Below are positions 1 to 64,000 of a DNA stretch of 64,000 bases, piece by piece (the stretch's first letter is position 1; the number at the start of each line of letters is the position of its first letter). This stretch comes from Rosistilla carotiformis (GTDB taxonomy: Bacteria; Planctomycetota; Planctomycetia; Pirellulales; Pirellulaceae). The notes under the pieces are model-generated. The model was not told where the DNA came from. It saw only the letters and a program-made list of their open reading frames with translations, and searched no databases. The stretch lies in NCBI RefSeq assembly GCF_007753095.1, contig NZ_CP036348.1, positions 2,232,001 through 2,296,000 on the forward strand, written 5' to 3'. The position numbers and the translations under genes were made by a program.

Positions 1-409
1 CCTTGATGAGCCCCGTGAGTAGCTGAAACGCTTGACGATCTTTGGGAAATTCGTTTCCGGTTACGAGTCGTACAATGACGATCCATTTGCTTTCAGCCTT
101 TAGTTTGTCAACGTGATTGTCTGTGTAAGAACGCCCCAGATTACGTGCTGCGTAATCGTAGATGTAGGCCTCGGCGGCCATACCAGCAAACACGATTGCT
201 GAGACAGCCGAGTCGTGAATGACGTCGGAAAGCTCTGCAAGTTCTGGGCCTGCGTCATCCAGTTCTTCGCGGGTTATGTTTCCGTCTCTCCGCAATTCGA
301 CGTCACGCGCCAACGCAGTTTCCATGTTCGCGACATGCGACTGGGCAAGGCGACTGTAGTAGACGGCGTTGCACCATCGCATTCCCGGAATCGCTTGGTC
401 TTCAGTCAT
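1..409 (-). CDS. Hypothetical protein, partial (C-terminus outside window)
   Basis: The minus strand reads openly from an ATG at 409 down to base 1, giving at least 136 residues with no stop, so the gene runs off the window. The product looks soluble and mostly helical, with an acidic N-terminal half and the segment AAEAYIYDYAARNLG. Helical proteins of this look occur among HEPN-like and abortive-infection families, but I see no diagnostic RxxxxH motif in the visible part. No function is assigned. It lies in the same direction as the next minus-strand gene (521-1006), separated by about 110 bases. Confidence 0.6.
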   Translation of the reverse strand, partial: MTEDQAIPGMRWCNAVYYSRLAQSHVANMETALARDVELRRDGNITREELDDAGPELAELSDVIHDSAVSAIVFAGMAAEAYIYDYAARNLGRSYTDNHVDKLKAESKWIVIVRLVTGNEFPKDRQAFQLLTGLIK

Positions 410-520
410 AGGTAGCCCAAATAACGGCAGCCGTCACCGGGCACGGAGAGACGACTGTCCACTTGAAAAAAACTGCAAGCCGTGCTCCGTGTGCACGGCA
501 TGGTTCCGCACCTTTGTACG

Positions 521-1006
521 CTACGCGCGCACTTCGAGTTGCGCACGCTCCAGCGCTTCGTCTAAGGTTTGATGCACGCCGCCCGATCCGTAAAGATCAA
601 ACATTAAGCGAGCCCTGGGAATCGCATCGGCGTTGACAAAGAAACCGCCGTTGCCATCAACCTCAGGCATTGGAAGCAAGTATCGGCCACCATCAACTAG
701 AACCGACCGTGATTCGTCAACGATGACGCCGCGATAGCGTACGCAAGTAAGACGTGCCGTAGCAGTGGGGGCGGGAAAGTTCTGGACCCATGGTTCATCG
801 AAAGAATCGCCATCGCTTGCACCAAAAACGAGCGTTATGTCAACGTCTGGCTTGTATACAGCTACGTAATGGTGACTGATCGGTCTCAAGTATGGACCGT
901 CGGTATCCGTGCCGTATTCCCAACCGTGAGTCGTATGGGTTTCCATTTTGTGCCAATCGTCGGAGTGCGATGCTGACACGATGTTGAGAATTTCGTCGAG
1001 TGTCAT
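521..1006 (-). CDS. Hypothetical protein
   Basis: A 161-residue soluble protein starting MTLDEILNIVSASHSDDW. It has no signal peptide or membrane segment. Charged and aromatic residues are spread evenly and codon use resembles the neighbouring coding regions, which supports a real gene. I do not recognise the family. It may share a transcript with the partial gene downstream on the same strand. The region upstream, toward 1071-1097, holds an inverted repeat that could be a regulatory site. Confidence 0.6.
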   Translation of the reverse strand: MTLDEILNIVSASHSDDWHKMETHTTHGWEYGTDTDGPYLRPISHHYVAVYKPDVDITLVFGASDGDSFDEPWVQNFPAPTATARLTCVRYRGVIVDESRSVLVDGGRYLLPMPEVDGNGGFFVNADAIPRARLMFDLYGSGGVHQTLDEALERAQLEVRA

Positions 1007-1070
1007 TTGTGTTGTACGCTCAAGGTAGATTTCAGTAGCGGAACTATGTTTCTCACCGGTCGGCCCGGTT

Positions 1071-1097
1071 GAGAATAGGTTTTACGGGCTTATTCTC
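1071..1097. repeat. Short inverted repeat between divergent genes
   Basis: GAGAATA at 1071-1077 pairs with TATTCTC at 1091-1097 across a 13-base loop, with partial GC-rich extension on both sides. It sits upstream of the minus-strand gene ending at 521 and of the plus-strand HTH gene at 1289, so it could be an operator or a weak terminator. The rest of 1100-1288 is GC-rich and shows no convincing gene. Confidence 0.35.
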
Positions 1098-1288
1098 GCC
1101 GGTTACCCCCCCGTTTGCAACTCCTGGGCGCACTGGTGGTGCCGCCGCCCACTAGCACAAGCTTTTTCATGGCGTTGGGTCGATTCTCCCGCCGCCCCTC
1201 CCGCTTCGGACCTGCTGGGAAATTCCCCGGCCCCGAATCGACCGGGTAGGATTCTTTGCGTTGAAACATCGCTTATCGGGGGATACGG

Positions 1289-1654
1289 ATGCCGGAATTT
1301 GTTCTGTCGCTGCGCCAACTTGTCGCTTCGGGAACGTCGATCGAATCTGCAGCTGCTTCAGTTGGAGTAAGTAAATCGACCGCCCATCGAATGCTCCAGC
1401 TTTGGGGCATGGGGGGCAAGAAACGTCGCCTGAATCGGCGTCTTTCCGACGAGCAACGTCAGAAGATCGGCGAGCTGCTGTCGATCGGCCTTTCGCATCG
1501 GGAAGTCTCGCGCCGAGTGGCGTGTGATCACCGGACCGTGGCTCGATACAGCGATGTCGTCTCGTATTCATTTTGCCGACCGCGTCGCTGTTGCTCATGC
1601 GGCTATCGCGTTACCACCTCGGAATGTCTCGTATGCTTGGCACGTGTCGCGTAG
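1289..1654 (+). CDS. Helix-turn-helix protein, transposase-like DNA-binding domain
   Basis: The ORF starts at an ATG preceded by a GGGGGA ribosome site. The first 90 residues form two helix-turn-helix units. The first contains ESAAASVGVSKSTAHRML and the second SHREVSRRVACDHRTVARY, the pattern of IS30/IS481-type transposase and resolvase HTH domains. The last 25 residues are Cys/Arg-rich and lack any catalytic domain, and they overlap the next gene, so the protein may be a stand-alone regulator or the remnant of a transposase N-terminus. It is followed in the same direction by two lipoproteins. Confidence 0.55.
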   Translation: MPEFVLSLRQLVASGTSIESAAASVGVSKSTAHRMLQLWGMGGKKRRLNRRLSDEQRQKIGELLSIGLSHREVSRRVACDHRTVARYSDVVSYSFCRPRRCCSCGYRVTTSECLVCLARVA

Positions 1655-2247
1655 CTGGATTTGGCGTCTGTCTGATTTTGTTGTGTCTGCCCGGATGCAA
1701 CGGAGCACTCGAACCAGTTCCCGCTACGCAACCTGTGCCACCGCCGGCGGCGGAGATCCCGGTCGCTAACCTTCCCGTCGATCTGCGGGAATGGAACTGG
1801 ACCAATCGCCTCGGCATCGGTTCGTGTGCCCACGCGTCGTTTGTCTACCACCTGCGTTGGCAGAACCAATTAGAGTTGGCCGAGCGATGGCGGGCCACGC
1901 ATTCGGGGGGCGAATCGGCAACATCAATGCAGCGAGCCGTCCGAGCGGAGGGGCTGCCATTTAACGCGACGACAACCGCGGATCCCGCATTCCTCGACTG
2001 GGCAAGCCGCACCCGTCGCGGTGCGATCATCTGGTTCTTCAAGGATCACGCCGTTCACTTCTGCGGCTGGGCGACGGTGGACGGAATCGAGTACGCGATC
2101 CTCTGCGACAACAACCGCATCGAACGCTACCTCCGCGTGGAACGATCCGAGTTTCTGCGGCGCTGGAAACAATACGACGGGTTCGCGCTCAGTACCACAT
2201 TCTCGCCGGTACCGCCTACCCTATTCCCTGCTTTTGAAAGTGTCTGA
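1624..2247 (+). CDS. Lipoprotein with papain/C39-like cysteine peptidase domain
   Basis: I take the start at ATG 1624 because it places a hydrophobic signal directly before the lipobox LPGC (Cys25); an earlier in-frame start at 1573 adds 17 residues. A Pro-rich linker precedes the domain. Candidate catalytic residues are Cys68 in GIGSCAHAS, His145 in DHAVHFCGW and Asp/Asn162-164 in CDNN, the Cys-His-Asn/Asp order of papain-like and C39 peptidases. The role may be cleavage of a peptide or of peptidoglycan outside the cytoplasm, but no substrate can be named. The stop overlaps the start of the next lipoprotein gene (TGATG), indicating translational coupling. Confidence 0.6.
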   Translation: MSRMLGTCRVAGFGVCLILLCLPGCNGALEPVPATQPVPPPAAEIPVANLPVDLREWNWTNRLGIGSCAHASFVYHLRWQNQLELAERWRATHSGGESATSMQRAVRAEGLPFNATTTADPAFLDWASRTRRGAIIWFFKDHAVHFCGWATVDGIEYAILCDNNRIERYLRVERSEFLRRWKQYDGFALSTTFSPVPPTLFPAFESV

Positions 2248-2495
2248 TGCACCCCAAACGCAATTTGTTCTGTCTCTGCTTTTTGCTTGTCGCCGCGTTG
2301 GTGCCGGTGATGAGCGGATGCGATGCCCAACAGCCGCTCCAGCATCACCAGCAACAGCCCGGTTGGAACGTCGATGTAAACGGAGCGGGTTGGAACGTGG
2401 ATATCAACGGCCCATTGCCGCAAACGAAACCCATGCTTTCCAAACGTCAGGCCGGGGCCCGGGGGCTGATCACTTCTTCAAGCGGGAGCGGCTGA
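2247..2495 (+). CDS. Small lipoprotein
   Basis: An 82-residue protein with a hydrophobic signal ending in the lipobox VMSGC, followed by a Gln/His stretch and a duplicated short motif (GWNVDVNG and GWNVDING). The mature part has no recognisable domain and ends in a Ser/Gly tail. Its ATG overlaps the stop of the peptidase-like lipoprotein, so the pair is probably cotranslated and acts at the same envelope site. Function unknown. Confidence 0.6.
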   Translation: MHPKRNLFCLCFLLVAALVPVMSGCDAQQPLQHHQQQPGWNVDVNGAGWNVDINGPLPQTKPMLSKRQAGARGLITSSSGSG

Positions 2496-2503
2496 GGAGA
2501 TGG

Positions 2504-2558
2504 TAACCCGACGCGTAAGCGAGGAATTCACGCGGAGCCTCGTTTGCGCGTCGGGTTA
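2504..2558. repeat. REP-like palindrome with 21-bp stem
   Basis: Arms at 2504-2524 and 2538-2558 pair over 21 positions; the only two differences are G-U-compatible. The arm contains AACCCGACGCG followed by TAAGCGAGG. Its length and GC-rich design resemble the dispersed extragenic palindromes of planctomycete genomes, or a strong transcript end for the lipoprotein operon. There is no T-run after it. Confidence 0.5.
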
Positions 2559-2680
2559 TCGAGAGTGCCTGTACCTGGGCACGGATTAGCCCTGGTAGAG
2601 AGCGGATCGGATTCAAGCAGGGCACGCTTGCTTCTGCTTCGAAGACGCGCGATCTTGTCCCAGTCGGTCGAGGCCAATAA

Positions 2681-2720
2681 AAAACACCGCCTAAAACTTC
2701 ATGTTTCAGGCGGTGTTTTT
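2681..2720 (+). terminator. Rho-independent terminator
   Basis: An AACACCGCC arm pairs with GGCGGTGTT around a short loop, and the second arm is followed by a run of T. A-rich sequence on the other side means it could also act on the minus strand. It separates the lipoprotein genes from the recombinase. Between it and 2872 I see no gene. Confidence 0.7.
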
Positions 2721-2872
2721 AAAAAAGCGGAGGACACGGGATTCTAAAATCTGCTCGCCGTAAGTGATTGCCAAACAAGCACTTGCAGCCGCAAGGTGTT
2801 CTGTGTCAATGACTTACGGTTTTCGTTTGTTGTCAGCTGTAGTCACGTGTTCTCACCCGTAGGCAGGTTCTA

Positions 2873-2887
2873 TGGCACAGTGTGCCA
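2873..2887. promoter_or_regulatory. Perfect short palindrome upstream of recombinase
   Basis: TGGCAC-AGT-GTGCCA is a perfect 6+6 palindrome with a 3-base centre, lying 37 bases before the recombinase start. It could be an autoregulatory operator or part of the attachment site used by the recombinase. Neither can be decided from sequence alone. Confidence 0.35.
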
Positions 2888-2923
2888 AGATTGGATTGCC
2901 GGGTCTCATTGAGTGAGACTGTG

Positions 2924-4858
2924 ATGAGTGACTACATAAACCCGGCCCTTCGACCGCGACGCGGATCGACATTGAAGGTGCTAACCATTGAACGAATTAG
3001 TACCGAGCACCAAGACGAACGAGCCCTCGATGATCAACGGGCAAAGTCGAAACGCCTCGTTACCGACCAGTTCGATGGCAAGATTGACTGGAAGAGTATT
3101 TCAAGCCGCGGTAGCGGCGAGGTCATCGACCGCGACTCTTACCGCGAGATGGAGGATTTGATCGATACGGGTTGGCCCGATTTGATCGTCGTTGAAGACC
3201 TTGGGCGAATTTGCCGTCGGCTTGACGCTCTTCGAATTTGCGAACTCTGTGAAGACTTCGAAACCAGGTTGATCGCCATCAACGACCACGTCGATACGTT
3301 CAAGTCTGATTGGAAGACGTCCGCGATGTTTTCCACGCTGCACCACGAGCGGCATAACCAGGATACTTCCGATCGAATCAAGCGGACTTTTCGCAATCGA
3401 TTCTCGGAAGGCTCGATTTTGGTTGTCTTGCCCTACGGTTATGTTCGTGCTGAAGGAGCCAAGAACGACAACGACCTTTCGAAAGACCCGGATGCAGAGA
3501 AGGTTTACAACCGTTGGTTCGAGATGCTTGACGATGGCGCCTCGTATTCTGAAATCGCTGATTGGCTCAACGACCAGCGGGTCCCAACGGGGCCTGGGTG
3601 CCGCCTAGAAACTTGGTCACCCGCTATGGTTTCACGCATCACTCATAATACGCTTTTAAAAGGTTTTCGGCGTTGGAATCGCCGCGTATCAAAGCGAAAC
3701 AATCGGACCGGTAAGCGGCGTTCGGTGACCGCGTCAGAAAAGGATCACTTGACGCGGCAATGTGAGCATTTAGCGTTCATCGAACCGACTCGGTATGATC
3801 GCATTTTGCGCAAGATCGATCGCAAGAATGCCAAGTATCGTCGTGGAAAGCAGCATGCAAAGGACAAACGCGAGGGAATGCCCCGTTCACGAACGGTCTG
3901 GCCAGGTCAGAGTATGTACTGCGGAATTTGCGGTCGCGTTCTGTATTACGGGGCTCATGGCCAATCTCAGAATCTGATGTGTAAGGGAGCGATCGAATAC
4001 AAATGCTGGAACGGAGCGAGTGCCAATGGCCGGGATACGTCTCGGCGGATTTGTGAATCGGTTATAGAACTGGTTAAAAAGCTTCCAGAATTTGACGAAG
4101 TGCTGATGAATGAAGTCGAGAACCAAGTTCAACAGTTAAACGAAAATGCAGGAGGACGTCTTCAAGAAACACGTCGTGATCTAATTCGTGTCGAGCGGGA
4201 AATAGAGAGCGTTCTCACTTTTATTCGCTCCGGCAGTAGGTCTCGCGCGGTAGAGGTCGACTTGGTTCGGCTTGAAAGTCGCCAGGCTGACTTAACGGAT
4301 GAGCTCCAGTCACTGCAAGAGTCGTCGCAAAGCAACATCGTGGTGCCATCTGTCGATGAAATTCGATCACGGGCTATCGATATTTTCAAATCGAGCCTTC
4401 CAGATCCTCAATTTGGTCGTCTTATGAATCAGTTCATCGAAGACCTTGTCGTTCTCCCGGTTCAATTGATTGATGGTGGCAGGGTCGGCTTGCGAGCCAC
4501 TTTCACAGTTAACTTGCTTTCTCTGATCGAAGGCGAACCATTGTCGAAGATGCTCGACGTCGATGTGATGAAGCACCACCGGACAGTCGACCTCTTTGAA
4601 GTACCTCAACGAGTCAAGTTTATGGCCGAAGTTGCCCGACAAAGCAAACTGAACGGCGAATCCGGACCTGAGCTGACCGAACGTGAGATTGCGGAGCGTC
4701 TCAAAATCACGCAGCCTGCGGTGCAGCGTGCAAAGCGTCTCTATCGCGAAATACGTCAGCGTGGACTCGACGATCCATATCAGGTTCTGACGGCCCCGCC
4801 AGCGGAAGGTAAGCTACGCCGACATTTACATCCTCGCTATCGATTTGACCCACTTTAG
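2924..4858 (+). CDS. Large serine recombinase
   Basis: A 644-residue protein that would catalyse site-specific integration and excision through a Ser-DNA link. The N-terminal resolvase domain has the nucleophile Ser26 in TIERISTEHQ. A recombinase domain follows (roughly 150-270), then a zinc ribbon from about 332 with CGICG and a second Cys pair, a long coiled coil (about 400-480) and a C-terminal HTH (EREIAERLKITQPAVQRAKR). This is the usual architecture of large serine integrases. I prefer ATG 2924 over an in-frame GTG at 2882 because it starts just before the conserved domain. It may be the integrase of the gene run that follows, although no att duplication was found by eye. Confidence 0.9.
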   Translation: MSDYINPALRPRRGSTLKVLTIERISTEHQDERALDDQRAKSKRLVTDQFDGKIDWKSISSRGSGEVIDRDSYREMEDLIDTGWPDLIVVEDLGRICRRLDALRICELCEDFETRLIAINDHVDTFKSDWKTSAMFSTLHHERHNQDTSDRIKRTFRNRFSEGSILVVLPYGYVRAEGAKNDNDLSKDPDAEKVYNRWFEMLDDGASYSEIADWLNDQRVPTGPGCRLETWSPAMVSRITHNTLLKGFRRWNRRVSKRNNRTGKRRSVTASEKDHLTRQCEHLAFIEPTRYDRILRKIDRKNAKYRRGKQHAKDKREGMPRSRTVWPGQSMYCGICGRVLYYGAHGQSQNLMCKGAIEYKCWNGASANGRDTSRRICESVIELVKKLPEFDEVLMNEVENQVQQLNENAGGRLQETRRDLIRVEREIESVLTFIRSGSRSRAVEVDLVRLESRQADLTDELQSLQESSQSNIVVPSVDEIRSRAIDIFKSSLPDPQFGRLMNQFIEDLVVLPVQLIDGGRVGLRATFTVNLLSLIEGEPLSKMLDVDVMKHHRTVDLFEVPQRVKFMAEVARQSKLNGESGPELTEREIAERLKITQPAVQRAKRLYREIRQRGLDDPYQVLTAPPAEGKLRRHLHPRYRFDPL

Positions 4859-4895
4859 CAGGCGAGGAAACCTTCCAACCCGCTTCATATTTTAT

Positions 4896-4925
4896 GCCCC
4901 GCTGGTCATTGGCCGCGGGGTTTTT
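4896..4925 (+). terminator. Rho-independent terminator after recombinase
   Basis: CCCCGC pairs with GCGGGG and is followed by TTTTT. It lies 38 bases past the recombinase stop and separates it from the small-gene run beginning at 4948. Confidence 0.75.
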
Positions 4926-4947
4926 CATGCGCTAACACGGAAACAAG

Positions 4948-5088
4948 ATGAAAGACCGACCAAAAGCTGCATCACGGGATCGTGGATCGATCCTTCGCAA
5001 AATCTTGCGCTTGGTGGCTCGGCGAATTGCCGAGGAGATCGCTGCCAAATCAGATGCGAGCAAGACCAAGAGCGAAATTACCAGATAA
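4948..5088 (+). CDS. Small basic hypothetical protein
   Basis: A 46-residue reading frame from ATG to TAA with many Arg and Lys and an amphipathic helix (LRKILRLVARRIAEEIAA). It is the first possible gene after the recombinase terminator, in the direction of the Ubl cassette genes. Length alone gives weak support; the helix-like composition suggests coding. No family recognised. Confidence 0.35.
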   Translation: MKDRPKAASRDRGSILRKILRLVARRIAEEIAAKSDASKTKSEITR

Positions 5089-5103
5089 TGCGTGGCATAT
5101 TCC

Positions 5104-5208
5104 ATGAATGGCCGCTTCTTGTTTGGGCGTCGCCGATGGATCCAAATTGAAGCCCAGAACGCGTCATATATAGACAGAGAAATCAATCAGCATCCTCAAT
5201 TTATCTAA
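5104..5208 (+). CDS. Small hypothetical protein
   Basis: A 34-residue frame beginning MNGRFLFGRRRWIQ and ending before the strong ribosome site of the next gene. It is basic at the start and polar at the end. An overlapping alternative frame of 20 codons begins at 5088, directly at the stop of the preceding small gene. Support is limited to its position within a dense gene run. Confidence 0.3.
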   Translation: MNGRFLFGRRRWIQIEAQNASYIDREINQHPQFI

Positions 5209-5243
5209 CTCTTTACCAGGAAAAGGAGGTGCCTATCGCTTAC

Positions 5244-5474
5244 ATGTTCATGGTGGCTATTAGCGGCGCACTGCTTGTTGCTGTGCTCGCCTTGGCCCGA
5301 GAGCGTCGACTGCGACTCGGCCTGCAAGCCATTTTGAATCGAATTCTCGAACAATGGAGGCAACATGCCAAAACTGAAGACGGTCCTGGTCGTGGCCATC
5401 GTCAGCCTCGCCGCAGGCGGATGTCGGGACGACGAAAACAGACGACTTGCCGAAATGGCGGAAAGGAATCTTGA
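5244..5474 (+). CDS. Small membrane protein
   Basis: The strong ribosome site AAAAGGAGGT at 5221-5230 decides the start at ATG 5244. The first 18 residues form one membrane segment (MFMVAISGALLVAVLALA), followed by a basic region. The frame runs 110 bases into the next gene, so its real C-terminus may be shorter or the overlap genuine. Function unknown. It adjoins another membrane-anchored protein at the head of the operon. Confidence 0.45.
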   Translation: MFMVAISGALLVAVLALARERRLRLGLQAILNRILEQWRQHAKTEDGPGRGHRQPRRRRMSGRRKQTTCRNGGKES

Positions 5475-5934
5475 GCGACAAGCTCAGCAGGAGATTCGCA
5501 ACACGGAGTTGCAACGCCAAATCGCTGAAGGAACCAAGCGGCTCGTCGAAGCCGATGCCGCCGCACGCGAGGACATGATCGGTCTGCATCGCGATGTTCA
5601 GTCGGAACGTTCTGAACTCGGGAGGCAACGAGACTTGCTGGAACATGACCGCCGTGATGTTGCCAACTCAAGAAATCGAGCCCCGGTGATTGCGGAAGCC
5701 ATCAAAGCCGTTGGTTTGATGCTTGCATGTACCGTTCCGCTATTAATCGCTTGGCAAGTTCTACGCCGCAGTGACCAGGCGGATGAGAACATGGCAATTG
5801 CCGAACTTCTGCTCGCAGAAATCAATTCGCCGACTCCAAAGCTGATCACGATTCATGACCGCACTGATCGCGACAGGTCCGAAGAACTTCCACGGATTGG
5901 CGACAGACCGACAAGTCAAAGCGATCGCAACTAG
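5365..5934 (+). CDS. Coiled-coil lipoprotein/membrane protein
   Basis: A 189-residue protein with GGAGG upstream of its ATG. The N-terminus has a signal and a lipobox-like AAGGC (Cys20). Residues 25-105 are a charged heptad-rich coiled coil, 108-130 form a membrane segment (AIKAVGLMLACTVPLLIAW), and the tail is hydrophilic. This topology would anchor a stalk at the membrane. It stands immediately before the DUF1257 gene (31 bases between them), suggesting cotranscription with the Ycf35/Ycf46 pair. No known family. Confidence 0.55.
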   Translation: MPKLKTVLVVAIVSLAAGGCRDDENRRLAEMAERNLERQAQQEIRNTELQRQIAEGTKRLVEADAAAREDMIGLHRDVQSERSELGRQRDLLEHDRRDVANSRNRAPVIAEAIKAVGLMLACTVPLLIAWQVLRRSDQADENMAIAELLLAEINSPTPKLITIHDRTDRDRSEELPRIGDRPTSQSDRN

Positions 5935-5965
5935 TTCATTCAACTATTTCCACAAAGGAGAATCT

Positions 5966-6334
5966 ATGTCACACGTTGTGACGATTGAGGCACAGGTGCG
6001 TGATCCAGAGGCATTACGGTCATCGTGCCGTCGCCTTGGCCTTGACGCACCGGTGCATCAAACCATCAAGCTGTTCACCGCCGAGGCAACTGGACATTGC
6101 GTCCAGCTCCCTCGATGGCGTTACCCCGTTGTCTGCGATACCGACAGCGGCGTGATTCACTACGACAACTACGGAGGTCATTGGGGTGAACAATCCGAGC
6201 TCGACAGATTGGTCCAAAGATACGCGGTGGAGAAAACGGTCATTGAGTCTCGGAAACAGGGATACACGGTGACCGAGCACACTCTCGCGAATGGATCGAT
6301 CAAGCTGAGCGTCCAAGTTGGAGGTGCAAATTGA
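5966..6334 (+). CDS. DUF1257 (Ycf35) family protein
   Basis: A 122-residue protein starting MSHVVTIEAQVRDPEALRSS with AAAGGAG before its ATG. It shows the hallmarks of DUF1257/Ycf35: an N-terminal VTIxxQVRD strand, LPRWRYPVVCD, a YDNYGGHWG segment, the helix RLVQRYAVEKTVIE and a closing GSIKLSVQVGG. Ycf35 is encoded by red-algal plastids and cyanobacteria and has no established biochemical role. The next gene starts on a TTG overlapping its TGA stop, so the two are translationally coupled. Its linkage to a Ycf46-like ATPase gene nearby is notable. Confidence 0.85.
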   Translation: MSHVVTIEAQVRDPEALRSSCRRLGLDAPVHQTIKLFTAEATGHCVQLPRWRYPVVCDTDSGVIHYDNYGGHWGEQSELDRLVQRYAVEKTVIESRKQGYTVTEHTLANGSIKLSVQVGGAN

Positions 6335-6525
6335 AAATAATCAACATCGTCATCTCTCCGAGTGGCGTGACCAAGATCGAGACGGTCGGTTTTGTCGGTA
6401 GCGAGTGCCGCGTCGCTAGTCAGTTTCTTGAAACGGCACTGGGGAGACGAGCTTCGGAGCGACTCACCACGGAATTCCATTCCTCTCAGTCCAGCAATAA
6501 CACTCAAACACAAAAAGAAGGATGA
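6331..6525 (+). CDS. DUF2997 family protein
   Basis: A 64-residue protein starting on TTG that overlaps the upstream stop. MKIINIVISPSGVTKIETVGF and GSECRVASQFLETALG match DUF2997, a small family of unknown function usually found beside DUF1257. The C-terminus is polar and probably disordered. The stop overlaps the next start (ATGA). Confidence 0.75.
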   Translation: MKIINIVISPSGVTKIETVGFVGSECRVASQFLETALGRRASERLTTEFHSSQSSNNTQTQKEG

Positions 6526-6734
6526 CCGCCCGCGAGTTGCATCACCAGCGTCCTGGTGAAATGCCCTGGCAGCGGCTAGCCCGTCGTTCGCAAAGCCGAA
6601 TGGCGAATCTCGCGAAGCGATGGCTCAAAATGGTTGCCGTCGAGCACATGACGTCCACCCTGCTGGCAGAACGTGACCCAAACGGCGAAATCTCGTCTTG
6701 GATGTGGGCGATCAACGACCTGCTGGCATCCTGA
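6522..6734 (+). CDS. Small hypothetical protein
   Basis: A 70-residue basic helical protein whose ATG overlaps the stop of the DUF2997 gene. It has three Trp and many Arg, with no signal or membrane segment. It sits between DUF2997 and the AAA+ ATPase and is probably a partner of one of them. Family not recognised. Confidence 0.5.
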   Translation: MTARELHHQRPGEMPWQRLARRSQSRMANLAKRWLKMVAVEHMTSTLLAERDPNGEISSWMWAINDLLAS

Positions 6735-6759
6735 ATTTCATTCTTAACAAGGAGAATCT

Positions 6760-8253
6760 ATGAAACTATCCGATCGTTTGGAGGAATTGGTGAAAGCCTG
6801 TTTCACCGGCATTTGGATCGAAAGTCACGAGCACGACGATGCGTTGCTCGAAATGAAGCAACTTTGTCGTGAGAACGACTGGCGGCTGGTGAACTGGGAC
6901 ATCGACCAGGGTCTGCGGATCAACGGAAGTCCGCTCGGTGACGATGACGGGACGACCGACCCGCTATCCGCAATTCGCTCGATGCGTTCATTCGCTGGCG
7001 ATGACACGCCGTCGATCGTCGTATTGACGAATTTTCACCGCTTCCTCAGTTCCGCCGAAATCATGCAGGCGTTGGCGCGCCAGCTCGTTAACGGCAAGTC
7101 AACTCGAACGATCTTTGTCATCCTATCGCCGGTAGTCCAGATCCCGACGGAACTGGAGAAACTTTTCATCGTCATCGACCATCCGTTGCCGACGCGCGAA
7201 CAACTCAAAGAGATCGCCGAGGGCATCGCCACCGAAGAGGGGGAACTCCACGGTGCCGACGGACTCGAAACCGTGCTGGATGCCGCGATGGGGCTGACTC
7301 GTTTGGAGGCTGAAAATGCATTCGGATTGAGTCTGGTTCGTGATTCCGTAATCCAGCCGGAATCGGTTTGGGAACTGAAGGCGAGCATGCTCAAAAAGTC
7401 CGGCCTGCTTCAACTATACAAAAGTAGCGACGACTTCACATCGCTCGGCGGGCTCGACAGTTTGAAGGCATTTTGCAAACGCTCGCTGCTTCAACATGGG
7501 CGTGACAACCCGTTGAAACGCCCTCGCGGCGTGTTGTTGTTGGGGGTTCCAGGAACCGGCAAGTCGGCATTCGCCAAAGCACTTGGCAAAGAGACCGGAC
7601 GTCCCACGTTGATCCTCGACGTCGGGGCTTTGATGGGGAGTCTTGTCGGCCAAACGGAGCAAAACGTTCGGCGCGCGCTGAAAATCGCCGACGCCATGGC
7701 TCCCTGCATTCTATTCATCGACGAGATCGAGAAGGCTCTGAGCGGGGCGGCGGGCTCGGGTCAAAACGATTCGGGTGTGTCCTCTCGCATGCTGGGCACG
7801 TTGCTCAGTTGGATGAACGACCATACCTCGAACGTCTATCTGATTGCGACCTGCAACGATATCACGCGGATGCCTCCGGAACTTTCCCGTGCCGAGCGTT
7901 TTGACGGAATCGTGTTTTTGGATCTGCCCCAGCGTGACCAGAAGGACCGAATTTGGAACCAATATATCACCATGTTCGGGCTAGAAGCGGAGCAAAAGCG
8001 TCCGGCTGATGATAAATGGACCGGCGCAGAAATCCGTGCCTGTTGCCGGTTATCTGCGTTGCTTGATATTCCACTCTCACAAGCGGGGCAGAACGTGGTT
8101 CCCGTGGCAGTAACGGCAACCGAATCGGTGGACCGTTTGCGTCAATGGGCCAGCGGACGTTGTTTGGATGCGGAGAAGTCGGGGATCTACCAACACGATG
8201 CCAAACCCCAATCACGAAGGCGGGTGTCGCGTTCCAATCCGTCTCAGAATTGA
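6760..8253 (+). CDS. Ycf46-like AAA+ ATPase
   Basis: A 497-residue ATPase with AAGGAGA before its ATG. Residues 1-220 form a degenerate, P-loop-like N-terminal domain typical of Ycf46. The active AAA+ domain carries Walker A GVPGTGKS (262-269), Walker B CILFIDEIEK (Asp321, Glu322), a sensor region with LIATCNDI and an arginine-finger region RAERFDG. RPRGVLLLGVPGTGKS and ILDVGALMGSLVGQ are strongly Ycf46-like. It is expected to remodel or unfold a protein partner with ATP. Next to DUF1257/DUF2997 it recreates the Ycf35-Ycf46 association of plastids and cyanobacteria, and downstream lies a ubiquitin-like cassette that it may serve. Confidence 0.88.
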   Translation: MKLSDRLEELVKACFTGIWIESHEHDDALLEMKQLCRENDWRLVNWDIDQGLRINGSPLGDDDGTTDPLSAIRSMRSFAGDDTPSIVVLTNFHRFLSSAEIMQALARQLVNGKSTRTIFVILSPVVQIPTELEKLFIVIDHPLPTREQLKEIAEGIATEEGELHGADGLETVLDAAMGLTRLEAENAFGLSLVRDSVIQPESVWELKASMLKKSGLLQLYKSSDDFTSLGGLDSLKAFCKRSLLQHGRDNPLKRPRGVLLLGVPGTGKSAFAKALGKETGRPTLILDVGALMGSLVGQTEQNVRRALKIADAMAPCILFIDEIEKALSGAAGSGQNDSGVSSRMLGTLLSWMNDHTSNVYLIATCNDITRMPPELSRAERFDGIVFLDLPQRDQKDRIWNQYITMFGLEAEQKRPADDKWTGAEIRACCRLSALLDIPLSQAGQNVVPVAVTATESVDRLRQWASGRCLDAEKSGIYQHDAKPQSRRRVSRSNPSQN

Positions 8254-8304
8254 GGCGTTTGAACGCTCTCAATTTGTGAAACCTACTCTAACCAAGGAGA
8301 ATCC

Positions 8305-9249
8305 ATGAGCATCATGCTCGAAGATCCTGTGACCCAGAATCACTCATCGCACGGAACGCGGCTGCAAGCCGAAACGACCGCCGTGCGATTGCACATCCGC
8401 TGGCCGGGCACTCGCAAGAGTCTCAGTCGCGATCAGAAACAACAAGCTGCCGGAGCGTTCGACGCCGATATCCGCACGCTCTCTGCAGCCAAACGTCTGT
8501 TCGACACGTCGCATCCGTCGTTCCGTGCCGTCTCGGCGATTAAAACGAAAGCGGGTTCCCTGTGGAAAGGGATGACGTTGCCGTACATCGAACCGGGCGT
8601 CCGGTTACTGCGACGGGGTGACGTTTCGGAATTCGATGATCGCATGATCGTCATCCAAGGCGATCTTGGCGAAGCTGTTGGCGAGCTCGACCGTTGCTTC
8701 GCGGAACTCGTCGATCAAGCCCGCACGCAACTTGGGCACTTGTTCGATCCAGCTGACTATCCCACTTCAGTCTCGGACCTGTTCGCGTTTTCGTGGGATT
8801 TTCCATCCGTCACACCACCTGCGTACCTGCGAACGGTGAATCCTGAGCTTTACGAGCAGGAGTGCCAGCGAGTGCAGGCGAAATTCGCTGAAGCGGTTGA
8901 ACTGGCCGAGCAAACGTTCGCCGAAGAACTCTCGCAGCTAATTGGTCATTTGGCCGAGCGATTGTCCGGTTCGGTGGACGGCAAACCGAAAGTCTTTCGC
9001 GATTCGGCAATCTCGAATTTGAACGAGTTTTTCGAGCGATTCCAGCATCTCAGCATTGGCAGCAATGACGATCTCGACCAATTGGTTGAAAACGCACGGC
9101 AAATCATCAGTGGCGTCGACCCGCAAGACTTACGAGACCGTTCGTCGATGCGCGATCGAATGGCTCGCTCCCTGACGGAAGTGGAAACGAGTCTCGATGA
9201 ACTCATGACCGATCGCCCGCGCCGAAACATCATTCGAGGCCCACGGTGA
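8305..9249 (+). CDS. Conserved-looking hypothetical protein, helical
   Basis: A 314-residue protein with AAGGAGA before ATG 8305. It is soluble and strongly helical after residue 100, with coiled-coil-like stretches at 190-215 and 285-305. A basic N-terminal segment (RWPGTRKSLSRDQKQQAAG) precedes HPSFRAVSAIKTKAGSLW. I do not recognise the family. Its GGTGA junction with the next gene indicates translational coupling. Placement between the AAA+ ATPase and the Ubl suggests a substrate or adaptor, which is inference only. Confidence 0.6.
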   Translation: MSIMLEDPVTQNHSSHGTRLQAETTAVRLHIRWPGTRKSLSRDQKQQAAGAFDADIRTLSAAKRLFDTSHPSFRAVSAIKTKAGSLWKGMTLPYIEPGVRLLRRGDVSEFDDRMIVIQGDLGEAVGELDRCFAELVDQARTQLGHLFDPADYPTSVSDLFAFSWDFPSVTPPAYLRTVNPELYEQECQRVQAKFAEAVELAEQTFAEELSQLIGHLAERLSGSVDGKPKVFRDSAISNLNEFFERFQHLSIGSNDDLDQLVENARQIISGVDPQDLRDRSSMRDRMARSLTEVETSLDELMTDRPRRNIIRGPR

Positions 9250-9503
9250 GTGCCATTGAATGGGTCGTGACCACCAACGGGGAAACTCGAATGGTCTTCG
9301 ACGACCGCGTCGATCTTCGCTCGGTCGGCCGGATATCAATCCAGCGCGGATCGCATGTTGAGCCGACGCTCATCGGTCATTGGACGGCCGATCTCTCACC
9401 AGTCGGCGGACCGATCCTCGGTCCGTTCGACAAACGAAGCGAAGCCTTGGAGGCAGAGGTCTCTTGGCTTCATCGGAATTGGCTCATTCGGTCCACCGGA
9501 TAG
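9246..9503 (+). CDS. Small hypothetical protein
   Basis: An 85-residue protein on a GTG start that overlaps the preceding TGA. It appears to be a compact beta-rich domain (IEWVVTTNGETRMVFDD, then HWTADLSPVGGPILGPFDKR) ending in a helix. No family recognised. It is the last gene before a hairpin at 9533 that may attenuate transcription into the Ubl half of the cluster. Confidence 0.55.
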   Translation: MSAIEWVVTTNGETRMVFDDRVDLRSVGRISIQRGSHVEPTLIGHWTADLSPVGGPILGPFDKRSEALEAEVSWLHRNWLIRSTG

Positions 9504-9532
9504 CCGTTCTTTTGCTACGTCTATTTTCTGAA

Positions 9533-9574
9533 GCCCCGTTCGTCTGACGCAAGTCAGCCGGGCGGGGCTTTTTT
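9533..9574 (+). terminator. Terminator or attenuator hairpin inside the cluster
   Basis: GCCCCG at 9533-9538 pairs with CGGGGC at 9563-9568, with a nested TCTGAC/GTCAG hairpin, and TTTTTT follows. The genes on both sides run in the same direction and belong to one apparent module, so partial termination separating two expression levels is likely. Confidence 0.65.
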
Positions 9575-9603
9575 CGTTTCCCCCTTCCGAAAGGAATTTC
9601 ACC

Positions 9604-9822
9604 ATGAACCAGAACGACCTCAATCGTGCCGTGGCAGCCGCCACCGGCGAAACCATCTCGGCGATCAAACGCATCGGCTTTTTGATCAGCGAACCCAATG
9701 AACCCTTCGATGACCCGACCGATCCCGTGCACGGCGGCCGGGTCATCGACTGGGACGATTTCGAGTTCCTTCAAGATGAACCAGATGACAGTTGCTTCAT
9801 TCCCGAAGCCGCAATCGGCTAA
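9604..9822 (+). CDS. Small acidic hypothetical protein
   Basis: A 72-residue, strongly acidic protein preceded by GAAAGGA. The N-terminal helix (MNQNDLNRAVAAATGETISAIKRIGF) resembles a small HTH-like segment, and the remainder is Asp/Glu/Pro-rich (NEPFDDPTDP, DDFEFLQDEPDD). It opens the second transcript segment of the cluster, just before the Ubl gene. Function unknown; it could be a small adaptor. Confidence 0.5.
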   Translation: MNQNDLNRAVAAATGETISAIKRIGFLISEPNEPFDDPTDPVHGGRVIDWDDFEFLQDEPDDSCFIPEAAIG

Positions 9823-9826
9823 TTCG

Positions 9827-9985
9827 ATGAAACCCCATCGCAATCAGCCATTCTTCTTTGTTGCGAAACGCCGACGCTTTCCCGTTCGTGGACAGCGGCG
9901 GCTTCGCTTTCCGAAACGCAAAACGTTTTTCCAAAACCCCAAACCTAAGAGAGTCAAACATGAAAGTACTTTTGATTTCCAATGA
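9827..9985 (+). CDS. Very basic small ORF overlapping the Ubl start
   Basis: A 52-codon frame, rich in Arg/Lys/Phe, that overlaps the first 26 bases of the Ubl gene. It has no clear ribosome site. It may be a leader peptide tuning Ubl translation, or no gene at all. Listed because it fills the gap before the Ubl. Confidence 0.2.
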
Positions 9986-10181
9986 CGCTGGTGGATACGC
10001 ACACAACGTCGAGGCACCCGATGGGACAACCGTCCAACAAATGTTCGAACGACACATCGGTTCGTTCCATGCGGATAGCTATCTGATCCGCGTTAATCGC
10101 CAACCCGCGAGCGCTGACCAACCGCTTCGCGATGGTGACCGCGTTTCGTTCACGCCACTGAAGATCGAAGGTGCCGCCTGA
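9960..10181 (+). CDS. Ubiquitin-like beta-grasp protein (MoaD/ThiS type)
   Basis: A 73-residue protein. The strand [12 protein letters not shown], the helix [12 protein letters not shown], the strand [11 protein letters not shown] and the closing block [16 protein letters not shown] follow the MoaD/ThiS/ubiquitin beta-grasp layout, including the typical LxDGDxV turn. The C-terminus reads Gly-Ala-Ala instead of Gly-Gly, so it could be used after trimming by the adjacent JAB peptidase or through an unusual terminus. Start ATG 9960 is chosen because the domain begins there; an upstream in-frame start at 9858 would add 34 unrelated residues. It is predicted to be the modifier of the E1/E2-like genes that follow. 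Confidence 0.75.
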
Positions 10182-10263
10182 TTTTTGTTTTCATTGTCTG
10201 GTCGGGGTGGTTGGTTTTGCAAGTAGCTACCCATCCCGACTCGGCTTCCCTTGGAGCAAATCA

Positions 10264-11292
10264 ATGAAGAACGAAATCAAACAAGACTACCGAACGGCAG
10301 TCGATATCATGCACGCTTTGCAAGGCGTTCGCACGCCAGCGCAGCTCTCGGCTCTCGACGACTCAGTCGAACAGTGCAATCGTTGGCGGCGACGACTTGC
10401 CATCGCTTCCGAACGCAATTGGCAGGCCGCCGCAATAGACTCAGCTGACCGACTTCGTGGGTCACTCGACATTTTGCGAATCCGTTCAGAACACGCGATC
10501 GAAGAATTGAAGAGAACGGCAAACACTCGCATTGAACCGACTGCGACTTCAATCTTTCGTGACATCGAGGGCTTGCGTGGCGAATTTGAGGGTGTGTCGA
10601 TTGACCGGGCCAACCAGCAATTGACGGTCCGGACATCCAGCATTGTGCTGGAGTCCGTTGAACTCGGCAGCTTCGAGATTCGATTGAACTGGAAGCACAT
10701 CAAGGATTCGTCCCCCTTCGATGTTGTTGCGGTAGCCCCCAATTGCTGCGCCGCGAACGATACCGTCACGCACCCGCACGTGCAAGGCGATTCGCTTTGT
10801 GAGGGTGAAGGTGCCGACGCGATCCGACGTGCGCTCGACGAAGGCCGTTTGTTCGATTTCTTTTGCATCGTCGATCATGTGCTCCGCAATTACAACGCGG
10901 GATCGGCGTACGTGCATATTGAAAACTGGAACGACATCAACTGCGAATCCTGTGGCGACAGCGTCGAATCTGGCGAAGTCTTTGGCTGCTGCAATTGTGA
11001 AACCGAGCTGTGCTTGGATTGCAGTTCGTGCTGCGAATCCTGCTGTGATCGTTACTGCAGCGACTGCAGCTCAAGCTGCGAAAGCTGTGGCAACGAAACA
11101 TGTCAAACGTGCCTGAAGTCGTGTGACGACTGTGGCGAATCTTTCTGTACCTCATGTCTCTTTGAAGGAACCTGCGATGATTGCATCACCAAGCAAAACG
11201 AAGCAAATGAAGACGACGATGAATCAACGAACGAACCACCGAAGCCTGCGGTTCACTCCCTACGCGATGGCAAAGTTGCTCTACCTGCGTGA
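10264..11292 (+). CDS. Predicted E2-like (UBC fold) protein with Cys-rich RING/treble-clef-like tail
   Basis: A 342-residue protein, start ATG 10264 after TTGGAGC. Residues 1-100 are helical. Residues 115-225 resemble a UBC fold: strands [19 protein letters not shown] and PFDVVAVAP, then His170-Pro171-His172, a Gly, and Cys179 nine residues after the His, as in the HPN...C active site of E2 enzymes. Residues 227-307 contain over 20 Cys, mostly as CxxC pairs in an alternating pattern, consistent with several zinc-binding treble-clef or RING-like units. An acidic tail follows. I infer an E2 that carries its own E3-like module. Its 3' end overlaps the JAB gene. The family assignment is mine by motif and needs a profile search. 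Confidence 0.6.
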
Positions 11293-11854
11293 CATCGGCC
11301 CCACCGAAGTCGGAGGATTCGGCATCTCCAGCGCCAGCGATCTGTTGCTCGTTGAAGACATTCAGCTTGTCGAACAAGTTTGCTCGGTTGTCTCGGTCGA
11401 GTTCTACGACGACAGCGTTGCCGATTTTTTCGACAAGCAGGTTGACGCCGGTCGGCAACCCGAACAGTTCGCAAGAATCTGGATTCACACTCATCCAGGT
11501 GCGTCGCCGTCTCCAAGCGGCACTGATGAAGAAACGTTTGATCGTTGTTTCGGTGGAGTCGATTGGGCGGTGATGCACATCATCGCCGAGGAGGGTAACA
11601 CCTACACGCAAGCCCGCTTCAACGTCGGCCCCGGCACCGAACGACGCCTGCGGTCGTGCGTCGAGTTCGATCGCGAATTCCCCGCAGCCGATCACGAAGC
11701 ATGGTTCATTGAATACTGTGACAACGTGACGGTTTACGATCCATTTTCCTCGCGTCACACCTTCGCTGATACTTACGACGAGTCGGATTGGTGGGAGCAA
11801 AATCCGTCGGCAACCGATCGCTGGAGCGACAATCTCTTGGGGGCGATCAGTTGA
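11177..11854 (+). CDS. JAB/JAMM metallopeptidase (Mov34/MPN family)
   Basis: A predicted zinc isopeptidase of 225 residues that would mature the Ubl or remove it from targets. The JAMM signature is complete: Glu44 in EVGGFG, then His104-Thr-His106, Ser114 and Asp117 in [14 protein letters not shown] (HxHx7Sx2D). The start at ATG 11177 has GAAGGA 8 bases upstream; later starts at 11207 and 11219 have weaker sites. It overlaps the E2-like gene by 116 bases and its TGA overlaps the TTG start of the E1 gene. The C-terminal 60 residues are acidic and aromatic with no known domain. Confidence 0.88.
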
Positions 11855-12573
11855 ACGCGGCTCAGAATCGTTTTGAACGTCAAAGCCAACTGGTCCCGAT
11901 GGACCGGTTGGCTGAAGTCACCGCAACGGTGATCGGCGTTGGCGCGATCGGTCGTCAAGTTGCGTTGCAACTCGCGTCGATCGGAACGCCACGAATCCAG
12001 TTGATCGACTTCGATAACGTCGACTTGTCCAACACGACAACGCAAGGCTACCGAAAGCATGAGGTTGGATCGGCGAAAACGTTTGCCACGTCGCAAGCCA
12101 TTGGCGAAATTGATTCAACGATCGATGTCATTCGAGTGGAGGACCGTTTTCGACCACGCCAAGAGATCGGTAACACAGTGTTTTGCTGCGTGGACTCCAT
12201 CGCCGCTCGATCTGCAATCTGGCGTTCGGTAAAGTCGCGTGTGGGGTTCTGGGCCGATGGCCGGATGCTTGGCGAAGTGCTGCGAGTCCTAACGGTCACC
12301 GACAGCAAGTCCGAAGCTCTTTACGCTTCAACACTTTTCGCCGCATCCGACGCCCAGCAAGGAACTTGCACGTCACACAGCACGGTCTACGCCGCCAGCA
12401 TCGCAGCGGGATTGATTGTCCATCAGTTCACGCGATGGCTCCGCGACATCCCAACCGACGCCGACACCAGCGTCAATTTGCTATCCGGCGAATGGACCGT
12501 CCAAGACGCTTCCTTACGAAACGAACAGGGCACAAGCTTTCACCGAGGCCCCAGCCCCAACTCGTATTCGTAA
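11851..12573 (+). CDS. ThiF/MoeB/E1-like adenylating enzyme
   Basis: A 240-residue enzyme expected to adenylate the Ubl C-terminus and pass it on as a thioester. It has the nucleotide-binding GVGAIG (29-34), the acidic pair LIDFDNVD (Asp53, Asp55), Lys76 in EVGSAK and CCVDS with Asp115, all typical of E1-like Rossmann domains. A candidate catalytic Cys is Cys173 in GTCTSHS. The usual Arg of the SNLxRQ motif is replaced (SNTTTQ), and MoeB/ThiF-type CxxC zinc pairs are absent. TTG at 11851 is chosen because it overlaps the JAB stop and starts right before the domain. Confidence 0.85.
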
Positions 12574-12582
12574 GGAAGTCAA

Positions 12583-12720
12583 ATGGACGAATTGCTAACT
12601 TGGATCGTCATCGGCTTTGTCGCATGGTGGTTCTACAAAACCGGCAAACGCACCGGCAGCCGCAAAGGCTACAACGTCGGACGCAACCGGAGCAAACGCA
12701 ATCACCACCGCCGCCGCTAA
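12583..12720 (+). CDS. Small membrane protein, basic tail
   Basis: A 45-residue protein with AAGGAAG before its ATG. One membrane segment (LLTWIVIGFVAWWFY) is followed by a tail rich in Arg, Lys and His. It begins 10 bases after the E1 gene and is the last gene before a terminator hairpin, so it belongs to the cassette transcript. It may place the conjugation system at the membrane, which is inference. Confidence 0.55.
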   Translation: MDELLTWIVIGFVAWWFYKTGKRTGSRKGYNVGRNRSKRNHHRRR

Positions 12721-12733
12721 TCACCGGAACGTC

Positions 12734-12778
12734 GTGGCCGCCCTTCGGGGCGGCCACTGCGTTCACCTTTTTTTAGCT
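12734..12778 (+). terminator. Terminator of the Ubl cluster
   Basis: GTGGCCGCCC pairs with GGGCGGCCAC around a TTCG-type loop, and CTTTTTTT follows after a short gap. It lies 14 bases past the last cassette gene. The sequence from here to 12912 holds no gene. Confidence 0.65.
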
Positions 12779-12912
12779 ATCAGCGTTTGATTGGTGTTAG
12801 AGACAGGTTGCTTGAATTGGATCGCATCAACTGAAATCGAATCGAACATGCCATCTTCACGTGGTCCAGAAATTCAGAGGTCGATATCGCAAGCGAACCT
12901 AGTCGAAAAATT

Positions 12913-15900
12913 CTACGGATGGCGGTGCAGGAATCCAATCGCCTCAAATCCTTCATCCGCATTTATTCGCCGAACAGAATCGACCACATCACGACCATGG
13001 TAGGGATCGTCAATCAGTTCACTGAGCAAGGTTGCCGAATCCGCGTCCCCAACTCGCCCCAGCGCGTGAACAATGAAGGTTGTGAGTTCTCGTGGAGTCT
13101 GTCGATCGGGACAGCGTTTGTCGATTCGTGTAAGACTCTCTCGATTCTTGAATCCAAACTCCAGCAGATTGCGGAACTCTGGCAAGAACATTTTGAAAAG
13201 GCGGTTTGTAATCCTTCCATGGTCTGACTTGAAGGTCATGCTGGAAGCGTGGGCGAACTCTCGTAGCGGGTCGATAGCCTCGAACGCAAGTTCGGTCGAG
13301 AGTGCAGCCAAAATTGGCTCACTTCGTTCCCTCAGTTCATCTGGTGAGATGTCAGGTTTGCAAAGCCAGAAAATGAGCTCACCATATTTCTGCCAAGCAC
13401 GTCGATCGTCGTTGCTAAGGTCATCGAGACAGAATGGCTCGTCCACCAGAGCCGCCGAACCAGCATGTGCTGTGATAAAACAGGCCGTGCGATCCTGCGG
13501 CCCCATCGCTTCGTGATCCAAGGTGCGCGCATATTTCTCAAACGCCGGAAGTGCTTCAATGGACGCATTCTCTAACAGTCTTCCAAGCAACCAACCGCCA
13601 TTCATCGAATAGCCAGGCATTCCCAACGCGGCCATCACATAGACCTCGTATCTCTCAGATTCTGACAGCGACTCGATGGCTTGGTAGCACGCTTCATCAT
13701 TAATCGTGTCGAACATTCCTGAGACGATGTCATGAGCGATCGTTTGAGATTCCTCGTCATCGGGCGTCTCCAGTGCGTGAAGCAGTGATGTCTTGAGATC
13801 GTATGCCGATGTGGGATGTTCAAATAGTTCAAACGCGGTTAGCGCCTCGATCAATGGTGCGCCGAGGAACGGGTGCGATGGCTGGACTGTCCCGAGGTAG
13901 TTCTTTAACTCAGAAAGGTTCGGTTCGGCGATATTGCACCAATAGGCAACGCGGTAGAGGGCTTCCAACTGCAAATGGTAAATCTCGGATTCCCAGCAAA
14001 CCCTGAAGAAATCAGTCAACCGATCTTCGACCTGCGAAACATTCCACCGAAATTGAACAAGTGCAAAATACAGCTCCGCTGCGGAGTATTCCGTTGGTGA
14101 GCGCACAACTTCACAAATAGGTTCCGGTATTAAGTCCGCCTCGAAACTTGAGTAGCGATTACACGAAGCCCTAAGAATCGTTGATATGGGCAACGTGTCA
14201 CCGCGTCCGCCGAGGACACAAAGACGCGAAAACAGGACAGTCTTGACACTTGGTTTCGCAAGTACTTCAGAGCGGTATCGAAGTTGCAAACACTCGCTAA
14301 CCCGAGACTGTGTCATTCCAACGAGCCGCATGACATCGACGATTAACCATCCTGACGGCAGTCGTTCAGCTACCAAGTTCATCAGTCCGTATTCATACGA
14401 AGACCATTGCCGAGCGTTCAGTACGGTTGGCTCCAACGACGTACGCTCTCCATCGGACTTGTTAATTTCGATCTTCAAATCAATCTCGACCAAATCGGCT
14501 TCCGCGTCGCGTAGCATTTTAGCTGCGTCCTCGCGCACGATCTGTTTCGCCGACGCACCAAGATTTCCGTCAAACGCTCGCGATAGAACGGAAGGACCGT
14601 TCGTTTCGCAGGCGAGACCGAGAAGATCACGAATGTTGGAATCGTCCGTCTGACGATCAATTGCGAATTCGATAAGAGCGTGATGAACAGGCTTCCGAAG
14701 TTCAGCCTTAAGCACTTCAAAGCTGGTGACTGTTCGGCAAATCGCCTCCGACTCAAAGAACCTCTGTAGCATCTCGTGCCGAAATCCGCATTGGCCCTGA
14801 TCCAAGTCAATCACACCGCTGCTGACAATCTCATTTAGCAGTCTCGGTGGGATTTTCTCGCGTTCTGAAGCGATCTCAAATACATGGGTTAAGTCACTAC
14901 TGGAAAGACTCGTCCGAAGCTGAGCTTGCATTAGAGCCGCAAGTCCGCCAAAGACCTGCCGTGCCCAAATGACATCCGCCGGGCTATCGAATCGTCGTTC
15001 CAAAAAACGATTGAACAAATCACGCCGTGTCGAGGACTCACCAAGCTGTGAAAGGCATTCAGCAGCGATCGAAAGTTCGTAGCCAGAACGGAATGCAATG
15101 CAATTCTCAATTTCCTGTTTCGTGACTGCGCGACCTGCATGCTGTTTCAAAATTGCAACTCGTTGATCGTCCGTCAATTCCTGACATTCGATGACCGCTC
15201 CATTCAGTGCTGAAGGAAGCTCAATTCTCTGCTGCGCGCTCATCGCAATCTGCGTGCCATACCGAAGAAACAGTGCTTGCAGGTCAGCAAGCAATTGCTC
15301 TCTCAACCGGACTGGACACTCGTTGAAGCCATCTACCAGGATCGTTGGCGTTTCGCCGCGCCGCTGGGCCAATTCGATAAACTCGATCGCGCGCATCGGG
15401 CACAGATGTGAGACGCTACGATTCAGCAAGTCTGATAGTCTTCCTTGATATTTAGCTGCTGAGGCGAAAATGACCGGCTGTTTGTTAGTCGAAAGCTCTG
15501 TCCCCAGTCCGCGAAGAAGCATTGACTTGCCAAGTCCCGAGGGTCCGATGAGCTGAAAGTGTCGATTGTCGTCGATTCTGGAAATCAGATTTTCGGTCGA
15601 CAGTTCTTCATCGTCAATTCGTAGCGACGTTGGGACATGTTGCTGGTTGTCGATGCTACTCCATTCTTGGAAACGCTGGAGATATGTTTCAAGCACTTGC
15701 GCATCATCGTCAGCGGCGACCTGTTCAGGCGATCGGTCATCATGCCGAACCAGTCCGAGATACATCGCGAACTCAATCCATTTCTCATATGACCAGCCTG
15801 GACTCTTGTTGCCCGAGAGCAACAGCTTCAATAGCTCGGGATAACCGATCGTCTTGACCTTATAGTCGCTAACGACAACTGAATTCCGGTGGAGTTTCGG

Positions 15901-16314
15901 GTAGATGCAAAGGACTGATTGCATCTGCTTGTAGAACGGTTTCGCCGCCTTGTCCTGACCAGTGAAAGCACGCATCTCATCGCTAATCGCGAATTTGCAC
16001 TTCGTGGACTGGCCGTAAGGATTGTCGTGTTGTAGCGGCTGTCTTGACCCATCCGGCATCTGTATGTGCCAGGCCCCATTGGTGCCGCCAAAAATAGGGC
16101 AAGAAACGCATTTCAGCTCGACATGGCAAACAAAGCCATCGAGCACGACAAGAAAGTCGATCTGCGGTTCAGGTTTGCTACGCGGAAAGAAGTTCGCCAA
16201 AATGACCGCACGACGCCCGGCAGCTTCGAGGTCTGACGAAAGTTGACGTAGAAAAGCCATCTCCGATTCGATTTCGATCGGGTGGCCAACAAAGATTTCA
16301 GTTTTGATATTCAT
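12913..16314 (-). CDS. NERD nuclease-domain protein fused to STAND/NACHT-like NTPase
   Basis: A 1133-residue protein. Residues 10-170 form a NERD (nuclease-related, PD-(D/E)xK-like) domain with Asp53 in QIDFLVV and Glu66-Leu-Lys68 in HVELK. Residues 245-400 form a P-loop NTPase with Walker A LIGPSGLGKSMLL (about 252-264) and Walker B TILVDGFNE (about 320). The remaining 700 residues are helical and repeat-like, ending in HEAT-like units (DSATLLSELIDDPYHGRDVVDSVRRI). A nuclease effector, switch NTPase and long sensor fit the STAND-type antiviral layout. It sits head-to-head with the Wadjet operon, which supports a defence role, but no phenotype is known. The start ATG 16314 has no strong ribosome site. 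Confidence 0.75.
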   Translation of the reverse strand: MNIKTEIFVGHPIEIESEMAFLRQLSSDLEAAGRRAVILANFFPRSKPEPQIDFLVVLDGFVCHVELKCVSCPIFGGTNGAWHIQMPDGSRQPLQHDNPYGQSTKCKFAISDEMRAFTGQDKAAKPFYKQMQSVLCIYPKLHRNSVVVSDYKVKTIGYPELLKLLLSGNKSPGWSYEKWIEFAMYLGLVRHDDRSPEQVAADDDAQVLETYLQRFQEWSSIDNQQHVPTSLRIDDEELSTENLISRIDDNRHFQLIGPSGLGKSMLLRGLGTELSTNKQPVIFASAAKYQGRLSDLLNRSVSHLCPMRAIEFIELAQRRGETPTILVDGFNECPVRLREQLLADLQALFLRYGTQIAMSAQQRIELPSALNGAVIECQELTDDQRVAILKQHAGRAVTKQEIENCIAFRSGYELSIAAECLSQLGESSTRRDLFNRFLERRFDSPADVIWARQVFGGLAALMQAQLRTSLSSSDLTHVFEIASEREKIPPRLLNEIVSSGVIDLDQGQCGFRHEMLQRFFESEAICRTVTSFEVLKAELRKPVHHALIEFAIDRQTDDSNIRDLLGLACETNGPSVLSRAFDGNLGASAKQIVREDAAKMLRDAEADLVEIDLKIEINKSDGERTSLEPTVLNARQWSSYEYGLMNLVAERLPSGWLIVDVMRLVGMTQSRVSECLQLRYRSEVLAKPSVKTVLFSRLCVLGGRGDTLPISTILRASCNRYSSFEADLIPEPICEVVRSPTEYSAAELYFALVQFRWNVSQVEDRLTDFFRVCWESEIYHLQLEALYRVAYWCNIAEPNLSELKNYLGTVQPSHPFLGAPLIEALTAFELFEHPTSAYDLKTSLLHALETPDDEESQTIAHDIVSGMFDTINDEACYQAIESLSESERYEVYVMAALGMPGYSMNGGWLLGRLLENASIEALPAFEKYARTLDHEAMGPQDRTACFITAHAGSAALVDEPFCLDDLSNDDRRAWQKYGELIFWLCKPDISPDELRERSEPILAALSTELAFEAIDPLREFAHASSMTFKSDHGRITNRLFKMFLPEFRNLLEFGFKNRESLTRIDKRCPDRQTPRELTTFIVHALGRVGDADSATLLSELIDDPYHGRDVVDSVRRINADEGFEAIGFLHRHP

Positions 16315-16604
16315 ACTTTGCCGTACACGGACGGCGCTCGGCAGTTCTCACTACACGTCGGCAACGATTGTTGCGACAAACCCACCCGCGTCAAGGCCCG
16401 GCCCTAAGATTTTTTTCCATCACTATACAGTGTCAGTTTAGAAATCCAGGACGATTGCTGATCATTTACGATCGCATGACCATCTTGATTATCGGTGCAT
16501 TCGGTCGGCCATACACAGCTCGGCCTAAGGAAAACTGACGAAGGTCAAATGCTGCGGACTGTAGAAGGCTAGGGTCAAGAAAGCTGCGGTCTGTCTGTGT
16601 ACAA
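16315..16604. promoter_or_regulatory. Divergent promoter region, NERD-NTPase and Wadjet
   Basis: The 290 bases separate two divergent operons and have no ORF of note. They contain an imperfect palindrome around CACTATACAGTG (near 16423-16434) and an AT-richer stretch with a T-run. I cannot place -35/-10 elements with confidence. Confidence 0.4.
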
Positions 16605-18230
16605 TTGAGCCTGGAAGACATTGATCGAACTAGAACTCTAACGGGTGCATTGAACGCGGGGCGTGGTTGGATGGATGATGGGGCGGTTGACTGGCTTTGC
16701 TTTTCTTATCTGACGGCCGAGCGTGCGGTCGTGTATCGTGCGATTGTGGATGTCTTTGCGGCAGCGAAGGCAGAGTTTGCCTTGCATTTGCGGGCGTCGG
16801 AAGTCCAGTCGGAACTTGTGGTTCGCGGGACGTCGTTGGATCTGAGCGATGTCGAGTCGGCGCTTCAGCAATTGGAAAGCTGGGGGAATCTACAGTCGTA
16901 TCAGGACAATGCCGACGTTGCTTCGCTGACGGACTACTACCGAAAGCGGTTGCTGTATCAATTGAGTGCCAGCGGTGAGGCGGCTCATGCATCGACACTG
17001 ACGTTTACTGAACGATTGCAGCAACAGGCTAAGCTGGATGCTCGGGCGCTTGATCGTATCGCTGATGGTGCGGGGCAGCTTGAGCGATTGGCGATTCACT
17101 TGCGTGACGCAGATGAGAAAGACCCTGTTGTGACGCTGACGACCTTGCGAAGTATCTCGCAGGACGCGGACGAACTGACTTCTCGCGCTCAATCGTTTTT
17201 CCGTTGGCTGCACGAACAGACGGAATCGGACCGTGGGGACTTGGAAGCGTTTCTCGTCTACAAGCAACAATTGATCGACTACCTGCAACAATTCGTGAGC
17301 GAGCTGATTCTGCGAACGGACGAAATCGCTGGGAGACTTCGCCGAATTCAGGATTGGGAGTTCGAGCGGCTTGCCGAGATTGCTGCGACGGAAGAAGTCG
17401 GTGAGCCGCGTGCAGGCGAAGAGCAACAACATGAGCGTAGAATCTCCGATATGGCGATCCGTTGGCGTCAACGGCTGGCAGGTCTTCAAGGTTGGTTCAT
17501 GCAGCGTGAAGGACGCCCGCCTCAGTCGGACCAACTGCGAGCGGCTGCTCGCGCGGCGATCCCGCGGTTGTTGCAGCTAGCAAGTCAGATGAACGAGCGA
17601 CAATCTGGACGAAGTGATCGTGTTGCTGATTTGCGTGCTTTGGCGATCAACTTCTTGCAGGCTCGTGATGAAGCGCAGTCACATCGTTTGTTCCGTGCCG
17701 CTTTTGCTCTTTCACCCTCGCGGCATTTGCGGATTGACCCAAAGACGATTGACAGTCTCGATCAGAATCGTGTTCGTCCTGACACACGATGGATCGACGC
17801 CGAACCGATTGAAATGACACCGCAATTACGCGAGAAGGGACGGGCTCCCTCGGCTGCGGCAAACCGCCGGGTGACGGATCGTTCCGCCGAACGTGCGGAA
17901 CTGCAACGAAGACTGGGACGCGAGACGGGACGTGACGAAGCCTCGCGTGAAACGTTGGTCGCACTGGGACGCTGTCGGTTGTCGGAGATCGGTGGGCTGG
18001 ATCAAGAAGCGTTCAAGATGCTGCTTGGTTTGCTTGAACTGGCTGTTCCGAAAGGTGATGTCAGTCGTGTCACCGCAACGAGTCGCGATGGACGTTTGCG
18101 GATTGGACTGGAGATGGATTCGGGTCAAGAGCTGGATCGTGCCGACTCCAAGATCAATATCGCTCGCATTGACACGGAAGATGGGACACTCGTTTTGCAA
18201 GATGCTTGGATGGAGGTGACGCGTGTCTAA
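16605..18230 (+). CDS. jetA: Wadjet protein JetA (DUF2397/TIGR02677 family, kleisin-like)
   Basis: A 541-residue protein that resembles the TIGR02677 family: LFSYLTAE-type N-terminus (CFSYLTAERAVVYRAIVDVF), a helical middle with LRTDEIAGRLRRI, and a C-terminal KRxxR-rich part. In Wadjet, a plasmid-restricting SMC system, JetA is the kleisin that joins the SMC and KITE subunits. The start is uncertain: TTG 16605 gives the longest frame, but ATG 16671 lies right before the domain. Its stop overlaps jetB by 8 bases. Confidence 0.82.
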   Translation: MSLEDIDRTRTLTGALNAGRGWMDDGAVDWLCFSYLTAERAVVYRAIVDVFAAAKAEFALHLRASEVQSELVVRGTSLDLSDVESALQQLESWGNLQSYQDNADVASLTDYYRKRLLYQLSASGEAAHASTLTFTERLQQQAKLDARALDRIADGAGQLERLAIHLRDADEKDPVVTLTTLRSISQDADELTSRAQSFFRWLHEQTESDRGDLEAFLVYKQQLIDYLQQFVSELILRTDEIAGRLRRIQDWEFERLAEIAATEEVGEPRAGEEQQHERRISDMAIRWRQRLAGLQGWFMQREGRPPQSDQLRAAARAAIPRLLQLASQMNERQSGRSDRVADLRALAINFLQARDEAQSHRLFRAAFALSPSRHLRIDPKTIDSLDQNRVRPDTRWIDAEPIEMTPQLREKGRAPSAAANRRVTDRSAERAELQRRLGRETGRDEASRETLVALGRCRLSEIGGLDQEAFKMLLGLLELAVPKGDVSRVTATSRDGRLRIGLEMDSGQELDRADSKINIARIDTEDGTLVLQDAWMEVTRV

Positions 18231-19512
18231 ACGTGAACGATCGACCGCAGCAGATCGGCTTGCTCGGCGACAACGGGAAATTGAAGATGAAGAGCGGCGC
18301 GAGGCGATACGCATTCTGTTGAGTCAACCATTGGTACCCGCCGAGGGGCCAACGTCCGAATCGTTCCGGATGATTCGTCGCAACGCCGACTGGCTTAGGC
18401 CGTGGTTCCAGCGTTGGCCGGGCTGGACGCTAATTATCGCGGCCGATATTGCTCGATTGAGAAAACACCCTTCCCCAAGGCTCGATTCAACGCGCGGCGT
18501 CGTGGACAAAAGCGGTTCGGATCGCACGCAGTTTTCACGACGTCGATATGCACTGCTTTGCTTGGTGCTGGCAACGCTCGAGGGGGAGCAACGTCAAACC
18601 ACCTTGCAACAGGTCGCTCGCAAGGTCGAAACATCGGTTCGACTTGATGGACAGCTGCGTGAGTTAGATTTTGAATTTGAAACCAAGACATTGGCACATC
18701 GACGTGAATTAGTGTCCGTGATGCGATGGCTTGAGCGAATGCACGTTCTGGTGCGCGCCGATGGTGATGACAAGAATTATGTCACTGGCGAAAGTGATTG
18801 CTTGTATCGTGTTGACCGTTCGTGCCTAGCGACTTGCCTCTGTTCCATTCGTGGTGCATCGACGGTAGAGGCGAATGACACAGTCGAGATGATCGAGATG
18901 CTAAATGAGGCGGAAACACCGGAGGTACCCGAAGCACAGAACCGCGAATTGCAACACTTACTGGTCCGACGACTACTGGACGATCCGGTCATGTACTTTG
19001 ACGAGTTGACTCCGCGTGAATACGAATACTTCAACAGCCAAGGCGATCGGCTGATTCGAGAGTTAACCCGCGTGACGGGGATGGTTGCCGAGCGACGTGG
19101 CGAAGGAGTCGCGTTACTTGATCCGGGCGGCGGTTGGACTGACATCGGATTGCCGGAAACAGGAACGCGAGGCCATGCGACTCTCTTGGTTGCAGAATGG
19201 CTGGGAAACTTGTTGCGCGAGTGCGAAGACGTTGATTGCGTCGTTTCAATATCTGAATTGGAAGCTCATGTTGCGACGCTCGCCGAGACTCATGAAAAGC
19301 ACTGGCGAAAGGATAGCAACACTCCCGAGGGTGTTCGGCGAATCATGCGGGATGCGGTCGACAATCTGTGTTCGCTGGGATTGCTCGAAGTCTCGGGTGA
19401 GCGTCTGCAACCACGCCCGGCGATTGCGCGGTATCGACTCAATGAGGTGGTGCTGCCAAGCCCGACGGTGGAACCGCCCGTTCAACCGAGTCTGTGGGAG
19501 GCGGGTGAATGA
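18223..19512 (+). CDS. jetB: Wadjet protein JetB (DUF2398/TIGR02678 family, KITE-like)
   Basis: A 429-residue protein on a GTG start with GGAGGTGA directly upstream. It opens with a basic coiled segment (ADRLARRQREIEDEERREAIR), then winged-helix-like regions and the ALLCLVLATLEGEQRQTTLQQV block typical of TIGR02678. JetB is the KITE subunit that regulates the SMC ring. It overlaps jetA and, by an ATGA junction, jetC, so the operon is translationally coupled. The protein itself looks intact. Confidence 0.82.
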   Translation: MSKRERSTAADRLARRQREIEDEERREAIRILLSQPLVPAEGPTSESFRMIRRNADWLRPWFQRWPGWTLIIAADIARLRKHPSPRLDSTRGVVDKSGSDRTQFSRRRYALLCLVLATLEGEQRQTTLQQVARKVETSVRLDGQLRELDFEFETKTLAHRRELVSVMRWLERMHVLVRADGDDKNYVTGESDCLYRVDRSCLATCLCSIRGASTVEANDTVEMIEMLNEAETPEVPEAQNRELQHLLVRRLLDDPVMYFDELTPREYEYFNSQGDRLIRELTRVTGMVAERRGEGVALLDPGGGWTDIGLPETGTRGHATLLVAEWLGNLLRECEDVDCVVSISELEAHVATLAETHEKHWRKDSNTPEGVRRIMRDAVDNLCSLGLLEVSGERLQPRPAIARYRLNEVVLPSPTVEPPVQPSLWEAGE

Positions 19513-19883
19513 GTGTGGCTGAGCAGACTTCCGAAGCCAGCGAAGAGCCTACGGATGCCCGTATCGAGTTGGCAACGCAACGGATACTCGAGGGCGAGTT
19601 GCCGATACCGATCCGCGAGCGATGGCAACCACTCCGCGCCGGACTACAGAATTTGTTTCTGTTCGAGGACGAGCGATTTCCGTTCGCGGATGGTCGGCTG
19701 CTCCTTCGCGGTAGCAACGGGACAGGGAAAAGTCGCGTGCTAGCGATGACGTTACCGTTGCTGCTGGATGGTTCGTTGAAGCCAACACGAGTTGAACCCG
19801 ACCGCGATCCGACTCGCCAAGTTGTTTGGAATGTGCTGATGGACGATCAGCATAGTAGTCTGTCAGTTATACGTAAGTCGTAG
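19509..19883 (+). pseudogene. jetC: jetC 5' fragment (SMC-like ATPase), cut by IS insertion
   Basis: The frame encodes the first 117 residues of JetC and then runs 7 codons into the insertion sequence and stops. It holds the Walker A motif GSNGTGKS (68-75) but none of the coiled coil or C-terminal ATPase parts, so it cannot function alone. The fragment ends at 19859, at the inserted element's left end. Joining 19859 to 21388 restores an open frame. Confidence 0.85.
19850..19859. repeat. 10-bp target-site duplication, left copy
   Basis: GCATAGTAGT directly precedes the left inverted repeat and is repeated exactly at 21378-21387 after the right one. It is the staggered target duplication of the IS insertion and shows that the element entered as one event. 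Confidence 0.9.
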
Positions 19884-21377
19884 GCAATTGGGGCGAATTT
19901 GGCACGATATTTGCGCCAGCGGTTTAGGCAGATTGAGTAATCAACATCGTACAGCCTAAGACGCGGAGTAAAGACCATGGCGGAGCCAATTGCCAACGAA
20001 TTTGAAACACTACAACTGGGTGACAAACGACTCGATCGGCGATGCAAAATAATTGCCGAACGGCTTGCGGCCAATCCTCAAGCCAGCATCAACGCTGCCT
20101 CGCAGGGATGGAACGAGACGCACGCTGCCTACGAATTCTTTGACAACGATTCAGTGGACGAGGCCAAGATCCTCGACGCTCACAGAGACGCCACGATGCG
20201 GCGAATCGACCAACAAGACTCCGTTCTACTGGTCCAAGACACCACCGAACTGGACTTCACCAAACATCCCACCGAAGACTCCGGGGTGCTTAATGAAGAG
20301 TACCGCTACGGTCTCTATGATCACAGCCAGATCGCCTTCAGCGAGACCGGACTTTGCCTGGGCGTGATGGACGTCAAATTGTTCTCGCACAACCCCGAAA
20401 CGCTCGGCCAAAACAGCGACCAGCGAAAGCAGTTGCCGATCGAGGAGAAAGAGTCCTTCCGTTGGCTGCAGGGCTACCGGCAGGCCTGCCAGCTAGCCGG
20501 TCAGTTGCCCGACAAGCAGGTCATCAGCGTCGCCGATCGTGAATCGGATTTGTACGATATATTTGTCGAAGCGGCCCAGCATCCTAGTCCGGCTGACTTC
20601 GTTATTCGCGCCAAACAGCCGCGTTGTACGCCCGAGCGGGACGTCGCGACAGGGCCAAGCGTTTACAAAAAGGTTGCCGATGAAGTCGCCAGCGCTCCGG
20701 TCTCGATGCGGCTGCAGGTCGACTTGACTGCCACACCCAAGCGGGCCGCTCGCCGAGCGACGCTGGACGTTCGTGCCAAGCGATTGTCCATCAAGCCGCC
20801 TCACGCGCGAAAGGCTGAACTGCCCGAGGTGGAACTGTCGGTGGTGGAGGTCCGCGAGGTGAACGGACCAGGTGATGGGACCGACGTTCACTGGCAACTG
20901 CTCAGCAGTCTGCCGATCGACACGATCGATCAGATTCAGCGAGTGATCGATATTTATGTCACACGCTGGCCAATCGAAACCTATTTCCGAGTCTACAAAT
21001 CGGGCTGCCGGATCGAAGAGATTCAGCTAGAAACCAATGCCCGGCAACGTCGCGCGTTGATGATCTACAAGGTCGTCGCCTGGCGGCTGATGTATCTGAC
21101 GATGTTGGGACGGCAGTGTCCTGATCTCAACTGCGAAGCGGTCTTCCATGAGTTTGAATGGAAGCCGGTCCGTGACGAACCGCTACCGAGCGATCCACCA
21201 AGTTTGGGCGAACTGGTTTTAATGATCGGTCAGCTTGGCGGTCACAACAATCGTCGCGGAGACGCACCACCAGGTGCCGAAGCGATGTGGAACGGCTTGC
21301 GACGAATGAAAGACTTCTCACTGGCCTGGCAAGCGTTCGGTTGCGATAACTCACCATGACTTACGTATAACTGACAG
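19860..21377 (+). mobile_element. IS4-family insertion sequence (1518 bp) in jetC
   Basis: The element is bounded by 20-bp perfect terminal inverted repeats, CTGTCAGTTATACGTAAGTC at 19860-19879 and its complement at 21358-21377, flanked by a 10-bp target duplication. It carries one transposase gene in the same direction as jetC. The perfect ends, exact duplication and intact transposase suggest a recent and possibly still mobile insertion. The 10-bp duplication fits the IS4 range. Confidence 0.93.
19977..21359 (+). CDS. IS4-family DDE transposase
   Basis: A 460-residue transposase. The N-terminal Tn5-like DNA-binding domain has LGDKRLDRRCKIIAERLA and GWNETHAAYEFFDND. The RNase H-like catalytic domain has Asp88 in LLVQDTTELDF, Asp187 in VISVADRESD and Glu334 within the YREK signature YVTRWPIETYFRVYK (Y-x2-R-x3-E-x6-K), which defines IS4 transposases. 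The gene is intact, ends inside the right inverted repeat and has GCGGAG before its ATG. Confidence 0.93.
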   Translation: MAEPIANEFETLQLGDKRLDRRCKIIAERLAANPQASINAASQGWNETHAAYEFFDNDSVDEAKILDAHRDATMRRIDQQDSVLLVQDTTELDFTKHPTEDSGVLNEEYRYGLYDHSQIAFSETGLCLGVMDVKLFSHNPETLGQNSDQRKQLPIEEKESFRWLQGYRQACQLAGQLPDKQVISVADRESDLYDIFVEAAQHPSPADFVIRAKQPRCTPERDVATGPSVYKKVADEVASAPVSMRLQVDLTATPKRAARRATLDVRAKRLSIKPPHARKAELPEVELSVVEVREVNGPGDGTDVHWQLLSSLPIDTIDQIQRVIDIYVTRWPIETYFRVYKSGCRIEEIQLETNARQRRALMIYKVVAWRLMYLTMLGRQCPDLNCEAVFHEFEWKPVRDEPLPSDPPSLGELVLMIGQLGGHNNRRGDAPPGAEAMWNGLRRMKDFSLAWQAFGCDNSP

Positions 21378-21387
21378 GCATAGTAGT
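21378..21387. repeat. 10-bp target-site duplication, right copy
   Basis: GCATAGTAGT repeats the sequence at 19850-19859. Base 21388 begins the next codon of the interrupted jetC, in frame with the downstream fragment. Confidence 0.9.
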
Positions 21388-24300
21388 ACGGGCTACACGT
21401 GGCTGGAGTTCGGGCGTGTCGACGAGCAAGACGATCATTTTCTGACGATCGGGATGGCGATTCGCGCCGTTCGTGGCGGGCCGATGAAGTCTTGGTTTTT
21501 CGTCACGCCGCGGCGCGTGGATGAGTCATTCACTCTGAAGTCGATCGACGGCGTGCCACTCACGCAGCGTCAACTAACGGATGTGCTGGGTGATACCGGG
21601 CAGGTGATCGAAAGTGCAACCGACTATCGACGCGTGATCGACGAAAAACTGTTTCGACTTGGCGAACGATATGAGCCCCTGGTCGACTTATTGCTCCAAC
21701 TGCGACAGCCACAGTTGGCAAAGAAGCTCGATATTGACCAGCTTGAGGCTGCTCTTCGCGGTGCACTTCCGCCATTGAAGGAAGCGTTGTTGGACGATGC
21801 AGCTGAAGCGTTTCGCGACCTGGATCACTATCGTACGTCGCTTGCAGCAGATCGGCAAATGCTCGGTGACGTTGAGCGATTTTTGCGTCCTTATCGAGAT
21901 CACGTTCGTCGCGGTGTTCTGCGTGCCATCCGGCAACTGACGAGTGCAAACAGTCGGTACGAGACTGTGCAAAAGAGCTTGAGAGCTCTGGCGGAAAAAA
22001 GAGAACAAGACAAGCTTTCGTTAGAGACTTTGAGTGATCGTCGCCAGCAGGCTCGCATCGACATTGAGTCGGCGAGAGCCGCAGTCAGCGAACTTGAACA
22101 AAGTCCCGAGATGGGTGATGCTCGCCGACTGGATGAGTTACGTCGTACCGTTGACAGGCTAGCCCGGCAAGAGACCGATGGTCAACGAGATCAAGATGCG
22201 GCGATTGCACAACAGAATGCCGCGGAGCAGTTCCTGACGAATTGCGAAACGAGGTTGGAAAACCAATTCAAGATTCTTACCGGCGACTCTGCTCGTATTC
22301 GCAAAGCTGCTGCGCCGGAAGCACTACAGAACCAGCACCGCGAGATGGTGGACGGGAACCTTGCACAAAAGGACGTCGATGGTTTCCAGCAATCGCTTCG
22401 TTCTCTCAGCGAAGCCGCTGTGGGCTTCACAAAGTCTGCAAAACATCTCAAGAAGCTTGACGATGCAATTGAACAGGCACGGCGGGAACGTGAAGCGGCG
22501 CGGCAGAATGTCCAGCGTCTAACCACCGATGCGATGCTCCGCTCCGACGCACTGGAGAGCAGTCAGCAGAAATGCGAACACGCTGTGGCGACGACTTGGC
22601 AAGCGATCCTCGACTGGTACGAGTCCGCGACTTTGCTTCGTGACTTCTTGCCCGCAATCGAGTCTTGGTCAGATACCTGGAACGCTTGGATTGAAACTGC
22701 CGATGCAGTCGATCCCTGCGCCGAAATTCTTCGACGAGTTGAAGCGGAAACGGTCGCACGCGCTGCACGTGAATCGACACAGTACCATGCCGAAATTGAG
22801 CGAATTGACGTCGCGATCGGAGTTGCGGAAGCGGAAACGTTACGATTGAAATCCGGTGAAACCATTGTACCTCCGACTCGTGAAGACCATGACGTTTCGC
22901 ATCGCGAGCAACTAGCGGGTGCTCCGTTTTGGCAACTCGTGGATTTTCGCAGTGAAGTTCCCGATCGGGAGCGAGGTGGATGGGAGGCCGCCTTGCAGGA
23001 TTCTGGAATCCTTGATGCTTGGGTCACTCCCGATGGAACCGTGTTTGATGCGGGCGATAAGATTCTGGACTTGCAGTTGCTGTGTGATCGCGAACATACG
23101 CTCGAAGACTCACGGCAACTCGGTTGTGTGTTGGAAGCCGCCGAAGGTGTCAGCAAGGTTCGGAGTCAAACGATTCAACGGTTGTTGAGCGTGATCGGCG
23201 TTGGCGAAGACGCTGGCGCGACATGGGTGGCCAATGGTGGGCGTTGGCAAAACGGTCAGCTTCGCGGGCAGTGGGCGAAACCGCGACCGCAATTTATTGG
23301 CGAAGAAACGCGTCAAGCTTTTCGAGAATCCAGAATCGCCGAACTGGCTAGCGAGCTAGTTCAGCACGACAAGACAAAAATTCAATGGCAAGAGAAGCTC
23401 GCCGACGTTCGCGAGAAGAAAGAACAGCGATTGCTATTCGCAGGGAAATTCCCGAGCAGACAGAATGTCGTGCAGACGACGTTCGATGTCGACAATGCGC
23501 GGCGCGAGGCGGACGCGGCCCAGGACCTGCTTCAAAAAGCTCAGCAAGTCGAAGCCGAACGTGCGAGCGAGGTCGATAGACGCGTTGCCCGACGCAACGC
23601 AGATGCGGACGACCTTCGACTGAGTGCATGGGCCTCGCGTGTTGGCGAACTGCAAGATCGTTTGAATGAGTATTCGCAACAACTTTCGACCCTGGAAGCG
23701 AAAGGCGAGTCACTGGTCTCGGCTTCTTCGCAAGTCGAGCATGCGGAGCTGTCGCTATCACAGGCGAACGAGCGTCAGATAGACACACGTGCGAGGTTCG
23801 AGTCTTTACAAATTGAGCTGGGAAAACAACGTCAGCGAGTCCGTGAGTTGGAAGCAGCCGTTGGCAAAGACGCCAGTGAATTCATCGAACGACTCGAACG
23901 GAAACGGGGTGATTTGAAGACGCACGAAGATTCCATTGACTCGATCGGAAAAGAGATTTCCGCGCTCGACAAGTCGATTGCTGTGACCGAAAGCAAGTTG
24001 GAAGGGCTGCAAACCGAATCCAACGACACCGATGAGCGTCGACGTGAATGCGCGGACTGGTTCTCGTCACTCCATTCGCACGGCCTGATTGAGCTTGCCG
24101 TTGAATCGGCGTCGCCTCCTGAATTGCCTTGTTCGATGACCCAGGCAATCAAGTTTGCTCGCCTTACGGATGGTCAGCTTTCTGGCACCTCCGTTGATGA
24201 CGAGGCGTGGCACCGTTCGCAGAACAAGGTACACGAGGCACAGACAGAACTTCAACAAACGGTCCTTTCTCAGGATGGACTGGCGGTGGAAGTCGACCAC

Positions 24301-25224
24301 ATACGAGACGGCCTTCAATTGGTCACGCTGACGATGCAAGGAGAACGACTTGCTCCCTCGCTGGCAATCTCGCGGTTAAAGGCCGACATCGAAAATCGCG
24401 ATCGCATTTTGGATGAAAAGGAGCAGGCAACGCTTGAGAAGTATTTGCTTGGGGAAGTCGCCGAGGGCCTGCGCAGTGGAATGCGAATGGCATCGGAGTT
24501 GGTGGACCTGATGACGCGAGAAGTCTCCAGCCGTCCGATGAAGACTGGCTTGCAGATGCGATTCAAGTGGAGTCGGGACGCGGATGGTCCGCCGGGGCTA
24601 GAGGAGGCGTGCGAGGTGCTGGCGACTTCATCAGCGACTTGGTCACCCGATGAACGAGATCAAATCAAGCAGTTTCTGCAACGATGTATCCGCCAAAGTC
24701 GCGAAAGCGAGGCCAGCGGATCGTGGCACGATCATTTGCGAACCGCGTTGGATTATCGACTTTGGCACCGTATCGAGATTTATCGACGCAGTGGTCCCGA
24801 CGCTTCATGGCAACGTCTCACTCGCCGGACTTACGGCAGCGGAAGCGGCGGCGAAAAGGCGATCTCTCTAACATTGCCGCAATTGGCTGCGGCGGCGGCC
24901 TATTATCAAACGGCGGACAAGCTCGCACCGCGATTTATTTTGCTTGACGAAGCGTTCGCGGGAGTCAGCCCCGACATGCGGGAGAGTTGCATGGAATTGA
25001 TTGCCGCGTTCAAGTTGGACGTGGTGATGACCAGCGAAATCGAGTGGGGCATGTACGCCGGCGTTCGCCAGCTAGCGATTTGCCAACTGGACCGATTCGC
25101 TGACATCGGCGCGGTCGTCAACCGAGTTTTCATCTGGAACGGAAAACAATTGCGTGACGCCAAGTCCCGAGACGAGCCTACTGCTGACGAAGGCCCATCC
25201 CTGTTCGGAGAGGAGCCTCAATGA
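21388..25224 (+). pseudogene. jetC: jetC 3' fragment (SMC-like ATPase)
   Basis: This is the remaining 1278 codons of JetC, open from 21388 (first ATG 21454). It contains the long coiled coils of the SMC arm, rich in Glu/Arg/Gln heptads, and the C-terminal ATPase half with signature GSGSGGEKAISL and Walker B FILLDEAFAG. Joined to the 5' part it would make 1395 residues, close to the TIGR02680 family size. Even if translated from an internal start it lacks Walker A, so the SMC motor should be inactive while the element stays. Confidence 0.87.
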
Positions 25225-26480
25225 CGGACCCGCTGATCGCAGAGCTCCGCGACGAAGCCTGCAAGCCCTTGCTGGAACGTTTGGTTAAGAAACTGAAACG
25301 CGGCGGACCGCTCACAGGTGTCTGTCAGCTCCGGAAACTGACAGAAACCCAACGAGTTCGTATCAAAGAGTTGACAGGATCAACGTCGCGCGGCCCTGAC
25401 ATCTCGGTGAACTTGGCCGATTTTGATGGAATTATTCGCAACACCGGCCGCTTCGATTCGCTACAGGCACTGGTCGAAGCGACTGCCGGGCCGATCGTGA
25501 ACGTGCGAGAAGAAAGGGACGCAGATTCGGCGGCATGGGAAAAGCTCTGGGATGAAGCGAATCAGCGAGTTGCCGACGACGACTTGATGGTTCGGTGTGT
25601 CGCCGATTTGCGCCAGTCCGGTTGGTTGAAGAAGGTTACTAAGCGTGAACCCTCTTTCGCGATCGAACTGTTTACTCAGTCGTTCGATTTGATGAAGCGA
25701 CTGCCTGTGACTTCGCGTCCGCTGGCCGTATTTGCCGCAGAGTGCTTGGGGGATGCTCATGCACTGGACGCTGGAACGATCCTCAGCCGATTGATGTTGC
25801 GACTGATCGCAGCCAAGCAACAGGTCGACATTCCACGACGTGCATCCGGTCGACGACGAATGTGGGAATCCGTGGGGATCGTCATCGACGAGCTATCCGT
25901 TAGTGCGCTAGCGATGAACTTGCCCGCGGTCGGGGACTCGCTGTCTGACAAAATGCTGCGACAGCATCACGCAGGCGGTATGCCCTGTCGCCTGACATTC
26001 CGTCATCTCAGATTGCACCCACCATCGTTCACGCTCTGCACTAAGAGTAAATCTAAGGATCGACTCATTTATGTTTGCGAGAATCCGAGCGTGATCGCCG
26101 CCGCATCCGACCGCTACCGCGCACAGTGCAAACCACTGGTCTGTGTCGAAGGCAACCCCAATCTCGCGTGCCTCAACTTGCTGTCACTACTCACGACCGC
26201 CGGATATCAATTGTCCTATCATGGTGACTTCGACTGGGGAGGATTGCGAATTGCCAGCCGCATCCACAAGTCGTTTGGGTTCATTCCATGGCAGTTCAAC
26301 GCCGTCGATCACCAGAAAGCAACGCACCGCTGCAATCATCGAAACATGCGTCTGCTACGACCACCCAAAGCCACAGCGATTTGGGACCCCGCACTCGCCC
26401 AATCCATAGATCAGTCAAAAATCGCCATCGAAGAGGAATTTTTGATCGACGACTTGCTGAAGGACTTGTGTGCGGGCTGA
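25221..26480 (+). CDS. jetD: Wadjet protein JetD (DUF2399/TIGR02679 family, TOPRIM nuclease)
   Basis: A 419-residue protein whose ATGA start overlaps the jetC stop. The C-terminal part shows a TOPRIM-like core: Glu in YVCENPSVI, then Asp-x-Asp in YHGDFDWGGLRIA, the metal-binding pattern of DNA cleavage by topoisomerase VI-related nucleases. In Wadjet, JetD cuts the extruded plasmid DNA. The gene looks intact. With JetC broken it may be poorly expressed because of polarity, unless promoters in the element drive it. Confidence 0.82.
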   Translation: MTDPLIAELRDEACKPLLERLVKKLKRGGPLTGVCQLRKLTETQRVRIKELTGSTSRGPDISVNLADFDGIIRNTGRFDSLQALVEATAGPIVNVREERDADSAAWEKLWDEANQRVADDDLMVRCVADLRQSGWLKKVTKREPSFAIELFTQSFDLMKRLPVTSRPLAVFAAECLGDAHALDAGTILSRLMLRLIAAKQQVDIPRRASGRRRMWESVGIVIDELSVSALAMNLPAVGDSLSDKMLRQHHAGGMPCRLTFRHLRLHPPSFTLCTKSKSKDRLIYVCENPSVIAAASDRYRAQCKPLVCVEGNPNLACLNLLSLLTTAGYQLSYHGDFDWGGLRIASRIHKSFGFIPWQFNAVDHQKATHRCNHRNMRLLRPPKATAIWDPALAQSIDQSKIAIEEEFLIDDLLKDLCAG

Positions 26481-26510
26481 CTTTGGTGATCCCAAAAAGC
26501 ATAGAAACGG

Positions 26511-27806
26511 TTACCGCGAGAGGTCATTGAACAATTCGGCGACTTCATCAGCCGTTGTCCAATACCATTCCTTGCCCAACGATTCTTCTACGCGACCGCC
26601 TCGACCTCGCAGGGCTTTGTGGATCTTGTTCTCGGTCGCGCGGCCGTTGTCACAGCGGCCGATGAATTGAATTTGGGCGTCCTGTGCGATTGCCGATGGG
26701 AACTGCGATGCGACACGTTGTATGGCTCCGTCGAGACCACTCGTGTAGCCAATTTTCATTGGGTAGCGGCGAAGTTCGCCAGCGACAGCTTCGTCGACGG
26801 CACTGCGATAAGTGTAGGCGTACACTTCGCCGAGGCCGTGGCCAACGATCTTGCGATCGGCTTGATTGAAAAACGGGAGTTCACGTATCCAACCTGATGC
26901 TGATTCCGGGTTTGCATCGAATGGCGTGTCTCGAAAGCTGGCGATGATCTTTGCCGAGAGATCTTCGGCTATGTCTTCACGAACGAAGTCGATCCAATAG
27001 ATGTCGACGTCCAGGCTGACTCCAGAGTCAAACTCTACTGCTACTTGAAGGCTTGTCCGACCGGGTTTGATTGAAAAGCCAGTCTCGGGAACCGTCGATC
27101 CGAGTTGGCCCTTGAACATGGAAGGATCGATGCGTCTCAAATCCTTTCGCAAGATCACTCGCTCTCGAGATGTCTGCGTCCCGATCCTTCCAGCACGCAG
27201 ATGCTTCTTCATCTCGTAGGCCCATTTGCCTTGACGAGTTGGTGAAACATCCTCGTATCCCGGAAATGGATCGCTTGGCAAGTCGTCCAGAGAAATTGAA
27301 ACCAAGCATGAATCGGGGGCGGGCATCGGAACGAAGTCTGGGGGTTGACGCTCCGAAACGGTGCGAAAAGCATCCAAGACGTTGTCGACCCGGCTGTCGT
27401 ACCAGACTTCGTGATTGTCTTCGCTCCCTGTCAAAACAATTTGGCCCCACCCCACCACCGCTCGGTTAAGTTCACGCCAAAGGGACTGCACACTGTTCGT
27501 TGAAAGCACAGCCAAAAGCTGCACTGGCTCGACCAATCCAGTGGTGTCGCCTGAGAATCGCGTTCGCAGATGTCCGATCGCTGGTTCTTCTTCCGAGATG
27601 AACGATGGCGAGTGAATGCCGAACAGCAAGCAGAGTGGATAGGTCGCGGTCGGGTCCACCGTCACTCGACGCGTGTAGCGACCAAACGAGTACACTGCGA
27701 TTTCGTGTCGCCTGTCACCGACAAGACGGCAGTTTGACGCATGACCAAGAGCTGATCTTTCTCGTCGATCCGATAGGACGGCCGCTTTTCCAAGAGTCGT
27801 TGCCAA
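26511..27806 (-). CDS. GIY-YIG (T5orf172-like) domain protein, possible frameshift near start
   Basis: A 431-residue protein whose last 110 residues form a GIY-YIG nuclease-like domain: GEVYAYTYRS, then YPMKIGYTSG, and a catalytic-type Glu in the ATENKIHKALRG helix, ending EWYWTTADEV as in T5orf172 proteins. The upstream 320 residues are of unknown family. The frame begins on TTG 27806 without a ribosome site, whereas ATG 27817 in another frame has GCGGGA upstream and reads like a natural N-terminus (MHANWQRLLEKRPSYRIDEK), joining the main frame by a one-base change near 27710. It converges on jetD. Confidence 0.65.
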   Translation of the reverse strand: MATTLGKAAVLSDRRERSALGHASNCRLVGDRRHEIAVYSFGRYTRRVTVDPTATYPLCLLFGIHSPSFISEEEPAIGHLRTRFSGDTTGLVEPVQLLAVLSTNSVQSLWRELNRAVVGWGQIVLTGSEDNHEVWYDSRVDNVLDAFRTVSERQPPDFVPMPAPDSCLVSISLDDLPSDPFPGYEDVSPTRQGKWAYEMKKHLRAGRIGTQTSRERVILRKDLRRIDPSMFKGQLGSTVPETGFSIKPGRTSLQVAVEFDSGVSLDVDIYWIDFVREDIAEDLSAKIIASFRDTPFDANPESASGWIRELPFFNQADRKIVGHGLGEVYAYTYRSAVDEAVAGELRRYPMKIGYTSGLDGAIQRVASQFPSAIAQDAQIQFIGRCDNGRATENKIHKALRGRGGRVEESLGKEWYWTTADEVAELFNDLSR

Positions 27807-27869
27807 TTCGCGTGCATTTTATTCCCGCCGTTGTCGCTTGAAGAATGTCGCGACGATATCTTAAACGCA

Positions 27870-28628
27870 ATGTCATTCCCGCAACATATCTACGCGTTAG
27901 CCGACCCGCTTGTCCCGGAAGTCATACGCTACGTCGGTAGAACCAACAAGCTTGACCAGCGATTACGCATGCACCTACCGGAGGCCGAGCATGGCTTCAC
28001 GATCAAAGATGTGTGGCTCATGTACCTTCGCTACGAAGGGCGGTCTCCGATTATGTCCGTTCTCGAACAATCGAATTTTGGCGATTCAGCGACTGCCGAA
28101 AAGTGGGCCAAGACGCGCGAGAAGTCCTGGATCGAGAAGATGATCGAGGATAAGGCACCGATTTTGAACGGGGCGAAGTGGTCCGGTGATCCTAGCCGAA
28201 AAGCGATTCCAAAAGGTGTAAAGACGGCTTGGTGCGAAACTCACGTACTTCTTTGGGCAATTGATCGCAGTTGGCGAGATGAAAGAAGGCTGTTGACTTG
28301 CCTGAACGATCGCTACGGTTCGATCATGTTGGAAACACCTCAGCCGAACGGATCAACGCTCTGCGAATCCATGGCAGAGATCCCTCTCGCGCAGTCACAA
28401 TACGAAGGGCGGCGTTATCGAGCTTGTTCTGTCCTTCGAGCTTTGCTGCAGGCGCACCCTCAGCTTGAAGTTTGCGACATTCAAACATTGATTGACTTTG
28501 AGTGCTCAATCCAAGAAAGTCTGGACACATCACCCTGGCACGTTCCCGTTGACCGCTCCGAACCTGATTGTCGACGCGTCAAGAAGTATCTACTACCGAA
28601 GTCTGCAATATCGAAGTGCAATTCATGA
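27870..28628 (+). CDS. GIY-YIG nuclease-like protein
   Basis: A 252-residue protein beginning MSFPQHIYALADPLVPEVIRYVGRT, the two strands of a GIY-YIG fold (HIYALAD and IRYVGRT), followed by LDQRLRMHL and the helix EKSWIEKMIEDKAPILNGAKW where the metal-binding Glu is expected. The C-terminal half is unrelated and unknown. ATG 27870 is chosen over TTG 27831 because the domain starts there. It is divergent from the other GIY-YIG gene. Possible roles are DNA cleavage in a mobile or defence context. Confidence 0.65.
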   Translation: MSFPQHIYALADPLVPEVIRYVGRTNKLDQRLRMHLPEAEHGFTIKDVWLMYLRYEGRSPIMSVLEQSNFGDSATAEKWAKTREKSWIEKMIEDKAPILNGAKWSGDPSRKAIPKGVKTAWCETHVLLWAIDRSWRDERRLLTCLNDRYGSIMLETPQPNGSTLCESMAEIPLAQSQYEGRRYRACSVLRALLQAHPQLEVCDIQTLIDFECSIQESLDTSPWHVPVDRSEPDCRRVKKYLLPKSAISKCNS

Positions 28629-28932
28629 ACTGCACCGTCGTTTGCAGGGTGAGACGCAATTCCTGTGGTGCCTCACGTCCCGAAACACGTTTCAACGGCA
28701 TTGCGAATCCATTGATTTGATCGAATGGGAGCTTGACGTGCCTAACACGCAGATACTCACCCTTTACCGGGAAGATGCTTGGGAAAATATATACCACGGA
28801 AGGTCGAGCGACTGGGATGCACCATTTACCAAGACGGTTGCTGAGAACGTTGGAGCCCTTGTCCGGGTGCCAATTGCCCCTTCGTGGGCGACGCCGCACT
28901 GGATAACGGTAAAGTATCCAACACACGGGTGA
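28492..28932 (+). CDS. Hypothetical protein
   Basis: A frame of 146 codons that overlaps the preceding gene by 137 bases, so its real start is probably a later non-ATG codon near 28565. The body from SIYYRSLQYRSAIHELHRRL to SWATPHWITVKYP has balanced, protein-like composition with many Trp and Tyr. I do not recognise the family. Confidence 0.45.
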   Translation: MTLSAQSKKVWTHHPGTFPLTAPNLIVDASRSIYYRSLQYRSAIHELHRRLQGETQFLWCLTSRNTFQRHCESIDLIEWELDVPNTQILTLYREDAWENIYHGRSSDWDAPFTKTVAENVGALVRVPIAPSWATPHWITVKYPTHG

Positions 28933-28941
28933 CTTCCTTTC

Positions 28942-29796
28942 TCAAAACGCGGGCGGGGTGATGCCTTTCGCTTTCAGGTCAGCGAGGTACTTGTCGGGTT
29001 CGGCGACTAGCTTCTTGGCGCAGCCGGGGCAGCAGATGTAGACGGCTTTTCCGTTGACGTTGACTTTACCTGGGACGCCCATGCCGCCCAGTGGTTCGTC
29101 CATCACCGGACAGGTTTTCTGGGCGGCGATGGACGCGGTGTCGGCAAGCGTGGATTTGTAGACGCCGTCTCGCACTTTTTCACCTTCGGCGGTGTAGTAC
29201 TTTTTGATGTAGGCGTCGGCGTTTGCTTCAAGCTTGTCGGTGCAGCCGGCACAGCAGACGAAGAGTGACTTGTCACCGATCGTGACCTTGGGCGGCTTGC
29301 CCATGCTGCCGAGCGGTTGGCCGCTGACGGGGCACGTGGCCTGAAGGCTGACGAGGAGTTCGTCAGAGAGCTTGCCGCTGGCGAGTTTGCCCATCGCGTG
29401 GAAGACCAGCGGCTGGCTTCCGATGTTGGTGATCTCGACGTTCATGTGCAACGGTTGGTCAACGACTTTGGAAAGGTCGACGCCGACTCCAATCGCGGGA
29501 TTCTTGAGCGTTTTGAGTTGGTAGGTGTATTCCTTCTCGCTGTCACCCACTTGCAGTTTCAGCGTGCCGGTCGCGTCGGGCGGGGCGATCGGTTGGTCGT
29601 TCTTGCCAAGGATCATGAACATGATGCCTTTGTCGGCGATCACGGTTTCAATACGACGGTCGCCGACGGATTGCACGGTGCCGCCGTGCGGCCCAGTTGC
29701 CTCGGTGGCGTGGCTGTGGCCAGCGTGGTCGTGTCCGGCGTGATTGTGCGGCGCGGCTGCTTCCTGGGCGAACACTGGTGGAGGTGTCACCAGCAA
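28942..29796 (-). CDS. Secreted metal-binding protein with two YHS/TRASH-like domains
   Basis: A 284-residue protein with a signal peptide cut after VFA, a His-rich segment (HNHAGHDHAGHSH), a beta-rich middle domain and two repeated Cys domains, each with CPV...GxMGxP...CCxGC (about 155-200 and 230-275), typical of heavy-metal-binding YHS/TRASH-like modules. It probably binds Cu, Ag or similar ions outside the cytoplasm. The annotated start is TTG 29796, but the signal peptide clearly extends upstream to ATG 29835 with GGAA before it; that frame has an in-frame TGA as codon 3 (29829-29827). Confidence 0.75.
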   Translation of the reverse strand: MLVTPPPVFAQEAAAPHNHAGHDHAGHSHATEATGPHGGTVQSVGDRRIETVIADKGIMFMILGKNDQPIAPPDATGTLKLQVGDSEKEYTYQLKTLKNPAIGVGVDLSKVVDQPLHMNVEITNIGSQPLVFHAMGKLASGKLSDELLVSLQATCPVSGQPLGSMGKPPKVTIGDKSLFVCCAGCTDKLEANADAYIKKYYTAEGEKVRDGVYKSTLADTASIAAQKTCPVMDEPLGGMGVPGKVNVNGKAVYICCPGCAKKLVAEPDKYLADLKAKGITPPAF

Positions 29797-29883
29797 AGCT
29801 GCCGTACAAACGGTTGCAAAGATTCGTCATTTCATGGGAAGTTCCATATCGGAAAAGGTCGGGGAAAGGCAATCAGTCTTGCA

Positions 29884-30555
29884 TTAGCTGATGTGGGAAT
29901 ACACATGAAATACGGCTGCCCCGTACTTGTAAATTAGCGACTGCTCGAAGTAGTCATCGCCCGCCAGTAACTCGGGGAAGCGGAATTCGTCGATGATAAG
30001 ACATAGGTCTCGTGGGTGATCCTTGAGCGACTTTCGCACCATCTCGAGAAATCGCTCTGTTACCGAATAGCCGAACGGTGAATACAGAAACAATACGGTT
30101 TCGCTTCCATCCATCTGGTAGTCGAGGATGTTGGTGCAGACGACTTTAATCGAACCCGTTTTGGGCCTCGCTTCTTTGAATGTCTCAACGTTTCGCTCTG
30201 CGATCTGACACAAGGCAGGCGAGATTTCTAAACCAACGACTTGGTCGAATCCCTGCTCCGCAGCGAGCAAAAGAATTCGGCCCTTACCGCATCCAACATC
30301 GACGAACACTCCATCGCGAGGGAGAACGACTTTCTCCATGATCTTGCGAAAGTATCGAGCCCGTGTCGGTTTGTATTTGTCAGCATGCTGCTTGTCTTCC
30401 TGGCTGATGTCCAGGTCGTTGATGGCGACCTCGGATCGAGTGTCAAGTTGATAGCGTTTATCGAACAAGTAGTCGTCGTAGACACTCAAAGCACTTTGAA
30501 TAGTGCTTGTCGGTCGCGTGGAGAATACTCGTTTCAAAAATTCAGTCGTGGCCAT
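29884..30555 (-). CDS. Class I SAM-dependent methyltransferase
   Basis: A 223-residue cytoplasmic enzyme. Motif I is VFVDVGCGKGRILLLAAE, followed by an acidic residue in VVGLEIS, and a later strand ETVLFLYSPFGYS, the layout of Rossmann-fold methyltransferases. The substrate cannot be told. It lies between two secreted metal-binding genes in the same direction, which suggests a link to metal handling, for instance methylation of a metal(loid) or of a partner. Confidence 0.8.
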   Translation of the reverse strand: MATTEFLKRVFSTRPTSTIQSALSVYDDYLFDKRYQLDTRSEVAINDLDISQEDKQHADKYKPTRARYFRKIMEKVVLPRDGVFVDVGCGKGRILLLAAEQGFDQVVGLEISPALCQIAERNVETFKEARPKTGSIKVVCTNILDYQMDGSETVLFLYSPFGYSVTERFLEMVRKSLKDHPRDLCLIIDEFRFPELLAGDDYFEQSLIYKYGAAVFHVYSHIS

Positions 30556-30588
30556 GGGTGCTTTCGTTGTCGACTCTATCGGTGCCCG

Positions 30589-30984
30589 TTACTTCAACTT
30601 CGCAAGGTACTTCTCGGGATTGGCAAGCAATTTGTCATTGCAACCGTCGCAGCAAATCCACACTGACTTGCCGTTCACATCGACCTTTTCGGGGGCTCCC
30701 ATCGTGCCCAGCATCTCGCCGCTGACCGGGCACACGTGTTGTGCCATCGCGGACTTGTAGTCTTCCGGCGAAAGCTCTTTCAAACCGGGCATCATCTTGG
30801 CCATCGGCGAATCGGCGTCGACGGTGGCGTGGTCCCCATGGTCATGGTTGGCGTGGTCCTCTGTCGTGTCGCTGGCGGGAGTCGCGGGGGGCATTTTGGG
30901 ATCGGGTTCGGGCGAGTTGCAGCCGTAAATACCGAGAATGAGCAACCCGCTAGGTAGCAATGGGATGAATTTCGTGAGTCGCAT
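30589..30984 (-). CDS. His-rich lipoprotein with YHS/TRASH-like metal domain
   Basis: A 131-residue protein, start ATG 30984, with signal and lipobox LGIYGC, an Asp/His linker (HANHDHGDH) and one CPVSGEMLGTMGAP...WICCDGCNDKL domain closely resembling the two in the gene at 28942. It is expected to bind soft metals in the periplasm. An in-frame start 17 codons earlier is unlikely because it would put basic residues before the signal. It is divergent from the anti-sigma-like gene at 31170. Confidence 0.75.
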   Translation of the reverse strand: MRLTKFIPLLPSGLLILGIYGCNSPEPDPKMPPATPASDTTEDHANHDHGDHATVDADSPMAKMMPGLKELSPEDYKSAMAQHVCPVSGEMLGTMGAPEKVDVNGKSVWICCDGCNDKLLANPEKYLAKLK

Positions 30985-31055
30985 GGGAGCTTGTCTTCGC
31001 GGATGAGGAGGGCGAATTTTTCGATTAACGTGCATTTGGATACCTGGGCGGTCGT

Positions 31056-31110
31056 TTTCTTCACGCGGTTCGGAAAGATTTCTGCTAATCCGCTAAAATG
31101 CGTGAAGAAA
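31056..31110. promoter_or_regulatory. Inverted repeat in divergent promoter region
   Basis: TTTCTTCACGC at 31056-31066 is matched by GCGTGAAGAAA at 31100-31110. The 11-bp arms with a 33-base spacer sit between the divergent lipoprotein and anti-sigma-like genes, suggesting a metal-responsive or sigma-controlled operator. Confidence 0.45.
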
Positions 31111-31169
31111 CACGTATTCCGGGCATCAAAAACATCAGCAGAACCGTCTTCCAATAGAATGAGTGGGGT

Positions 31170-32096
31170 ATGTCAACTAACGATTGCAAAACGGTGCAGC
31201 CATACCTGTCGGCCTATTACGACGGCGAGCTTGCCGCTGGACAGGCGACAACGGTAGCGGAACACGTTGAGTCATGCGAATTGTGTGCGGTTGAGCTGAG
31301 TTCGTTTGAGTCAATCGGCTCGGATTTCGCTCAAACGCCCATCCCGGCAAATCCCTCTGATCTGTGGGAGCGAATCGAACGCGAACTGCCCACCGCAGCC
31401 GAACCGGAGACGTTGTCCCGGCGGTTTGCGACTTTTGCGACTTGGGTTCGCGCGTCACCTTACGGGGGCGGCCTAGTGTCGATGGCGGCTTCGGCCTTGG
31501 TGATGTTGGGGGCGGCGCTATGGTTTGGCGGGGACAACAACCCTGACATGGCTGGCGGGGGATCGATGGCGATGCACGGCAGCCATGGTCATCAGCACGA
31601 TGGCAAAGAAGCAATGTCGGCCGAACACATGGCTGAGTTCGCTGGCGTGATGGATGACTATTTGCAAAAGCTGCCCAGCGATCCGGACGGAGCGGAACAG
31701 ATGCTGCTTACCAAGTACGACGGTGAAACGGTCGACTCCGACGGAGCGGTCAAGTTGGTAGGATATCGCCCGATCGTTTCGAGTGGATTGCCCGAAGGCT
31801 ATTCGTTGGCGTCGACCAGCGTTTTGAAAATGCCGTGCTGCACCTGCGTGAAGGCGGTTTGCAAACGGAGTGACGGTTCGACGCTGGTTCTGTTTGAACA
31901 TGACGACGAAGAAACAGCTTGGTTTGGCGATCGCCGCCAGAGCATGGCGATGTGTGGCGACAAAGATTGCTGCCTCGTCGATCTCGATTCCAGTATCGCG
32001 GCCACATGGAAGCAGGGTTCACGAAGCGTCACGGCCGTTGGCGTTCGAGACCAAGACGAAGTGACGAAGCTGGTGACCTGGTTGGACAAATCCTAA
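31170..32096 (+). CDS. Zinc-finger anti-sigma-like membrane protein with Cys/His-rich periplasmic part
   Basis: A 308-residue protein. The N-terminal zinc-binding anti-sigma motif has His32, Cys36 and Cys39 (HVESCELC). A membrane segment lies near 96-118, then a Met/His-rich stretch (SMAMHGSHGHQH) and a C-terminal domain with Cys pairs (KMPCCTCVKAVC, CGDKDCC). It probably senses metal outside and releases a sigma factor inside. No sigma gene adjoins it here, so its partner must be elsewhere. It stands 9 bases before the RND adaptor gene and likely controls it. Confidence 0.75.
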   Translation: MSTNDCKTVQPYLSAYYDGELAAGQATTVAEHVESCELCAVELSSFESIGSDFAQTPIPANPSDLWERIERELPTAAEPETLSRRFATFATWVRASPYGGGLVSMAASALVMLGAALWFGGDNNPDMAGGGSMAMHGSHGHQHDGKEAMSAEHMAEFAGVMDDYLQKLPSDPDGAEQMLLTKYDGETVDSDGAVKLVGYRPIVSSGLPEGYSLASTSVLKMPCCTCVKAVCKRSDGSTLVLFEHDDEETAWFGDRRQSMAMCGDKDCCLVDLDSSIAATWKQGSRSVTAVGVRDQDEVTKLVTWLDKS

Positions 32097-32105
32097 AGCG
32101 AACTC

Positions 32106-34433
32106 ATGAACGAATTCTTCAAACAACACCGCGGGAAACTCTGGATTGCACAAGCGGTGGCGTTTGTGCTGCTTGGTGTCTTCGTCGCTTCTTGGTTTGG
32201 CGGCGGCTCGGATGAGCCGAAAGTGTCCGCGAGTTCCGCAAAGGCAAACTCGGAGGCAATGCAAAGCAAGCCGTCGATTTGGACTTGCTCGATGCACCCT
32301 CAAATTCGTCGTGACGGGCCGGGGGCGTGTCCAATTTGCGGTATGGACTTGGTACCGGTCAGGGAATCGGCGAGCGGAGTTCGCACCGTTTCGATCAGTC
32401 CTGAAATCAAAAGTCTGATGAACGTGCAAGTAAGTCCGGTGCGTCGGCAATACGTGACGGCCGAAGTTCGCATGGTAGGCAAGGTCGATTACGACGAGAC
32501 GCGACTGGCACACATCACCGCGTGGGTTCCCGGTCGCTTGGAACGCATGTTCGTTGACTTCACCGGCGTCGAAGTCAAAAAAGGCGATCACATGGTGCAA
32601 ATCTACAGCGAGTCACTCTACACCGCACAAGAAGAACTGTTGGCGGTTACCAAGCGTGATCGACCGCAGAATTCTTCACGATTCATCGAACCACTCGATC
32701 TCGCCGAGTCCGCGCGTGAGAAGCTGCGTTTGCTCGGTTTGACAACGGAGCAGATTCAAACCATCGAACAACGCGGCAAGTCTTCCGAAACGGTCACGAT
32801 CTACTCGCCCGTCGGCGGTGTCGTGGTTGCAAAGAACAAGCAAGAAGGCGACCGCGTTCAAACCGGCGACCGCATCTACACTGTCGCAGACCTGAAGGTC
32901 TTATGGGTTCAGATGGATGCTTACGAATCCGACTTGGCTTGGTTGCGGTACGGGCAGGACGTAGAGTTCACAACAGAAGCTTATCCCGGCGAATTGTTCC
33001 GCGGCCGAATCGCGTTCATTGACCCGGTGCTAAACGAAGACACTCGGACGGTGAAGGTACGAGTCAACGTACCGAACGATGATGGTCGCTTAAAACCGGA
33101 AATGTTCGTGCGAGCAATCGTGCAGAGTGACATCGCGGCGGGCGGTCGAGTGCTCAACGCTTCGCTGGCGGGAAAGTGGATCAGCCCGATGCACCCGGAA
33201 ATCATAAAAGACCAACCGGGCGATTGTGACATTTGCGGCATGCCGTTGGTGCGAGCCGAGTCGCTTGGCTACGTCACAGCGGAGCCAACGAGTGCCGCAA
33301 AACCTTTGATCGTGCCGGTGAAGGCTGTGTTGCTGACGGGAACGCGAGCGATTGTGTACGTCCAGATTCCCGACGCCGACAAGCCGACTTACGAAGGTCG
33401 CGAGATTGTGATCGGTCCGCGCGCCGGCGACTTCTACCTAGTGAAGTCGGGGCTCGAAGAAGGCGACTTGGTCGTGACCAACGGCAACTTCAAACTCGAT
33501 AGTGCGCTCCAGATTTCTGCGAAGCCCTCGATGATGACACCGCAAGGTGGCGGCGGAGGAGGCCACAACCACGGCGGCATGGAAATGCCAAAAGCAGACC
33601 AAGGGGTGACGATGGACGCGAGTCCGATGAACTTGGTGCCAGCGGTACGTGATGCGATGCAGGGTATTGTTGAGCAATACAAAACGATTCAAGAAAGGGT
33701 TGAAGCTGCGAACCTCGCAGAGATTCGCGAAGGCTATGACGAACTCAGTAAAGCTGTCGAGGCAGTGCCGGCGGACTTGATCGGCCCACAAATGCGACCG
33801 CAGTGGTTCGAGGTCGCGATGCTATTGCGGAACGATGTCACTGAAGGCCATGAAATCAATTCCATGCGTGAAGCCGATCGGGTCTTCGCGTTAACTCGGC
33901 AGCACATTGATCAGATGAAGGCTCAGTTCCCGTTGCCGATGTCACACGACGAAATGCAGATGCCGGCGATGGCGAACATGGATGCTCCGCCTGAAGTCGC
34001 CCGGCAACTCAGTGGTTTTGTCGCTCCCTACTTGCAACTTAGTCAAGCACTCGCGACAGACGATCTGGAAGCCGCGAAGCGAGCGGTTGAGCCGTTGCAT
34101 CAGCGATTGGCGGGCTTGCTGCCGATCGTCTCCGAAGCCAAAGCGGTCGAAGTGTGGAGTAAAGAGAAACGCGACTTGTCCGAGATCATTGCAAGATTGC
34201 AGGAGGCGAACAATCTCGCCGCTTTGCGTAGCGGGTTCGCTTTACTGTCCGAGCAGATGTTGAGTCTCGAGCGAATGTTCGGACTGCCGACCGACCAATC
34301 ACTTTACGAGCTTCATTGTCCGATGGCCTTCGAGGGCCGCGGTGCGTCGTGGCTTCAATCCGACGACGCGGTTCGCAATCCGTACTACGGCGCGTCGATG
34401 CTGAAGTGTGCCGACAAAGTCGAAAAGCTGTAG
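32106..34433 (+). CDS. RND metal efflux adaptor (CusB-like) with two heavy-metal-binding domains
   Basis: A 775-residue periplasmic adaptor with an N-terminal membrane anchor (AQAVAFVLLGVFVASWFGGG). The first HMBD (about 58-82) reads CSMHPQIRRDGPGACPICGM, and a second copy (about 358-383) has SPMHPEI and GDCDICGM. Barrel-sandwich and beta-barrel regions follow the first. The C-terminal 300 residues contain DUF3347-like helical domains and end with LHCPMAF and NPYYGASMLKCADK, a tail seen in such adaptors. It hands Cu/Ag-type ions to the pump gene 15 bases downstream. Confidence 0.85.
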   Translation: MNEFFKQHRGKLWIAQAVAFVLLGVFVASWFGGGSDEPKVSASSAKANSEAMQSKPSIWTCSMHPQIRRDGPGACPICGMDLVPVRESASGVRTVSISPEIKSLMNVQVSPVRRQYVTAEVRMVGKVDYDETRLAHITAWVPGRLERMFVDFTGVEVKKGDHMVQIYSESLYTAQEELLAVTKRDRPQNSSRFIEPLDLAESAREKLRLLGLTTEQIQTIEQRGKSSETVTIYSPVGGVVVAKNKQEGDRVQTGDRIYTVADLKVLWVQMDAYESDLAWLRYGQDVEFTTEAYPGELFRGRIAFIDPVLNEDTRTVKVRVNVPNDDGRLKPEMFVRAIVQSDIAAGGRVLNASLAGKWISPMHPEIIKDQPGDCDICGMPLVRAESLGYVTAEPTSAAKPLIVPVKAVLLTGTRAIVYVQIPDADKPTYEGREIVIGPRAGDFYLVKSGLEEGDLVVTNGNFKLDSALQISAKPSMMTPQGGGGGGHNHGGMEMPKADQGVTMDASPMNLVPAVRDAMQGIVEQYKTIQERVEAANLAEIREGYDELSKAVEAVPADLIGPQMRPQWFEVAMLLRNDVTEGHEINSMREADRVFALTRQHIDQMKAQFPLPMSHDEMQMPAMANMDAPPEVARQLSGFVAPYLQLSQALATDDLEAAKRAVEPLHQRLAGLLPIVSEAKAVEVWSKEKRDLSEIIARLQEANNLAALRSGFALLSEQMLSLERMFGLPTDQSLYELHCPMAFEGRGASWLQSDDAVRNPYYGASMLKCADKVEKL

Positions 34434-34448
34434 GCCAAACAACGCAAC

Positions 34449-37400
34449 ATGATTAACAACGATGATTCAATTGAAACTGCTAAACGCTCCATCCTTGGTC
34501 GGCTGATTTGGTTCTGCCTAACCAACAAGCTGGTTGTGTTGCTGTTGGTCCTCGCGACGCTGACTTGGGGCGTCATGGTCGCTCCGTTCGATTGGAGCGT
34601 TGGCGATCTTCCCCGCGATCCGGTTCCCGTCGATGCGATTCCAGACATCGGCGAAAATCAGCAAATTGTGTTCACGCAATGGATGGGCCGCAGCCCGCAA
34701 GACGTCGAGGACCAGATCGGTTATCCGTTGACGGTCGCGTTGCTGGGCATCCCCGAGGTCAAGACGATCCGCAGCTACTCGATGTTCGGGTTCTCGTCGA
34801 TCTACATCATCTTCGGCGAAGACGCTGACTTCTATTGGTCGCGAACTCGTGTGCTGGAAAAGCTGAACAGTCTTCCCGCCGGCACGTTGCCCGATAGTGT
34901 GCAACCGACACTGGGGCCAGACGCTACCGCACTTGGGCAGATCTATCTCTACACGCTCGAAGGCCGCGATCCCGATGGCAACCCGACCGGCGGTTGGGAT
35001 TTGCGTGAGTTGCGAACGATCCAGGATTACTACGTTCGCTATTCGTTGACGTCGGCTGAAGGCATCAGTGAAGTGGCGTCGATTGGCGGCTTCGTTCAGG
35101 AGTACCAAATTGACGTCGATCCCGATGCGATGCGGGCCGCCGGCGTGACGTTGGCAGGCGTGTTCGAGTCGATTCGCATGACGAATGTGGACGTGGGTGC
35201 TCGAACGATCGAGCTAAACAAAGCCGAATACGTGATCCGCGGTCTTGGCTTCATCGAGAATATAGAAGACATCGAAAAGACGGTCGTGAAGGTAACGGAC
35301 AACGTCCCGATCACGGTCGCCGACGTGGCCAACGTATCGCTCGGGCCGGCACTTCGGCGTGGTGCGTTGGACAAGGCCGGCGCGGAGGCCGTCGGCGGTG
35401 TAGCGGTGGTGCGTTACGGATACAACCCGCTGGCGGCTATCAAAAACATCAAACAGCGAATCCAAGAGGTATCGCCCGGCCTGCCGACGAAGGTGTTGGT
35501 CGACTACCAGAAAACGACCGCCGACGAAGTTGACCTGTACGCGGATCGCAACGGTCTTGAATCCATCACCGGAGCAACGACCAGCAGCGACGCTTGGGTG
35601 AAGCATCTTCGCGGCATGTCGCAGGACAAATGGCCCGCGTGGATCACGACCAGCCAAGTCGCCGTCGTGCCGTTCTACGATCGAACCGGATTGATCTACG
35701 AAACGCTTGGAACGCTGAACACGGCACTCGTCGAAGAAATCTTGGTCACCATCATCGTGATCTTGGTGATGGTTGTTCACTTGCGTAGTTCGTTTCTGAT
35801 CAGTGCTCTGTTGCCGCTCGCGGTGCTGATGTGCTTCATCGCGATGAAAACTTTCGGGGTCGATGCCAACATCGTTGCACTGTCGGGTATCGCGATCGCG
35901 ATCGGCACGATGGTCGACATGGGGATCATTCTCACAGAGAACATTCTCAAATACTTGGATGAGGCTGCGCCAGAAGATGACAAGCTGACGGTGATTTTCA
36001 AAGCGGCTCACGAAGTCGCCGGTGCGGTACTGACAGCCGTGACGACGACCGTTGTCAGCTTCTTGCCCGTTTTCACGATGATTGGTGCGGAAGGGAAACT
36101 GTTTCGTCCGTTGGCGTTCACCAAGACGTTTGCATTAGCCGCGTCAGTGATTGTCGCGTTGACCATCATTCCGCCGGCGGCTCACATTTTGATGGGCGGC
36201 CGAATCGAATCAAAGAGCCTGCGCAGGGGAGCTTGGTTTGCCTTGCTGATTCTGGGCATCGCCGCGTCGATGCTGTTGACTTGGTGGGTGGGAGCAATCT
36301 TGATCGGATTGTCCGCCTACAAGTTGTGGGAAGAACGCATCCCCGAACGGTTCCAGCGATATGGACCTTACGGGGCCAGTGCCGTTGCCGCGTTGGTCGT
36401 GGGTGTGCTGCTGACGCAGGAGTGGTTGCCGCTCGGGCCGCAGAAGGGTTTGCTGCTGAACTTGTTGTTCGTCGGCGGATTGATCGGCGGCATCCTTGGG
36501 TTCTTTACCGTCTTTCAGCGATTCCTCTACGAACCAATCCTGCGTTGGTGCCTGAATCACAAGCTCGCGTTTCTGACACTACCCACAGCGATCTTGCTGT
36601 TCGGCGGATCGGCGTGGCTCGGTTTTGACAAAGTGTTCGGCATCGTTCCCAAGACGTTTTCGCTGGTTGGCGTATCCGAAGCGTCCATCCGAAATTCACG
36701 ACCGTGGCAAGCAGCAACGAACGTCCTGCCGGGACTGGGCAAAGAGTTCATGCCGCCGCTCGACGAGGGCTCGTTCCTCTACATGCCAACGACGATGCCG
36801 CACGCTTCGATCGGTGAAGCGATGGACGTGTTGCAGTTGCAGAACCAATTGCTTGTCTCGATCCCCGAAGTCGAATCGGTCGTCGGCAAGATCGGTCGTG
36901 CCGACACTCCGCTTGATCCGGCACCGGTGTCGATGATCGAAACCTACATCACCTACAAGTCTGAATACAAAACCGACGAAGACGGTCACCGGCTGAACTT
37001 CCGCTATGACACGGAAGCAAACGAGTATGTCCGCGACGAAGACGGTGAGCTGATCCTTGATCCCACCGGTCGACCATTCCGGCAATGGCGAGACGAAATA
37101 CGCACACCCGATGACATCTGGCAAGCCATCACGACGGCGGCCCAGATTCCAGGCACGACGTCCGCCCCGAAACTGCAACCGATCGCCGCTCGGATCGTGA
37201 TGCTGCAAAGCGGTATGCGTGCTCCGATGGGAATGAAGGTCAAAGGCCCGGACCTGGAAACGATCGAGCGAGTTGCGTTGGAATTGGAATCGCTACTGAA
37301 ACAAGTTCCAACCGTCCAAGCATCCGCAGTGATCGCCGATCGCATCGTCGGTAAGCCGTACTTAGAAATCGACATCGACCGTGATGCGATCAAACGATAC

Positions 37401-38426
37401 GGGCTGCACATTCGCAGCGTTCAGGACGTGATCGAAGTCGCGATCGGAGGCCGACAGATCACGACGACCGTCGAAGGCCGCGAACGATTCCCCGTTCGAG
37501 TGCGATACGCTCGCGAGTTGCGAGACGACCTGGAATCGCTCGAACGAATCCTTGTCCCAACGCCTATGGGACCACAGATTCCGCTCGGGCAACTCGCCGA
37601 CATTCGCTACACGCGCGGCCCGCAGGTCATCAAGAGCGAAGACACGTTCTTGCTTGGATACGTGCTGTTCGACAAGAAGGCCGGCGAAGCAGAAGTCGAC
37701 GTCGTCGAGGACGCTCAGGCGTTCCTGCAAGCGAAGATCGAGTCGGGCGAGTTCACGCTGCCAGCCGGAGTGACATTCACATTCGCAGGCAACTACGAAA
37801 ACCAAATCCGATCGCAGAAGACGCTGGCAATTGTGTTGCCGCTGGCACTCGGGATTATCTTTTTGATTCTGTACCTGCAATTCAAGTCCGCCATCACGAC
37901 GTCGCTTGTATTTAGCGGCATCCTAATTGCGTGGGCGGGCGGTTTCATCATGCTGTGGTTGTACGGCACCGAGTGGTTCCTCGACTTCAGTCTGCTCGGC
38001 ACCAACATGCGAGAACTGTTTCAAGTCAAAACAATCAACCTAAGCGTTGCCGTCTGGGTCGGCTTCTTGGCCTTGTTCGGAATCGCCAGCGACGACGGCG
38101 TCGTGATCGCGTCGTACCTTGACGAGAGCTTCCGCAAGGACAACATCGAGAATGCCCAGCACGCTCGCGAAGCCACCGTGACCGCCGGAATGCGACGCGT
38201 TCGCCCATGTTTGATGACCACGGCAACCACACTGCTCGCGCTGATACCCGTCCTGACCTCCACCGGCCGCGGCAGCGACATCATGGTGCCGATGGCCATC
38301 CCCAGTTTTGGCGGCATGACGATCGAGATCATGACGATGCTGGTGGTGCCTGTGCTTTATTGCAGTGCAATGGAATGGAAATTGAAGCTCGGCATCAAAG
38401 ACGAACGATTCGCGGAGGACGCTTAG
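34449..38426 (+). CDS. CusA-type heavy-metal RND efflux pump, enlarged
   Basis: A 1325-residue proton-driven pump, about 270 longer than typical CusA. The TM4 signature AIAIGTMVDMGIILTENI and periplasmic parts (GMRAPMGMKVKGPDLETIE) are of the CusA class. Residues about 590-705 hold an insertion with several extra membrane segments (WFALLILGIAASMLLTWW, ASAVAALVVGVLL, LLFVGGLIGGILGFFTVF) between the two halves. It forms an operon with the adaptor upstream. The substrate is probably Cu(I)/Ag(I) by family and HMBD context. Confidence 0.87.
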   Translation: MINNDDSIETAKRSILGRLIWFCLTNKLVVLLLVLATLTWGVMVAPFDWSVGDLPRDPVPVDAIPDIGENQQIVFTQWMGRSPQDVEDQIGYPLTVALLGIPEVKTIRSYSMFGFSSIYIIFGEDADFYWSRTRVLEKLNSLPAGTLPDSVQPTLGPDATALGQIYLYTLEGRDPDGNPTGGWDLRELRTIQDYYVRYSLTSAEGISEVASIGGFVQEYQIDVDPDAMRAAGVTLAGVFESIRMTNVDVGARTIELNKAEYVIRGLGFIENIEDIEKTVVKVTDNVPITVADVANVSLGPALRRGALDKAGAEAVGGVAVVRYGYNPLAAIKNIKQRIQEVSPGLPTKVLVDYQKTTADEVDLYADRNGLESITGATTSSDAWVKHLRGMSQDKWPAWITTSQVAVVPFYDRTGLIYETLGTLNTALVEEILVTIIVILVMVVHLRSSFLISALLPLAVLMCFIAMKTFGVDANIVALSGIAIAIGTMVDMGIILTENILKYLDEAAPEDDKLTVIFKAAHEVAGAVLTAVTTTVVSFLPVFTMIGAEGKLFRPLAFTKTFALAASVIVALTIIPPAAHILMGGRIESKSLRRGAWFALLILGIAASMLLTWWVGAILIGLSAYKLWEERIPERFQRYGPYGASAVAALVVGVLLTQEWLPLGPQKGLLLNLLFVGGLIGGILGFFTVFQRFLYEPILRWCLNHKLAFLTLPTAILLFGGSAWLGFDKVFGIVPKTFSLVGVSEASIRNSRPWQAATNVLPGLGKEFMPPLDEGSFLYMPTTMPHASIGEAMDVLQLQNQLLVSIPEVESVVGKIGRADTPLDPAPVSMIETYITYKSEYKTDEDGHRLNFRYDTEANEYVRDEDGELILDPTGRPFRQWRDEIRTPDDIWQAITTAAQIPGTTSAPKLQPIAARIVMLQSGMRAPMGMKVKGPDLETIERVALELESLLKQVPTVQASAVIADRIVGKPYLEIDIDRDAIKRYGLHIRSVQDVIEVAIGGRQITTTVEGRERFPVRVRYARELRDDLESLERILVPTPMGPQIPLGQLADIRYTRGPQVIKSEDTFLLGYVLFDKKAGEAEVDVVEDAQAFLQAKIESGEFTLPAGVTFTFAGNYENQIRSQKTLAIVLPLALGIIFLILYLQFKSAITTSLVFSGILIAWAGGFIMLWLYGTEWFLDFSLLGTNMRELFQVKTINLSVAVWVGFLALFGIASDDGVVIASYLDESFRKDNIENAQHAREATVTAGMRRVRPCLMTTATTLLALIPVLTSTGRGSDIMVPMAIPSFGGMTIEIMTMLVVPVLYCSAMEWKLKLGIKDERFAEDA

Positions 38427-38435
38427 AGCGACATC

Positions 38436-39023
38436 ATGACAATGATCACGAAAACCAAGTCCATCGTCTCGGCAATTAAATTCAACTGGCAAGTTCAGTC
38501 GCTGCCCGATCGTGTTTACCTACGCCGAGAGATGTTACCGGCAATGGCGAGAATGAAACCCGCCAACGTGTTGCTGGCCGGCACCCGACGCTACACACGC
38601 CGGTATCACGAAGTATTTGACCGAGAGATGACGGCGGTTTGGACAATCGACTTTGACCCCGCAGCAGCACGCTTCGGCAACGGGCAACTGCATCGCACGG
38701 GAGACATGTGCCAAGTCGATCAAGTCTTTCGCGGGGTGCGCTTCGACATGATTCACGTCAACGGTCTGCTGGGTTTCGGCGTCGACACACCCGAGGCAGC
38801 CCGTGACATGGTCGCCGCATGCCACCGGTCACTTCAATCCAGCGGCTACTTGATGCTCGGCTGGGACGCCGATTTGACGACTGATCCGTTGGAAAACAAT
38901 GACATCCTCACACGGTTTCGACACGCCGGGCTCGGAAGCTTACCGGCGCGTCACTCCGTGGTCGGAATAGAGGGGCATGATCATACTTTCGATTGGTTTG
39001 CCGCATTGCCGCTGAACAAATAG
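38436..39023 (+). CDS. SAM-dependent methyltransferase-like protein
   Basis: A 195-residue cytoplasmic protein. VLLAGTRRYTRRYHEVF then AVWTIDFDPAAARFG follows the motif I and acidic-loop order of class I methyltransferases, though motif I is degenerate. Later FDMIHVNGLLGFGVDTPE and YLMLGWDADL fit motif IV and V strands. It starts 10 bases after the pump gene, so it is cotranscribed with the metal operon. The substrate is unknown. Confidence 0.6.
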   Translation: MTMITKTKSIVSAIKFNWQVQSLPDRVYLRREMLPAMARMKPANVLLAGTRRYTRRYHEVFDREMTAVWTIDFDPAAARFGNGQLHRTGDMCQVDQVFRGVRFDMIHVNGLLGFGVDTPEAARDMVAACHRSLQSSGYLMLGWDADLTTDPLENNDILTRFRHAGLGSLPARHSVVGIEGHDHTFDWFAALPLNK

Positions 39024-39060
39024 AAGTGTCCTCGCGTAGCGATTGGCGTAGGACGTGAAC

Positions 39061-39090
39061 TTGACAGGTGATACCCTGCATCCGTATGAT
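39061..39090 (+). promoter_or_regulatory. Sigma-70-like promoter
   Basis: TTGACA at 39061-39066 and TATGAT at 39085-39090 with an 18-base spacer make a near-consensus promoter about 33 bases before the His-rich gene start, probably driving the second metal RND operon. Confidence 0.6.
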
Positions 39091-39122
39091 CCTCCATTGA
39101 TTCAAACTTCAACGAGAACACT

Positions 39123-39575
39123 TTGCTAGCTCGCATTCTTTCCCTCCTGCTGATACCACTGTTTGTGTTGGGGCAATCTCTGCCTCATTCGCATGCGGGC
39201 AGCGGGGTAGGTAAACCGAGCGACCATGCAAATCGTCCTCATGTGCATCTCGGTGGTGGGCATTCTCATCACGACGATGGTGACCATCATCATGACCATG
39301 ATGAAACAGGAGTCGATGATCTTGCTTGCTCGGCAACTGGCTTTGCTTTGTCGCTTCCCCATCAGCATGATTCGGATGCGGTCTATCTAGCAGCTGCGAA
39401 CATCGCCGTTGGGCGAAGTGCTGCTGCTCCGAGCACCGATGCTGTTAGCGTTGATGCTTGCCTCTCGATTGAATCCGCTCGTCCCCATGTGCCGATGGGT
39501 GCCCCCAGGAACGTTTCTGCGCGGCGTTATGGCGGCTTGCCAATCTACCTTCTGACAGCCTCTCTACGGCTGTAG
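39123..39575 (+). CDS. Secreted His-rich metal-binding protein
   Basis: A 150-residue protein on TTG. A hydrophobic signal (ILSLLLIPLFVLGQSLPHSHA) is followed by a dense His/Asp block (HVHLGGGHSHHDDGDHHHDH) and a loosely structured tail with one Cys pair of distant residues. It is the first gene of the second RND operon, as a similar His-rich gene opens the third system at 60943, which suggests a metal sponge or sensor. No further family known. Confidence 0.65.
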   Translation: MLARILSLLLIPLFVLGQSLPHSHAGSGVGKPSDHANRPHVHLGGGHSHHDDGDHHHDHDETGVDDLACSATGFALSLPHQHDSDAVYLAAANIAVGRSAAAPSTDAVSVDACLSIESARPHVPMGAPRNVSARRYGGLPIYLLTASLRL

Positions 39576-39740
39576 CGGACACGCGTCACCGATTCTCGGC
39601 GTTCTAGACGCTGTGTTTCTGCATCGGTGATCTTCTCAACGTGAATTTCAATTTGAGGCTCCTCCATTGCGTGCGCCTGCGCGCTTGTTTCGGTGCTGCG
39701 CCCAGGTCGTTGCGTGGTTTTCTCTATAGGGAATGTTTAG

Positions 39741-41165
39741 ATGAATCGTTTGGTTTCGATTGCCAAATCGCTGGTGGGTCCAGCGATTGTGGTCGCCGTA
39801 TTGTTTGCGGGGTGGACGTTCCGCAAGCAGTTGTTTCCGCAGCAGGAAACAACTGCCGCGTCGGAGGACGATGCGTCGGGAGAGTCTGCCGAAAAGCAGA
39901 CCATCCTCGAAATCAGCGAACAGGCTCGAAAGAATCTGTCGCTGGTAGCCAAGGCCGCGCGGCCTCAATCGTACTGGCGGACCGTTGTGATTCCTGGAGA
40001 AGTCGACGACCGACCGGGCCTATCCGATCGTGGCGTCACGTCGCCCGCTGTGGGCGTGGTGACTGCGATCCATGCGTTCCCTGGCGACACGATGCGACCA
40101 GGCGAGCCTCTGTTCTCGCTGCGTCTATTCAGCGAGTACTTGCAAGCCACACAGACTCAGTTGTTTAAGGCTCGGCAGGAAACCGCAATCGTTCAAGCCG
40201 AGATCGACCGGTTGTCTGGAGCGGTCAACACAGGTGCGGTTTCGCGTTCCAAGATGATCGAGTTGCAGAGCGAAATTAGTCGCCAAAACACGTTGATCCA
40301 AGCCTCTCGCCAGGAGTTGTTGACACGAGGTTTGACGCCTGGGCAAGTGCAACAGATTGAATCCGGGACGTTCGTTTCAACCGTCGAGGTCGTCGCTCCG
40401 CCCGTGCGAGATTTCGACGCGTTCGCAAATCGTCCGGCACCTCAGGAAATTCAGCAGGTCAATTTTGTCAACGAATTGGCACAGGACCAACCGATCGCGT
40501 ACGAGGTTCAAGAGTTGGCTGTTGAACTTGGGCAACAGGTTCAAGCGGGCCAGTTGCTCGCCAACTTATCGAACCACCAGATGCTGTACGTCGTCGGTCA
40601 CGCCTTCAAGCGAGAGGCGACGTACTTGGAACAAGCCGCCCAAGAAAAACGTCCCATCGAAATTGAATTTGCCGAGGATGCAACAGGCAGTTGGCCTGAA
40701 CTAAAGCAGACGTTTAACGTTCGTCATCTATCGAACTCCATCGACACCAACAGCCGGACGTTTGACTTCTTTGTCCCACTAACAAACCAATCGCGATCCT
40801 ATGGCGACAAAGGTCGGGTATTTCTCGTTTGGCGTTTTCGGCCTGGTCAACGCGCTCGCATCCATGTCCCGGTGGAAAAGTTCGATGACGTGTTCGTGTT
40901 GCCCGCCGAGGCGGTCGTGCGAGAGGGGCCTGAGGCATACGTGTTCCGGCAAAACGGCGATTTGTTCAAGCAGATTCCCGTTCATGTTGTGCACGAGGAT
41001 CGACGCTCGGTTGTGATCGCCAACGATGGCAACATCACAGCCGGAGCCTACCTAGCGCAAAACTCAGCCGCCTCGCTCAATCGAGTACTGAAGTCACAGT
41101 CGGCCAGCGGAAAAGAACCCGGTGTGCATGTTCACGCCGACGGCACCACTCACGCGGCACACTAA
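39741..41165 (+). CDS. RND metal efflux adaptor (HlyD/CusB-like)
   Basis: A 474-residue adaptor with an N-terminal membrane segment (LVGPAIVVAVLFAGW), lipoyl-like strands (GEVDDRPGLSDRGVTSPAVGVV), a coiled hairpin (TQTQLFKARQETAIVQAEIDRL) and a beta-barrel region ending in VLPAEAVVREGPEAYVF. It closes with HVHADGTTHAAH, a His tail that could receive metal. The pump gene begins 12 bases later. There is no HMBD, unlike the adaptor at 32106. Confidence 0.85.
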   Translation: MNRLVSIAKSLVGPAIVVAVLFAGWTFRKQLFPQQETTAASEDDASGESAEKQTILEISEQARKNLSLVAKAARPQSYWRTVVIPGEVDDRPGLSDRGVTSPAVGVVTAIHAFPGDTMRPGEPLFSLRLFSEYLQATQTQLFKARQETAIVQAEIDRLSGAVNTGAVSRSKMIELQSEISRQNTLIQASRQELLTRGLTPGQVQQIESGTFVSTVEVVAPPVRDFDAFANRPAPQEIQQVNFVNELAQDQPIAYEVQELAVELGQQVQAGQLLANLSNHQMLYVVGHAFKREATYLEQAAQEKRPIEIEFAEDATGSWPELKQTFNVRHLSNSIDTNSRTFDFFVPLTNQSRSYGDKGRVFLVWRFRPGQRARIHVPVEKFDDVFVLPAEAVVREGPEAYVFRQNGDLFKQIPVHVVHEDRRSVVIANDGNITAGAYLAQNSAASLNRVLKSQSASGKEPGVHVHADGTTHAAH

Positions 41166-41177
41166 GGAAATACGTCC

Positions 41178-44100
41178 ATGCTCGATGCAATCATCAAGTT
41201 TTCGCTCCGTTACCGCATGCTGGTCGTCGTTGTCAGCCTATTTCTGCTGGTCTACGGATCGTTCCTGGCTACTCAGATGTCGATCGACGTCTTTCCCGAC
41301 CTCGACCGCCCTCGTGTTGTCATCATTACCGAAGCTCCCGGACTCGCGACCGAAGAGGTCGAGACGCTGGTGACGCAGCCGATCGAGATTGCGCTGATGG
41401 GTGCTAATGGCGTCCAGGCGGTTCGCAGTCAATCGACGGCGGGCTTGAACGTAATCTACATCGAGTTCGATTGGTCGACGGAAATTCGCGCTGCTCGTCA
41501 AACTGTCCAAGAAAGACTGTCCACGTTGGAGGGTGTCTTGCCGGATGGAATTCGTCCGCAGATGACGCCACCGTCTTCGATCATGGGGCAGATCATTGTC
41601 GCGGGAATTTACCGGCAAAACGGTCCCAGCGGCGGACGGCTCGCACAGCTCGGCAACACCGACATGATGGCCGAAATGGTCATTGGCGAAAGCGAGAAGT
41701 TTCAGATCATTGTTTGGACGCCAGGCGATCGGCATGACTTTTCGACTTGGAAGAAAGTTCAGCCACAGGAAATTCAGTGGGATGATGATCCCAATGCGGA
41801 TCCGCAGACTTCCCAAGTCCCCGTCGGAACTGCCGAGATCAAAATCAACGGCAAGTCACACGACGGATATTTCTTTAGCGAAGCCAAACAACAACTTGAA
41901 CTGCGGACTGTCGCGGACTGGATCATTCGACCACGACTGTTGAAAGTCACCGGTGTCGCGGAAGTGTTCATGCTCGGCGGAGATCGCAAGCAGTACCAAA
42001 TCCTGATTGACCCGACCGCGTTACTCGAATACGACGTCACGGTTCAAGAGGTTGAACAGGCGCTTCGAGCCAGCAACATCAACACGAGCGGCGGCTTTGC
42101 GGTCACCGGTGAGACCGAGCGACCAATTCGTATTCTTGGTCGCTTGGGACCGGAATCACGGGTCGTGATCGAAGACTTGAAGAAAGTTCCCGTAGGAAAC
42201 CATCCCAAACGAGCTGTCTTATTGGGGCAAGTCGCTCGCGTCACCGAAGGGCCGCAATTCAAGCGTGGTGATGGAAGCGTCGACGGTCGCCCAGGAATCG
42301 TGTTCACGACGGTCAAGCAACCTCACGTTGATACACGCGATCTGAGTGATGCGGTCGCAGAGGCATTTGTCGAGGTCGAGGCATCGTTGCCAGCGGACGT
42401 CATCGTCAACTCAGAACTGTTTCGACTCAGAAACTTTATCGACCGAGGTATCTTCAATGTTGCCGAGGCACTCGTCATCGGCGCGGTGCTCGTCATCATC
42501 GTGCTGTTTCTGTTCCTGCTGAACTTTCGCACGACGTTCATTACGCTCACCGCGATCCCGCTTTCGCTCGTTCTGACAACGCTTACATTCCGCATGATGG
42601 GTTGGATCAGTGGAACAGAGCTGTCCATCAACGTCATGACGCTCGGTGGCATCGCCGTTGCAATGGGCGAACTCGTCGACGACGCGATCGTTGATGTCGA
42701 AAACATCTTTCGTCGACTCAAGCTGAACAACCTGTTACCGGCCGACGAACAGAAGTCGTCAATCGTTGTTACTTTCGAGGCGAGTAAAGAGATTCGTAGC
42801 TCGATCGTGTTTGGAACCGCGGTCGTGATCCTTTCCTTCATGCCGCTGTTCGCACTGTCGGGTGTCGAAGGTCGGTTGTTCACGCCGCTGGGCTTCGCCT
42901 ACATCGTGTCAATCTTGTCGTCCTTCGTTGTGTCGATGACCGTCACACCGGTACTTTCCTACTATCTTCTGCCAAATTCGCGTGCAACCCAACACGAGGG
43001 CGACGGGTTCTTATTGCATGGACTGAAAGCGATGATGACTCATCTGATCCGTCTCAGTATGGCGTTGCCGCGAACGCTGCTTATCTTGACCTGGCTCGCC
43101 GTTGCCTTGGCCGCATGGCAAATGTCGATGCTGGGTCGAAACTTTTTGCCGCCCTTCGATGAAGGCAGCATTCAAGTGAACGTGACCTTGCCTCCTGGAT
43201 CGTCGTTGGATGCTTCTAACAAAGTTTCAGGGGCGATTGATTCCGTCTTTCAGTCGATGCAAAAGACGGAGGAAAATCCGGATGGCGAGATTTTGCACTT
43301 CGTTCGTCGAACCGGTCGAGCAGAAATGGACGAGCATGCGTCGCCGGTTAACTTCGGCGAATACATCCTCAGCATGAATCCCGAATCACCGACGGAGCGA
43401 GAAGAAATCCTCGCGAGACTCCGGGAGAAAATCAGCGACGAAGCACCCGGAGTGGACATTGAGGTCGAACAGCCTCTGGCCCACTTGATTAGTCATATGA
43501 TCTCGGGCGTTTACGCTCAGATTGCGATCAAGATTCACGGCGACGACTTGGATGTTCTGCAGCGAGTTGCCGAACAGGTCAAAGGAACGATCCAAGACGT
43601 ACCAGGAATCACGCCGCCGGTCGTTGAGCCGATTCAAGAGACAGCCGAACTGCACATTGATCTTCGCGCCGACGACCTAGCGTTGCATGGACTGACTCGC
43701 GAATACGTCGCGGACGTTTTGCAAACAGCGTTGCAGGGTGAAGTCGTCTCGCAAGTCCTAGAAGGCCAACGTCGATTCGATTTGCTCGTGCGACTGGAGG
43801 AGGAGTATCGCACCGATTACGCGAATCTGGATCGGCTACGCATCGACCTGCCTGACCGTGAGGGGCAACCCGATCGGGGACAGATCGAACTGCGTGAGGT
43901 CGCGGATGTGGGCGTCGGCACTGGGCCGAATTCGATTTTACGTGAGAACGCACGACGGCGGATTGTCATTCGCTGCAATACCGAAGGCCGCGACTTGGCC
44001 GGTGCCGTGAACGACATTAAGAGTCGTATTGGCAACCAGGTCGAAATGCCGGCAGGCTATTTCATTGAATATGGAGGGCAGTTCGAGAGCCAGCAGCGTG

Positions 44101-44654
44101 CGACGCAGCTCATCATCGTGCTTGCCGGTGTTTCGGTGATCGGCATGTTCATTGTGCTCTTGGTTTTGTTTCCGTCGATTCGGATCGTGCTGCAGATCCT
44201 AAACGCGCTCCCTACTGCGTTCATCGGAGGAGTGATGGCACTTGTCATCACTCAGCAAAGTCTCACCGTTGCGAGTCTCGTCGGATTCATCTCACTAGGC
44301 GGCATCGCGGTTCGCAACGGCATTTTGTTGGTCACTCACTACTTCCACCTAATGAAGGAGGAAGGCGAAGAGTTTACGCAGGAGATGGTGATGCGAGGCA
44401 GCCTGGAGCGACTCGCACCGGTTTTGATGACGGCGTTAACCGCTGGCATCGGACTGATTCCGCTCGTGCTCGGTGGTCAAGAACCAGGCCGTGAGATTTT
44501 GTATCCAGTTGCCACTGTCATCCTCGGCGGACTGACGACATCGACCTTCTGTGAATTCCTCATTCACCCTGGGCTCTTCTGGACGTTTTCTGGAAAGGAC
44601 GCCGCTCGACTTGCAAAGCTTGAAACAGAGGAGGACGAGTTTGGAATGAATTAG
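41178..44654 (+). CDS. CzcA/HME-type RND heavy-metal pump
   Basis: A 1158-residue pump of the heavy-metal efflux RND family. It begins MLDAIIKFSLRYRMLVVVVS and has TM4 charged residues in GGIAVAMGELVDDAIVDVENI, the proton-relay signature of CzcA-like pumps, and the second-half repeat GGIAVRNGILLVTHY. Two large periplasmic loops lie at about 40-330 and 560-870. Divalent cations (Co, Zn, Cd) are the usual substrates of this class but cannot be fixed here. It forms an operon with the adaptor upstream. Confidence 0.87.
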   Translation: MLDAIIKFSLRYRMLVVVVSLFLLVYGSFLATQMSIDVFPDLDRPRVVIITEAPGLATEEVETLVTQPIEIALMGANGVQAVRSQSTAGLNVIYIEFDWSTEIRAARQTVQERLSTLEGVLPDGIRPQMTPPSSIMGQIIVAGIYRQNGPSGGRLAQLGNTDMMAEMVIGESEKFQIIVWTPGDRHDFSTWKKVQPQEIQWDDDPNADPQTSQVPVGTAEIKINGKSHDGYFFSEAKQQLELRTVADWIIRPRLLKVTGVAEVFMLGGDRKQYQILIDPTALLEYDVTVQEVEQALRASNINTSGGFAVTGETERPIRILGRLGPESRVVIEDLKKVPVGNHPKRAVLLGQVARVTEGPQFKRGDGSVDGRPGIVFTTVKQPHVDTRDLSDAVAEAFVEVEASLPADVIVNSELFRLRNFIDRGIFNVAEALVIGAVLVIIVLFLFLLNFRTTFITLTAIPLSLVLTTLTFRMMGWISGTELSINVMTLGGIAVAMGELVDDAIVDVENIFRRLKLNNLLPADEQKSSIVVTFEASKEIRSSIVFGTAVVILSFMPLFALSGVEGRLFTPLGFAYIVSILSSFVVSMTVTPVLSYYLLPNSRATQHEGDGFLLHGLKAMMTHLIRLSMALPRTLLILTWLAVALAAWQMSMLGRNFLPPFDEGSIQVNVTLPPGSSLDASNKVSGAIDSVFQSMQKTEENPDGEILHFVRRTGRAEMDEHASPVNFGEYILSMNPESPTEREEILARLREKISDEAPGVDIEVEQPLAHLISHMISGVYAQIAIKIHGDDLDVLQRVAEQVKGTIQDVPGITPPVVEPIQETAELHIDLRADDLALHGLTREYVADVLQTALQGEVVSQVLEGQRRFDLLVRLEEEYRTDYANLDRLRIDLPDREGQPDRGQIELREVADVGVGTGPNSILRENARRRIVIRCNTEGRDLAGAVNDIKSRIGNQVEMPAGYFIEYGGQFESQQRATQLIIVLAGVSVIGMFIVLLVLFPSIRIVLQILNALPTAFIGGVMALVITQQSLTVASLVGFISLGGIAVRNGILLVTHYFHLMKEEGEEFTQEMVMRGSLERLAPVLMTALTAGIGLIPLVLGGQEPGREILYPVATVILGGLTTSTFCEFLIHPGLFWTFSGKDAARLAKLETEEDEFGMN

Positions 44655-44723
44655 TCAACACGATCGCATCGGCGACCACGTCAGCGTTAGAAACCGTTTA
44701 TGAAAACTACAAGGAAACTTACT

Positions 44724-45635
44724 ATGAAAATCTCGATCACAACTTGTTCACTCGTGTTCTGTGGACTCCTCGGATTCACTGGATGCAAACAGAAAACTGA
44801 TACGACTCCCGCAGCCACTTCGCCCGCCGCTGCGACGAGTGACGATGGCGGACACGTCCACGACGATGGTACTGTACACGCCGCACACGGTGGGCACGCT
44901 GCAGGTCCGCATGACGGCACCGTCGTCGACTGGGGTGGTGGCAAGTTCCACGTCGAATTCACCGTCGATCACGACAAGCAAGAGGGCACGGTCTATATCC
45001 TTGGTTCCGACGAGAAGTCGCCGGTTCCGATCGACGCCGAGTCCATCGACTTGAGTATCAGTGATCCCGTGATGCAGGTTTCGCTCACTGCGGCACCTCT
45101 GGACAGCGATCCAGCAGGAAAAGCGTCACGTTTTGTCGGCACCCACGAGAAGTTGGCGGTCGTTCAGGAATATGCTGGTACGATTGCTGGAGTCATCGAC
45201 GGTACGCCGTACTCCGGTGACTTCAAAGAGGAAGCACATGGCGATCACGGCCACGGACATTCGCACGGAGCCGATGATGCATTGATTTGGGAAGGCGAGC
45301 CACGCGAACATGCAGGGTTGACGATTCAGCTTGGGCACCACGGAAAGCATCTGCACGCTGGTGAAGAAGTCGAGCCGGCTGTCTCCATCGTCCGCAACGG
45401 AAAGCCTGTCGATGATGCCAAAGTCTTCAACGCTTTGGTAAGCGCCGATGGTCAAACGGTTGTGGCGAAGGAAGTCGCGACTGTCTATGAGCCAACCACG
45501 GACGAGGAACCGGCACACTACGCACAAGGTGCCCTTGCGATTCCCAGCGGCGTCAGCAAAGTCATCCTTCGCTTCCGTATTGTCCCAGTAGGTGCTGATC
45601 CAGCAACGTTTGACGTTCCTGTGACCGTTGAATAA
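44724..45635 (+). CDS. His-rich lipoprotein, metal-binding
   Basis: A 303-residue lipoprotein with ribosome site AAGGAAA placing the start at ATG 44724 rather than 44700. The signal ends in lipobox GFTGC. Two His clusters (HVHDDGTVHAAHGGHAAGPH and HGDHGHGHSHG) flank beta-rich domains. It directly follows the second RND pair and may deliver metal to the adaptor or buffer the periplasm. The domains are not otherwise recognised. Confidence 0.7.
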   Translation: MKISITTCSLVFCGLLGFTGCKQKTDTTPAATSPAAATSDDGGHVHDDGTVHAAHGGHAAGPHDGTVVDWGGGKFHVEFTVDHDKQEGTVYILGSDEKSPVPIDAESIDLSISDPVMQVSLTAAPLDSDPAGKASRFVGTHEKLAVVQEYAGTIAGVIDGTPYSGDFKEEAHGDHGHGHSHGADDALIWEGEPREHAGLTIQLGHHGKHLHAGEEVEPAVSIVRNGKPVDDAKVFNALVSADGQTVVAKEVATVYEPTTDEEPAHYAQGALAIPSGVSKVILRFRIVPVGADPATFDVPVTVE

Positions 45636-45730
45636 TCGGGACGGAGCGAACCTACATGTGAGACCTTTGCCCCGAAGATAACAGGGTCGAAGGTACAGTC
45701 AAAGTTTTGAAACGAAAAAGTGTGAACGTC

Positions 45731-46063
45731 ATGGTTTGGATGATAGTCAAAGCGTTGATCTCGGCAGTCGTGATCGTAGCGGTTGCCGAGATCGCTGGAC
45801 GGATGCCGAGAGTTGGCGCGTTGTTGTTGACACTGCCGATCATCAGCATCCTGGCGTTCATTATGACGTGGAATAAGGAACAAGACATGAACTCGATAGC
45901 GGCTCTGGCTCGCTCGACGCTTGTGCTTGTTCCACTCGGGCTACCGTTCTTCGCTCCGTTTGCCTTGTCAGCAAAAACAGGACTTTCGTTTTGGCCCAGC
46001 TTTGCAATCGGCGTCCTACTGGCGTCGGTAACCATAGGGGCCTGGTTCCGATTCGGCCCATAA
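45731..46063 (+). CDS. DUF3147 family membrane protein
   Basis: A 110-residue protein with three or four membrane segments (VKALISAVVIVAVAEIAGR, VGALLLTLPIISILAFIMTW, FAIGVLLASVTIGAWF). The composition and GRMPRVGALLLTLPI motif fit DUF3147. Function unknown in the family. A TTG eight codons earlier is also possible. It is downstream of the metal lipoprotein. Confidence 0.7.
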   Translation: MVWMIVKALISAVVIVAVAEIAGRMPRVGALLLTLPIISILAFIMTWNKEQDMNSIAALARSTLVLVPLGLPFFAPFALSAKTGLSFWPSFAIGVLLASVTIGAWFRFGP

Positions 46064-46183
46064 TCAGTGGCATTGGAATTCGCATATGACGCGGACCAGT
46101 GCCAAGAATCCGAGATATTGTAGGGAGTCTCAAGTCTGAAAGGTCAATCCGAAATTTTCGTTCGCCTAACCTGCTTTTTCCTT

Positions 46184-46948
46184 GTGCTGTTTACGATGGC
46201 GGCTTGGGAGTGGCTTGCGCCGCGTCGCAAACTGTCACTAAAACGACCTTGGCGGTGGAGTAGCAACATTGGCCTGGTCGTCTTGAATGGACTTCTGGTT
46301 CGGCTCTTGGTGCCGATGACGGCCGTGGGTGCTGCAGTTTATGCACAGACACAGGGCTGGGGATTGTTGAACATCGTGGATTGGCCAATGTGGCTTGAGG
46401 TTGCGATTGGTATTCTTGTCTTGGACCTCGCGATTTATGGTCAACATGTGTTGTTCCATGCGGTCCCTTGGCTTTGGCGATTGCACATGGTCCACCATGC
46501 CGACATGGATTTTGACGTGACGACGGGACTGCGGTTTCACACCTTTGAAATTCTTTTTTCTGCCTTGATCAAGTTGGGCGTCGTCATTGTGCTGGGACCA
46601 GCGGCTGTCGTGGTCGTTGCCTTTGAAGTGATGCTCAATGCGACGTCGATGTTCAATCACAGCAATGTCTCGATTCCGCTGTGGCTCGATCGTGTTTTGC
46701 GTTTTTTGGTTGTCACACCGGACATGCACCGTGTGCATCATTCGATCATCCGACGCGAAACGAACAGCAACTTCGGTTTTAATCTTCCCTGGTGGGACTA
46801 TCTATTTCGGACCTATGTGGCGCAGCCAAAAGATGGCCACGAACACATGTTGATTGGAGTCAAGGAACTTCGCGATGAACACCAAACCGAACGCCTACCA
46901 GGAATGTTGCAATTGCCGTTTCGGTCAAACAGCAAACAGAACCAGTAG
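46184..46948 (+). CDS. Sterol desaturase/fatty-acid hydroxylase family protein
   Basis: A 254-residue membrane di-iron oxygenase. The three His boxes are present: HVLFH, HMVHH and HRVHH, with an extra His in FNHSN, between four membrane segments. The class hydroxylates or desaturates lipids in the membrane. GTG 46184 is the annotated start, but the frame continues upstream and CTG 46136 with GGGAG before it would add a natural hydrophobic N-terminus. Its link to the metal genes around it may be only positional. Confidence 0.82.
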   Translation: MLFTMAAWEWLAPRRKLSLKRPWRWSSNIGLVVLNGLLVRLLVPMTAVGAAVYAQTQGWGLLNIVDWPMWLEVAIGILVLDLAIYGQHVLFHAVPWLWRLHMVHHADMDFDVTTGLRFHTFEILFSALIKLGVVIVLGPAAVVVVAFEVMLNATSMFNHSNVSIPLWLDRVLRFLVVTPDMHRVHHSIIRRETNSNFGFNLPWWDYLFRTYVAQPKDGHEHMLIGVKELRDEHQTERLPGMLQLPFRSNSKQNQ

Positions 46949-46957
46949 TCCACATTT

Positions 46958-47689
46958 TCAGCCAACTTTAACGGATGAACTATCGAGAGTTGTTAGGCTC
47001 GGTGGTGGTCCGTCCATTCTGATTGGACCGTTGTTTGTGGGTGGACTGCTTGGCTGTGCTGGACGGTCGCGAGGAGCTTCGTAGCGTGGAAGCTCGGGAA
47101 CTGCATTGCGGTTGGGAAGCGTTGGTGCAGTCATCGGCTGACGATCGGGCGTGCCGAAAGTGACGGCGGGGTTTTGGAGACTCGGATTCACTGGGCCGTG
47201 TGAGTGCCCATCGTGTGAATGGTCGCCATGATCATGGCCATCGTTGGCATGGTGGCCGTGGTCATTATAGGAACCCGTCGCGCCGTTTGGAATTTCATAC
47301 TGACGGGGTGCGTCGAGGTAGGGTGCATCCTGATGGGGTGGAATCTGTTGGGACAATCCACCTAGTGCGGGCTGGTTGTACTGCAACGGGCAACCGACAT
47401 CGTCGGGGCAGTACACGCTGTTGTTGCTGTGATATTGGTTCAGCGGCATGTCGACGTATCCGAGAGCGATCGGGGCGTGACCGTGATGGTTGTCTTGGTA
47501 GTGGTACGAGTCGTGCGCATAGTGTTGACCGCCCTGGTAGTGCCCGTAAAAATGTCCGTGGTCGGTATGGTGATGAGCTCCATGACCATATCCATGCCAG
47601 TGCTGAGCAGTTGCTGGTTGCATTTGCGAAAAGGAAGCGAAAGCGAATGCGGCGAGCGCAACGACGGCGTGTTTCGGCATGTTTTCCAT
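46958..47689 (-). CDS. Secreted His/Tyr-rich protein
   Basis: A 243-residue protein, start ATG 47689, with a signal peptide ending ATAQ. The mature N-terminal part is extremely His/Gly/Tyr-rich (HWHGYGHGAHHHTDHGHF), a second His/Asp block follows (HGDHSHDGHSHG), and the C-terminus is Pro-rich. Such low-complexity His proteins can bind divalent metals. It is convergent with the hydroxylase gene and in line with the next His-rich gene. No family assigned. Confidence 0.65.
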   Translation of the reverse strand: MENMPKHAVVALAAFAFASFSQMQPATAQHWHGYGHGAHHHTDHGHFYGHYQGGQHYAHDSYHYQDNHHGHAPIALGYVDMPLNQYHSNNSVYCPDDVGCPLQYNQPALGGLSQQIPPHQDAPYLDAPRQYEIPNGATGSYNDHGHHANDGHDHGDHSHDGHSHGPVNPSLQNPAVTFGTPDRQPMTAPTLPNRNAVPELPRYEAPRDRPAQPSSPPTNNGPIRMDGPPPSLTTLDSSSVKVG

Positions 47690-47793
47690 TTCGTTGTAAG
47701 TTTTGCACAGAGACAAGATGGACGGACGAGACTTGCTCGCCCGTCCAGTCGATTCAGAACGGTCGGTAACATTCGCAAGCGAACAACGCTTGA

Positions 47794-48159
47794 TTAGTGA
47801 TGGCCGCCAGCACCTAGAACATGGACGCGTCCGATATCAAGGTGCAATCCACCGCGTTGGCGATAGGGTTGTGATCGGTAGGTAGGAGAGTACTGTTGCT
47901 GGTATTGAGGTTGATAGCTCGGTTGGTACGTTTGGCCGTATCCATAACCGCCGTAGTTCGATGAATAGCCGTAATTGCCATAGGTTTGAACGGGTGCTTG
48001 AGCGTAGCCGCCATGGTGACCGCCACCGTGATGGCCCCCGGAGTAGGCGTGGTGTCCGCCATGACCACCATGAAAGTAGTCGCTAGCGGTGGCACCGGTA
48101 TTTCCGGCAAAGGCGAACAATCCTGCTGCGAGAGCGGCAATTGCGAAGGCACGATTCAT
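47794..48159 (-). CDS. Secreted His/Gly/Tyr-rich protein
   Basis: A 121-residue protein from ATG 48159, with AGGA upstream. A clean signal peptide (AIAALAAGLFAFAGNTGATA) precedes GGHGGHHAYSGGHHGGGHH and a Tyr/Gln/Pro stretch. The closing LHLDIGRVHVLGAGGHH looks like a short beta element. It is probably a metal-binding or surface protein cotranscribed with the gene at 46958. Earlier starts at 48177 and 48198 are less likely. Confidence 0.6.
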   Translation of the reverse strand: MNRAFAIAALAAGLFAFAGNTGATASDYFHGGHGGHHAYSGGHHGGGHHGGYAQAPVQTYGNYGYSSNYGGYGYGQTYQPSYQPQYQQQYSPTYRSQPYRQRGGLHLDIGRVHVLGAGGHH

Positions 48160-48453
48160 AAGGTTCAGTCCTGACATTCGAGGGGAGGTTCGCGGCAAGT
48201 GCCGCTGGCTAAGCTTCTAACGCATTGCGTGTGCCAAACCGAAAAACCATTGATTCATGAGGCTTCACCAATCCTATGTCATCGAAATGACTTCTCAGTG
48301 ACTCCATTCTGATGACAAAGCGAGACTCGATCGGTAAATTTACTTAGTTGCCACCCCTCGCGTGGATGGATACGATTAACCTTGTGGGTGATGTGAATAA
48401 TCCGACGGATTGTTATTGCCCCGCAAAAATCCCCCCGCAAGGAGTTTGGTTCG
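48160..48453. promoter_or_regulatory. Divergent promoter region between His-rich genes
   Basis: The 294 bases separate two divergent genes for secreted His-rich proteins and contain no ORF of note. An AT-rich stretch near 48330-48350 (GTAAATTTACTTAG) is the likeliest promoter site. No clear operator is visible. Confidence 0.35.
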
Positions 48454-49017
48454 ATGAAGATTCTTCTCTCAGCAGCCGTTGCCGTCATGGCGTTGGCGAC
48501 TACCGCTCAAGCCCAGTGGGTCGTGCCACACACCACCACGCATCACCACAATGTGCCGCACACGACGACACACACTGATTACGTCCAGCATGGCAATCAC
48601 GTCGATGCGGTGCCTCACACGACGACTCACGTTGATCGCGTACCACACACGACGACGCATTACGACCACGTCTCGCCCTACGGCAACCAACCGATTTACA
48701 ACCAACCCTATCGCTCGTCCCGTCCAGTAATTCAAGGACAATACATTCAGGGTCAGACCTATCCGCAACAGGGGCGGGTGATCTATCAAAATGGCATTCA
48801 GCAAAGCGGATACGTTCAACCGTACCATTCGTACCGTCCCAGCTATCAGTCCAGCGGCCACCTCCACACGCAAACTCACACGGATTACGTTCCCCACACG
48901 CAAACGCATATCGACTACCAACGGCATGGCAATCACTTGCACGCCGTTCCCCACACCACGACGCACATTGACGCGGTTCCTCATACGACCACGAATATTC
49001 ATTACGGTCACCACTGA
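48454..49017 (+). CDS. Secreted protein with His-Thr repeats
   Basis: A 187-residue protein after CGCAAGGAG. The signal ends AQA, followed by five or more copies of a VPHTTTHxDxV unit near the N-terminus and again near the C-terminus, separated by a Tyr/Gln/Pro linker. The repeats alternate His and Thr with regular spacing, suiting an extended metal-binding or cell-wall rod. It resembles the other His-rich proteins here in design rather than sequence. Confidence 0.65.
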   Translation: MKILLSAAVAVMALATTAQAQWVVPHTTTHHHNVPHTTTHTDYVQHGNHVDAVPHTTTHVDRVPHTTTHYDHVSPYGNQPIYNQPYRSSRPVIQGQYIQGQTYPQQGRVIYQNGIQQSGYVQPYHSYRPSYQSSGHLHTQTHTDYVPHTQTHIDYQRHGNHLHAVPHTTTHIDAVPHTTTNIHYGHH

Positions 49018-49051
49018 GATCGGCCGAGAAGCGTCAGCAACCAATTGCCTC

Positions 49052-49071
49052 CGTCGGAATGGAATCCGACG
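49052..49071 (+). terminator. Terminator-like hairpin
   Basis: CGTCGGA pairs with TCCGACG around a 6-base loop 34 bases past the His-Thr repeat gene. There is no T-run, so it is a weak or factor-dependent end. Confidence 0.4.
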
Positions 49072-49240
49072 CTTGATGGCTGAGTTTTAGCATCTTCTGC
49101 GGGCTTCTTCCGCACAACCGTTACCACCGGACTCGGATCAGGTGGGATGAGACGGACTACAGCGATTCGATTCGATGTTTCGCTTGTACCAAACCGATGG
49201 AAAACAGCGGCTGGTCTATTTTTTCACGGAGGAAAACGCG

Positions 49241-50872
49241 GTGATCACAACACAACCGACCAGCAATCGTACTCGTCAATCGCGGCGTCGACGGTTGCAT
49301 GCGGCTTTGAGTATGACATTGACAATGAGCGCAGCGATGAGTTTCACGGCTGGTTGCCAGAGCATTGGCAATCACGTTGCGACATCAGCTCGCAATCCCA
49401 CAATGCTTCAATCGAGTGAAGCGAACGTCGCCTCAACACCGGCGACGGCCATCGTTGCGGCACCTGTGATCACGGTCGCGTACAACGACAAGTCGGATGA
49501 CGACAAACCCGTTGCAACGGAAGAGGATGATTCCGATAAGGAGTCCGCCGGTTCCTTGCGAGCCATTATGGCGCTGGATTCGCCCGAACAGTCGCTCAGC
49601 GAAGTCGCCGTTGTGCCATTTTCAGCCAGCAATGAGTACTACCTCAGCGAACAGCCCGCCGGGTTGACGCTCGAAGCGATCGAGTCGATGGCTTTGGCGA
49701 ACAATCCGACCATCGCTGAATTGGTCGCGACAACGCAAAAAGCCGCGGGTTTCAAATGCCAAGTCGGGCTGCGTGCCAACCCTGTACTCGGCTACAGCGC
49801 TGTCCAGCTCGCCGACCAAGGTACCGATCAGCACTCGGTGTTCATCTCACAAACAATCATTACCGGCGATAAATTGGCATTGAACCGCGCCGTGCTCAAT
49901 GAAGCCTTGCGTGCTCAACTCATGCAGCTCGAAGCCCAGAAATATCGCATTGCGACTGACATTCGTATCACGTTCTACGATGCTTTGGCGGCACAGCAAC
50001 GAGTGAATTTGATCCGCGATTTCCAATCGGTCGCTGACAAGGGAGTCGATATAGCCGAGCAACGCAAAGAGGCACAAGAAGGCTCGCAACTGGAAATCGT
50101 CCAAGCAAAGGTTCAAAAGAACGAGATTGACTTGGCCCTCCGGCAAGCCCAGATTCGTTTCGACGCCGCGTGGCGAGAGATGGCCGCCTTGGCTGGCAAC
50201 CCTGACATGATGCCCGTGCCACTTGAAGGGACACTGCCCAACACGGAAACCACCTTGGACTGGTCGATCGTTGCATCCACGATGATTGCATCCAGTCCCG
50301 AAGTGCAGTCGGCGCAGGCACGAATCAATCAAGCCAGAGCCAATCTTTGCCGCCAACAGGCTCAGCCGATTCCAAACTTAGATTTGCAGCTCGCCTCTGG
50401 TTATGACAACGGAACGGACAACGGCATGATTAACTTTCAAGTCGGAGCACCGATCCCCGTCTTCAACAAAAACCAAGGCAACATCTCGTCGGCCCGCGCC
50501 GAGTATGTGCGTGCGTCACGCGAACTCGAACGAATCGAAAACTCGATCAAGGCACGCTTGGCCCAGGTGTCGCGAGACTACGATTCATCACTGGTCGCCG
50601 TCGAGCAGTATTCCAGGGACATCCTGCCCAACTCAGAAGACGGTTTGAAGCTCGCCGAGCTTGCCTACAAAACGGGCGAGACAAGCTTTGTTCAAGTCCT
50701 GGTGGCCCGCCGAACTTACTTTGACACGAACTTGCAGTACATCGTTTCGCAGCAGCAACTCGCTCAAGCCCGCGCACGAGTTGATGGCTTCGTTCTGACC
50801 GGAGCGTTGGATGCGGTCGTTGACAACAGCGGCGATGATAGCCTTCGCGGCCTAACGCTGAGTCAACAGTGA
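49241..50872 (+). CDS. TolC-family outer-membrane efflux lipoprotein
   Basis: A 543-residue protein. GTG 49241 follows a strong GGAGG site and begins a signal with lipobox SFTAGC; the longer frame from 49175 is less likely. The remainder has two TolC repeats with long helices (LTLEAIESMALANNPTIAEL; VQSAQARINQARANLCRQQA; SFVQVLVARRTYFDTNLQY). It forms the outer channel for tripartite export and would serve the nearby RND pumps. An acidic linker (DKSDDDKPVATEEDDSDKE) lies after the lipobox. Confidence 0.85.
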   Translation: MITTQPTSNRTRQSRRRRLHAALSMTLTMSAAMSFTAGCQSIGNHVATSARNPTMLQSSEANVASTPATAIVAAPVITVAYNDKSDDDKPVATEEDDSDKESAGSLRAIMALDSPEQSLSEVAVVPFSASNEYYLSEQPAGLTLEAIESMALANNPTIAELVATTQKAAGFKCQVGLRANPVLGYSAVQLADQGTDQHSVFISQTIITGDKLALNRAVLNEALRAQLMQLEAQKYRIATDIRITFYDALAAQQRVNLIRDFQSVADKGVDIAEQRKEAQEGSQLEIVQAKVQKNEIDLALRQAQIRFDAAWREMAALAGNPDMMPVPLEGTLPNTETTLDWSIVASTMIASSPEVQSAQARINQARANLCRQQAQPIPNLDLQLASGYDNGTDNGMINFQVGAPIPVFNKNQGNISSARAEYVRASRELERIENSIKARLAQVSRDYDSSLVAVEQYSRDILPNSEDGLKLAELAYKTGETSFVQVLVARRTYFDTNLQYIVSQQQLAQARARVDGFVLTGALDAVVDNSGDDSLRGLTLSQQ

Positions 50873-50899
50873 TGACTCGTCAGACAACGCGGTTTTAGC

Positions 50900-53800
50900 C
50901 TACGGCCGGTGTAGCTCGAATGGAAAGGTGCTCGAACTAGACGCCGTTTCGACTACAACTTTCTCTTCGCCGGTTGTTGAGTCAATAACTTTTTTTGTTG
51001 CAGCGTATCGAGCGTCGAAGCCTCGAACAGCATCGCACCAGCGGCATTTTGGTCCCAGAGGGTTATTTGCTGTCGAGTTTTGCTTTTTCCAGATTGACAG
51101 CGCATCACAAATTTCGTCTGGAAGTGGTAGCTTCGTTTCAGAATATGATGCATTGCGCACCATTTCGACGTGGTAGTACGATTCGGCCAATGGCACACAG
51201 CGGCTTAGACTATGCGGGATATCCACCAACAAATAAGGTTTATCGTCAAGCACATAAATTGCAAGGATCGGGCGAACGCCTTTTTCTTTAAGGTCCAGCG
51301 TTCCCAATGTTGCCTCCGCCTGAATCTGTAGCATTTCCTTGACTTGAGAATCACCCAGTCCCATTTTCGCTTGCATTGCGGTATCGAAATAGGGCCTCAG
51401 ATACTTGACTGCATCGGAAACCTCTTGTCGTTCTGGCGAATCGGAATCATCAGACCCCTGGTAGGACTCCAGTGCGATTCGACAAAAACTGAGCAGCAAA
51501 TCGGCATCAGCGAGCGTCTGATATTTATTTCGCTGGCCCGCGTATTTGAGAAGTATATCGGAAGCAAACAGACACAATTCAAGTTGATCGCGATGCGGTG
51601 TTGTTCCGACCTTGTCACGATATGCCAAAATACAGTCTCGCAATTTATCCTGAGCACTCGTAGATCGCGCTGACGCGGTCTTCGACTCTGTGGTCTCCTC
51701 GCATGCTTGCACGCAAAGTGTAGTGAGCGTCCCTAAGGCATCGAATAGTCCGCCGGTCTTTCCCTCACTTGAGAGATAGATTTCATCCGCAACATGGCAC
51801 ATTTGCATGGCAAGCTCGTGATCGGTGAACGGCGACGGAAGGCTTAATGCCAACGCTTGCTTGTACAGCAGTGCCGCTTTCGTACGGTCACGTGCCGAAT
51901 CTCGCAGCAGGTGAACTCGCATCATGGCCCGGCGATAGTCATCAAGGGCTTCCTTCAGGTCACGAACCTCAGGGTTACCAAAGAGGTTGCAATCCCCCAG
52001 ACGCTCTTGAGTATTGATCGTGCGAACAACGAACTGAGTCTCGATCCCAGCATCGGCAGAATCGCTCCTGAATTGACTAAAGGCAGTCTCGACGTGACGA
52101 GTGAGTTGACGATACTCATCCGCAGCCTTTTCTGTGTCACCTTGGAACCGCAATCCCATCGCGATTCCGTGGAGATTGTGCAGGTACGCCACTTTTGAGG
52201 AGTAGTCTGTTGAGTCTTTCCATCCGGCGGGAAGTTCGTTTGCGACGGAGAGAGTACACGAGTTTTCGTCATTGGAATCGAAGTCGGGTCCATCCTCACT
52301 CATGCGTGCGACAAGAATTTCGTTCGATTTTCGGAACGAACACATGGCATCTTTGATTTTCCACTGCATCATCTTGCACCACGCATCGCGGCGATAAACG
52401 TGCGCTTCGAGGAAATGCCCAGCCACGGGAGACAGGACGCCATCATGCTTTGTTTCGGCGAGTGTTTTCGCTTGATCAAGTAAGGCATTCGCTTGTTTCC
52501 AACGATTGATGCCAATCCATGCGTCAGCCTCTCCACATAATGCAAACGTCAGAAAGAAGTCCGCGTACCCCTTCTGCTTGCCGTCAAAAGTTATTTGTTT
52601 GATGTCACGGCGAGCCTGTTGGTACTGCTCGGCAGCAAGCTTTTGCTGTTTCGCCTCGCCCTGGAGGTACTGAGCGAAATCGACTCGGCACAACGCAATT
52701 AAAATTTTTCGCGAGTAATTGAATACCACTTGTTCATTATTGATCGACTGCGTCAGCGGTTCGGACTTGTTCGGTTGCATCTCAATCGCGTACATTCGCA
52801 GCGCTTGCTTATAGATTTTTTCGGCCTCATCATTGCCAAGCGAGTGTTTGACGACAGCGAGCAAGTGAACGTCGGCAGCTTTCAACGTCTTGTCAATGCT
52901 ACTGGTAGGTGAGACCGATTCGACCTTCCCCCTGGAAACTTCCGTCAATTTTTCCTTTGGGAGCAATGGATCGAGGTCCGCTTCAATCTCGGCAAGGGCT
53001 TCACGCAATTTCTTGCCACTATCGGCGTCCAACAGCAATAGCCCGTGCTTGCGTCGAAGCTTAGCAACTTCGCTCTCACCATCCTTCCATTCTCGTAGGG
53101 CAAGATCAGCGGCCTCTCGAAGGCTCTCGGCGTCAAGAAGGTCCGCTATTTTAGTACCGCGCGACACCACCTGTTGGCTGTCATAAACCTGGACCATCTC
53201 AGCTCGAATACTCGGGATGAACCACGGGCATTCCTCAAACCACCAACTTCCCTGGCGGCTGACAACCATGCCACGCAAGTAGGCTTCTTCCAGCTCTTCG
53301 ACAAGAAATTTCTTGAACTCCGCTTCACGACGCGGTTTGAACGCGAACTCGCCTTCCTTTCCCGATTGGTCCACCAGACTGCGGAGATCGGGGCGTTGGC
53401 TTTCATCAAAATACCCTTTCAGGTGACGGAGCAGAGCGTGGGCCGTTACCGGCGACTTTTGATTCTGAGCAGGCAACCGACGCAGACCGTGTAAGAATGC
53501 CGAGGTAAATTTCGAGTTGCCGTCGCGCCCGTCCGACGCAAGCTGACTAGCACGACACGACGCCATCGCTTGGAACGCGGGTGCGGCTAGTAGGCTTTTG
53601 TCCTCACGTCCACTCTCTTCACTAGTAGGTTGAAACGCAGTGGAAGAACGGTGTTGATTGAAAATCTCACCGGAGTGACAACAGTCGAGAACAAGTAACT
53701 TTTGTTTCGCCTTAATTCTTCCCAGATCGTCCATCAACCCAAAGGGAAGCCCGAACATGTTTCCTATCGGATCACCTTCCTGCAACTCGACATCCAGCGC

Positions 53801-54340
53801 GAGCATGGCGACATTATTCCCGCTTGTCGACTGCGACTCTAGTTTGATCCCATGCCCCGCGAAAAAGAAAAATACAGTGTCTTCCTCACCGGCTTCTTTG
53901 CTGACCCGCAATAATTCACGGGCGATGTTTGATTTCGTCGGGAGCTGCTCTGCGGCTGTTCCTTTGTCGTCGGTTAAGACGATCACGTGATCCGCGTCGT
54001 ATTCGTAATAGTTAGTGAGAATATTTGCGATCGACAATGCGTCGTTGGCCGCATTCGACAGGGCTGGAAGCGCTTCGCGACTACGCTCGTCACCGCCATC
54101 ACGAAGCTCATCCTGCCGAGCGGTGTAGTTCACGCCGATCAAAATTGCCCAGTTCTTGCCGCCTCGCAGGCTCTTCGTGCTAAATAACTCGTCGTCCGCA
54201 TTGGAACGGTCACCCGAAGCGATCGAGACCGTCAGGCAGAAAGAGATGGCAATGAAAAGCCTCGAAAGACCACCGAATCGGTCATATGAAAATCGACGGT
54301 TCAGTCGATCTGACGCGTCAGTAACAATGGCCCGAGACAT
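50900..54340 (-). CDS. Caspase-like (C14) protein with TPR-like region
   Basis: A 1146-residue protein. After a signal or anchor (LFIAISFCLTVSIASG) the caspase domain starts near 60 (KNWAILIGVNY). Catalytic His163 lies in FFAGHG and Cys221 in LDCCHSG, both intact. The rest is a long helical region that looks TPR-like (KAADVHLLAVVKHSLGNDEAEKIY), ending in a compact domain. Planctomycetes carry many such proteins, of uncertain role in proteolysis or signalling. It is followed on the same strand by no other gene before the TolC terminus; a second caspase gene lies upstream. Confidence 0.8.
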   Translation of the reverse strand: MSRAIVTDASDRLNRRFSYDRFGGLSRLFIAISFCLTVSIASGDRSNADDELFSTKSLRGGKNWAILIGVNYTARQDELRDGGDERSREALPALSNAANDALSIANILTNYYEYDADHVIVLTDDKGTAAEQLPTKSNIARELLRVSKEAGEEDTVFFFFAGHGIKLESQSTSGNNVAMLALDVELQEGDPIGNMFGLPFGLMDDLGRIKAKQKLLVLDCCHSGEIFNQHRSSTAFQPTSEESGREDKSLLAAPAFQAMASCRASQLASDGRDGNSKFTSAFLHGLRRLPAQNQKSPVTAHALLRHLKGYFDESQRPDLRSLVDQSGKEGEFAFKPRREAEFKKFLVEELEEAYLRGMVVSRQGSWWFEECPWFIPSIRAEMVQVYDSQQVVSRGTKIADLLDAESLREAADLALREWKDGESEVAKLRRKHGLLLLDADSGKKLREALAEIEADLDPLLPKEKLTEVSRGKVESVSPTSSIDKTLKAADVHLLAVVKHSLGNDEAEKIYKQALRMYAIEMQPNKSEPLTQSINNEQVVFNYSRKILIALCRVDFAQYLQGEAKQQKLAAEQYQQARRDIKQITFDGKQKGYADFFLTFALCGEADAWIGINRWKQANALLDQAKTLAETKHDGVLSPVAGHFLEAHVYRRDAWCKMMQWKIKDAMCSFRKSNEILVARMSEDGPDFDSNDENSCTLSVANELPAGWKDSTDYSSKVAYLHNLHGIAMGLRFQGDTEKAADEYRQLTRHVETAFSQFRSDSADAGIETQFVVRTINTQERLGDCNLFGNPEVRDLKEALDDYRRAMMRVHLLRDSARDRTKAALLYKQALALSLPSPFTDHELAMQMCHVADEIYLSSEGKTGGLFDALGTLTTLCVQACEETTESKTASARSTSAQDKLRDCILAYRDKVGTTPHRDQLELCLFASDILLKYAGQRNKYQTLADADLLLSFCRIALESYQGSDDSDSPERQEVSDAVKYLRPYFDTAMQAKMGLGDSQVKEMLQIQAEATLGTLDLKEKGVRPILAIYVLDDKPYLLVDIPHSLSRCVPLAESYYHVEMVRNASYSETKLPLPDEICDALSIWKKQNSTANNPLGPKCRWCDAVRGFDARYAATKKVIDSTTGEEKVVVETASSSSTFPFELHRP

Positions 54341-54509
54341 TTCTAAACACCTTGAAAATACTTTTTTCCTGCCAAGTAGTTGAGCATCCCTCTAGCGTAC
54401 TGGTTGCGATTCGCGTCCGCAAACCTTTCCTTCACGCAGCATCGCAAAAACACGCACCTTTCTGACCATTCCTTTCGGTCTATTCCTCGCAGCTGCCAGA
54501 CTTCAACGA

Positions 54510-56573
54510 CTACGGGAGTTCTGCGGGTGCGTTCTCCGAAACCATCCACGAGATGATTGACATCTGAGGCTCTTGATTGGCTCCACCGGTACGAAATTTT
54601 TCATTCCCAAACGTCGCTTGGAAGAGTTGCTGTTCAAAGGGCGTTACGGGAGTAAACCCTCGCTTTTTGTCTACCGGATCGCCAAGCTTCTGTTGATCGA
54701 GACCTGAATAATTTAACTGATGCTTAACTCTTCCCTCATGAGGAATCCCGACCAGGACCAATCCATTCTGACCCCACATCCTTTCATTGATCGTCATTTC
54801 AAACAGTGGAAGCGTTGTTGGACGGGTGACTCCTTGCGCCGGTTTGATGGAGTCAGACATTTGGCTGGTAATTCGATATCGTGAGCTGATAAAGAACACT
54901 GCAAACGAAGCGTCATACGCTCCTTCATTAACGACTTCGACACGTAATACATCTCCTGCCCTGATCTCATCAGAGGACGTGTCTCCGTTTACCTTTGTCA
55001 CCTTCAGTTTTATGTCGTGCGTTGTGGAGCCACTTGGCCCGTAGGCTGCCGCGAGACGCTGAAGGTTTTGACAACTGTAAACACGACGTAGGTCTCGCTC
55101 GACGGCATCGGCGAGTTCACGAATCGCGAGCGTCGACGGATAGCGTACGCTCGGCTCCCGTTGAAGTTCCTTTGCGGTTGGCATCCTGTCGCCGATTGTC
55201 AAAGCAACGCTGTTCGGAACCAACAGTCGTTCCGTATCGTCTATGAAAAGACTCCAACCCTGAGTGCCATTCGTGGGATTGACGCGAAAAATGCTTAAAG
55301 GATCAGATGCCTTTTCGCGCAGTACAGATAAAAATGAATCATCTCTATTTCCGCGCAAATCGTGCAGCGTTAAAGCAACTCTCAACTCGCCGATCTCTTG
55401 ACTGACGACACGGCATGTCGCATTGTTGGGAAATCGACTCAATTGGACGGGCTCGCCGATGTCGGCATAGGACACGCTTTCGACCTCTCCCGTGGTTGCA
55501 GTGACTTGCGTCACCTTGAGGTAACCGATGGGCGATTCTTGCTTGCGATCTTTCGGCACGTACACGGCCAAGATCGCGTTGGGTGTTAAACCTGCTAGCT
55601 GACCACCAGCGACCGACACGTTTCCATCAATGTTTTCCACACGCAGCGCGGCGGCCTGAGGCCATCTTTCAAAGCCAAGGACTTCTTGAGTTAAATTGCC
55701 TTCACAGAAAGGAGTCGGCCAAGTTCTTCCAAGGGCTCGGTATCGCTCGATGATACCTCGACGCAGTTCTTCGTATGACAGCTTGGCATCTCGATCCGCA
55801 CGATGCTGTTCCAAACACTGAAGCAGACAATAGGTGAATAGTCCGTGTGGTACCGGCTCGCCATCGGATTTATCCAATGTCCTGTCTTCGATGGCCTGCT
55901 CGTAGGCTTGGCAGGCATAGAAAGCCACGACATTGGATCGTCCATCGTCACCGGACATGGGCAATTCCCAGCCCACGTCTTTGTTGCTTTTAGGCAAGAT
56001 TGGTTTGCGCAACTTTTCGCTTGCCGGAGCGATACCTCGCACCGTCTCGTTTGGATTAACGCCGCGAGTCATTGTTCCGGAAAAACAACTATCAAAAATG
56101 ATCCAAGTATGGATGCCTTTGCGGTCTAGTTCTGACAACCAGTCTCCAATCTGGTCGTCGAGTATGACATCTGTTTCATCGACAGGCATGAAAAACTCGT
56201 CCATCCCGTCATTCTCGGTCTCGCATGAGCGTTGCCCACCGTGACCAGACATGTAAATCAACAAGACATCCGAATCGGTGTCCGCCGCCCAGTCTGCTGC
56301 GACGACCGTCTCAAATGCCGCGTGAATGTTGTCGTAGGTGGGCGGCTTAGTCGTGGGATCGGCATCACTGAGAACAGTCAAATTGTCTGGCCCAAAACCA
56401 AACCGAGGTGTCGCCAATGTTTCATTGAGTAAGGCAACATCGACTCCGCTGCCGTGTAAATCACCCTGTGTTTTGTAGTCGGAGCATCCAATCAACAGAG
56501 CATGCCGCGCGGCGTTTGCTTGCTGAGAGATTGCGATCCACAGAACGCATGAGATAAGAACGAGTCGAATCAT
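54510..56573 (-). CDS. Caspase-like (C14) secreted protein with DUF4384-like domain
   Basis: A 687-residue protein from ATG 56573, where AAAGG precedes it and a signal peptide begins (MIRLVLISCVLWIAISQQANA). The caspase domain has His111 in YMSGHGG and Cys163 in FDSCFSG. The middle part is beta-rich, and residues about 510-630 (LKVTKVNGDTSSDEIRAGD, then YDASFAVFFIS) look like DUF4384. An N-terminal extension from 56627 is unlikely. It is upstream of the other caspase gene on the same strand. Confidence 0.8.
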   Translation of the reverse strand: MIRLVLISCVLWIAISQQANAARHALLIGCSDYKTQGDLHGSGVDVALLNETLATPRFGFGPDNLTVLSDADPTTKPPTYDNIHAAFETVVAADWAADTDSDVLLIYMSGHGGQRSCETENDGMDEFFMPVDETDVILDDQIGDWLSELDRKGIHTWIIFDSCFSGTMTRGVNPNETVRGIAPASEKLRKPILPKSNKDVGWELPMSGDDGRSNVVAFYACQAYEQAIEDRTLDKSDGEPVPHGLFTYCLLQCLEQHRADRDAKLSYEELRRGIIERYRALGRTWPTPFCEGNLTQEVLGFERWPQAAALRVENIDGNVSVAGGQLAGLTPNAILAVYVPKDRKQESPIGYLKVTQVTATTGEVESVSYADIGEPVQLSRFPNNATCRVVSQEIGELRVALTLHDLRGNRDDSFLSVLREKASDPLSIFRVNPTNGTQGWSLFIDDTERLLVPNSVALTIGDRMPTAKELQREPSVRYPSTLAIRELADAVERDLRRVYSCQNLQRLAAAYGPSGSTTHDIKLKVTKVNGDTSSDEIRAGDVLRVEVVNEGAYDASFAVFFISSRYRITSQMSDSIKPAQGVTRPTTLPLFEMTINERMWGQNGLVLVGIPHEGRVKHQLNYSGLDQQKLGDPVDKKRGFTPVTPFEQQLFQATFGNEKFRTGGANQEPQMSIISWMVSENAPAELP

Positions 56574-56592
56574 TGCAATACCTTTTCGCTTC

Positions 56593-56624
56593 CCACGACT
56601 GGGCTTAGGAAAGCCCAGTCGTGG
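56593..56624 (-). terminator. Strong hairpin between genes
   Basis: CCACGACTGGGCTT pairs perfectly with AAGCCCAGTCGTGG over 14 bases around an AGGA loop. It lies 22 bases after the stop of the upstream minus-strand His-rich gene and just before the caspase start, so it probably ends the former or protects the mRNA. Confidence 0.6.
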
Positions 56625-56645
56625 CATCTGTTGATTGACCGTGAC

Positions 56646-57341
56646 CTACCAAGGGTGGTGGGGATGGGGCGGATTCAGCCGAAACACCCAGTAGTGATGA
56701 TGGCCTTCGATGTGATTATGCCAACGATGCCCCTCGTGATCCCGAGCGTCCAGGTAATGAGCACCGTGAACATGAAACTGGCGATAGCCGTGGCCTTCGA
56801 CGTGTCCCATTTCACGACCATTCACATACACGTGTACTTCATCGTGGTTGTGCCGATTGTCAACTACGAGCGTTCCATCGAGGTCTTTCGTTGCGTCGCC
56901 TTCTTTGGGCATCTTGTGTGCCGCCGCCTTGGCCGCTTTCATCAATTTATCGCCCAGGTCGCCACCGATGAGCTTTGCCGCTGTTGCGATTTCAGTCGGA
57001 TTGCCGCGTTGTTCTGCAAGTTCCACTGCTTCTTCTTGTAACTGCGACGATGTCAAAGACGCTTGTTTTTCCGACAGCGATTCAGCAGCCGATAACAACT
57101 TTGCTGCCAGCAGCAAGTCAATCGGTTGGGCGGCTAATCGTGCCGCGTCAATCTTTGCACCCAGATCATTGATCGCGCTAAGTGAAACGCCAAGTTCGCT
57201 ACCAAAGTCAACGAATTTTGCTTGCTTGACCGATTCCGACTTGAGTTCGACGACCTTTGCCTCGTCAGGGGTCCTGTCTTGGGCAATTGCAGTTGTCGCG
57301 ATCAAGACCGCGACCGTGGAAAGGGAAAGGAGTTTGTGCAT
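56646..57341 (-). CDS. Secreted His-rich protein
   Basis: A 231-residue protein. ATG 57341 is chosen because GAGG stands 8 bases before it and a signal peptide starts there (MHKLLSLSTVAVLIATTAIA). The middle is helical (LLAAKLLSAAESLSEKQASL) and the end is His-rich (HVEGHGYRQFHVHGAHYLD, HNHIEGHHHYW). A frame from 57518 is upstream non-coding. It is divergent from the sigma gene and could be a metal-binding or stress protein. Confidence 0.65.
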   Translation of the reverse strand: MHKLLSLSTVAVLIATTAIAQDRTPDEAKVVELKSESVKQAKFVDFGSELGVSLSAINDLGAKIDAARLAAQPIDLLLAAKLLSAAESLSEKQASLTSSQLQEEAVELAEQRGNPTEIATAAKLIGGDLGDKLMKAAKAAAHKMPKEGDATKDLDGTLVVDNRHNHDEVHVYVNGREMGHVEGHGYRQFHVHGAHYLDARDHEGHRWHNHIEGHHHYWVFRLNPPHPHHPW

Positions 57342-57426
57342 TGTCATTACCTCATACTGTGCTGGCAAAATGGGAGTGGGCGATCCGTCGAGAAAGGGAA
57401 TATCCTGTTGTGAAATACGACCGCTT

Positions 57427-57500
57427 GCCTCGAAGTTGGCGTCATCTTCGAGGCGGCCCTCCGCCTGGTGATTGTACGCCACCATTGGCTGGGGTACAAT
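57427..57500. promoter_or_regulatory. Divergent regulatory region with overlapping hairpins
   Basis: GCCTCGAAG (57427-57435) pairs with CTTCGAGGC (57446-57454), and AGGCGG (57451-57456) can alternatively pair with CCGCCT (57461-57466), sharing the AGGC bases. ATTGTAC (57471-57477) and GTACAAT (57494-57500) form a further inverted repeat. The region separates the His-rich and sigma genes. Confidence 0.35.
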
Positions 57501-57646
57501 CGTTCGGTGGGCAGACAAATCTGGGTGCGGCGGTCAATCACTTCACACTCACCATCAATGTCGTTAGCCCTACCAAGCGGAAAGGAATCCGAAAATTTCA
57601 CAAAGGTGTATTGGCAGACACGCATTGACGAGCGAGAGAATCATCA

Positions 57647-58276
57647 ATGAGCAAGCAAAGCATTGAAATCGCGCCGTCCTCGTCGAGAGAAAACCAGTCG
57701 CGGGACAAACTTTCCGATTTGCTTGCGTTGCTGTCACAGAGCAATTCAGACGCCTTGAGCCAGATCATGGAAAGTTACGGAACCGAGATTCGACGATTTA
57801 TTCGTTTCCGAATGCGAGATTCTGTTCTTCGGCGGCTGCACGATTCCATTGATGTAGAGCAGTCTGTCTTTCGGCGGTTCTTCAAACGTACTGGTACTGG
57901 CGATTTGAATTTGGCCACCGAGGACGAACTGCGGGCCTATTTGTTCACGCTTGCCAAACATCGCGTCAACGAACTGAAGCGAGAGCAATCAGCACAGAAA
58001 CGAAAAGCAAACTTCGTCGAGGAGGATTCCAGTTTTCAACTGGGACAGCTCGCCGGGGCCGACGGCGCGACCGATTCTGCGGCGGCGGAATCCGAGTTGA
58101 TGATGGAAGTGCGCTCCATCGTCGGAACGGATGATTGGGAAGCGGTCGTCCAGCGACTCGAAGGGCGAACGTGGAAAGAGGTGGCTCGGGATCGTGGAAC
58201 CAAGCCGGACACACTTCGCAAACGATTACAAACCGCATTGCAGCTCGTGAAGAACCGACTGACGAGCACAGAATGA
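57647..58276 (+). CDS. ECF-type RNA polymerase sigma factor
   Basis: A 209-residue protein with sigma region 2 (ALSQIMESYGTEIRRFIRFRM, then SVLRRLHDSIDVEQSVFRRFF) and region 4 near the end (EGRTWKEVARDRGTKPDTLRKRLQTALQ), the HTH that reads the -35 box. It stands six bases before the Ser/Thr kinase gene, so the pair is cotranscribed, as is common in planctomycetes where the kinase probably controls sigma activity. It may govern the neighbouring His-rich genes. Confidence 0.85.
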   Translation: MSKQSIEIAPSSSRENQSRDKLSDLLALLSQSNSDALSQIMESYGTEIRRFIRFRMRDSVLRRLHDSIDVEQSVFRRFFKRTGTGDLNLATEDELRAYLFTLAKHRVNELKREQSAQKRKANFVEEDSSFQLGQLAGADGATDSAAAESELMMEVRSIVGTDDWEAVVQRLEGRTWKEVARDRGTKPDTLRKRLQTALQLVKNRLTSTE

Positions 58277-58282
58277 ACCAGC

Positions 58283-60139
58283 ATGACTAACAACGATTTT
58301 CAACAACTGCTCGATCAAGTCGACTCGGTGCCAGCGAGCGACATCACTGCACGCATCGAATCGCTGTTGGCATCTCATCACGACACGCTCGATCATGGGC
58401 AGCAAGTCGATTTGCTCTATTTGGAATATCTGACCCGCACTTCCGCTGGCGACTCGAACGTCGTGGACGTCTTGCGAAAAAGGCATCCGAGTCTCGAAAC
58501 TGACATTGTTCGTCAAATCAAAGTCGACACCGAACTGTCTCGATGGGATGACACGTCGATAGCGCCCCCGCCAAACGATTCGACCGAATCATCCCATCGT
58601 CCGGCAGGTCACTGCATCGGCGACTACACGGTGCTGGAACAGATAGGCGAAGGGGCGCAGGCGGAAGTTTTTCGAGTCGTGCATCCGCAGCTACGTTGCG
58701 AGTTGGCACTGAAGGTCAGCAAACATCAATCGGAGAAAGCCGGACGGATTCTCGATGAGGGTCGTCTTTTGGTGACGGTGAACGATCCCGGTATTGCTCG
58801 GGTGATCGACGCCGGAATTTGGGATGACCGGCCGTTCATCGTTTCGGAACTCGTTCGCGGCACGACGCTGCAAAAACGCGTCGAGCAGAATTCTCTAACC
58901 ACGCAACAGTTGATTGAGTTCGTTGCTGAAATATCGCGCACGCTCGGCAAGCTGCACGATCAAGGCATCGTTCATTGCGACGTCAAGCCGACCAATGTTC
59001 TATTTGATTCGCAAGGGCAACCCAAGCTGATCGACTTTGGGATGGCTGTCGACCATTCTACCGACGGCTGGGATGCGGATTCCATTCTTCGCGATGCCCA
59101 TGCCGGTGGCACGCTTGCTTTCATGGCTCCCGAATTGTTCGCGGACTCAGAAGAATCAAACGGTCAATCCGACGATGCTTCGCGATCGCGTGGACCTGCC
59201 AACGACGTGTTTTCGCTCGGTGGTTTGTTGTATTTTGGTTTAGTTGGCCGCCATCCTTACGCATCCAAGACGTCGGGCGAGATCATTGATGCGGTGGCCA
59301 GTGGCGACTGGGACCGACAGGCCCTTCGAGACTCGGGAGCACCTCTGGCTTTACAGAAAGCTTGCGATCGAGCAATGCAATTGCGACCGAGCGAACGCAT
59401 CGAATCCGCACAACGATTCGCCGATTCGCTCGACGGTTGGTTGGCACGCACTCGCAGAAAGGATGGCCGCCGTATCGCCTTGTTCGCAATTCCTTTGATC
59501 GCGTTGTTGTGCGTCGGATGGTTGGCGTGGCCAAGCCAGCAGAGTGAAACGCATACCGCGCAGCCGCTCTTGAGTTTGCCGTCGATCGAGGCGGTTGAGC
59601 GTTTCGGCAATTTGGACATCAAGGTCTGGGCGGAGGAACGTGCTTTCGAGTTGGTCAATCGGGTGCCCGTTCAATCGGGCGAGCAGATTCAGGTCAATGC
59701 ACCGCTGCGCGCGCATCACCATGGCGAACTTTGGTTAATCGGTAGCGACGGCGAAACGAACCGGCTTGCCGAATTTGCACCGCTAGGCGAATCCCGCTGG
59801 GTGCATTTCCCATCGGACTCAGAGAGAGCGGTTCCATTGGTTGGCCCGGCTGGTAGCGAGGCGGTGGTATGGATCGAATCGGCGAGCCCGCTTTCGGCGC
59901 GAGATGTTCAGGTGATGTTGGGTCAACCGAAAAACTGGCCAGGCTTGGGGAACGCCACCGTGTTTCGCCTCGTCGATGGACAACTACGAGTTGAACAGGA
60001 CGATCGAGCGTTTGGGCAAAGTACGGAATTGGAATCACCCGATGCGGTCGTTCAGAAACACTTGCGAGCGGTCACGAAGGAACTTCAATCGCAGGGAAAA
60101 CACGTGGAAATCGTCGCTTTCTCACATATCGCAGAATAA
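58283..60139 (+). CDS. Membrane Ser/Thr protein kinase
   Basis: A 618-residue kinase. Residues 112-390 are the Hanks-type domain with IGEGAQAEVF, Lys in LALKVSKH, catalytic HCDVKPTN (Asp at about 232, Arg of HRD replaced by Cys), LIDFGMA and GTLAFMAPE. One membrane segment (IALFAIPLIALLCVGWLAW, about 398-416) leads to an outer domain of unknown fold. The Cys in place of the HRD Arg may affect activation. The ECF sigma gene directly precedes it. Confidence 0.85.
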   Translation: MTNNDFQQLLDQVDSVPASDITARIESLLASHHDTLDHGQQVDLLYLEYLTRTSAGDSNVVDVLRKRHPSLETDIVRQIKVDTELSRWDDTSIAPPPNDSTESSHRPAGHCIGDYTVLEQIGEGAQAEVFRVVHPQLRCELALKVSKHQSEKAGRILDEGRLLVTVNDPGIARVIDAGIWDDRPFIVSELVRGTTLQKRVEQNSLTTQQLIEFVAEISRTLGKLHDQGIVHCDVKPTNVLFDSQGQPKLIDFGMAVDHSTDGWDADSILRDAHAGGTLAFMAPELFADSEESNGQSDDASRSRGPANDVFSLGGLLYFGLVGRHPYASKTSGEIIDAVASGDWDRQALRDSGAPLALQKACDRAMQLRPSERIESAQRFADSLDGWLARTRRKDGRRIALFAIPLIALLCVGWLAWPSQQSETHTAQPLLSLPSIEAVERFGNLDIKVWAEERAFELVNRVPVQSGEQIQVNAPLRAHHHGELWLIGSDGETNRLAEFAPLGESRWVHFPSDSERAVPLVGPAGSEAVVWIESASPLSARDVQVMLGQPKNWPGLGNATVFRLVDGQLRVEQDDRAFGQSTELESPDAVVQKHLRAVTKELQSQGKHVEIVAFSHIAE

Positions 60140-60191
60140 ATTTTGAATATCCTTTCCGCTGCGAACTCGCTTTCGCATTGTCTTTGTTGTC

Positions 60192-60207
60192 GGGCTTAAT
60201 GAAGCCC
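60192..60207 (+). terminator. Short hairpin after kinase gene
   Basis: GGGCTT pairs with AAGCCC around a 4-base loop, 53 bases past the kinase stop and within the leader of the next gene. It may be a weak terminator. Its core is the same as in the hairpin at 56593-56624. Confidence 0.35.
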
Positions 60208-60243
60208 ATTCACAAAGTCTCCCGCAGAGAAAAGGTTACAATC

Positions 60244-60573
60244 ATGTTGTCGATCACCAAAAAAGTGCTGCCCGTCGTCGCCTTGGCAGCCGCATTCACC
60301 CTCGGTTTTGGCGGTGAAGCTCAGGCTGGGCACGGTCATGTGATTCACGGTGGCGGCCACCATGGAAGCCATCACGGCGGTCATGTGTATCCGTCGCAAC
60401 CTTCTTTCCATGTGCCGGGACATCACCTATCGCACGACATCCAGTGGTATCAACCGCGTTTCCACGATACCACGCACCTCGATTACCACGCTCCGTCGTT
60501 CCAACGTCATGGAAATCACTTTCACTACCAACCCGGTCACTACGACATTCACCGCACCGGACACTGGCACTGA
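60244..60573 (+). CDS. Secreted His-rich protein
   Basis: A 109-residue protein. ATG 60244 follows AAAAGG and begins a signal peptide (VLPVVALAAAFTLGFGGEAQA). The mature part is His/Gly-rich (GHGHVIHGGGHHGSHHGGH) and then has regularly spaced His pairs (HGNHFHYQPGHYDIHRTGHWH). Metal binding is likely. Its position after the sigma-kinase pair suggests it is a target of that sigma factor. Confidence 0.65.
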   Translation: MLSITKKVLPVVALAAAFTLGFGGEAQAGHGHVIHGGGHHGSHHGGHVYPSQPSFHVPGHHLSHDIQWYQPRFHDTTHLDYHAPSFQRHGNHFHYQPGHYDIHRTGHWH

Positions 60574-60594
60574 TCTTGCCTGCGGGAAAAGCTG

Positions 60595-60625
60595 GCCACC
60601 GGAATGCTCCGGTGGCGCTTTGTGG
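60595..60625 (+). terminator. Terminator hairpin
   Basis: GCCACCGGA (60595-60603) pairs with TCCGGTGGC (60608-60616) around ATGC, followed by a weak T/G-rich run. It ends the His-rich gene. From 60626 to 60942 I see no gene; an AT-richer stretch near 60870-60890 may carry a promoter for the next operon. Confidence 0.65.
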
Positions 60626-60942
60626 TTTGGATACTCAATCCGCCATCAGCACTGCTCTACCACTCCGCCAAGCAGTTTCCTGTACGTTAGTGGACTCAAC
60701 GTAACGAACAGGCTGTCGCAAGATGCGACACTGTCGCGTTCAGGTTGACGACAATCTCCAGATTTGTTGAGAGCTGTTTGCGCGACTTTTCCCAATAAAT
60801 CGCCGCAAATTCGCGATTGGCACAGCCTGTGCTTTGCCCTTCCTGCGTAGTTTTACTGTAGACCGATCAATCAAAATTCGATAGTAATACTGCGACGATT
60901 CGTCCTATTGTGCCGATCGTCGGGGCATTTTTCAAAGCGACC

Positions 60943-61443
60943 ATGTTTCACAAGCTCCTCACCTACTCGACTTTGACCGCCGTAGTGCTTCACGCACTGC
61001 TGGGTTGTTGCGTGCATCACGCTCACGCGGGACACACGCACAGTCAAGATGTTGACCAGGTGATGGTGGATGTTCCGCACGTGGTTGGTCTCAATGATGC
61101 TGACCACGATCACGATGAACATGCCCACGAAGGTCACAAGGCTTCGCATTTTGATGACGAAGCGAATGAAGTTGGTTCCGATCAGCCTTGTTCGCAGTCG
61201 CCTTGTTCGGGATCACATGGACCGCATGAATCTTGCGACGAAGCCGATTGCAACGTCGTTGCTGATCAACGAGACAACGACATTTCGTTGATGTTAACCG
61301 TCGATTGGTCACCCTTGCTGACGTATTGCTTGTCGTTGTCGTCGCAAGAATTGCTCGCACAACGGACGGAGTACGGATCGCCACCCGATCCGCACTGCGT
61401 TCAATCGCCCCTCCGCCTCAAGACTCAAGTCTGGCGTCTGTAA
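60943..61443 (+). CDS. Secreted His/Cys-rich protein
   Basis: A 166-residue protein from ATG 60943 (GTG 60910 is possible). The signal ends in a Cys-His region (LLGCCVHHAHAGHTHSQ), followed by a His/Asp block (DADHDHDEHAHEGHKASH) and a Cys-rich segment (QPCSQSPCSGSHGPHESC). It opens the third RND system, just as the gene at 39123 opens the second. Metal binding before export is the likely role. Confidence 0.65.
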   Translation: MFHKLLTYSTLTAVVLHALLGCCVHHAHAGHTHSQDVDQVMVDVPHVVGLNDADHDHDEHAHEGHKASHFDDEANEVGSDQPCSQSPCSGSHGPHESCDEADCNVVADQRDNDISLMLTVDWSPLLTYCLSLSSQELLAQRTEYGSPPDPHCVQSPLRLKTQVWRL

Positions 61444-61690
61444 GGTCCGCTCTCGTCCGTGTTTGGATGAGAGTGTGCGTGCCTCTATGCCGTAGCGGAA
61501 GTCGTCAAGACTTTCGATCCTCGGGCATCAGCTCCAACACTTTTGGCGAGTTCCGCTAGCACTGATTTGTGCTGCTGGCATTCGCCGTTCATCTGCCCCG
61601 GACGCTTCTTCGCGTTGACGTTTCTCTGATCCACACGTATCCGAATCGTGGATCGGTTTCTCCGGCAGTTGTTCCGTTGGTATCGTTACC

Positions 61691-63178
61691 ATGAAAATCC
61701 GAACGCCCAAAGTGCCCATGAAGTGGGTTTGGTTAGTCGCCACGCTGATCGTTGTGATCGTCGGTGGTTTTACCTGGCAGCATTGGTTCCCGGCCACGAA
61801 GGCGTGGGTCGATCGAACCGCTGTTTCGTTCCGCAATGGTGGCGGCGAATCGCACGAGGGTGAGGCGGCTGGCGAGGCTGATCCTCATGCCGGTCACGAT
61901 CACGCAGCTCATGCTGGGCACGACGAGGCGACTTCGTTGGAATTGTCAAAGCAGGCGATCCGAAACATTGGATTGTCCGACGAAACGATTCGCCCGATCA
62001 AGCTGGAAACCTTCCGCCGATCCATCACGGTGCCCGCCGTCGTCGTCGAACGTCCTGGTCGTTCACGAGTCCAAGTTGCCACGCCGATGACCGGCGTCGT
62101 CACGCATGTTCACGCGGTGCAAGGCGAAGCGGTCGAGCCGGGAAGCCTGCTGCTTCAAATTCGTTTGACGCACGAAGACCTCGTCAACGCACAAACCGAT
62201 TTCGTCCGCACTCTCGGCGAATTGGATGTCGAGAATCGAGAGATCGCTCGCCTGGAGCAAGTCACCCGAAGTGGTGCGATCGCGGGCAAGGTCTTGTTGG
62301 AGCGGCAATACTCCCGTGACAAGCTGAACGCCAATCTCGGTGCTCAGCGTGAAGCATTGCGTCTGCATGGACTGTCAGACGACCAAGTGAATCAAATCGA
62401 ACGCGAGCGACGGCTGCTGCGTGAGCTACAGGTCTTCACACCGAGTGTGGACAGTCACGGTGAAGCCGAGTTGCGATTGAGCCAGCATGTAGTCCAAGCG
62501 AGTTTCGTTCTGGAAGACAAGCCCCAGCACACTGGCCCGTTGATCCTGCAAGATTTGTCCGTTCACAAAGGACAATCCGTCAATGCGGGCGAAACGCTCT
62601 GCATCCTAACCGACTATGACGAGTTGTTCATCGAAGGTCTCGCGTTTGAGCAAGACATCCGACAGCTTCGAGGTGCCTCACAAAACGGTTGGCAAGTCGA
62701 TGCGATCATAGAACAACCGGGGTCCGAATCCCGCGTGATCGAAAGCTTGGAAATCGCGTATCTGGCCAACCAAGTCGATGCCACCTCGCGAACATTGAAC
62801 TTCTACGTTCGCCTCCCAAACCAAGTCGCCAAGGATCATCGCGCCGACGGCAATCGCTACGTCGAATGGCGTTACGTCCCCGGTCAACGGATGCAGTTGC
62901 GAGTACCAGTCCAAGAAATGCCGGAACAAATCGTGGTTCCTGTCGAGGCGGTGGCGAGCGAAGGAGCGGAAACTTTCGTGTTCCAGCAGAACGGCAGTCA
63001 CTTCGACCGCGTGCCGGTTCATGTGAAGTATCGCGATCAGTATTCCGCCGTGATCGACAATGACGGTTCGCTGTTCCCCGGTGATGTCATCGCCATGCGT
63101 GGCGCTCATCAAATGCAAATGGCTCTCAAAAACAAGTCTGGCGGTGGAGTTGATCCACACGCAGGCCACAACCACTAA
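61691..63178 (+). CDS. RND metal efflux adaptor (HlyD/CusB-like)
   Basis: A 495-residue adaptor with an N-terminal membrane segment (WVWLVATLIVVIVGGFTW), a His-rich linker (DPHAGHDHAAHAGHDE), lipoyl-like strands (VATPMTGVVTHVHAVQGEAV), a coiled hairpin (VNAQTDFVRTLGELDVENRE) and a barrel part ending VVPVEAVASEGAETFVF. Its last residues are again His-rich (DPHAGHNH). The layout matches the adaptor at 39741. The pump gene begins 11 bases later. Confidence 0.85.
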   Translation: MKIRTPKVPMKWVWLVATLIVVIVGGFTWQHWFPATKAWVDRTAVSFRNGGGESHEGEAAGEADPHAGHDHAAHAGHDEATSLELSKQAIRNIGLSDETIRPIKLETFRRSITVPAVVVERPGRSRVQVATPMTGVVTHVHAVQGEAVEPGSLLLQIRLTHEDLVNAQTDFVRTLGELDVENREIARLEQVTRSGAIAGKVLLERQYSRDKLNANLGAQREALRLHGLSDDQVNQIERERRLLRELQVFTPSVDSHGEAELRLSQHVVQASFVLEDKPQHTGPLILQDLSVHKGQSVNAGETLCILTDYDELFIEGLAFEQDIRQLRGASQNGWQVDAIIEQPGSESRVIESLEIAYLANQVDATSRTLNFYVRLPNQVAKDHRADGNRYVEWRYVPGQRMQLRVPVQEMPEQIVVPVEAVASEGAETFVFQQNGSHFDRVPVHVKYRDQYSAVIDNDGSLFPGDVIAMRGAHQMQMALKNKSGGGVDPHAGHNH

Positions 63179-63189
63179 GGAGCCACATC

Positions 63190-64000
63190 ATGCTTAATTC
63201 AATCATTCGTTTTGCGTTGAAGCAACGCATGCTTGTCATCGCCGTTGCCTTGTTCCTGGTGGGATTCGGGACTTGGCAGGCGATGCAGGCTCCGATCGAC
63301 GTCTTCCCCGACCTGAACCGGCCTCGCGTGGTCATCATGACCGAGGCACCGGGCTTGGCACCGGAGGAAGTTGAGACACTGATTACGTTTCCGATTGAAA
63401 CGGCGGTCAATGGCGCGAACGGCGTTCAAGCGGTCCGAAGTTCATCGGGCGTTGGTATCTCGGTCGTCTATGTCGAGTTCGATTGGAACACGGACATTTA
63501 CAACGACCGTCAAATCGTCAATGAGCGACTGCAACTCGTTCAAGAACGGATGCCGCAGGGCGTGAAGCCAACGCTCGCACCGATCTCTTCCATCATGGGT
63601 CAAATCCTAATGTTGGGAATGTGGAGCGACGACGGTGCAACCGAACCGCTTGAACTGCGAACGCTCGGCGATTGGGTCGTGCGGCAGCGATTGCTGACCA
63701 TCCCTGGCGTTTCGCAAGTCTTCACGATGGGCGGCGGACGCAAGCAGTTTCAAGTGTTGGTCGACCCCGATGCGATGTTGCGATTCGGAATTGCGTTACA
63801 CGAGGTTAAGCAAGCCGTTCAGAACAGCAATGACAACGCCACGGGCGGCTACTTGGATGAACAAGGCCCGAACGAATTGCTAGTTCGCGGTCTGGGCCGT
63901 GTTCAGAGCATTGAAGACCTGCAAAAGGTCGTCGTCACGATGAAGGAAGGCCGCCCCATTTCGCTGGGCCAGATCGCTCGCGTCGTCGAAGGTGCGCAAG
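63190..64000 (+). CDS. CzcA/HME-type RND heavy-metal pump, partial
   Basis: The first 270 codons of a pump, cut by the window end. MLNSIIRFALKQRMLVIAVA, then the first loop motifs DVFPDLNRPRVVIMTEAPGL and EEVETLITFPIE are nearly the same as in the pump at 41178, so the two are close paralogues. It forms an operon with the adaptor just upstream. No interruption is seen in the visible part. Confidence 0.87.
   Translation, partial: MLNSIIRFALKQRMLVIAVALFLVGFGTWQAMQAPIDVFPDLNRPRVVIMTEAPGLAPEEVETLITFPIETAVNGANGVQAVRSSSGVGISVVYVEFDWNTDIYNDRQIVNERLQLVQERMPQGVKPTLAPISSIMGQILMLGMWSDDGATEPLELRTLGDWVVRQRLLTIPGVSQVFTMGGGRKQFQVLVDPDAMLRFGIALHEVKQAVQNSNDNATGGYLDEQGPNELLVRGLGRVQSIEDLQKVVVTMKEGRPISLGQIARVVEGAQ

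Follow-up and report, generated by a model that had tools for sequence, protein, structure and literature searches.

A putative ubiquitin-like conjugation cassette with an E2-like/Cys-rich single chain in a duplicated planctomycete gene unit related to phage gene clusters

Bacterial operons that combine a ubiquitin-like protein (Ubl) with E1, E2 and JAB components are a known kind of gene cluster; in excerpts of the study by Iyer et al. 2006, types 6a to 6e of such operons are described as sporadic and mobile (PMC1779556). Planctomycete systems coupled to AAA+ proteins are likewise on record, the excerpted account of the FtsH-ternary systems placing them in planctomycetes, among others (PMC7159879), and an excerpt of another paper, citing Burroughs, Iyer and Aravind 2011, counts planctomycetes among the carriers of related operons (PMC4197634). 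The BIL system (BilABCD), as excerpted, has a tandem-Ubl BilA and a long E1 with a Cys domain (PMC11354881).

Here, we analyzed a stretch of 64,000 nucleotides from Rosistilla carotiformis ("the window"; coordinates below are window positions, and all features given with them lie on the forward strand), for which an earlier note had proposed a complete conjugation cassette at 9960-12573. An ORF check found the gene coordinates given for the four genes to be correct: the region encodes a ThiS-like Ubl (73 aa; 9960..10181), an E2/Cys-rich protein (342 aa; 10264..11292), a JAMM peptidase (11177..11854) and a ThiF-type E1 (240 aa; 11851..12573). While the observation of a cassette was confirmed, its interpretation was supported in part: the label "RING-like" is weaker than proposed, and the tie to a neighboring DUF1257/Ycf46 module is not obligatory.

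Homologues of the E2 protein were found in 25 of the 199 genomes of the family, often in several copies per genome; the 25 include the genome of the window, G006 with a broken fragment and G072, where the gene is truncated. Among the relatives with a species name are Rhodopirellula maiorica, R. solitaria and Neorhodopirellula pilleata. In a phylum sample, 14 of 392 genomes carried a nearly full-length E2 and 16 more matched the Cys-rich part only; the labels Chloroflexota, Emcibacter and Hydrogenedentota, borne by three loci, are those of metagenome-assembled genomes, and these loci were excluded as evidence of spread. The same gene order, which the note had suggested looking for, is present in other planctomycetes, with Ubl, E2-like core, JAMM peptidase and E1 together in a single conserved block. 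After exclusion of eight duplicate loci and L068, 33 of 50 E2 copies had at least 6 kb upstream and at least 3.2 kb downstream of E2, the other 17 being dropped for short flanks; the Ubl gene lies directly upstream in 32 of these 33, and JAB and E1 directly downstream in every one. The ratio dN/dS was 0.02 to 0.30 in 32/32 gene-pair comparisons (E2/JAB overlap removed; dS >1 in part), which points to purifying selection on the cassette genes. Given this recurrence, the constant neighbors and these ratios, we regard the cassette as more than a chance arrangement. No Rfam family was detected in the window, and promoter and terminator scans did not rise above shuffled sequences.

Residue conservation was scored in alignments of 48 to 51 sequences per gene, with the window's own sequence included and the eight duplicate loci excluded (minimum lengths of 60, 280, 150 and 180 aa for Ubl, E2, JAB and E1, respectively). 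The Ubl is probably a beta-grasp protein of the ThiS/MoaD type, on the basis of a match to Pfam ThiS below the cut-off (E 6e-4; 20.7 bits against 22.5) and weak matches to MoaD and SAMP2. Its C terminus reads KIEG-AA, where Gly71 is invariant (48/48) and the next residue is Ala72 in 46 of 48 sequences. It forms a separate short ORF, unfused to E2, in all 48 aligned sequences, and we therefore rejected membership in the FtsH-ternary systems, for which a Ubl-E2 fusion is the criterion. BIL was set aside as well, the Ubl being one 73-aa domain, not a tandem, the E1 having 240 aa and the PADLOC BilD model reaching only 22.8 bits.

On the basis of conservation, AlphaFold2 models and Foldseek/VIA comparisons, the E2/Cys-rich protein divides into a helical N terminus (residues 1-90), a UBC-like core (about 90-226) and ten CxxC pairs (227-307). 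No E2-like match was obtained for it in Pfam (with 1 and with 20 members), NCBIfam, PADLOC, PHROGs or hmmsearch against PDB; Prok-E2_B, tried as an hhalign partner, gave 1 of 149 genomes and was dropped. A first VIA run was dominated by hits of the N-terminal helices (residues 3-90), which led to a separate model of the core. For this model, the 50 Foldseek rows shown were all of E2 type by title, as were 46 of 50 VIA matches, with weak E-values in both cases. The two models have pLDDT values of 82.9 and 82.0 and, across the entire core domain, show the E2-superfamily succession of a helix, a beta-meander and further helices. The UBC fold is visible by structure, not by sequence profile, and residues ~90-226 are predicted by these models to adopt it. 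The E2-like HPx...C segment described in the note stood up as a conserved element, with His170, Pro171, His172 and Cys179 each present in 50 of 50 sequences; Cys179, whose lack of conservation would have spoken against the proposal, is thus invariant. The motif is, however, HPH, the Asn of canonical HPN-type E2s being replaced by His172 in 50/50, and the loop from HPH to Cys179 is one residue shorter than the usual E2 spacing. This substitution, along with four Knl1/KMN chains also listed by VIA for the core, which are of RWD type, would suit a noncatalytic, RWD-like Ubl-binding scaffold with zinc modules, next to which E1-Ubl would transfer alone or not at all; with Cys179 and HPH kept throughout and positioned as in E2s, we consider such a scaffold improbable.

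Each of the 20 paired cysteines of the tail is kept in 45 to 50 of 50 sequences; ten such pairs would leave room for five zinc ions. The array opens with CxxC-x11-CxxC-x4-CxxC-x3-CxxC, in which all ligands are Cys, and continues to ten pairs; its start fits, in our estimation, the pattern of a binuclear treble clef. This spacing and weak RING-like profile matches (MID1, E 0.0033; TRAF3, E 0.0089) lend the RING-like label some support, but the array is longer than, and differs from, a C3HC4 RING, so that the tail, judged by its sequence, appears to be a ten-pair CxxC array and not a canonical RING.

With its first ATG taken as the start, the JAB gene has a 116-bp overlap with the E2 gene, and the E1 gene, starting with TTG at 11851, overlaps the JAB gene by 4 bp; both start codons were chosen among alternatives. 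The JAB protein (Pfam Prok-JAB, 25.9 bits; cut-off 25) has the residues of a JAMM/JAB peptidase, Glu44, His104-x-His106, Ser114 and Asp117, and the claim that the catalytic set is complete holds across the alignment (51/51 for Glu44, Ser114 and Asp117; 50/51 for His104 and His106). Pfam places the E1 in the ThiF family (77 bits), its adenylating activity being putative, and the nucleotide loop, DxD, Lys and Asp expected of an E1/ThiF protein are present: Asp53, Asp55, Asn61, Lys76, Asp115 and the candidate catalytic Cys173, in GTCT, are each found in 49/49 sequences. The proposed E1 assignment is qualified at one point, in that the canonical Arg of the NxxRQ motif, whose role in E1-type enzymes we assume to be that in MoeB, is Thr64 in the window and in 47/49 sequences. 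The window's own genome (7.44 Mb, one contig) contains one other match to the E1 (residues 5-93, 36% identity, E 1.6e-5).

A ThiS/MoaD-like Ubl and an E1 closest to ThiF/MoeB/UBA5-type enzymes could also belong to a sulfur-carrier or small-molecule system, in which the Ubl thiocarboxylate would feed a biosynthetic step and JAB would process the Ubl. We find this highly improbable in view of the UBC-like partner with its invariant Cys, and a Pfam scan of ten window proteins gave no match to a rhodanese or sulfur-metabolism family. As for other known systems, PRTRC was rejected because the E1 is the only one of ten window proteins to match (NCBIfam PRTRC_ThiF, 29 bits; cut-off 144.75), and type II CBASS because E1 and E2 are separate genes without an E2-E1 fusion and the JAB reaches 12.6 of the 200 bits set for Cap3; no nucleotidyltransferase family was matched in Pfam among the ten window proteins.

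The four genes are part of a 7- to 8-kb unit that also holds DUF1257, a Ycf46-like AAA+ protein and conserved partners. It comprises a predicted lipoprotein with a later hydrophobic segment (5365..5934), a DUF1257 (Ycf35-like) protein (5966..6334; 24.0 bits, Pfam cut-off 22.2), an AAA+ ATPase that we take to be Ycf46-like (6760..8253; Pfam AAA, 111 bits; phrog_8638, E 1.8e-83 over residues 4-487), a conserved protein of the AAA module (8305..9249; mean column identity of 65% across 15 sequences), for whose profile PDB offered no convincing relative, and two small conserved proteins, one in the AAA module (9246..9503) and one at the junction of the two modules (9604..9822). Among the 33 E2 copies, the 9604 gene lies upstream in 30, the 9246 and 8305 genes in 28, AAA and DUF1257 in 27, the 5365 gene in 24 and the stretch at 6522 in 11; a simple scan of 5365 homologues found a lipobox in 20/31 and a transmembrane-like stretch in 31/31. 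The association with DUF1257/Ycf46 drawn in the note is therefore common (27/33), but the module also exists without Ubl genes, as shown below. Farther upstream, a large serine recombinase (2882..4858; Pfam Resolvase and Recombinase) was considered as the mover of the unit. Of 29 copies, 3 have a recombinase of this type in the preceding 9 kb. Members of its ORF cluster turn up, at any position, in 20 of 51 loci (those containing the E2 cluster or the window itself), and the duplicated stretches described next stop short of the recombinase gene.

The unit is duplicated within genomes. Same-genome copies share 7.2 to 8.0 kb with sharp ends (L041/L045/L046 in G045, L048/L050 in G147 and L040/L043 in G111), the pair L042/L044 in G037 shares 5.8 kb, cut by a contig end, and, between two genomes, L036/L037 and L047/L050 share 7.7 to 7.9 kb. 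The shared stretches begin just 5' of the 5365 or DUF1257 gene and finish in the last E1 codons or up to ~1.2 kb beyond. On the basis of motif recurrence and a homology border, the right end of the unit in the window is probably marked by a hairpin plus TTTTTTTAGCTATCAG (12748..12786). In 18 of 50 copies, a T-run-AGC...CAG motif lies no more than 1.8 kb past the end of E1, as compared with 36 matches in the 1.22 Mb to which all loci, with their overlaps, add up; the window's own genome has it once. Homology to the sibling genome G072, which keeps a remnant with a truncated E2, a JAB 78% and an E1 89% identical and no Ubl match, stops at 12783, at the hairpin motif, and resumes at 29883; since the latter is the next homologous base, 17 kb with NERD/NACHT and Wadjet genes lie, in the window, between the unit and the shared chromosome.

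Matches to the 8305 protein, some of them fragmentary, were found in 70 of the 199 family genomes, against 25 for the E2 protein. In 20 E2-free loci with such matches, picked by hand for inspection, 8305 and 9246 were present in all 20, DUF1257 and at least a partial AAA gene in 19 and the 9604 gene in 16, and no match to Ubl, E2 or E1 was found; one of these loci, L121, has a single JAB match (32%) missed by Pfam. Since the AAA module thus occurs without the conjugation genes, it is the more constant block, with the conjugation module as one exchangeable partner. In 11 of the 20 loci (L114-L119 and L124-L128), a beta-clamp-like gene follows within about 1.2 kb, none being seen in the remaining nine; its products have 374 to 483 aa in five query loci, and shorter matches occur in L114 and L117. 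A profile of six of these proteins matched DNA polymerase III beta clamps in 21 of 22 matches up to E 10, the best at E 1.2e-4 only as a whole (0.27 and 11 for its two stretches alone), and neither Pfam nor single-sequence phmmer gave a clamp match, so that the putative beta-clamp assignment derives from this one profile search. Downstream, a PD-(D/E)XK nuclease is encoded in L114, L124 and L127; such a nuclease also occurs in six distinct loci with conjugation genes (L049, L053, L060, L061, L062 and L078), and conjugation genes and clamp homologue are both present in L061 and L063. Because the AAA+/DUF1257 block carries either a conjugation pathway or a clamp homologue, some with the nuclease, and in L061 and L063 both, one might speculate that a Ubl pathway of a phage or mobile element, with E2 and a RING-like E3 in one chain, tags DNA replication or recombination proteins, in what might be a bacterial counterpart to the ubiquitylation of the clamp PCNA; in this full form, we think the proposal quite improbable.

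Parts of both modules also occur in phage gene clusters, as matches in two viral contigs and two phages indicate. A viral contig of 31 kb, about half of which was read (L070/L135/L136), carries E2-JAB-E1 at 33, 43 and 43% identity to the window, followed by genes for an exonuclease, NinB, a DnaB helicase, a Toprim-like protein and NinG and, farther along, a phosphoesterase and an endonuclease; the contig end cuts off the genes before E2, and no terminase match was found in it. (HMMs that included L070 proteins gave circular scores on L135, the same contig, which were discarded; their scores on L137-L139 are noncircular but come from a small ORF set.) Viral contig L069, a 70-kb record, contains the whole unit, with a serine recombinase on either side, and a terminase match in another part of the record. 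The complete phage Tunturi_3 encodes homologues of the AAA protein (E 1e-56), DUF1257 (32.3 bits; cut-off 22.2), the 9246 protein (E 6e-8) and the 8305 protein (tblastn E 4e-23) in a different gene order and without an E2 match, and the plasmid and phage records searched for the E2 protein gave no match. In Flavobacterium phage FpV4 (KT876724), as in the cassette, a JAMM-motif protein adjoins a ThiF protein related to the window's E1 (E 7e-25), but that JAMM protein stays below the Pfam cut-off (16.6 of 25 bits) and no Cys-rich E2 was seen. By eye only, the FpV4 pair has a Ubl-like neighbor.

The same conjugation chemistry might instead be carried as host antiphage cargo, in the manner of BIL or type II CBASS, with infection triggering the tagging of phage or host proteins. 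The distribution is patchy (25/199 genomes), bacterial Ubl conjugation has a published antiphage role, according to an excerpted source (PMC10097602), and the adjoining NERD/NACHT protein and type II Wadjet set, in this one genome, favor host defense. Of three possible roles, in DNA processes of the element itself, in its contest with other elements and in host defense, the DNA-metabolism genes that are partners in the alternative loci and viral records favor the first. The AAA block, moreover, is present in a phage; we regard defense as possible, if rather unlikely. Our preferred reading, which we hold to be probably correct, is a working Ubl conjugation/deconjugation module that a phage-like mobile gene block carries among its exchangeable parts. 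Its chemical steps, their order and their targets we infer from what is known of the protein families. JAB would trim the Ubl precursor behind the invariant Gly71 (KIEG|A), the ThiF-type E1 would adenylate the Ubl glycine and then carry the Ubl on Cys173, and E1 would hand the Ubl over to Cys179 in the UBC-like core. Being on one chain with this core, the Cys-rich tail could serve as an integral RING-like E3 or in the binding of targets; later removal of the tag may fall to JAB, and the neighboring AAA+/DUF1257 proteins may unfold or remodel the tagged assemblies.

If working, the cassette would be a cascade of four genes in which one protein combines E2 and a putative E3, small enough for rebuilding in the test tube, and would tie bacterial Ubl tagging to phage-type DNA metabolism, beyond defense alone. 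The swap of conjugation genes and sliding clamp behind one AAA+ block offers a handle on the targets of mobile systems and on the origin of E3 function, and the cassette could reveal what protein tagging does for mobile DNA. No description of an E2/Cys-rich single chain with a free Ubl, or of the clamp swap, was found in the open-licence literature; the exact layout may already be contained in Burroughs, Iyer and Aravind 2011, a work reportedly concerned with prokaryotic RING/binuclear treble clef operons.

Compared with types 6a to 6e, as excerpted, the cassette has in common a sporadic, apparently mobile occurrence, an E1-like protein without rhodanese, an adjacent JAB (or, there, a fused one) and an E2 with a conserved Cys and, with type 6d, a small Ubl with a C-terminal glycine. 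Here, however, the E2 chain also includes a helical N terminus and a tail of ten CxxC pairs, E1 and JAB have a gene each, and the cassette is preceded by a DUF1257/AAA block, with other partners in those types (PMC1779556). With the FtsH-ternary systems it shares AAA+ and helical proteins, JAB, E1, E2, a Ubl and a RING-type part (here the putatively RING-like tail), but in the excerpted account of those systems the Ubl occurs in fusions with E2 and with EAD1, RING has its own gene, and MoxR-vWA and caspase-like effectors occur, whereas here the Ubl is free and the Cys-rich tail continues the E2 chain (PMC7159879). Finally, the Caldiarchaeum Ub-E1-E2-RING-Rpn11 cluster, in the excerpts used here, likewise forms a minimal cascade that includes an Rpn11/JAMM-type deubiquitinase and a RING-type part, to which the putatively RING-like tail would correspond (PMC5654768, PMC4197634). 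There, the small RING gene is separate and the cascade is reported to have been reconstituted (PMC5654768), whereas the planctomycete cassette joins the E2-like core and Cys-rich tail in one chain.

At the right end of the unit that carries the conjugation genes, the motif TTTTTTTAGCTATCAG (12768-12783) lies 3' of a hairpin and occurs once in the organism's own genome. The search of three genomes from this genus showed that a partly palindromic repeat of ~100 bp (2463-2570) is present many times in them. Conjugation genes and the beta-clamp homologue occur together in two loci (L061 and L063). In the Flavobacterium phage FpV4, the JAMM and ThiF genes are preceded by others (L137, 1667-5678), one of which, as judged by eye only, encodes a product whose N-terminal part resembles a beta-grasp with KSGG at its end.

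The 70-amino-acid ORF at 6522-6734 covers just part of a protein of ~231 amino acids in relatives (for example, L074, 4786-5481), and there are longer copies elsewhere; the L074 protein looked Toprim-like by eye, and Pfam returned no match for it.

Downstream of the unit, the type II Wadjet genes jetA, jetB, and jetC (identified by PADLOC) and a DUF3323/DUF2399 gene, with the domains of jetD, occupy 16605-26480. This set is split at jetC by a Tn5-type transposase gene (19977-21359), which separates a short P-loop ORF (19509-19883) from the remainder of jetC (21454-25224).

A minus-strand gene at 12913-16314 encodes a protein of 1,133 amino acids with weak matches to NERD and NACHT, which makes it a candidate Avs-like defense protein. 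Finally, the predicted lipoprotein encoded at 5365-5934 contains a lipobox and, further on, a hydrophobic segment, a layout resembling that of unimolecular spanins.
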